Shown: positions 1-26,418 of the stretch, one piece after another | Layout of the letters: each line of letters begins with the position of its first letter | Numbering within the stretch: position 1 is the first letter of the stretch | DNA from: a virus | Reading direction: 5' to 3' (one strand) | Virus record (IMG/VR): IMGVR_UViG_3300013127_000026 | Span: 1-26,418 of that record | DNA length: 26,418 nt | Made by a program: the position numbers and the translations under genes | The notes under the pieces: model-generated | The model's database searches: none | Seen by the model: the letters and a program-made list of their open reading frames with translations, nothing else | What the model was told of the DNA's origin: nothing

Positions 1-77
1 CGAGAGCGAAAAAAATTTCACCTGATGACGCAAAAGACAATGTGATAAAGACAATAATGAAACTTTTGAAAAAATGA
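1..77 (+). CDS. C-terminal end of an upstream gene (partial)
   Basis: An open frame enters from the left edge and ends at TGA 75-77. The last residues read ...SPDDAKDNVIKTIMKLLKK, a basic, probably helical tail. Its stop overlaps the ATG of the next gene as ATGA (74-77), the usual sign of translational coupling in phage operons. Too little is visible to name it. Position ahead of the terminase operon suggests a late morphogenesis gene, but that is inference. Confidence 0.6.
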   Translation, partial: RAKKISPDDAKDNVIKTIMKLLKK

Positions 78-1369
78 GTAAAGTAATCAGAGAACAAATA
101 GACTATGGAGATTATCCTGAAAGAATGGACCCTAATCTCGAAAGAAAGCTCAAAAGTGCTGAAAGTTTATATGCTCAGAATCCTGCATTCAGGAAAGGAG
201 CTAAAGATGTTTCAAGAATTGCAAGCTCAAGATTCAAAAAGGTTGTTGATAAACTCAGACAAGCAAGGACTTTACAGAGCATCACACCAAATATGATTCA
301 AAGAATATACATGGAGGAAATGAGTAAAGTCCCTATGATTATTCAAATCGAAGCTAGACACAGAGAAGAACTTGAAGAATTGGCAAAAAAAGTTTCATTG
401 GAAGAGACTGAAGTGCCTGAAGGATGGTATCAAATCGAGGCTTTATTAAATAGAGAGCCGATTGATGTTTCAAATTTCAGGTTTGACCCTGAGGAAGACG
501 AAGAAGAAGAGGAAGAAAATGAAAAGCAAAAAATAGAGATTCCATCTTTTGATGTTGAAGACTTAACAAAAGAAGAGGAGTTAGAATTAGAAAAACACAA
601 GAGAAATCTAATCAACGCTATTGTACAGGGTGCTGCAAAGAAAGGTCATTACCTTTTTCAAAAACCAGAGGTTAAAGCCGAATTGGATAGAATTGATTCA
701 AGACTATATCCCGCATATTTGGGAGTTATGGCAATCAACGATTTCCTATACTTTAGTATGGAACAGATGATTGAACAAATGAGTGCAACAGGAAATGGAG
801 TTGCTGGAAAAGTAGAATTACAAGACGCAGATGAAGAAGGTGGTGATGAAGGTGGAGGTGAAGAAAAACCAGACACTAAAATCGTTGCTGAAGGATTAAT
901 ATTCCCAATTTTGACACACGAAATAATCAAAGGTGTGAAAGCGGCTAATGCGAGATTCGGTCTTCCTACCGACCCGAGTATGAGAGAAAAAGTAAAATCT
1001 CAAGTCGATATTCTATCAAATGAGCCGATGCAACTACGTATCGGACCTGAAGTTGTTGAAAAAATAAGATTCTCTCTTCCTGATAAAATGTTCGATGAAT
1101 CAAACAAGGGATTAATAAACTGGTTTGAAATTCAATTATACCAAATTCCCGCTCAAGAATTTTTGGAAATTATAGGTAATGCCATTTCTGAGGATGAATC
1201 CAAACAGAAAAAGGCGACTGAAAAATTTGAGGAAATCATGAAAGAAGCAATGGAATTGAAAAGAAAATATGAAGATTATCAAGAGGAGCAAGGTGATGAG
1301 GGTAGTGATGATGAAGGTGATGATTTAGATGATTTCTTGGGAAGCTTGGGTATATCAAGACCCAAATAA
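74..1369 (+). CDS. Acidic protein of unknown function upstream of terminase
   Basis: A 431-residue, highly charged protein I cannot assign. Residues 1-125 are basic and helical. Residues about 140-150 form a Glu/Asp run, and residues about 254-266 are another Gly/Asp/Glu-rich linker. The middle (about 175-250 and 270-380) looks like a folded helical domain. The last 60 residues are a charged coiled coil ending in an acidic tail that holds a short hydrophobic motif, DDLDDFLGSLGI, before SRPK. Such a tail could be a docking peptide, but that is a guess. The start is the ATG overlapping the previous stop (ATGA). The gene ends 6 bases before terminase. T4 has the small terminase gene 16 at this position, but the length and composition here give no support for that name. 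Confidence 0.85.
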   Translation: MSKVIREQIDYGDYPERMDPNLERKLKSAESLYAQNPAFRKGAKDVSRIASSRFKKVVDKLRQARTLQSITPNMIQRIYMEEMSKVPMIIQIEARHREELEELAKKVSLEETEVPEGWYQIEALLNREPIDVSNFRFDPEEDEEEEEENEKQKIEIPSFDVEDLTKEEELELEKHKRNLINAIVQGAAKKGHYLFQKPEVKAELDRIDSRLYPAYLGVMAINDFLYFSMEQMIEQMSATGNGVAGKVELQDADEEGGDEGGGEEKPDTKIVAEGLIFPILTHEIIKGVKAANARFGLPTDPSMREKVKSQVDILSNEPMQLRIGPEVVEKIRFSLPDKMFDESNKGLINWFEIQLYQIPAQEFLEIIGNAISEDESKQKKATEKFEEIMKEAMELKRKYEDYQEEQGDEGSDDEGDDLDDFLGSLGISRPK

Positions 1370-1375
1370 TTTTCT

Positions 1376-3136
1376 GTGACCAAAGAACAATTAATTATTG
1401 AAGTAACAAAATGCATGAGGAACACTCCTTATGCGTTGAGGACGTATTTGCAGACCTATGACAACACGGTATCCAAATATGTCCCTTTGGACCTCTTTCC
1501 CGACCAAATACGACTCATCGAGGATTATGATGAGTTTAATGAGAATATAGCACTCAAATACAGACAAGCCGGTGTAACAACCGTCACCGCCGCTTGGGCT
1601 TCCAAGAAATTGGTTTTTGCAAAGAAACAAAAACCTGAAAAAATACTGATTATTGCCAACAAATTGGATACATCCGTTGAGATGGCAAATAAAATCAGAG
1701 GGTTTACTGAGCAATGGCCAGCATGGGTTGGTGTTGGATTTTCTGTAGAAAAAAATTCACAAAGACATTTTAAACTATCAAATGACTGTGAAGTGAAAGC
1801 GGTTGCTACTTCAAAAGATGCCTTACGTGGTTATACACCAACAATTTTGATTTTCGATGAAGCTGCGTTCATTGAAGCTGACAACGACTTTTGGTCTGCT
1901 TGTATGGCCTCACTTTCCACAGGTGGTAAAGTAATAGTTGTATCTACCCCTAATGGTTATGACCCAATATATTATGAAATATATGACCAAGCCCTAAGAA
2001 AGATGAATGAATTCAAAATCTCTGAGATGTTTTGGTATAGAGACCCAAGATATACCAGGGATTTGTATGTGGTAAAAACCACAGATTTAGTTCATTTTTT
2101 ATTGAATAGGGAAGACTATCCCCAAGATATCGTAGTAGACTTATCAGTTGATAATCCATATGAGAGAGACCATAAAATTACAACGGATTATATATCCCAA
2201 GGATATAAGCCTTGTTCTGCGTGGTTTGAAGGTATGGTGAAAAAACTCAAGTATGATAGGAGAAGAGTAGCTCAGGAATTGGAGTGTAATTTCTTAGGTT
2301 CAGGTGATAACGTATTTGAATCTGAACTCATGCAAAATATTTCACACAATCAGTTGATGGAACCAACAGCAAAAATGATGGGGGGTTCACTGTGGATATT
2401 CAAAGAACCCGAAAATAATCACAAATATGTTATGGGTGTGGATGTGTCAAGAGGAGACTCTGAAGACTTTTCTTGTATTGAAATTATTGATTTTGATAGT
2501 CGTGAACAAGTATTGGAATACGTTGGAAAGGTTCCCCCTGATGTCATAGCAGAAATTGCATATAAGTGGGGTTCAATGTATAATGCCTATTGTGTTATAG
2601 ATATTACGGGGGGTATGGGAGTGTCAACAGCAAGAAAAATGCAAGAGATGTCATACGCCGCGGGACTTTACGTTGACAACGTGGACCCATCAAAAAAATG
2701 GAAATGGGACCCAAAACTTAATGAAAAAATACCAGGAATTAATTTCAACTCCAAAAGGGTTCAAATTATTTCAGCGTTTGAAGAAGCTATGAGACATGAC
2801 TTCAAAATATATTCACATCGTCTCTACAATGAAATGAATACTTTCATTTATATCCATGGAAGACCTGACCACCAAAAAGGTCATCATGATGATTGTATTA
2901 TGGCTATGTCAATGGCAATTTATGTCGCTGAAAAGAATTTTCAATCACTTCAAAAGGTTGTCAATCATACAAAGGCTATGCTTAATTCTTGGACTAGTAT
3001 TAGTCACGAAAACAAAAACACATCTGAATTTTTTAATCCCATGGTTCCACAAATGGGACGTCAGAACACACACATACCCGGTCAAGCTTCTCGTAGTGAC
3101 TATCAGAAATATGGATGGTTATTTGGGGTAAAATAA
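1376..3136 (+). CDS. 17: Terminase large subunit (T4 gp17-like)
   Basis: DNA-packaging motor ATPase and headful nuclease acting at the portal vertex. The 586-residue length is close to T4 gp17. ATPase motifs are a Walker A-like loop RQAGVTT (residues 63-69), Walker B ILIFDEAAF (157-165) and coupling motif STPNG (190-194). The C-terminal RNase H-fold nuclease shows its acidic triad in GVDVSRG (D356), VIDITGG (D409) and HHDDCIM (D505/D506). The classical Walker A lysine is replaced by Val67, and Lys61 just upstream may substitute, as in other deviant-Walker terminases. The apparent start is GTG 1376, 6 bases after the previous stop; an in-frame ATG lies 13 codons in. Unlike T4, no sheath or tube genes follow; the portal comes next. 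Confidence 0.96.
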   Translation: MTKEQLIIEVTKCMRNTPYALRTYLQTYDNTVSKYVPLDLFPDQIRLIEDYDEFNENIALKYRQAGVTTVTAAWASKKLVFAKKQKPEKILIIANKLDTSVEMANKIRGFTEQWPAWVGVGFSVEKNSQRHFKLSNDCEVKAVATSKDALRGYTPTILIFDEAAFIEADNDFWSACMASLSTGGKVIVVSTPNGYDPIYYEIYDQALRKMNEFKISEMFWYRDPRYTRDLYVVKTTDLVHFLLNREDYPQDIVVDLSVDNPYERDHKITTDYISQGYKPCSAWFEGMVKKLKYDRRRVAQELECNFLGSGDNVFESELMQNISHNQLMEPTAKMMGGSLWIFKEPENNHKYVMGVDVSRGDSEDFSCIEIIDFDSREQVLEYVGKVPPDVIAEIAYKWGSMYNAYCVIDITGGMGVSTARKMQEMSYAAGLYVDNVDPSKKWKWDPKLNEKIPGINFNSKRVQIISAFEEAMRHDFKIYSHRLYNEMNTFIYIHGRPDHQKGHHDDCIMAMSMAIYVAEKNFQSLQKVVNHTKAMLNSWTSISHENKNTSEFFNPMVPQMGRQNTHIPGQASRSDYQKYGWLFGVK

Positions 3137-3137
3137 C

Positions 3138-3145
3138 TATTTATA
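3138..3145 (+). promoter_or_regulatory. TATTTATA motif upstream of portal gene
   Basis: TATTTATA begins one base after the terminase stop and ends 28 bases before the portal ATG. It is one of a recurring set of coding-strand TATTTATW boxes at starts of late genes in this window. Promoter function is inferred from recurrence and from the gp55-like sigma gene nearby. Confidence 0.5.
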
Positions 3146-3173
3146 TTATCAGGGTATAAAGTAAAATTGTAAA

Positions 3174-5012
3174 ATGAGTGAACAGAATTTAACGGTGTGG
3201 CAAAGGTTATCCAAAACCTTTGGTCCAAATTCGCTTCTGAATCAAGATTATCCTACTTACAAGTTCGATAAGAAAGAACTTCTTAGAACTAAAAGTAGAG
3301 ATGAATACGAGAGAGAAAAACTACAGGCTCGACAGAGTTATTATCTTGCAAATCAGTGGGCTAAGGTAGAAAACAATTTATATTCTCAAGCAATTTATTA
3401 CGAACCATCGAGACTTTCTGCTCAATACGATTACGAATCAATGGAGTATACTCCTGAGATTTCAGCGGCATTAGACATCTATGCTGAGGAGTCTACAACA
3501 CCAAACGAGGATGGATTCATTCTTCAAATTTATTCTGAATCCAAAAGAATAAAAGGTGTTTTAGCAGATTTATTTAATAACAACTTGGACATCAATACCA
3601 ATCTCCCAATGTGGACGAGAAATACCTGTAAGTACGGGGATAATTTTGTCTATTTAAAATTGGACCCTGAAAAAGGGGTAGTTGGATGTCAACAATTACC
3701 AACAATTGAAATAGAACGTAGAGAGGTCGGGGTAAGTCAAAAAATTTCAATTGAACCTGAAAAACCTGAAGATAGAAAAGCTCTACATTTCGATTGGAAA
3801 AATAAAAATATGACTTTCCAATCTTGGGAAATGGCTCACTTCAGATTACTTGGAGATGACAGGAGATTACCATATGGAACTTCAATGTTAGAAAAGGCAA
3901 GAAGAATTTGGAAGCAACTTCTTCTTTCTGAAGATGCGATGTTAATTTATCGTACATCGAGAGCACCTGAAAGAAGAATTTTCAAAGTATTTGTTGGGAA
4001 TATGAATGATGATGATGTTGAAGCCTACGTACAACGTGTTGCAAACAAATTCAAAAGAGAGCAAATTGTAGATAGTAAAACGGGACAAGTAGACATGAGA
4101 TTCAATCAAATGGCGGTAGACCAAGATTATTTTGTTCCTGTTAGAGACCCCGCAGCACCAAGTCCAATCGATACTTTAGCGGGTGCACAAAACCTGTCTG
4201 AAATCGCCGATATCGAATATATTCAGAAAAAACTCTTGACCGCACTTAGAGTCCCAAAAGCTTTTTTAGGATTCGAAGAAGTTGTTGGTGATGGTAAAAA
4301 TTTGTCCTTACAAGACATTCGTTTTGCAAGAACCATCAATAGGATTCAAAGAAGTATGCTTCAGGAACTTAACAAAATTGCGATTGTTCATCTGTTCTTG
4401 TTAGGTTTTGAAGATGAATTGGAAAATTTCACTTTAGGTCTTACAAACCCTTCAACCCAAGCCGACTTACTGAAAATTGATGTTTGGAAAGAAAAAGTTT
4501 TACTATACAAAGATTTGGTTTCCGACCCTGGAAATGGTATTTCTGCCACTTCATCGACTTGGGCTAAAAAACATATTTTTGGTTGGTCTGATGATGAGGT
4601 TAAGATTGATTTACAACAACAAAGAATTGAAAGAGCTGTAGGTGAAGAGTTGAAGCAAACACCAACTGTGATTTCTAAGACCGGTGTATTTGACAATATA
4701 GACAAACTTTATGGCTCATCAACAGGAGCAACACCATCAGCCGGTGCTGAGACAACACCAGGTGGAGAAGAAGTACTCGGAGGTTTTCCTGGTGGGGGAG
4801 AAGAAGTCCCACCACCTGAAGCGGCTCCATTGGAGGCTCCTGAAGCGCCCGCTCCAGCTGAGGCGGCAGTAACGCCTGAGTCCAAACAGAAAGACATGAA
4901 TATTTTAGTCGAAACTGATTTGATTGAAGGTAAACAAATCATAGATTTGGGGCACGGACAAAAATCTTTAGGAAAAATTTCTGAGGAATTGGATAAGTTG
5001 TTGAACTCTTAA
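3174..5012 (+). CDS. 20: Portal protein (T4 gp20-like)
   Basis: Forms the dodecameric ring at the capsid vertex: nucleates prohead assembly, docks terminase and carries DNA in and out. The 612 residues include strong T4-family signatures: MEYTPEISAALDIYAEE (90-106), YGTSMLEKARRIWKQ (234-248) and RTSRAPERRIF (260-270). After residue about 510 comes a low-complexity Gly/Pro/Ala/Glu tail (to about 590), probably disordered, followed by a short charged helix. That tail makes the protein longer than T4 gp20 (524 residues). It has its own intergenic gap with a TATTTATA box, an A-rich leader and no Shine-Dalgarno sequence. Confidence 0.95.
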   Translation: MSEQNLTVWQRLSKTFGPNSLLNQDYPTYKFDKKELLRTKSRDEYEREKLQARQSYYLANQWAKVENNLYSQAIYYEPSRLSAQYDYESMEYTPEISAALDIYAEESTTPNEDGFILQIYSESKRIKGVLADLFNNNLDINTNLPMWTRNTCKYGDNFVYLKLDPEKGVVGCQQLPTIEIERREVGVSQKISIEPEKPEDRKALHFDWKNKNMTFQSWEMAHFRLLGDDRRLPYGTSMLEKARRIWKQLLLSEDAMLIYRTSRAPERRIFKVFVGNMNDDDVEAYVQRVANKFKREQIVDSKTGQVDMRFNQMAVDQDYFVPVRDPAAPSPIDTLAGAQNLSEIADIEYIQKKLLTALRVPKAFLGFEEVVGDGKNLSLQDIRFARTINRIQRSMLQELNKIAIVHLFLLGFEDELENFTLGLTNPSTQADLLKIDVWKEKVLLYKDLVSDPGNGISATSSTWAKKHIFGWSDDEVKIDLQQQRIERAVGEELKQTPTVISKTGVFDNIDKLYGSSTGATPSAGAETTPGGEEVLGGFPGGGEEVPPPEAAPLEAPEAPAPAEAAVTPESKQKDMNILVETDLIEGKQIIDLGHGQKSLGKISEELDKLLNS

Positions 5013-5020
5013 TATTTATT
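5013..5020 (+). promoter_or_regulatory. TATTTATT motif upstream of post-portal gene
   Basis: TATTTATT starts immediately after the portal stop codon and ends 16 bases before the next ATG (5037). Non-palindromic member of the recurring box set, so its orientation relative to the gene can be read. Confidence 0.5.
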
Positions 5021-5036
5021 ACAAAACGTAGAAATA

Positions 5037-5735
5037 ATGACAATCGGTCAGATAAAATCAATTATAGAGGAAAACTTACTCAGTTCTTACAAAAATGAGA
5101 AAGAGTTTAAAAAAACCTTAAGAGAGTTCAAAGAGAACGTATTGAACGATAAAAGGTTTTCAAAATTATTTTCTGTGTACGAACAGCTTTCGACTCCTCA
5201 AGGATTATCTGAGAAAGATGCTGAGCTTTTCTTGGATGAAGGTGTAAATTTGATTTCCAAGATTATTCCTTCAGTTAAAATGCCTTATTCCAAAAACACA
5301 TCCAAAACCAATATCTACGTTGATATTGACAATTTAGTTTACACCACAAAACACAATATCAGTGAAAGAATTCAATCCAAAAAAAATATCATAGGTTTAC
5401 TAATGAGTGAACCAAAAAGGATTGAGGAATCTGTAAAAATTCCAGTGAGCTCAATGGTAAAAATTGCGAATCAAACTTTGGAAAATTACATTCAATCGAT
5501 GGATTCAGGAAGTAAAAAACTTTTTTTGGAGGTTATTAAATCTGATAAAGAAACACTCGAAAAACAATACTCGTCCCTGAAAGAATCTACCATCTCAAAA
5601 CTTAATAATTTACTTTCAACTCAAGATGAATCAGAAATGAAGGTCAAAATTTCTGAAACAATCGAAAAACTTCAAAACGAGAATTTTACACAAATCAATT
5701 ACGTAAAATTGATTTCTTTAGAAAACGGCCTATAA
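5037..5735 (+). CDS. Unknown helical protein between portal and protease
   Basis: A 232-residue Lys/Glu/Ser-rich protein with mostly helical composition and no motif I recognise. The N-terminus (MTIGQIKSIIEENLLSSYK) looks like a short amphipathic helix; residues about 150-225 are rich in charged heptad-like stretches. In T4 the portal is followed by the small prohead-core genes 67 and 68, so a prohead core role is possible by position only. The last six bases overlap the end of the convergent bS21 gene on the other strand: codons GGC-CTA-TAA here share CTA with the other gene's TAG. Confidence 0.85.
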   Translation: MTIGQIKSIIEENLLSSYKNEKEFKKTLREFKENVLNDKRFSKLFSVYEQLSTPQGLSEKDAELFLDEGVNLISKIIPSVKMPYSKNTSKTNIYVDIDNLVYTTKHNISERIQSKKNIIGLLMSEPKRIEESVKIPVSSMVKIANQTLENYIQSMDSGSKKLFLEVIKSDKETLEKQYSSLKESTISKLNNLLSTQDESEMKVKISETIEKLQNENFTQINYVKLISLENGL

Positions 5736-5918
5736 TCCGTTTTTCTTTTTTTCTTTGTAAATTGCTTTAAATAATTTTTTCCTCTTTTTTACAGACCTTT
5801 TTTCAAATTCCTTTCGTTCATTCAGAATTTGGTTCTGTTTCGTTTTGATAACTTTATTCTTTAGTAGTTTGAGAGATTTCTCTAAGTTATCGTTATTTTT
5901 TATTTCTATTATCAACAT
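5730..5918 (-). CDS. rpsU: Phage-encoded ribosomal protein bS21
   Basis: A 62-residue, very basic protein. It lines up without gaps with the Bacteroidota form of small-subunit protein bS21 as I remember it: N-terminal MLIIxIK, then N11, LKxxKxKxxKT (16-26), L32, RxxFxKxSVxKR (35-46) and KAxY (51-54). bS21 sits on the 30S platform near the anti-Shine-Dalgarno end of 16S rRNA, and phage-encoded copies are known from environmental phages. A TATTTATA box lies 7 bases before the ATG, suggesting late expression. The gene points against its neighbours, overlaps the upstream + gene's stop by six bases and is divergent from the gene at 6014. It is short, but the family match makes a chance frame unlikely. 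Replacement of host bS21 in ribosomes is inference. Confidence 0.85.
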   Translation of the reverse strand: MLIIEIKNNDNLEKSLKLLKNKVIKTKQNQILNERKEFEKRSVKKRKKLFKAIYKEKKKNGL

Positions 5919-5925
5919 ATTATGA

Positions 5926-5933
5926 TATAAATA
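5926..5933 (-). promoter_or_regulatory. TATTTATA motif upstream of bS21 gene
   Basis: On the minus strand TATTTATA ends 7 bases before the bS21 ATG, within gatatttatatc, itself almost palindromic. It is in the 95-base divergent gap (5919-6013) between bS21 and the + strand gene at 6014. Confidence 0.5.
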
Positions 5934-5974
5934 TCATTATTCATTTCATTTTTGACTATTGGGAAAACTACTCG

Positions 5975-5990
5975 TATTTTTATAAAAATA
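5975..5990. repeat. Perfect 16-base palindrome in the divergent gap
   Basis: TATTTTTATAAAAATA reads the same on both strands (8-base half-sites, no spacer). It lies 23 bases before the ATG at 6014 and 42 bases from the bS21 box. It could be an operator for a dimeric regulator or a variant promoter box for the + gene. AT-rich palindromes also arise by chance, so function is only suggested by its position. Confidence 0.35.
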
Positions 5991-6013
5991 AACTTAATGT
6001 AATATGAGTATTA

Positions 6014-6442
6014 ATGAAAAAAGGCAAAAGTGTAAAACTAAATCTGTTCAATCCAATTAAATCTATGTATGGAACAGTTGACTCCAAAAATTTGAAATCA
6101 ATTTTTATAAACATCCAATCATGGGTCACACCCAAACAAGAAATGGAAAATTGGAACAGAATTGTTAGTAACCTAAGTAGACAAATAAAACACTCTGTAT
6201 ACGACTCAAACAAATCAGAAATTTTTTTATCAAAAACAATAATTGACTTAGACTTGAGAGTAAGTGGAATATCCGCAGGAAAAAAATCTTTTTTCAACTT
6301 GGAAGTTAATTTATTTGCAAGTGAAGAATTGGATTTCAAATCCGAAAATATGAAAAAAGAAATCAAAACAATTATAAAATCTATCTATCAAAACAACATC
6401 AAAAAGAACAAGTATTTTGATTTCTCAAAGTCCAAAAAATAA
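6014..6442 (+). CDS. Unknown 142-residue basic protein
   Basis: I do not recognise the family. The protein is Lys/Asn/Ser-rich. It has a hydrophobic alternating stretch (about 70-105: sKTIIDLDLRVSGISAGKK, then FFNLEVNLFA) typical of beta strands, and a charged helical C-terminus ending KNKYFDFSKSKK. The ATG at 6014 is the only start in this frame with good composition; the ATG at 6004 opens a different frame that stops after 18 codons. It lies between the bS21 gene (divergent) and the prohead protease, so a head-assembly role is possible but unsupported by sequence. Confidence 0.8.
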   Translation: MKKGKSVKLNLFNPIKSMYGTVDSKNLKSIFINIQSWVTPKQEMENWNRIVSNLSRQIKHSVYDSNKSEIFLSKTIIDLDLRVSGISAGKKSFFNLEVNLFASEELDFKSENMKKEIKTIIKSIYQNNIKKNKYFDFSKSKK

Positions 6443-6461
6443 TCAACATTACAATTCTGTA

Positions 6462-6469
6462 TATTTATC
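6462..6469 (+). promoter_or_regulatory. TATTTATC motif upstream of protease gene
   Basis: TATTTATC ends 12 bases before the ATG at 6482, in a 39-base gap. Member of the recurring coding-strand box set with C at the last position. Confidence 0.45.
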
Positions 6470-6481
6470 TGAAAACATAGG

Positions 6482-7195
6482 ATGAAACAATTAAGAATAC
6501 TGGAAGCCCATGAACTTGGGCATGGAATTTTGATTGAGATGGACGCAGGTTTTATAAATCCTCAAGATTCGCTCAATCTACCATTAATGGAACAGGCAAA
6601 AAAAATGGATTTCAAAAATCCATTTGAGTTTTATGCTGTCCTACAGAAATATGACACAGCAAATCGTAATGGAAGATTTTATCCTGAGAAAATTCTTAAA
6701 AGAGAAGCTGACAGATATAAAAAAATAATTCAAAAAGGTTTATCAACTTCAGAGCTTAATCATCCTGAATCCTCTTTGATTGATTTGGATAGGGTATCAC
6801 ATTTAATCACAGACATTTGGTGGGACAAAAATATATTGATGGGAAAACTCAAATTGTTGACAAGTCCAGGTTTTCATGAATCAGGTGTAGTTTCTTGTAA
6901 AGGAGATGTTGCAGCAAATTTAATGAGACAAGGAGTAACGATGGGGGTTTCCTCTCGTGGTGTCGGGTCACTGAAAAAAGTTGGTGAAAGAAATGAAGTA
7001 CAAGATGATTTTGAATTGATTTGTTTTGATTTAGTGTCCTCACCCTCAACACCAGGAGCATATTTATTCTCCAACATCGATGAAAGAGGTCAATATGAAG
7101 AAAATCTTGAAGAAGAAAAAAAATCCAAAATAGAAGGTTCAATGGACAAGTCTATTGATTTAATGAAAAAACTTACCGATTTTTTGGGAAAATAA
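6482..7195 (+). CDS. 21: Prohead core protease (T4 gp21-like)
   Basis: Serine protease that cleaves scaffold and capsid proteins during head maturation. The 237 residues show family landmarks: TANRNGRFYP (59-68), catalytic-histidine region ELNHPES (His94) and catalytic-serine region GVSSRGVG (Ser157/158), followed by FDLVSSPSTPGAY (182-194). T4 gp21 prefers (L/I)-x-E followed by A or G. This protein carries ILE|A at residues 6-9, a plausible self-cleavage site near its own N-terminus. The last 40 residues are charged and probably disordered. It sits directly upstream of its expected substrates and 4 bases before the small gene at 7200. Confidence 0.93.
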   Translation: MKQLRILEAHELGHGILIEMDAGFINPQDSLNLPLMEQAKKMDFKNPFEFYAVLQKYDTANRNGRFYPEKILKREADRYKKIIQKGLSTSELNHPESSLIDLDRVSHLITDIWWDKNILMGKLKLLTSPGFHESGVVSCKGDVAANLMRQGVTMGVSSRGVGSLKKVGERNEVQDDFELICFDLVSSPSTPGAYLFSNIDERGQYEENLEEEKKSKIEGSMDKSIDLMKKLTDFLGK

Positions 7196-7199
7196 TTTT

Positions 7200-7412
7200 A
7201 TGGACGAAAAGTACTTTGTAGCAAAAATTCAATATGAACTTCCTGATGAAACAACAGGTAAAATTAAAAAAATTAGAGAAGAAAAATTAGTAAAAGGTTT
7301 TTCTGTTACAGATGTTGAGGCAAAAGTTACCAAAAGGTATGAAAGTTTTTCATATGATTGGCGAATAACATCAGTTTCCGAAAGTAAAATCGATGAAGTA
7401 ATTGAAAAGTAA
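7200..7412 (+). CDS. Small protein resembling DUF4494
   Basis: A 70-residue protein with beta-strand/helix pattern YFVAKIQYEL...KIKKIREEKLV then FSVTDVEAKV and WRITSVSESKIDEVIE. From memory this spacing matches DUF4494: a short protein with a KxxY strand, a 'SFTEAEA'-like helix start and a final ITxIxxxK strand. DUF4494 is found mainly in Bacteroidota; its function is unknown. It lies 4 bases downstream of the protease, sharing its transcript, and is followed directly by a hairpin terminator. Family assignment is moderate; a profile search would settle it. Confidence 0.8.
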   Translation: MDEKYFVAKIQYELPDETTGKIKKIREEKLVKGFSVTDVEAKVTKRYESFSYDWRITSVSESKIDEVIEK

Positions 7413-7414
7413 AA

Positions 7415-7440
7415 GAGTGGTTTACCACTCTTTTTTTTTT
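7415..7440 (+). terminator. Rho-independent terminator after the protease pair
   Basis: GAGTGG (7415-7420), loop TTTA, CCACTC (7425-7430), then ten T (7431-7440). The stem extends by AAA/TTT pairing. It lies 3 bases after the stop of the DUF4494-like gene. Confidence 0.92.
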
Positions 7441-7445
7441 GAATA

Positions 7446-7453
7446 TATTTATT
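7446..7453 (+). promoter_or_regulatory. TATTTATT motif restarting transcription
   Basis: TATTTATT begins only 6 bases after the T run of the terminator and ends 12 bases before the ATG at 7466. A terminator followed at once by this box fits a new promoter better than any other explanation, and is the best single support for the promoter reading. Confidence 0.6.
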
Positions 7454-7465
7454 AAGAAAATCATT

Positions 7466-7798
7466 ATGCATTTTCTCGTACAATCCCAAAATAACACTTC
7501 AAATAATTTCAGAGTAATAAATGCATCTTCTTGGTCAAATTGCCTTTCATATATGGAAGGTACAGGTGATGTTATTCAACAAATAAGTAATCTATCGGAC
7601 TCAGTTTCAGTAATCGCAGCTAGCCCTTCATCGACTAAATCTTATAATGTAAGGTTGAAGGAAACGTCTACTGGTGACGTAATCACTTACATAATTTTTC
7701 AAGAAAATTATTCCGATTTACAAAATTGGATATCTCAACAGACGGGAAAAACCGTAGTACAGATTTTACTGAGTGAAAAAACTTACGTCAACGTATAA
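7466..7798 (+). CDS. Small unknown protein of the head cluster
   Basis: 110 residues from ATG 7466 (MHFLVQSQNNTSNNFRVINA...). An in-frame TTG at 7439 is rejected as start because it would place the terminator T run and the TATTTATT box inside the coding region. The protein is Ser/Thr/Asn-rich with regular hydrophobic strands and little charge, like small virion surface or tail-fold proteins, but I recognise no family. It sits between the protease and the scaffold as a single-gene unit with its own upstream box. A minor head protein is possible by position. Confidence 0.82.
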   Translation: MHFLVQSQNNTSNNFRVINASSWSNCLSYMEGTGDVIQQISNLSDSVSVIAASPSSTKSYNVRLKETSTGDVITYIIFQENYSDLQNWISQQTGKTVVQILLSEKTYVNV

Positions 7799-7827
7799 AA
7801 TTGACAAACTTTTTTGATAATCAACAA

Positions 7828-7835
7828 TATTTATT
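7828..7835 (+). promoter_or_regulatory. TATTTATT motif upstream of scaffold gene
   Basis: TATTTATT ends 22 bases before the scaffold ATG (7858). A TTGACA sequence at 7801-7806 lies 21 bases upstream of the box; any role for it is uncertain. Confidence 0.5.
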
Positions 7836-7857
7836 AGTTAAATCATAACAAATTTCT

Positions 7858-9492
7858 ATGCAAGAAAATAAAAATTTAGTAGAAGAGGCGCTTATTCAAA
7901 TGAAAAACGTTGAAGAAGCTATAGCCGAAAACGCAAAAGGAATACTTGCTTCGACAATGAAGGAAGAAATCAACCAATTAGTAAAAGAATCTCTTTCTGA
8001 ACAAGATGAGATTGACATCGATGCTGAAATGGGAATACCAAGTTCTGATGAGGAGTTAGGTATGAATATTGATGTTGAAGATGACGTGGAGGGTGACATG
8101 GGTATGGAACTCGACATGGATGCTGAAGAATCTCCAATCGATTTGACTGGAGCATCTGATGAGGAAATTTTGAAAGTCTTCAAAGCAATGGGCGAAGAAG
8201 ATGGAATTATCGTAACAAAAGACGATGAAGAAATTCAACTCACAGATAACGATTCTGATAATGAGTATATCATCAAACTCAAAGAGTCAAAATCTAAAAT
8301 CAATGAAGACGATATGGTTGCAAAAATCGTAGACGACATCTTCAATTCTCCTGAATCTGAAGATGAAGAGGAAAAAATTGATTTTTCAAAATTAAACTCT
8401 GATGATGAGGATGAAATGGCAATGGCTATGGATTCCGAAGAAGAGATGATGTATGAAATCACACTTGACGAAGAGGATGGCGAAGATGACGAATCAAAGC
8501 TTGACGAAGAGGATGGCGAAGATGACGAATCAAAGCTTGACGAAGAGGATGGCGAAGATGACGAATCAAAGCTTGACGAAGAGAGTGATGACGAATCAAT
8601 TCTTGACGAAGAGGATGGCGAAGATGACGAATCAATTCTTGACGAAGAGAGTGATGACGAATCATTAGATGAGGCATACAATCACAAGAAAGCAATTAAA
8701 CCTAAAGGTGTTGGAATTGGCAGTGGTCCAAAATTTTCTTATAAAGCTACAAAGGGTGGTTTTAATGAAAAGAAAAAAGAAGGTCCAAAATCTGTTGGTA
8801 CAGGTAAAGCAAAATTCGAATACAAGAAAGGTGCTAATATGGAAGGTACATCCAAGAAAGTTGAAACTAAAGAAGGTCACTACGGAATGAATAAGGGTGA
8901 TAAATCTAAAACTCACAAAGGAGATGAAGATTATACAACCAAAAAAGGTGATACTTTGAAAAGAAAGGCTTTCACAAAAGAAGAGACAAAAGAAGCAGCT
9001 AGAACATATGGCATGGGTTCTAAAGAGGGTAGAGGTCTGAGAAAGGGCATTACCAATAATAGAAACTATGTATATGGTCCTAACGGAGTAAAAGTAGAGT
9101 CTCTCGAAGCAGAAGTTAGTATGTTGAGAGAAAAAAATGAAGAGTATAGAAAAGCTTTGAATTTGTTCAGAGAAAAACTAAATGAAGTTGCAATCTTCAA
9201 TTCAAATTTAGCTTACGCTACAAGACTTTTCACGGAACATTCAACGACTAAAAAAGAAAAAATCAATATCCTCAGAAGATTCGATTCTGTTGAAACTTTG
9301 AAAGAGTCAAAATCTCTTTATAAGTCTATCAAAGATGAATTATCTACTGTTGAAACTAAATCGATTACCGAATCAGTTGAGAAGTTAAATACTACTGTAT
9401 CATCAGGTTCAGCAATCAATCTTATCGAGTCAAAAACCTATGAAAATCCTCAGTTCTTGAGAATGAAAGATTTGATGACTAAGATAAAATAA
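7858..9492 (+). CDS. 22: Prohead core scaffold protein (T4 gp22-like)
   Basis: Internal scaffold around which the capsid assembles and which the protease later degrades. Position between protease and capsid protein, and the C-terminus, identify it. Residues 413-455 form a coiled coil (leading into KLNEVAIFNSNLAYATRLF), followed by EHSTTKKEKINILRRFD, a signature shared by gp22 homologues. The 544 residues are twice the T4 length because of two additions. Residues about 40-272 are extremely acidic and include a tandem repeat. Residues 275-410 are basic and Gly/Lys-rich with short motifs such as GSGPKFSYK and GTGKAKFEYK. A protease-type site LDE|A (270-273) marks the acidic/basic boundary. Confidence 0.9.
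   Translation: MQENKNLVEEALIQMKNVEEAIAENAKGILASTMKEEINQLVKESLSEQDEIDIDAEMGIPSSDEELGMNIDVEDDVEGDMGMELDMDAEESPIDLTGASDEEILKVFKAMGEEDGIIVTKDDEEIQLTDNDSDNEYIIKLKESKSKINEDDMVAKIVDDIFNSPESEDEEEKIDFSKLNSDDEDEMAMAMDSEEEMMYEITLDEEDGEDDESKLDEEDGEDDESKLDEEDGEDDESKLDEESDDESILDEEDGEDDESILDEESDDESLDEAYNHKKAIKPKGVGIGSGPKFSYKATKGGFNEKKKEGPKSVGTGKAKFEYKKGANMEGTSKKVETKEGHYGMNKGDKSKTHKGDEDYTTKKGDTLKRKAFTKEETKEAARTYGMGSKEGRGLRKGITNNRNYVYGPNGVKVESLEAEVSMLREKNEEYRKALNLFREKLNEVAIFNSNLAYATRLFTEHSTTKKEKINILRRFDSVETLKESKSLYKSIKDELSTVETKSITESVEKLNTTVSSGSAINLIESKTYENPQFLRMKDLMTKIK
8464..8667 (+). repeat. In-frame tandem repeat in scaffold gene
   Basis: Order A-A-A-B-A'-B. Unit A is 36 bases (LDEEDGEDDESK) at 8464-8499, 8500-8535 and 8536-8571. 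B is 30 bases (LDEESDDESI) at 8572-8601. A' is 36 bases ending in Ile at 8602-8637. B ending in Leu is at 8638-8667. The three A units are identical at nucleotide level, so the array expanded recently. All units preserve the frame. Confidence 0.95.
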
Positions 9493-9498
9493 TAAATA
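9491..9498 (+). promoter_or_regulatory. AATAAATA box upstream of major capsid gene
   Basis: AATAAATA overlaps the scaffold stop codon and ends 24 bases before the capsid ATG. It matches the T4/cyanophage late promoter form (NATAAATA) in the standard orientation, unlike the other boxes in this window, which read TATTTATW on the coding strand. Confidence 0.4.
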
Positions 9499-9522
9499 AA
9501 CAAAACTAAAATACTCAAAAAA

Positions 9523-11346
9523 ATGGGAGCATTATTAGAATCAGGTCTTGTTGGTAACATCGGTCTTAAGCACCTAAAAGTTATCAAAGAAGACACAATC
9601 AGTAAATGGGACAAATTAGGATTCCTTGAGGGTCTTAAAGGTCACATGAGAGAAAACGTAGCTCAGCTTTATGAAAACCAAGCAAGCTATTTAATCAATG
9701 AAGCGGCGACTACATCTGACACAGGTGCATTCGAAACTGTGGTTTTCCCTATCGTTAGAAGAGTTTTCTCTAAATTGTTAGCTAACGATATCGTATCTGT
9801 ACAAGCTATGAATTTACCAATCGGTAAATTGTTCTACTTTGTACCTAACATTCAGAACTATGAAACAGGTGGTTCTCAAGCTGACAACACAGGTATTCAC
9901 TACAAACCAGTAGGTGCACCTAGTGGACCAACTGCAGATGACCCAAATGATGGTTACAATTACAACAACGGTAGAGATTTGTATGACAGATTCTACGAAG
10001 GTAATGAACCAGCTTTGGACCCTCCAGGTTTGTTCGACTATTCTAAAGGTCAGTTCTCAGCTATCACAGGTACTGCGGTAACTTCTGTTTGGAATAATAC
10101 AACATTGAATTTGGAACCTTCTGGTTATTCAACTGATAACTACAGAAAAGTACTTCTTATCATGTCAGGTTTTGCATCTGATGGAGCTGGTAAACTTATC
10201 GGTCCTGATGGTCAACCTATGGATAACGAGTCTTTCTTAGCTGACCTTACCCTCTACGGAAGTACAACAGCAACTAACCCAACAACTGGTGTTGGTAGAA
10301 ACGCTGGACCATACCTCTTCAGAGTTGTTACTCAAAGATATGGTAAAGGTATTGTAGAGTATGGTAACAACAACCAAACTTTACTTTTCCCTGGGTCAAG
10401 AACTGGCGGTGGTCAGTACGATGATATCTGTACTGCAGACGGAGAAATTTATCTAGAAGTAGACCTTCAAGTTCCTTGTTGCGTAAGTTGCACAGGATGT
10501 ATTGATGGTTATACAGGTTCAACTTTCTCTTCAACTACAGGTAACAACCAAGCTTTCACACCTGTTTACAGAATTTACAAGAATTTGGAATTTGAAGACA
10601 GAATGGGTGAGGTTTCCTTTGACCTTATGTCAGTAACAGTTTCTGTGACTGAAAGAAAATTAAGAGCTCAATGGTCTCCAGAAATGGCACAAGACGTTGC
10701 AGCATTCCACAACATCGACGCTGAGGCTGAATTGACAGCTTTATTGTCTGAGCAAGTTGCGGCTGAAATCGATAGAGAAATCTTGAGAGACCTTAGAAAA
10801 GGTGCAGCTTGGAACTTGAGATGGGACTACAACGGCTGGAAGAGATTAGGTACTAATGCAGTTCCTTATACTCAGAAAGACTGGAACCAAACGCTTATCA
10901 CAGCAATCAACCAAATTTCAGCTCAAATCCACAAGTCTACCTTAAGAGGTGGCGCTAACTGGATTGTTGTATCTTCTGAAATCAGTGCAATTTTTGATGA
11001 TTTGGAATATTTCCACGTATCAAACGCAGCTCCTGAGCAAGACCAATACAACATGGGTATTGAAAGAGTTGGTACTCTTGCTGGTAGATATCAAGTGTAT
11101 AGAGACCCTTATTTCCCACCGAACCAAGTATTGTTGGGTCACAAAGGTACATCTTTACTTGACACAGGTTACATCTACGCACCATATGTACCTCTACAAC
11201 TTACACCAACAATGTATAATCCATTCAACTTCACACCAATCAAAGGTATCATGACTAGATACGCTAAGAAAATGGTGAACAACAGATTCTACGGTAGAAT
11301 CACAGTTGATGGTGTTAGAACATTCGATTTGAAAGAGTTGAGATAA
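9523..11346 (+). CDS. 23: Major capsid protein (T4 gp23-like)
   Basis: Forms the hexamers of the head shell. Family segments: LGFLEGLKGHMREN (32-45), then FPIVRRVFSKLLANDIVSVQ with MNLPIG (75-101), and VSVTERKLRAQWSPEMAQD followed by IDAEAELTALLSE (373-410). The protease site INE|A (58-61) corresponds to the T4 gp23 cleavage after LTE, so the mature protein probably begins at Ala61. At 607 residues it is longer than T4 gp23 (521). The excess lies at about 110-345, a Gly/Asn/Thr-rich insertion with a Cys cluster CCxxCxxC (319-326). Codon use is visibly less AT-rich than in neighbouring genes, as expected for a highly expressed gene. The A-rich leader has no Shine-Dalgarno sequence. Confidence 0.96.
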   Translation: MGALLESGLVGNIGLKHLKVIKEDTISKWDKLGFLEGLKGHMRENVAQLYENQASYLINEAATTSDTGAFETVVFPIVRRVFSKLLANDIVSVQAMNLPIGKLFYFVPNIQNYETGGSQADNTGIHYKPVGAPSGPTADDPNDGYNYNNGRDLYDRFYEGNEPALDPPGLFDYSKGQFSAITGTAVTSVWNNTTLNLEPSGYSTDNYRKVLLIMSGFASDGAGKLIGPDGQPMDNESFLADLTLYGSTTATNPTTGVGRNAGPYLFRVVTQRYGKGIVEYGNNNQTLLFPGSRTGGGQYDDICTADGEIYLEVDLQVPCCVSCTGCIDGYTGSTFSSTTGNNQAFTPVYRIYKNLEFEDRMGEVSFDLMSVTVSVTERKLRAQWSPEMAQDVAAFHNIDAEAELTALLSEQVAAEIDREILRDLRKGAAWNLRWDYNGWKRLGTNAVPYTQKDWNQTLITAINQISAQIHKSTLRGGANWIVVSSEISAIFDDLEYFHVSNAAPEQDQYNMGIERVGTLAGRYQVYRDPYFPPNQVLLGHKGTSLLDTGYIYAPYVPLQLTPTMYNPFNFTPIKGIMTRYAKKMVNNRFYGRITVDGVRTFDLKELR

Positions 11347-11369
11347 TATGGTCTAACCAAAATATAAAA

Positions 11370-11395
11370 GGGTCCCAATCGGGACCCTTTTTTTT
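11370..11395 (+). terminator. Strong terminator after major capsid gene
   Basis: GGGTCCC (11370-11376), loop AATC, GGGACCC (11381-11387), then eight T. Flanking AAAA upstream extends the stem and gives a weaker T run on the other strand, so it may also end the minus-strand gene at 11394-11630. Confidence 0.95.
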
Positions 11396-11630
11396 AATTT
11401 GTATCGTTATTTATATTTTTGGAATTCAAAATAAATAATGATTTTGAAATAATTTCAGTCTCACTCATGGAGTATATTCCTTGAGAATATGCAAATTCCA
11501 AACCTTTGTTGATGAAAATTAACGATTGTTCGAATGTGAGATTATCGATTAAATTTCTCACATCTTTGTCAGATTTATAGCCAATTGATGAGAATAAGTA
11601 TCCCTGAAACTCGTCTTGTATATTATCCAT
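11394..11630 (-). CDS. Small unknown acidic protein
   Basis: 78 residues (MDNIQDEFQGYLFSSIGYKS...NNDTN). Composition is that of a folded helical protein: regular hydrophobics, for example LTFEQSLIFINKGLEFAYS, and no low-complexity runs, which argues against a chance frame. It fills the space between the capsid terminator and the next divergent gene, and its stop touches the terminator T run. On the minus strand TATAAATA (complement of 11640-11647) ends 9 bases before its ATG, so the same palindromic box could serve both divergent genes. No family recognised. Confidence 0.7.
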   Translation of the reverse strand: MDNIQDEFQGYLFSSIGYKSDKDVRNLIDNLTFEQSLIFINKGLEFAYSQGIYSMSETEIISKSLFILNSKNINNDTN

Positions 11631-11639
11631 TACTGATGA

Positions 11640-11647
11640 TATTTATA
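11640..11647 (+). promoter_or_regulatory. TATTTATA motif in a divergent gap
   Basis: TATTTATA ends 13 bases before the ATG at 11661. Read on the minus strand it is TATAAATA, 9 bases from the ATG at 11630. The whole divergent gap is 30 bases. Confidence 0.5.
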
Positions 11648-11660
11648 TTAGTAAAAATAT

Positions 11661-12554
11661 ATGAAAAAAAATCATATAAATGAAGCAACTGGTGCTGCAA
11701 ACGCGGGTAAAGTAAAAGTACCTTTGGTTTTGGCTCCAAGACTTTGGGAAAAAGAGCCGCTTAAACCATTCGTTTCTCCCGTTTCGAGTTATATAAGTGC
11801 AATGAACGCTTATGATAGTTACGATGGTGAAATGGAACGTTCCGAAAAAATAATTTCACAAAATGAACGCAAATCAGTAAAAAAAGCAAAAAGTGCTATA
11901 AAAATGTTTTCGCAAAATGACCAGGATGGTAATCCTATAAATGGATATTCGCCAAAGGGGAGCGATGTCTCTGGTACCCCCCCTGAAATTATTAAAAAAG
12001 CAAAGATGAATCCTAAAAATTATGAAAGAGTTCTCAAAGAAGATTTAGCAGTTTGGTTTGGTACGAAGAAAAAACCAAAAGGTAGTAAGCAACCAAAAGG
12101 TCCGTGGGTTAATATCTGTAGAAAAAAGGAAGGTGGTGGACATCCACCTTGTGGTAGACCTGATGCATCAAGTAAAGGATATCCGAAATGTAGGGCTGTG
12201 GGTGTTGCGTCAAAAATGTCAGATTCACAAAAAAGAGCCGCTTGTTCCCAAAAAAGAAGAGAGGAAAAAAAAGACCCGAAAATTGGCACAGGAAATAAAC
12301 CAACTATGACATCATACAAACCAAGGAAAGAATCTCTCGAAAGGGTTATCAGAAATATCCTTAAAGAGATATATGAACCGAAAAAATTATATCCTGTCGA
12401 GTCTGTATATATGGGAATTGCTAATGCACCAAGGGAAATAAAACAAGTTGTGTCAAGATTGGAACCAATACCGTGTGTAAACGAAAGAGGTGAGAAAAGG
12501 TCGTGTTTTCGAATTCCTGAAGTTTTGTATGTGTATTTTTCAGGAAACTATTGA
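11661..12554 (+). CDS. Unknown protein with Cys/Gly-rich conserved block
   Basis: 297 residues. The N-terminus reads MKKNHINEATGAANAGK and holds INE|A (6-9), the same sequence as the capsid cleavage site. The middle (about 127-200) is a basic block: KKPKGSKQPKGPWVNICRK, then GGGHPPCGRPDASS, YPKCRAVGVASKMS and KRAACSQKRREEKKD. I have seen this kind of block in hypothetical proteins of many large phages and giant viruses. Its spaced Cys and His could bind metal, though function is unknown. Residues about 224-238 are an amphipathic helix, SLERVIRNILKEIYE. The C-terminal 60 residues look folded. The stop overlaps the convergent neighbour by seven bases. A processed minor head protein or an injected DNA-binding protein are possibilities only. 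Confidence 0.85.
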   Translation: MKKNHINEATGAANAGKVKVPLVLAPRLWEKEPLKPFVSPVSSYISAMNAYDSYDGEMERSEKIISQNERKSVKKAKSAIKMFSQNDQDGNPINGYSPKGSDVSGTPPEIIKKAKMNPKNYERVLKEDLAVWFGTKKKPKGSKQPKGPWVNICRKKEGGGHPPCGRPDASSKGYPKCRAVGVASKMSDSQKRAACSQKRREEKKDPKIGTGNKPTMTSYKPRKESLERVIRNILKEIYEPKKLYPVESVYMGIANAPREIKQVVSRLEPIPCVNERGEKRSCFRIPEVLYVYFSGNY

Positions 12555-12964
12555 TTGAGTTTTGATAATATATTTTTTAGTGAGTGTTGAATATTACTTG
12601 TAATTTCCAATTCTAATTCCTCACGTCTTCTTTCCAATTCTAAATCGAAGGTTTCCAACAAATCTGAGTATAAATCTGTGCTTTCGATGTAAACACTATA
12701 ACTATAAACGTGGTTTATTAAATGAATTGTAGAATTGTTCATAACAATGAACATATCAAATTCGTCGTTTTTGATAAAACGTTTGGAGGACTTTGGTGCG
12801 TAGTTTAGTTTAGAAGATTCACGAGGAATCAGTTGTTTACAAATTTCAATTGAAAATTGTTCTTCTTGTGTGACGAGGGGTCTTGGGTCGAATTTTTCCT
12901 TAAGTGTTAAATATATTTTGAACAACAAGCGAGGTATATATCCAACAATTTCTTTGTTTTTCAT
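12548..12964 (-). CDS. Unknown 138-residue protein
   Basis: No recognised family. It begins one base after the HNH gene stop, so the two share a transcript. The N-terminal 60 residues are basic, the middle is hydrophobic with a strand-like run (FDMFIVMNNSTIHLINHVY), and the C-terminal 45 residues are a predicted coiled coil rich in Glu/Leu (LETFDLELERRREELELE). Its 3' end overlaps the + strand gene at 12554 by seven bases. Close coupling with a probable homing endonuclease may be accidental, the endonuclease having landed upstream of it. Confidence 0.78.
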   Translation of the reverse strand: MKNKEIVGYIPRLLFKIYLTLKEKFDPRPLVTQEEQFSIEICKQLIPRESSKLNYAPKSSKRFIKNDEFDMFIVMNNSTIHLINHVYSYSVYIESTDLYSDLLETFDLELERRREELELEITSNIQHSLKNILSKLNQ

Positions 12965-12965
12965 C

Positions 12966-13451
12966 TTAATTCTTGAATAATAAATTTAAGAAATTTTTCC
13001 ATGTTTCCAAATCATTTTCATTCCTACCCATATTAGCGGTATAACAACATAAAACGACATTATCTTTTGTGTATTCCTTATTTCTATCTAATCTATCTAA
13101 TGATGGTTGTTGAGGATGTTTTGATTTGTTTGAGGGGACCAAGGGTATTTTGAACCAATAACATAAACCTTTTTGATTTAAGAAAATTTCATTTATGTCT
13201 GACACAGTCAAATTATTTTTGATTCCTCTATATCTTGAGTCATGAATCAAAGTATTTTGCCATAATCTTACTCTTCTCTCTTTTTGCTTAATCCCTTCTA
13301 TTTTCCTAAACTCGTAACTTTCTCTTTTTTTTCGTTTGTACTCACGTGTTATATTGAGAACACAGTTTTTACATTTTTTTCCTCTTTGGGATTTGTAAAA
13401 ATCTTCTATATTTTTTTCGATATTACAAACGACACATAATTTTTTATCCAT
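12966..13451 (-). CDS. HNH endonuclease with N-terminal zinc finger (probable homing endonuclease)
   Basis: 161 residues from ATG 13451 (MDKKLCVVCN). A longer frame to 13475 is rejected because it would include the upstream TATTTATA box. A four-Cys finger (C6, C9, C27, C30) precedes a very basic linker. The nuclease fold is at about 93-145: QKGLCYW, SLDRLDRNKEYTKDNV (117-132) and LCCYTANMGRN, the pattern of phage HNH enzymes related to I-HmuI-like and free-standing homing nucleases. It nicks or cuts DNA to spread itself or neighbouring markers. It lies beyond the bidirectional terminator that ends the minus-strand structural operon, so it has an independent transcript. The codons are AT-rich compared with the capsid genes. 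Confidence 0.88.
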   Translation of the reverse strand: MDKKLCVVCNIEKNIEDFYKSQRGKKCKNCVLNITREYKRKKRESYEFRKIEGIKQKERRVRLWQNTLIHDSRYRGIKNNLTVSDINEIFLNQKGLCYWFKIPLVPSNKSKHPQQPSLDRLDRNKEYTKDNVVLCCYTANMGRNENDLETWKNFLNLLFKN

Positions 13452-13454
13452 ATA

Positions 13455-13462
13455 TATAAATA
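13455..13462 (-). promoter_or_regulatory. TATTTATA motif abutting HNH start codon
   Basis: On the minus strand TATTTATA is followed by TAT and then ATG, a gap of only three bases. If it is a -10-type element the mRNA would have essentially no leader. Confidence 0.4.
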
Positions 13463-13491
13463 TATGGATAAACATAAAGGAAATAAAAAAA

Positions 13492-13513
13492 GGTAGATTT
13501 TTCTACCTTTTTT
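13492..13513. terminator. Bidirectional terminator
   Basis: GGTAGA (13492-13497), loop TTTT, TCTACC (13502-13507), then six T. The mirrored flank carries seven A, so on the minus strand a T run follows too. It lies 6 bases beyond the stop of the minus-strand gene ending at 13520 and so closes the long structural operon. Confidence 0.88.
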
Positions 13514-13519
13514 CAATCT

Positions 13520-14017
13520 TTAACAATATGGTGCGGAACACCTTTTTTTTCCATCAAGACCAGGCATTGTTCCTTTACAAACCTGTACTCCGTAACCATT
13601 ACTGTAGGCGGAGGGAAAAACTTTAAATTTAGATTTTGCTGCGGCATATCCCCGAGAACAAAGTTTAGTACCGGTTTTTTTCTTTCCCTCGTCCAAAACG
13701 TTTCCATCATCAGTAAAAGGACTTGTAATTTCTTCCTCATCTTCTTCATGATTTTTTCCTTTGATTTGATTCATCATGAAATCAAAAACTTGGTCCAAAT
13801 TCTCTTTAGCGACTGTCACGTGGTCAGCAGCCCAATCATGTCCGTTAAGAATAATCTCATCTACAGTATCTTGGTCCAACTCTAAGAGAAGATTTGCTTG
13901 ACGTATTAGTTGTTCCAAATTACTGAAGAACATATAATTTGGTGATTCTTGTTCCTGAAGAACTCTTTGAACAAGTTTAGAGATGTCTGATTCGGTTATT
14001 TTAACTATCTTTTTCAT
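13520..14017 (-). CDS. Unknown small protein with ITESD N-terminus and conserved basic tail
   Basis: 165 residues. It opens with KITESDISKLVQRVLQEQ (6-23), an amphipathic helix of a kind I recall at the N-terminus of many unrelated proteins in large phages of this group. Residues 25-75 look like a small helical domain and 85-105 are an acidic linker. The C-terminal 55 residues carry LCSRGYAAAKSKFKVFPSAY followed by SNGYGVQVCKG and a final Cys-Ser-Ala-Pro-Tyr-Cys. This is a recurrent phage module with paired cysteines and unknown function. It overlaps the previous gene by 17 bases and is the last gene before the terminator. A virion or injected protein is possible. Confidence 0.85.
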   Translation of the reverse strand: MKKIVKITESDISKLVQRVLQEQESPNYMFFSNLEQLIRQANLLLELDQDTVDEIILNGHDWAADHVTVAKENLDQVFDFMMNQIKGKNHEEDEEEITSPFTDDGNVLDEGKKKTGTKLCSRGYAAAKSKFKVFPSAYSNGYGVQVCKGTMPGLDGKKRCSAPYC

Positions 14018-15509
14018 TTACTACGTTAAAGGTTAATTGTCTTTTATAAGTATCTTTCTCTCCTGAAGTATTCACTTGAATATCTACATAATATTGATTA
14101 GGAATTTTATCCCTCATATCAATCATGAAATAATATTCATTTGGGGTTCTGTTTATTGGAGTCCAATCTTGAACTTGAACCTCTGTAGTTCCCTCTCTTA
14201 CATAAATACGATAAAAGGCTGTGATTCCATCCAAAGGTTGTTGACCCGTGTAAGCTTTTTTGATTGTCACACCAACTTTCCTTATGTCAGAGTTTATAAT
14301 ATTTTCGTTCTGTAGTATTCCATAAATTTCGAAACCAAATTTTTCGGGCTCATGACTGTTAACACCGATTTGGATTCCCGCAGAATACTCTTGTAATACG
14401 AATTGATTTTTAACATTTGTTAGAGGCTGACCATTTATTTTTAAATTAGACCAAACATCATAAAACATACATGGTGTTGGAGAACCTGTGAATGAATTGG
14501 GTATAACACATTCATATACCCCTCTTGTTCTTAGACAAGTGGTTAATCCTGAAAGATTGTTATAAAGTGTGTTATCCCTTTGATATATTGATACGAAAGG
14601 TAATTCATCCAAATTTACCGCATCCCCGTTTTGGTATACATAAAGATATAGTTTGTTAGTTTGGTTTTTGAGAAATCTATTTCTATCGTCTTGAATTAAG
14701 TCATCGTAAGTTGTAAGTAAGAATGGTTGATAGAATGTTTGGGTGTGTCTTGAGAAAAATGCAACACTATAACTGTCTGTCAGGCCTGTTATGTTTTCAA
14801 TAGCGGGAAGATACGCAAGCCCCCACCCTGTATCGCCTGTTATAGTCCCCTGTAGTATACTATTTATTTCATTACTCATATCCATGTTTATATCCTCATT
14901 ACCGAACTCAAAGTGTTGAGTTGCTATGATAGTAAGGCCGGAATAATTGACCAATCCTGTGTTCCTATTGTTGTATACGCCTGGTTCTGACCAGTTTGAT
15001 ATTGTTTCTGTTTGAAACCAATTGGAAGGTCTTGTCGAGTATGCTCTTGAGTCAACGTAGGTTATAGGGTTGGAACCTCCAACAGATGAGTTCCTTGCTA
15101 AGTTGAAGTCATTATAATCGTATCCTACTCCCTCGTCCCATTGTTGAGTATTACCGGTGGTTCCTGATGTTTTGGGAATTCTAAATAAAATCAAATCGAA
15201 TGAACTTGCACGTCTTCTGTCGTTTGACATGAAAGTGTTCAGGAGTTCATTATCGAAAGATGATGTATTTGTCATCTTCAGTGTATGGGTCATTGCAGAT
15301 GTACAACCTGTAGATAAGACACCACTTTGAATGTTTTGTACAAGTAGTCCCAAGTCCAAATCGAATATAATTCTTGAGAAGCCAAAATTTGGAACGGCAA
15401 TATAGGAAGCTCCAAAATTCAATTCCATCACCGGATTTCTTCCGGTATTTACCAAAGAATTCGAAACTATTGTGTTGTTTTTATCTACGTATGACCTTAA
15501 AACTGACAT
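14001..15509 (-). CDS. Virion structural protein, likely baseplate or tail-associated
   Basis: 502 residues, low in Lys, rich in Asn/Thr/Ser/Tyr/Gly with long beta-strand patterns, typical of secreted-like or virion proteins. The N-terminus (VMELNFGASYIAVPNFGFSR) suggests a receptor- or baseplate-interface fold. Residues about 395-500 look like one or two Ig-like or fibronectin-like domains (alternating strands such as FYRIYVREGTTEVQVQDW). I cannot name the family. It has its own TATTTATT box 11 bases upstream, and its end overlaps the small downstream gene. Neighbouring the hub-like gene, it is probably a tail or baseplate component. Confidence 0.85.
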   Translation of the reverse strand: MSVLRSYVDKNNTIVSNSLVNTGRNPVMELNFGASYIAVPNFGFSRIIFDLDLGLLVQNIQSGVLSTGCTSAMTHTLKMTNTSSFDNELLNTFMSNDRRRASSFDLILFRIPKTSGTTGNTQQWDEGVGYDYNDFNLARNSSVGGSNPITYVDSRAYSTRPSNWFQTETISNWSEPGVYNNRNTGLVNYSGLTIIATQHFEFGNEDINMDMSNEINSILQGTITGDTGWGLAYLPAIENITGLTDSYSVAFFSRHTQTFYQPFLLTTYDDLIQDDRNRFLKNQTNKLYLYVYQNGDAVNLDELPFVSIYQRDNTLYNNLSGLTTCLRTRGVYECVIPNSFTGSPTPCMFYDVWSNLKINGQPLTNVKNQFVLQEYSAGIQIGVNSHEPEKFGFEIYGILQNENIINSDIRKVGVTIKKAYTGQQPLDGITAFYRIYVREGTTEVQVQDWTPINRTPNEYYFMIDMRDKIPNQYYVDIQVNTSGEKDTYKRQLTFNVVNEKDS

Positions 15510-15520
15510 CAGACTTTATT

Positions 15521-15528
15521 AATAAATA
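15521..15528 (-). promoter_or_regulatory. TATTTATT motif inside the structural operon
   Basis: Minus-strand TATTTATT begins directly after the hub gene stop codon and ends 11 bases before the ATG at 15509. It would provide a separate late start for the last two structural genes. Confidence 0.5.
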
Positions 15529-17058
15529 TCAATTAAGTCGGATATTACTATTCAATATCTTGGTTGCAGCTTTTTGTATTTCTGTCAAAATATCATCTGA
15601 GCTAATACCATCTTCAGTGATGTCAACAGGTGGTAAACCAGGATAAGCGTGAGTGTGAGTAAGAAGAAATCTCACTATGAGGTTAATCAATTCTAGTAGT
15701 TCCTCACCTCTGACTAAAGAGGAGGTTTTGACTCTGATTTCATCTGTAAACGCACTAAGAGGAATACCATATATTGTATCTGCAAAATTTATTTTTTCTT
15801 TGTCTCCCAAGGAGTCTTGGCTCAAAAGATAAATTTCTTGTCCACCCAAAACTGAGTATGTTTTGGGAACTGATTGAAACTCTGGTGCGATATACTCTAC
15901 TATTTCAGTTTGAATTGGAAGTCCTACGGTGTCTTTTTTCCAAATAAGACCGAATTGACTATCAGAAGTTGCGGTCTCATCTGATTGAAGAAGTTTTATT
16001 CTGTTATTGAACGCTTCTAAATTATCTTTTATTGTTTGTTGTATTGCTGTTGCGGGTGATGAATCCGAAATAAAATTATATACAATTTCACCTGGTCTAA
16101 AATAAATTGGAAACTTGTTTAGGTTGTCAGAAAATAGTTGTCTTCCATTAGAAGCAAAATTTTTATCATTACAATTTTTAATAAAATTGTTAATTTTATC
16201 AACTACCTGTTGAAATGTGAGTGCAGTAAAATCATCTCTATAAATCAAAAATTTGTTGGATTCAGGAATTTTTGTGGACACCTGAATGTTCTTGGTATCG
16301 GTTGCGGATGATTGTTTAAGTGAGTATAGATTAATTGCACCTGTAAAACTGTTTTGTGTATTTTCAGGATTCAAGATTACCCACTCAATTAAATGTTTTA
16401 CAAATAATGTGATAGGTTTGGACGTTATTTCTTTCTTTTTTGTTTCCGATGTTTTGGACCTATCGAATATCGATAATTGTAAAAAGGCTCTGTTGCTATT
16501 CGGTGGTGTGTTGAGATTTGATTGCGGTGTTTGGGAGTATTTACCAGCTCTGACTAAAACGTCATTCTCTTTTAGAATTACGTCTGTACTTCCTCTACCT
16601 AATAGTGCGTTATCACCCGGTTCAGGATAGACACCCTTCAATACATTTTTTGCTGGCCAAGTTCCATTTTGATTTTTGATGTTTCTTGGTGGTTTGAACT
16701 GCATTCCTGTTCCTGTGAATTTTGCTCCACCAGAATTCAGTGTATTAAATGCGGAGTTCGGAGAGAAGAAATTACTCTGAACGTAGTATTGGTTTTGATA
16801 TTTGAAATCAGGGTTTACAAACATCACCTGAATTAATTCACCCTCTTTAGGTACCTGATAAACGAAGTAAGGTAATAATGGATAAAAAACTAATGGGTCT
16901 CTTTCCGTCCAAATGTCAGTCTCTTCATTCCACTTTGGTGAAGTGATAGATGCTAAAACGTCAGGAAAGTTAATTACATTAATCTTGGCTCTAACCCTCC
17001 CTAACATTAGGGGGTCTTGATTATTCAAAACAGTACACTGATAAAATATTGGTGTCAT
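15529..17058 (-). CDS. Baseplate hub-like protein (gp5/VgrG-type OB fold)
   Basis: 509 residues. The N-terminal 110 residues fit an OB-fold hub domain: YQCTVLNNQDPLMLGRVRAK, then a PKEGELIQVMFVN strand, the arrangement seen in gp5/VgrG-like baseplate proteins. Residues about 145-175 (PGDNALLGRGSTDVILKEND then VLVRAGK) resemble the strand-turn pattern of hub and spike proteins. The C-terminus has LLTHTHAYPGLPPV (465-478), a His motif common near the end of phage baseplate hub and PAAR-associated proteins. No lysozyme domain is evident, unlike T4 gp5. The gene starts at a TAATG junction with the preceding coiled-coil gene. Role: central hub of the baseplate at the tail tip, with moderate confidence. 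Confidence 0.85.
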   Translation of the reverse strand: MTPIFYQCTVLNNQDPLMLGRVRAKINVINFPDVLASITSPKWNEETDIWTERDPLVFYPLLPYFVYQVPKEGELIQVMFVNPDFKYQNQYYVQSNFFSPNSAFNTLNSGGAKFTGTGMQFKPPRNIKNQNGTWPAKNVLKGVYPEPGDNALLGRGSTDVILKENDVLVRAGKYSQTPQSNLNTPPNSNRAFLQLSIFDRSKTSETKKKEITSKPITLFVKHLIEWVILNPENTQNSFTGAINLYSLKQSSATDTKNIQVSTKIPESNKFLIYRDDFTALTFQQVVDKINNFIKNCNDKNFASNGRQLFSDNLNKFPIYFRPGEIVYNFISDSSPATAIQQTIKDNLEAFNNRIKLLQSDETATSDSQFGLIWKKDTVGLPIQTEIVEYIAPEFQSVPKTYSVLGGQEIYLLSQDSLGDKEKINFADTIYGIPLSAFTDEIRVKTSSLVRGEELLELINLIVRFLLTHTHAYPGLPPVDITEDGISSDDILTEIQKAATKILNSNIRLN

Positions 17059-17264
17059 TATTTATTTCTGTTTTGATACTCTTTTAGGATGTTATTATAC
17101 AACAACTCTACGTTATCAAGTTCCAAAGTCAAATTTATAATTTGAGATTTTTTTTCTTCAAAGTCCGTACTTAATCTTTCCATAAAGTCTAATAATTTAC
17201 TGTTAGGTAGATTTTTTAGATTTACAAGTTGTTGTTTGATTATATCTAATTCTTTCTTTTCCAT
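17058..17264 (-). CDS. Small coiled-coil protein
   Basis: 68 residues from ATG 17264 (MEKKELDIIKQQ). A longer frame reaching 17321 would run back into the preceding gene and is less likely. The start used here lies 4 bases after that gene's stop. The protein is nearly all helix with heptad Leu/Ile spacing (LDIIKQQLVNLKNL and FEEKKSQIINLTLELDNVEL). It ends in TAATG with the hub gene start. Possibly a tail assembly chaperone or small baseplate protein; no family recognised. Confidence 0.78.
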   Translation of the reverse strand: MEKKELDIIKQQLVNLKNLPNSKLLDFMERLSTDFEEKKSQIINLTLELDNVELLYNNILKEYQNRNK

Positions 17265-17268
17265 AATA

Positions 17269-19383
17269 TTATCTTGGTACACTCCAACAAGGTGAACCTG
17301 TTGGTGCACAATATGTGTCATTTACACCATTTTCTGCTTGTTCATCCGTTCGTCCTCTATGTGTTGCTAAATTGTATATTAACATCAAATTTGGTTGACC
17401 ATTTGGTAATGCGTTAGTTGGTAGTCCGGCCTGTTGTAAGTATTTGATTGAATTAAGGAAAGCTCTTTGTGGAGATTCTCCTGGAAGAAAATCTGATAGT
17501 AGAGCTAATGCTAAATTAATCTTTTTCCTTTTACCTGGTGGTGGTCCAGGATTTATTGGCGCCTGTAGTAATTTTAAGATATTTTTTATCTCGTCCAAAA
17601 GAGATTGACATTTTCTAGCATCGAAGAATGCGGCTTTCACAACGTTTGCCGCAATTGCAATAAGTCTAATAGTTTGTTTGTATTCTTTACTTCTTTGTTC
17701 TCTCAAAATATCTAAAGCTAAGGAGGTTACAATATTCAACAGTTCCTTTTTAAGTAAATCAAATAAATTTCTGATGAAAATAGCACCAATTCTACTTACA
17801 ACTTGAACCATAAAATTCTTGAATTTTTTTATAAATTCAACTGAACTCGTTATAATATTTGATGATGGTATATTCAATTGGTTGATAGTAGTTGCGGTTG
17901 TGATGACTTGGTTGTATGAAAGATTGTAAGTATTTTCTGTGAACTTTAACATAATAAAAATTGGTAATAAAACTTTCGGGCTTAGTGCTGCACTAGCAAC
18001 CGCTAATGCGAGATTCTTGATGATATCTTGGTTGATGGCTGCGGTTGCGTTGAAAGAAATTGGCAGATATATTTTCCAATTTGGATTTTCCGATAGACTA
18101 TCTATGATGTTTTCCATAGTGGAAATCTGTTGTTCTTCTGTTTGTCCTGATAGTTTGTCTCTGAAATCGACTAATTGATTTACTAAATTTTCAAAATCTA
18201 CGGGAACTTGAACGTTATCACAATCTATAAATTCCATTACACCATTTTGGACATTAGAAATGTTTAAGTCGATGTTTCTTAAGTCAACCTCGGTTAACTC
18301 GAAAAAACTATTATCAACTCCATCCAATTCGGCAATTTTGGCAACTCCGCTGACATCTATTTCAGTTTTTTGGTCAAAACATAAACCCAAAATTCTTTGT
18401 AATATTTTATAAAATTTTGAATTGTCTGCAATTGGTCCTGAAGGTGCGGGTATCTTCATGTTCATAAATTGGGAAATATATTGTAAAATTTGTGCCGTTA
18501 GTGTTGTCGTATCAAAAAATTTTATTGTTGAGTAATAGTCGGCTAACCACTGACCAATTTTATTCTCACTGAATGAAGTCAATGTACCAACTTGATTTCC
18601 TTGTCGGTTCAACATTGCGACTTTGAAATAATTTCCTGCAATACCGAATTCGTTTGTGGTGGTATACTGAATATTGAAAAGATTTTGTCTACTAGTACCT
18701 TGGTAAAATCTACCATATGTTTGTTTAAAAGACTGACCGGTGCGTGTTAACCCATATAACGTTCTGTCCATCGGAAAAGCATTTTTTGGATTACCACCGT
18801 AGTTTTTGAATTGTGATATATTTGATTGAGTAACTCCACTTGTTTCGTAAAGTATTCTTCCTACTGCGGAGTTAGTATCCACTTTCAAAAGACCGCTGGC
18901 TAAATATATTAAATCTAAAGATTGTAATGGTACGTAAATTGATTGAGACACTGGTAAAGTATCCATATCTTCAGCTGCTGCTTCAGAAACTCCGTTGTAG
19001 GTTTGTTCTTGACTACAACCAAGAGCTTTGATTGCTTCCTCTTGAATTATTGATTGTACCTCTTGTTCTGATTTTCTTGCTGTCGTTAAAAGAATATTTC
19101 TTATGGGTCGAGCCTCGGCACCCTTACCTTTAATCGATGAAATGAACCCAAATAGTTGTTCGGTTGATGTTGGTACATTCCTTTGAAATCTTTTTTGTTG
19201 TTGTGAAATTTTGTTGAGTTGACTTGCGGTCATTTCAGCTGACTTCGCAACTGAGTTTTTCAACTCTCTTCTTATTTTTTTCTCAGCATCAACGGTTTCC
19301 TTATAAGCTTTGATTGCGTTGATTTCCGCATCAATCTGTTGACTCGAATTTGAGACGTCTATAGAGGAATTGAAGGATTGCAT
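17269..19383 (-). CDS. Large structural protein, probably baseplate or tail
   Basis: 704 residues; the largest protein of this operon. The N-terminal 100 residues are a charged coiled coil (AYKETVDAEKKIRRELKNSV). The centre (about 150-300) is Asn/Thr/Tyr/Gly-rich and strand-forming. Residues about 450-480 (NLALAVASAALSPKVLLPIF) and 525-570 contain strongly hydrophobic helices that could be transmembrane or buried. The C-terminus is Cys/Pro/Gly-rich and ends GSPCWSVPR. I do not recognise the family; it is not an obvious tape measure (too short, few repeats). Adjacent coding of the hub protein suggests a baseplate wedge or hub component. The ATG directly follows the stop of the preceding gene with no gap. 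Confidence 0.85.
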   Translation of the reverse strand: MQSFNSSIDVSNSSQQIDAEINAIKAYKETVDAEKKIRRELKNSVAKSAEMTASQLNKISQQQKRFQRNVPTSTEQLFGFISSIKGKGAEARPIRNILLTTARKSEQEVQSIIQEEAIKALGCSQEQTYNGVSEAAAEDMDTLPVSQSIYVPLQSLDLIYLASGLLKVDTNSAVGRILYETSGVTQSNISQFKNYGGNPKNAFPMDRTLYGLTRTGQSFKQTYGRFYQGTSRQNLFNIQYTTTNEFGIAGNYFKVAMLNRQGNQVGTLTSFSENKIGQWLADYYSTIKFFDTTTLTAQILQYISQFMNMKIPAPSGPIADNSKFYKILQRILGLCFDQKTEIDVSGVAKIAELDGVDNSFFELTEVDLRNIDLNISNVQNGVMEFIDCDNVQVPVDFENLVNQLVDFRDKLSGQTEEQQISTMENIIDSLSENPNWKIYLPISFNATAAINQDIIKNLALAVASAALSPKVLLPIFIMLKFTENTYNLSYNQVITTATTINQLNIPSSNIITSSVEFIKKFKNFMVQVVSRIGAIFIRNLFDLLKKELLNIVTSLALDILREQRSKEYKQTIRLIAIAANVVKAAFFDARKCQSLLDEIKNILKLLQAPINPGPPPGKRKKINLALALLSDFLPGESPQRAFLNSIKYLQQAGLPTNALPNGQPNLMLIYNLATHRGRTDEQAENGVNDTYCAPTGSPCWSVPR

Positions 19384-19749
19384 TTACTTCATTTTATAAG
19401 TTTCTTCATCATTGGAAACATCTTTCTCAATCAGATTCTGAAGTAAATCATCATCCAAGTCAGAAAGGGTGAAAGACTCTGTACTCTGATTTGACTTTTC
19501 CCAAATGGATGATTGAAGTTTGGATAGAGTCAATTTTTTTTCAACACAGTCGTTTATTATTTTTTGTTGTTTTTCAATCACAGGACCGATTGTCTGCATA
19601 TCTTCAGCGCCTTTCATGAAACTCAACATTTTGTTCTGAATCCTGATGGCAGTATTTCTTTGTTCAACTAATTCGTTGTAAATCTCCTGCATCAATGATA
19701 ACATCGATTCTTTGGTGAGATTGATTTCTTTTTTTTGTGGTCTTGGCAT
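19384..19749 (-). CDS. Coiled-coil protein opening the structural operon
   Basis: 121 residues, helical throughout (LTKESMLSLMQEIYNELVEQ, then IRIQNKMLSFMKG), with an acidic C-terminus containing LSDLDDDLLQNLIEKD. No family recognised. It is the first gene after the sigma-factor operon and starts 3 bases after a TATTTATA box, so it probably heads a late transcript including the 704-residue protein and hub. Resembles small tail-assembly or chaperone proteins by composition only. Confidence 0.8.
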   Translation of the reverse strand: MPRPQKKEINLTKESMLSLMQEIYNELVEQRNTAIRIQNKMLSFMKGAEDMQTIGPVIEKQQKIINDCVEKKLTLSKLQSSIWEKSNQSTESFTLSDLDDDLLQNLIEKDVSNDEETYKMK

Positions 19750-19752
19750 AAC

Positions 19753-19760
19753 TATAAATA
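19753..19760 (-). promoter_or_regulatory. TATTTATA motif at the operon boundary
   Basis: Minus-strand TATTTATA followed by GTT and ATG, in the only gap (16 bases, 19750-19765) between the sigma-factor gene and the structural operon. This is the second case with a three-base spacing to the start codon. Confidence 0.5.
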
Positions 19761-19765
19761 GTTAT

Positions 19766-20512
19766 TTACATGTTTTTGAACTTTATCTGTATTGAGGTAT
19801 AAAGTTTCTTGAATTTCTTGATGGACCCCCTAATTTCTTTCGTACTCAGATTTGTCATTTCTCTGAGAGAAAGTAAAATGATATTTTTGTTGAACTTGTT
19901 GTTTTCTTCTCCTGTAAAAATTGTTTCGTAGTTGTAAAACAGGTCTATAAGTGCAATACCCAATTTCTTTTCATTTTCGTTCAAGCTTTCTGATTCTACG
20001 AAACTTTTCAGTTCCTCAAGATACTTTGAAAGTATCAGGTTTGTGTCAATAACGTCTTCGTCGATTCTATAAATCAAATCAGGTCTTTCTTCCAAACTAG
20101 ATGATATGTCCTCATAGGAGACTTTTCTATTTGTCTCTTTTTGGTCTTTTATGATTTGACCCATCAAGTAGTTTTTACAAATAGTACCGAAGTAGGAGTA
20201 TGCCTTTTTGTTCTTTGAAGGTTTGAATTTATCTACTTTGGTCATAAGGAAGGAGTGAGTGTCAGTATGAATTTCTATGAAATCCATATCCTTACGATAA
20301 AGTTTATACCTTCGTATGATAGATGAAATCATCTTGTCTAAGGGGGCCCTCAGGAACTCGTTGTAGATTTTATTTTTTTCTTCTACTGTATCTGCGACTA
20401 AAAACTTTTTTACCGCATTTTCTTCTCTAACATCGAAATAGTTCTCTTTGACAGCCTTTCTTCCTCTTTTCTTTGATGTGACATCTTCTGTGTTTGCAGA
20501 AAGATTTTCCAA
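19766..20512 (-). CDS. 55: Late-transcription sigma factor (T4 gp55-like)
   Basis: Directs host RNA polymerase to late promoters. Residues about 50-133 match gp55/sigma region 2: EFLRAPLDKMISSIIRRYKL (52-71), YRKDMDFIEI, then HSFLMTKVDKFKPS (86-99) and the characteristic AYSYFGTICKNYLMGQIIKD (104-123) followed by ETNRKVSYED. At 248 residues it is longer than T4 gp55 (185). The N-terminal 45 residues are charged, and residues about 208-240 form a helix-turn-helix-like segment (SLREMTNLSTKEIRGSIKKF), where T4 gp55 has little beyond its clamp-binding tail. The frame offers TTG 20512 as start; the next Met is residue 61, inside region 2. It follows the glycosyltransferase gene by 2 bases and ends just before a late-type box. 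Confidence 0.9.
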   Translation of the reverse strand: MENLSANTEDVTSKKRGRKAVKENYFDVREENAVKKFLVADTVEEKNKIYNEFLRAPLDKMISSIIRRYKLYRKDMDFIEIHTDTHSFLMTKVDKFKPSKNKKAYSYFGTICKNYLMGQIIKDQKETNRKVSYEDISSSLEERPDLIYRIDEDVIDTNLILSKYLEELKSFVESESLNENEKKLGIALIDLFYNYETIFTGEENNKFNKNIILLSLREMTNLSTKEIRGSIKKFKKLYTSIQIKFKNM

Positions 20513-20514
20513 AA

Positions 20515-21318
20515 TTAGTTTGTGGATGGTTCATATTTTATGACTCTGTCGTCAGTAAAGAAATATTCTTGTTTTGCGCTTTGAATCCAAAATCTTACCT
20601 CAGGTTCACTCAAAATACTATCACCAAATTTGTAATTCCAAAAAATGGAACCTTCTCTCATGTTGGTATGTTTGTATCCCAATCTTGGTATGGTCATAAT
20701 AGGTACTGAGTTGTAAGTAAGTCTCAATAAAAACTCATAAACAAATGTTAGTTTTATTGAAGATTTGATTCCTCCGAAGTCATCAAATAAGGTCTTTTTG
20801 ATTGCAGAGCCTGATACCTGAAAGTTTTGATAATCTTGTAGTGTATCATTTGTTAAGATTCCCATTTCCTGAGAAAAATTGGCGGCAAAAGTAGCTTCGT
20901 TTGTAAAACCTGCGAACCCACCCTTTTCATCAGTTTCTACCACAACAGGTAAGAACATTTGTACTTCAGGGAATGCTTCAGAATATTTTAGGACGTTATC
21001 AAACCAGATGTTTGAATATTCGTCATCAAACTCCATTACAGATATCCAAGTTCCTTGAGCATTTTTTACTCCGAAGTTTACTTGAGACGCGAAGTTTGGA
21101 GTTTCTTCCCAAGGTTTAATGACAACGTTCAATTTACCAAAATCGTATGACTTCAAAAAAGAAGTCAAATTTTCCTCTTGGGTTGGTACAATTAGAAGTT
21201 CTTCGAACTCTATTTTTTGATCTTTGAGTGAGTCGATTGCTTTAGTAAAATAATCCGGAAAATCTTTTGTGATTGCAGATTTTAACGGAAGAATAACTGA
21301 AAGAGAAATTTTTTTCAT
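20515..21318 (-). CDS. Glycosyltransferase, GT-A fold (family 2-like)
   Basis: 267 residues. The N-terminus SLSVILPLKS (5-14) and strand EELLIVPTQEE (39-49) fit the nucleotide-sugar-binding Rossmann-like half. FGVKNAQGTWISVMEFDDEY (82-101) is the usual 'A.G.yi.flDdDd' segment, with EFDDE (96-100) as the metal-binding DxD equivalent. The second half contains YEFLLRLTYNSVPIMTIPRL and a His (KHTN) typical of GT2 enzymes. It begins one base after the stop of the GT-B gene upstream, so the two are co-translated. It transfers an unknown sugar; acceptor could be host surface glycan, virion protein or modified DNA. Not determinable from sequence. Confidence 0.85.
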   Translation of the reverse strand: MKKISLSVILPLKSAITKDFPDYFTKAIDSLKDQKIEFEELLIVPTQEENLTSFLKSYDFGKLNVVIKPWEETPNFASQVNFGVKNAQGTWISVMEFDDEYSNIWFDNVLKYSEAFPEVQMFLPVVVETDEKGGFAGFTNEATFAANFSQEMGILTNDTLQDYQNFQVSGSAIKKTLFDDFGGIKSSIKLTFVYEFLLRLTYNSVPIMTIPRLGYKHTNMREGSIFWNYKFGDSILSEPEVRFWIQSAKQEYFFTDDRVIKYEPSTN

Positions 21319-21319
21319 A

Positions 21320-22375
21320 TTAGTTAGCTAGTTTTGAAAGTTGTTCTTCGAAAGAGTCGGCTCTTGTGTCAAAATATGAAGAGAAAAGTTCTGTGACTTC
21401 TGTTTCGAATTTTTGTTTATTCATGAATTTTTTCGCGGTAGATTCCATACTGGTGTATAGTTGAGGTTTGATATTGTCTTCAAGCCAATTTTGTATGAAG
21501 TCCGCGATAAAATCTGTAATTAATGTCACGTCGGTAATCCAAATGCCATTATCTTCTGTAATCCAAGTTGGTTGTAAATCAGGTATTTTACCTAAACAAG
21601 GTACTCCACAAGCCATTGATTCCAATGGAAATGTTCCAAATCCTGATTTGTTGTCTACCCATACACTCAGACAACACTCTTTGAGAGAATTGGCAAAATC
21701 CTTTTCACTTAACCCTCTCATATCTCTGAACGTAAACCATCTAAATTGAGGAAACTTTAGATAAAAGGTTTTGATTATGTTCATAGTGTCTTCTTGTTCT
21801 TTTGTATGAACTGCGATGATTGGTAGTGGCGGTATAGTTCTTTTTGTGAAACACTCACTAATCTGAGGTTCCAATATATCAAAGGAAGATTGTCTCATAA
21901 CTTTTTCGACATACTCCTTTTGTGAACCTGTGGTCGTAATACATTTGTAAAAACCAAATTGAGGCCAACTTTGACCTGGTTGAAGTGTCTCGGTTATGTA
22001 AGCGTAGGATTGTACCAAAACAATCTTAGCACAAGGTAATTTTTTTACTTGCTCCATCACGTACCCGAAAATTTCCGGAATAACTAAAAAATCCTCAGGT
22101 GTGATTTCTAAGTTTTGACCTTCGATGGATTGGTGTGGTAGTAATTCCATATAATCTTTTCCCAACCAATTTGCAACTCCGGTGTATTCATTTTTTTCAT
22201 GAAGCATAATTGGATTGAAACCGGCATTTTTCAGGGTCATTGCCATCTGATAAATGTATCTGATGGAACCTTTAGCATTACCTTTTGTATCTTGAACAAA
22301 AAGGTAAATTCTTGATTTTCTATCTCGTAGATTTTTGATTGATAACTCTACTTTTTCTTTGTTTACGTTAGACAT
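21320..22375 (-). CDS. Glycosyltransferase, GT-B fold (family 4-like)
   Basis: 351 residues. The C-terminal half carries SGFGTFPLESMACGVPCLG (244-262) with Glu252, the donor-binding signature of GT4-type retaining enzymes. The N-terminal half has a GSIRYIYQMAMTLKNAGFNP segment (36-55), the typical acceptor-side Rossmann start, and KIVLVQSYAYIT (117-128). The family is usually about 350-400 residues, so the gene is full length. It is packed between a conserved small gene (one-base gap) and the GT-A gene (one-base gap). Likely works with the nucleotide-sugar genes upstream in the same operon. Confidence 0.87.
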   Translation of the reverse strand: MSNVNKEKVELSIKNLRDRKSRIYLFVQDTKGNAKGSIRYIYQMAMTLKNAGFNPIMLHEKNEYTGVANWLGKDYMELLPHQSIEGQNLEITPEDFLVIPEIFGYVMEQVKKLPCAKIVLVQSYAYITETLQPGQSWPQFGFYKCITTTGSQKEYVEKVMRQSSFDILEPQISECFTKRTIPPLPIIAVHTKEQEDTMNIIKTFYLKFPQFRWFTFRDMRGLSEKDFANSLKECCLSVWVDNKSGFGTFPLESMACGVPCLGKIPDLQPTWITEDNGIWITDVTLITDFIADFIQNWLEDNIKPQLYTSMESTAKKFMNKQKFETEVTELFSSYFDTRADSFEEQLSKLAN

Positions 22376-22376
22376 T

Positions 22377-22649
22377 TTAATAATGATTAATCAGTTTTTT
22401 ATTTAGTAGTGTGTTGAAAGCAATTTTAAATGGAATACTGGTCTCTTTGGATTTTATTCCGAGTTTGTCATCCATATCATTGTTTTCAGTAAGTAATACT
22501 TCCATTAACATTTTCACCATTTCAAATTTGATGATGTTTACTCTACTTTCTGTTCCGCCAGTAATTTCATCAGACATTTCAGTGATGTCGAGATATTTTT
22601 CTATTTGGTCCAAATCAACAAAATAATTTTCTCCCAATACTTTTAACAT
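22377..22649 (-). CDS. Small conserved-looking protein of unknown function
   Basis: 90 residues (MLKVLGENYFVDLDQIEKYL...). The sequence VDLDQIEKYLDI, then VNIIKFEMVKMLMEVLL and PFKIAFNTLLNKKL, is that of a compact helical protein. I recall similar small proteins in T4-like environmental phages but cannot name the family. Its ATG overlaps the stop of the HAD-like gene (ATGTTAA, seven bases), which fixes the start. Confidence 0.82.
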   Translation of the reverse strand: MLKVLGENYFVDLDQIEKYLDITEMSDEITGGTESRVNIIKFEMVKMLMEVLLTENNDMDDKLGIKSKETSIPFKIAFNTLLNKKLINHY

Positions 22650-23239
22650 AGTTCTAAAATTTTTTGTTTTACGTCTTTGATATTTTCGACTTCGTAAGGT
22701 GAAGTGATATGTGAATTATAATGGGTTTTATATTTAATTAAAGTTTTGTTAGACGGATGGTTAGATAATAATTTTGGGTTTGCGGTGATGAGCACATCTA
22801 AGGTGTTCCACATAGAGTCAATTGTAGATTCACTATAAAATTTGTAATTTTCTATTAAACAACCAAACTTGGATAGGAAAAACAAAGATGCCGGTTTCGA
22901 TTTTCCAATTTCGTCTGAGACAATCCAGATATCATGGTTTTCTCTCAAATCAAAATAAAGTTCGTTCAGGTCAGTCATTCCATTATATTCCACGGAACCA
23001 GCATGTCCGAAGATTTCCATGGTATATTCTTCGTATAGGAAATTATAAAGTTCATCTTCATCTTTGAAACTGAGATGTTCATTAATATTGAGAGTGGTTA
23101 CATCGGAATTTACTTTATATTCGAAGGTCTTTTCACTTTCTTCTATGAAAGGATTATCAATATACCATTTCTGATAAACTTCCTGTATTTTTTTGAGAGT
23201 ATCTCTCAAAACTCCGTTTATTTCTATACCAATAATCAT
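22643..23239 (-). CDS. HAD-superfamily-like protein lacking catalytic aspartates
   Basis: 198 residues. The opening MIIGIEINGVLRDT aligns with HAD motif I (usually D-x-D-G), but both aspartates are changed: Glu6 and Asn8. Motif II is VSDE (Ser108). Motif III-like Lys is in IGKSKPA (Lys113/115). Motif IV, normally DD, reads DVLITANP (148-155) without the acidic pair. The fold looks kept while phosphatase chemistry should be lost, so a binding or regulatory role is likely. The start overlaps the PhoH stop as ATGA. Resembles phage 5'-nucleotidase-type HAD proteins by layout. Confidence 0.8.
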   Translation of the reverse strand: MIIGIEINGVLRDTLKKIQEVYQKWYIDNPFIEESEKTFEYKVNSDVTTLNINEHLSFKDEDELYNFLYEEYTMEIFGHAGSVEYNGMTDLNELYFDLRENHDIWIVSDEIGKSKPASLFFLSKFGCLIENYKFYSESTIDSMWNTLDVLITANPKLLSNHPSNKTLIKYKTHYNSHITSPYEVENIKDVKQKILELC

Positions 23240-23967
23240 TCTTCGTATCTTTCCAAAATTTTGGTTATTAAAGGATTTCTAACGATATCGGCAGATTTGA
23301 ACTCAAAAACGCCGACATCATCCATCTGTTTGAATTTTTCCAAAGCATCCCAAAGTCCTGTTTGTGTTTTATCCTTGTGTCTATCAAATTGGTCCAAATC
23401 CCCTGATATGAAAAATTTGGAGTTGAAACCAATTCTGGTCAAAAGAAGTTTCATTTGGTTTGGGGTTGCATTTTGAGCTTCTTCAAAGATTAATATTGAA
23501 TTATCGATATTCATTCCTCTCATATAAGCCAATGCAAAAACTTCGATAGCTTCAGCCTCTTTAAGTCTCTCTCTTGATTCTTTACCGATAATTTTATTTA
23601 GTAGATAATATGAAGGAAAAATGTACGGGTCCAATTTTTCCTCAACACCACCAGGTAAGCTTCCGAGTTTTTCCTCAGCTTCCACCGCTGGTCTAACAAT
23701 AATAATTTTTTCGTAGGAATTCTCTGGGTCAATAAGAAGGTCAATAGCACATTTCATTGCTATATAACTTTTACCCACACCTGCAGGTCCAGAACAAATT
23801 GTAATTTGATTGGTCTTTAAAATTTTATAATATTCTTTCTGACTCTCACTTAAAAATTTTTCTTTAGTTTTCTTTTTTACAATTTGATTGATTAATTCTT
23901 TTTTTGTTTTTGGTTTTTGCTCTGGTGTTGGAATTGGGGTGGATGATAATTTTCTTGTTTTACTCAT
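23236..23967 (-). CDS. phoH: PhoH-like ATPase
   Basis: 243 residues from ATG 23967. A TTG at 23973 is also open, but the ATG overlaps the previous stop as ATGAGTAA. Walker A is GPAGVGKS (60-67), Walker B region SILIFEEAQN (157-166), then the PhoH signatures MKLLLTRIG (172-180) and FFISGDLDQFD (185-195). PhoH is an ATPase/helicase-like protein linked to RNA metabolism, common in T4-like phages of marine and freshwater origin; its phage role is unresolved. Walker B has FEEAQN where I would expect a DEAQN form. The N-terminal 40 residues are a basic, Pro/Lys-rich extension. Confidence 0.92.
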   Translation of the reverse strand: MSKTRKLSSTPIPTPEQKPKTKKELINQIVKKKTKEKFLSESQKEYYKILKTNQITICSGPAGVGKSYIAMKCAIDLLIDPENSYEKIIIVRPAVEAEEKLGSLPGGVEEKLDPYIFPSYYLLNKIIGKESRERLKEAEAIEVFALAYMRGMNIDNSILIFEEAQNATPNQMKLLLTRIGFNSKFFISGDLDQFDRHKDKTQTGLWDALEKFKQMDDVGVFEFKSADIVRNPLITKILERYEE

Positions 23968-24466
23968 TTTCAACTATTTCACGTTTATCATGAGGTGCTC
24001 CGAAAGGGCGTCTGTAAATTGTTTTACCACCATCGGGACTCTCGAAAATCCATTTATTTTCAGTTTCAACATTTTCTACAGGGACCTGATAATCCTCATA
24101 GCTTTTTTGTTCTCTCAGTTCTGAGCCAGAGATTTCATTTATGTAATTCTTTATTTCAAATCTTTTATCATTGGTAATGTATACTTTTCTTGCCAAGGAA
24201 ACAAAATGATTTTCAAAAGTTTGAATTTTTTCGTACTCCCTTAATTTGTCTTCCACATCCCAAAGAGTTGAGTTTACCTCAACTAAATCATGATAAGCTT
24301 TGTCAATTTGTTTGTCATTCAAATAATGCGACGCTATATTATATAGATTTTCGAATTCATTATGGATATACTCCAATTTTTTCTCGTCGTCTATTCTGTT
24401 TTTTTTAATTTGTAAAATTGATAACTTGTCAATCAATTCACCTACGCTTACTGGTACGTTAATCAT
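23960..24466 (-). CDS. DUF6165-like protein with phage C-terminal extension
   Basis: 168 residues. Residues 1-125 match my memory of DUF6165: VPVSVGELIDKLSILQIKKNRI (4-25, helix start), then LVEVNSTLWDVEDKLREYEK, HFVSLARKVYITNDKRFEIK and SGSELREQKSYEDY. That family occurs in bacterial surface-polysaccharide loci and has no known reaction. Residues about 136-168 are an extra tail, WIFESPDGGKTIYRRPFG, a short module I recall at ends of unrelated phage proteins. Start and stop overlap neighbours by eight bases each (ATGATTAA, ATGAGTAA), so it is translationally coupled to gmd and phoH. Confidence 0.85.
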   Translation of the reverse strand: MINVPVSVGELIDKLSILQIKKNRIDDEKKLEYIHNEFENLYNIASHYLNDKQIDKAYHDLVEVNSTLWDVEDKLREYEKIQTFENHFVSLARKVYITNDKRFEIKNYINEISGSELREQKSYEDYQVPVENVETENKWIFESPDGGKTIYRRPFGAPHDKREIVENE

Positions 24467-25445
24467 ATAAATGGGTTTTAAAATATTTTAGCCAATACTC
24501 AACCATTTCATCGAGCATACCCTCAAAAGTATATTCAGGTTTCCATCCGAGTATTGTTCTCGCTTTTGTTGAGTCGCCTTTCAAATATTGGAGTTCCTCA
24601 GGTCTCATAAAAATTTGGTTTTGAACAACGTAGTCTTCATAATTCATACCAAGTTTTTCGAAAACGTATTTTGTCATTTGTCTTACTGAATGTGTTTCCA
24701 TTGTAGATACAACAAAATCGTCAGCTTCACTATGATTGAGAATCATGTGCATTGCTCTAACATAATCTTTTGAATGTCCCCAATCTCTGAATGAGTCCAA
24801 GTTTCCTAGTTCCAATTTTTTCGCAAAACCTAAGTGGATTTGAACCGCTGTTTTAACTACTTTATTGGTCACAAAATTCGAACCTCTTCTCGGTGATTCG
24901 TGATTAAAAAGGATACCATTGGTTGCAAATAATTTATAGGAGTTTCTGTAATTTTTTACAATCGAATATCCAAACATTTTTGAACATCCGTATGGACTCA
25001 CGGGATGCATTGGTGTGCTTTCTCTTTGAAATCCGTCTTCGTCTAAGCTATTACCAAACATCTCTGATGAGCTAGCCTGATAAAATTTTGCTTCAGGACA
25101 AATTCTTCTATATGATTCTAACATATTGAGTACTCCCAAAGCGTTAGTTTTAACAGTAAACTGTGGCATGTCGAAACTAATTCTTACATGGCTTTGGGCT
25201 CCAATGTTGTAGATTTCATCAGGTTTTACTTGTACGAGCGTTCTGTCTATTGAACTTTCATCAAGCAAGTCTCCATAATGTGTGTGAATTTTACCTTCTA
25301 AATGTGCTACTCTTGAGTCTTGATTTTCTGACATCGAATTTCTTCTGACCATTCCGTGTACTTCATATCCGAGTGTTAAAAGGTATTCAGCTAAATAACT
25401 ACCGTCTTGTCCGTTGATACCTGTTATAAATGCTACTTTGCTCAT
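24459..25445 (-). CDS. gmd: GDP-mannose 4,6-dehydratase
   Basis: Converts GDP-D-mannose to GDP-4-keto-6-deoxymannose using bound NADP, the entry to GDP-fucose, GDP-rhamnose and GDP-perosamine. 328 residues, full length. Cofactor loop TGINGQDGSYLAEYLL (8-23) with the family-typical GQDGSYL; GMVRRNS (31-37); catalytic SSSEMFG (125-131) and Tyr152-x3-Lys156 in SPYGCSKMFGY; then NHESPRRGSNFVTNKV. Very close to bacterial enzymes, so activity is expected. It is the second full enzyme-type gene of the operon, 6 bases after a 55-residue gene and after an aminotransferase-like gene. Confidence 0.96.
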   Translation of the reverse strand: MSKVAFITGINGQDGSYLAEYLLTLGYEVHGMVRRNSMSENQDSRVAHLEGKIHTHYGDLLDESSIDRTLVQVKPDEIYNIGAQSHVRISFDMPQFTVKTNALGVLNMLESYRRICPEAKFYQASSSEMFGNSLDEDGFQRESTPMHPVSPYGCSKMFGYSIVKNYRNSYKLFATNGILFNHESPRRGSNFVTNKVVKTAVQIHLGFAKKLELGNLDSFRDWGHSKDYVRAMHMILNHSEADDFVVSTMETHSVRQMTKYVFEKLGMNYEDYVVQNQIFMRPEELQYLKGDSTKARTILGWKPEYTFEGMLDEMVEYWLKYFKTHLYD

Positions 25446-25451
25446 TTTGTC

Positions 25452-25619
25452 TTAATTTTCTATGATTGTATTATCAAATTTATTAGTTATTGTAAATTGA
25501 CCGGGTTTGTCTTTTGATTTTTGTTTGAGACGTTCCAAGTCTTCGCTCTCTTCTTCCAAGAAAAGTGGTGTTAGAGGTTCTCCCTCAGTCAGTGATATGT
25601 TTCTCCAAAGTTGATACAT
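25452..25619 (-). CDS. 55-residue protein between aminotransferase and gmd
   Basis: MYQLWRNISLTEGEPLTPLF... to ...NKFDNTIIEN. The start is the ATG 25619 overlapping the upstream stop as TAATG. A longer frame to 25673 runs through the end of the aminotransferase-like gene and is rejected. Composition: a short hydrophobic N-terminus, an acidic helix (FLEEESEDLERLKQKSKDK), then a strand. No family recognised. It could be a separate small subunit or a remnant of a longer protein; its size and coupling to the aminotransferase-like gene invite that question. Confidence 0.65.
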   Translation of the reverse strand: MYQLWRNISLTEGEPLTPLFLEEESEDLERLKQKSKDKPGQFTITNKFDNTIIEN

Positions 25620-26212
25620 TAGGATTGAAATATTTTCATTTGTGTCAAGTCTGGCCAATCTGATACTACCCATTGTCTCGGAGTTGTGTCGACAGCCTCT
25701 TGAAATTTATTTACACCGTTTTGGGCGGTTTCAGGTGTCATGTAATAATGGTATCCAATTGTATCAATATCTTGTTCGCGCCAAGGTATATTAGGTAATC
25801 TTCCGTCATACGACATTTTTTTAATTTGGTTTGCGGCAATTTCATCATCCATTAATAAAACACCACCCCTTCCTAAAGATAAATGTTTTTGATATTGAAA
25901 ACTAATTCCCATAAAAGTATTAGGTATATAACTGTTTTTTTTCCATAAAACAGCTGCGTCAATGATATTATCAGTAAGATAATAATAGTCCTCCCAATTT
26001 TCATCTTTCCATTCCAAGTCAATATTTAATTTTTTTGATAAAAAGGGAATTGATAAATAAGTTCTTTTTGGGCAACTTATTTTATTTGAATTTGTATACC
26101 TAAGAGCTAATTCAATTCCGTGAGTACAACTATCTACTACAACGGCATAAGGGCTACCAAAAAAATCTGACAATTTTTTTTCAAATTGTTCTAATATTAA
26201 AAAATTATTCAT
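25619..26212 (-). CDS. DegT/DnrJ/EryC1-type aminotransferase, half length
   Basis: 197 residues. Residues 1-165 follow the DegT PLP-fold: FEKKLSDFFGSPYAVVVDSC (10-29), phosphate-binding SCTHGIEL (28-35), Asp85 in NIIDAAVLW (pyridine-nitrogen Asp) and Lys109 in FQYQKHLSLGRGGVLL (PLP lysine). YHYYMTPETAQNGVNKF (154-170) corresponds to the 'NYRMtEiqAalg' segment. A usual DegT protein has about 370 residues; the C-terminal small domain is missing here, and several spacer regions are shortened. With gmd alongside, a GDP-4-keto-6-deoxymannose 4-aminotransferase (perosamine-type) would be the natural role, but the truncation leaves activity uncertain. Confidence 0.85.
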   Translation of the reverse strand: MNNFLILEQFEKKLSDFFGSPYAVVVDSCTHGIELALRYTNSNKISCPKRTYLSIPFLSKKLNIDLEWKDENWEDYYYLTDNIIDAAVLWKKNSYIPNTFMGISFQYQKHLSLGRGGVLLMDDEIAANQIKKMSYDGRLPNIPWREQDIDTIGYHYYMTPETAQNGVNKFQEAVDTTPRQWVVSDWPDLTQMKIFQS

Positions 26213-26215
26213 GTT

Positions 26216-26418
26216 TTATTTTTTTAAGTATATAGAAAGGTCACTGTATTTTAAAACATTATCGTTGGATACTAATTCTTTAATTATTCCTTTATTTGTA
26301 TAATTGGAATCTAAATCATACCTAGAGTCAACCATAATAAGTTTGATATCTTGATTAAGAAAAATAGGGTTCATTATACCTATTCCTGAACTAGTTAGTA
26401 CGTCAAATTTATTGGGTA
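26216..26418 (-). CDS. C-terminal end of a gene entering from the right edge (partial)
   Basis: The minus-strand frame is open from the window edge to TAA 26216-26218, 66 visible residues: starting PNKFDVLTSSGIGI and ending SNDNVLKYSDLSIYLKK. The stop lies 3 bases before the aminotransferase ATG, as expected in this operon. The pattern NPIFLNQDIKLIMVDSRYDL looks like an alpha/beta Rossmann-type C-terminal region, possibly another glycan enzyme, but I cannot name it. Confidence 0.7.
   Translation of the reverse strand, partial: PNKFDVLTSSGIGIMNPIFLNQDIKLIMVDSRYDLDSNYTNKGIIKELVSNDNVLKYSDLSIYLKK

Follow-up and report, generated by a model that had tools for sequence, protein, structure and literature searches.

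A conserved phage bS21 gene in a head-gene cluster lies behind a late-promoter-like box and is without the extended Shine-Dalgarno sequence of host rpsU

The window analysed here is a virus record of 26,418 bases, whose host phylum, judging from protein similarity, is probably Bacteroidota. It carries on its minus strand a small gene for ribosomal protein bS21, surrounded by genes for the building of the phage head (Table 1). The earlier note had called this minus-strand frame of 62 residues and had described it as antisense amid plus-strand morphogenesis genes, and both statements were reproduced exactly, with the genes for the large terminase (TerL), the T4-type portal, the S77 protease and the Gp23 major capsid protein (MCP) adjoining it. 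The bS21 gene and its convergent neighbor share 6 nt where their stop codons meet, and these stops sit in an AAAACGG/CCGTTTT inverted repeat (window 5722-5745); the repeat was considered as a common bidirectional terminator at convergent stops and was rejected, because it was found in the closest relatives only. The 142-aa product of the divergent neighbor had no meaningful match in Pfam or PHROG, and its gene probably corresponds to 'bS21_CN' in Chen et al. 2022. The promoter-like pair ahead of the divergent gene is conserved in an alignment of this intergenic region from 48 relatives and is predicted to be the promoter of that gene; it is not of the same type as the late box ahead of bS21, and the two neighbors may thus be under separate control. 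An out-of-frame ATG (window 6004-6016, plus strand, ATGAGTATTAATGAAAAAAGG) lies 10 nt ahead of the start of the divergent gene. It is conserved in almost every relative, and an overlapping frame of only about 18 codons would start from it. Elsewhere in the window, an Endonuclease VII/HNH-like gene (12966-13475, minus strand; PHROG_1035, E 4e-21) is found amid the structural genes, an acidic unit (DEEDGEDDESKL) is tandemly repeated at 8453-8668 (plus strand) within the protein encoded at 7858-9492, and a run of surface-sugar genes (20515-26212, minus strand) around PhoH includes two glycosyltransferases, a GDP-mannose 4,6-dehydratase-like gene and a DegT aminotransferase-like gene.

Table 1. 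Positions of the bS21 gene, its neighbors and the associated features in the window
Feature	Position	Strand	Evidence
Large terminase (TerL)	1376..3136	+	PF03237 E 9.6e-15; PHROG_2 E 5.9e-40
T4-type portal (gp20)	3174..5012	+	PF07230 E 1.4e-74
232-aa hypothetical protein, convergent with bS21	5037..5735	+	ORF call
Phage bS21 (rpsU-like) gene, P0001	5730..5918	-	62 aa from ATG; PF01165 and PDB 7jil matches
Late-promoter-like box ATATTTAT/TATTTATA	5926..5934	-	7-8 nt ahead of bS21 ATG; upstreams compared across relatives
Promoter-like pair TTTTTGACT / TTTTTGAC-N17-TATTTTT for divergent gene 6014..6442	5949..5981	+	aligned intergenic regions
142-aa hypothetical protein, divergent neighbor of bS21	6014..6442	+	position, orientation; kept beside bS21 in relatives
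S77 prohead protease	6482..7195	+	PF03420 E 1.2e-22
Major capsid protein (Gp23)	9523..11346	+	PF07068 E 1.3e-70
Candidate T4 gp55-like late sigma factor	19766..20512	-	PHROG_234, TIGR02937, PDB profile

The earlier note had taken the 62-aa protein to match bS21 of the Bacteroidota type from end to end, and had proposed a profile search as a check. This search gave a significant match to PF01165 (36.1 bits, with 27 bits as the cut-off; E=5.4e-9), which covers residues 4-56 of the protein and positions 2-54 of the 55 in the profile, and the bS21 of Flavobacterium johnsoniae (PDB 7jil) was aligned with it end to end, over residues 1-61 (E=3.2e-6). The motifs that had been quoted for bS21, namely MLIIEIK, LKLLKNKVIKT, RKEFEKRSVKKR and KAIY, were all found in the protein, which is very rich in lysine, and its residue 54 is a tyrosine, that is, the aromatic residue of Bacteroidota-type bS21 at the position that stacks on the anti-Shine-Dalgarno (anti-SD) tail. 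The TIGR00030 score was 23.3 bits, under the equivalog cut-off of 28.95 bits, which fits the expectation for a diverged bS21 copy. Since the protein is homologous over its full length and scores below this cut-off, it is referred to here as a phage bS21, which does not imply functional equivalence to host bS21. A tblastn search with it against phage isolates gave no match, and the TerL and MCP matches among phage isolates were all below 60% identity.

Relatives were taken as the best 80 by TerL (84-99% identity); in 50 of them the contig continues for 3 kb or more past TerL. Every IMG/VR relative in this range whose region is covered carries bS21; it was found in 50/50 of these longer contigs, antisense and at a near-constant distance behind TerL. 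In the tree of host and phage bS21 that had also been proposed in the earlier note, the 49 phage sequences form a single clade apart from the host Bacteroidota sequences, a single branch with support 100/99 dividing the two groups, although 62 residues provide few columns and the inner forks are uncertain. The pairwise dN/dS of phage bS21 had a median of 0.16 and exceeded 1 in none of 178 usable pairs, and the phage bS21 thus evolves under purifying selection. A functionless gene, either a passive hitch-hiker or a recent capture from the host, would agree with the small size of bS21, and nothing else was found in its favor; such an origin is contradicted by the low dN/dS, by the conservation in all of the covered relatives and by the deep phage-only clade, and we regard it as highly improbable. 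Two or three bS21 matches were seen in some Bacteroidota genomes (G043, G094, G102, G109, G124 and G146).

The differences between phage and host bS21 are concentrated in residues 19-30 and 36-37. Residues 19, 23, 24, 27, 28, 36 and 37 are altered in all or nearly all phages (the host residues at altered sites being F23, D/E24, G27, T28 and T/Q36), whereas K51, A52 and Y54 are retained, so that a phage-specific loop stands beside retained C-terminal contacts. Residues K20, K22, V23, K25, T26, K27, Q28, K36, K40, S42, R46 and A52 are invariant in 49/49 phage rows and I24 is present in 48/49, the motif LK[NS]KVIKTKQ is fixed in phages, and position 54 is tyrosine in 48 rows and histidine in one. 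This pattern agrees with that of Chen et al. 2022, who described the aromatic residue Tyr54 and a phage-specific N-terminal half (PMC9723584), and further fixed positions are added here. It could be argued that a lysine-rich protein encoded in a head cluster has a role outside the ribosome, as a basic protein that binds RNA or is packaged in the virion, serving head assembly or being injected with the DNA, and virion packaging was raised as a possibility by Chen et al. (PMC9723584). However, the ribosome-contact residues, including Tyr54, have been kept against a strongly altered background, and a role of this kind is improbable.

The earlier note had also reported a late-type box 7 bases upstream of bS21, and this was borne out, since TATTTATA occupies positions 5933-5926 on the minus strand and ends 7 nt before the ATG. 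Among 45 distinct upstreams of bS21, the strict box, [AT]TATTT[AG]T, was present in 31, with a gap of 5-9 nt in 29 of these 31, and a looser box was present in 44, with a gap of 3-9 nt. The same box is found before the gene at 5037 (35/42 relatives, 10-18 nt from the ATG), the protease gene (42/42, 12-15 nt), the gene at 7858 (13/18) and the gene at 11661 (11/14); at these genes it is much rarer on the other strand, and in the relatives it is rare or absent before the starts of TerL, portal, MCP and the gene at 7200. Enrichment was seen at gene starts only and not over the whole window (19 observed vs 13.9 expected). For the other box-bearing genes, the gap between box and ATG was 10-24 nt in 100/101 cases, in contrast to the shorter gap at bS21 (p=4e-14, which is descriptive, related phages being non-independent samples). 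Two other elements near the start of bS21 were considered and rejected: TATAAATA on the plus strand (5926-5933) fits the T4 late consensus and is on the wrong strand for bS21, the relatives conserving ATATTT[G/A]T on the strand that encodes bS21, and a perfect palindrome, ATGATAT-AA-ATATCAT, just ahead of the ATG is absent from the relatives apart from the nearest copy of the window. At T4 late promoters, transcription starts about 5 nt past the box. If the start point is the same here, the 5' end of the bS21 mRNA would coincide with the ATG or lie no more than a few bases from it, and from the spacing of the box the transcript is predicted to be leaderless or nearly so. A candidate for a late sigma factor is encoded in the same window: 16/16 relatives matched the PHROG_234 late sigma family, although weakly (best E 5.5e-4), and the protein itself matched TIGR02937 (E 0.003) and had T4 gp55 (7d7c) as its top PDB profile match, at an insignificant E of 0.16.

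The 5' end of the gene differs from that of its host counterpart. The host Flavobacterium rpsU has an extended SD, GAGAGGAGGTGTCTATATT-ATG, and the median duplex energy with the 16S tail was -22.2 kcal/mol for 87 host rows, mostly Flavobacterium, vs -1.8 kcal/mol (best, -8.8) for 49 distinct phage bS21 starts. Autoregulated rpsU is defined by an extended SD ahead of the start codon with an energy under about -13 kcal/mol (McNutt 2023), and none of these 49 starts has one. The earlier note's remark that genes in this DNA are without SD sequences held, the strongest of 31 starts in the window being -7.3 kcal/mol and none being strong; because the absence is common to all other window genes, it is not by itself special to bS21. 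Of five further Bacteroidota-like bS21 genes taken from phage records, four are likewise without a strong SD (0.4 to -5.1 kcal/mol), and LR756501 retains one (-12.1 kcal/mol). What is new here is a viral bS21 copy that lacks the control signal of the host gene and lies directly behind a late-type box; promoters, leaderless mRNA and autoregulation are not mentioned in the text of Chen et al. 2022 (PMC9723584).

It is likely, in our judgment, that this is a working copy of Bacteroidota bS21 which has long resided in phages and is made late with the head proteins. Its most probable destination is the bS21 site on the 30S subunit of the host, because its C-terminal half and Tyr54 have been kept. 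Replacement on the ribosome is plausible: the phage protein would occupy this site, and the ribosomes of late infection would carry the phage form. Phage messages may gain an advantage, most likely in that 30S subunits stay supplied with bS21 and active on SD-less phage mRNAs while head proteins are synthesized in a burst; the simplest benefit would be a supply of bS21 free of the host rpsU feedback loop. Alternatively, the phage protein might poison host ribosomes and thereby lower host translation. The bS21 of pelagiphage HTVC008M enters E. coli 70S ribosomes, whose in vitro translation was then about 5%, in a heterologous host that is the sole tested case (Mizuno et al. 2019, PMC6375957); this loss of activity also speaks against the reading favored above. 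However, a shut-off of this kind is unlikely, since phage bS21 is expressed alongside head genes, while the phage itself needs translation (PMC9723584), and since the half that anchors the protein to the ribosome is conserved.

Chen et al. proposed that phage bS21 replaces host bS21 and favors phage messages (PMC9723584), and the earlier note likewise supposed that ribosomes with the phage protein prefer phage over host messages. This is in line with the phage-specific residues fixed at positions 19-30, within the N-terminal half that Chen et al. placed at the mRNA-binding region, and with the high late expression of phage bS21 together with MCP (PMC9723584). However, phage and host genes are both without SD, and no message feature that an altered bS21 could read was found, so that a selective effect is possible but doubtful. 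Furthermore, with Tyr54 retained, phage bS21 would be expected to leave the anti-SD concealed, a state that favors SD-less mRNAs of phage and host equally, and retuning of the ribosome would therefore not work through exposure of the anti-SD.

In Flavobacterium, the extended SD lets bS21-free ribosomes make bS21, which results in autoregulation of rpsU, and without bS21, F. johnsoniae ribosomes translate SD-less mRNAs less well and rpsU better (McNutt et al. 2023, PMC9976891). McNutt et al. suggested that this loop could counter bS21 phages, as a host counter-defence (PMC9976891). The phage gene might, quite tentatively, be seen as a copy that escapes this regulation, being made by ordinary ribosomes and then shutting off the synthesis of host bS21. 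An SD-less, leaderless phage mRNA would be translatable by ordinary bS21-replete ribosomes, and its product would fill bS21-free 30S subunits, removing the sole ribosomes able to translate host rpsU efficiently; with host bS21 synthesis switched off, new 30S subunits would take the phage form only. The contrast between the 5' ends of host and phage rpsU thus links phage bS21 to the feedback circuit of host bS21, and it yields a sharp prediction that is testable in F. johnsoniae.

When compared with known systems, the phage gene shares with the autoregulated rpsU of Flavobacterium (PMC9976891) a homologous protein and probably the same site on the ribosome, but the extended SD that defines that circuit is missing from it. 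The Pelagibacter phages HTVC008M and Mosig EXVC030M are similar in that bS21 is encoded by a myophage; however, they differ in host phylum and gene context, and the Mosig bS21 gene retains a strong SD (-17.7 kcal/mol). The closest counterparts are the 47 genomes of Bacteroidetes-infecting jumbo myophages with bS21 described by Chen et al. 2022, in which a reverse-strand bS21 lies between two hypothetical genes within the TerL/portal/protease/MCP cluster and is lost once TerL similarity falls below about 70% (PMC9723584). The window has the same arrangement as their clades a-e, with an antisense bS21 and two flanking hypothetical genes inside this cluster, and shares with them a Flavobacteriia-like bS21 with an aromatic residue 54, PhoH, a DegT aminotransferase and surface-sugar genes; the genomes of these clades are 293-331 kb, and relatives of the window are on contigs of 317-321 kb, those near to it in TerL being on contigs of up to 321 kb. 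The window does not differ in kind from clades a-e and is a new instance of a kind already described, since the gene, the place where it sits and the idea of a ribosome takeover were all published before (Chen 2022, Mizuno 2019).
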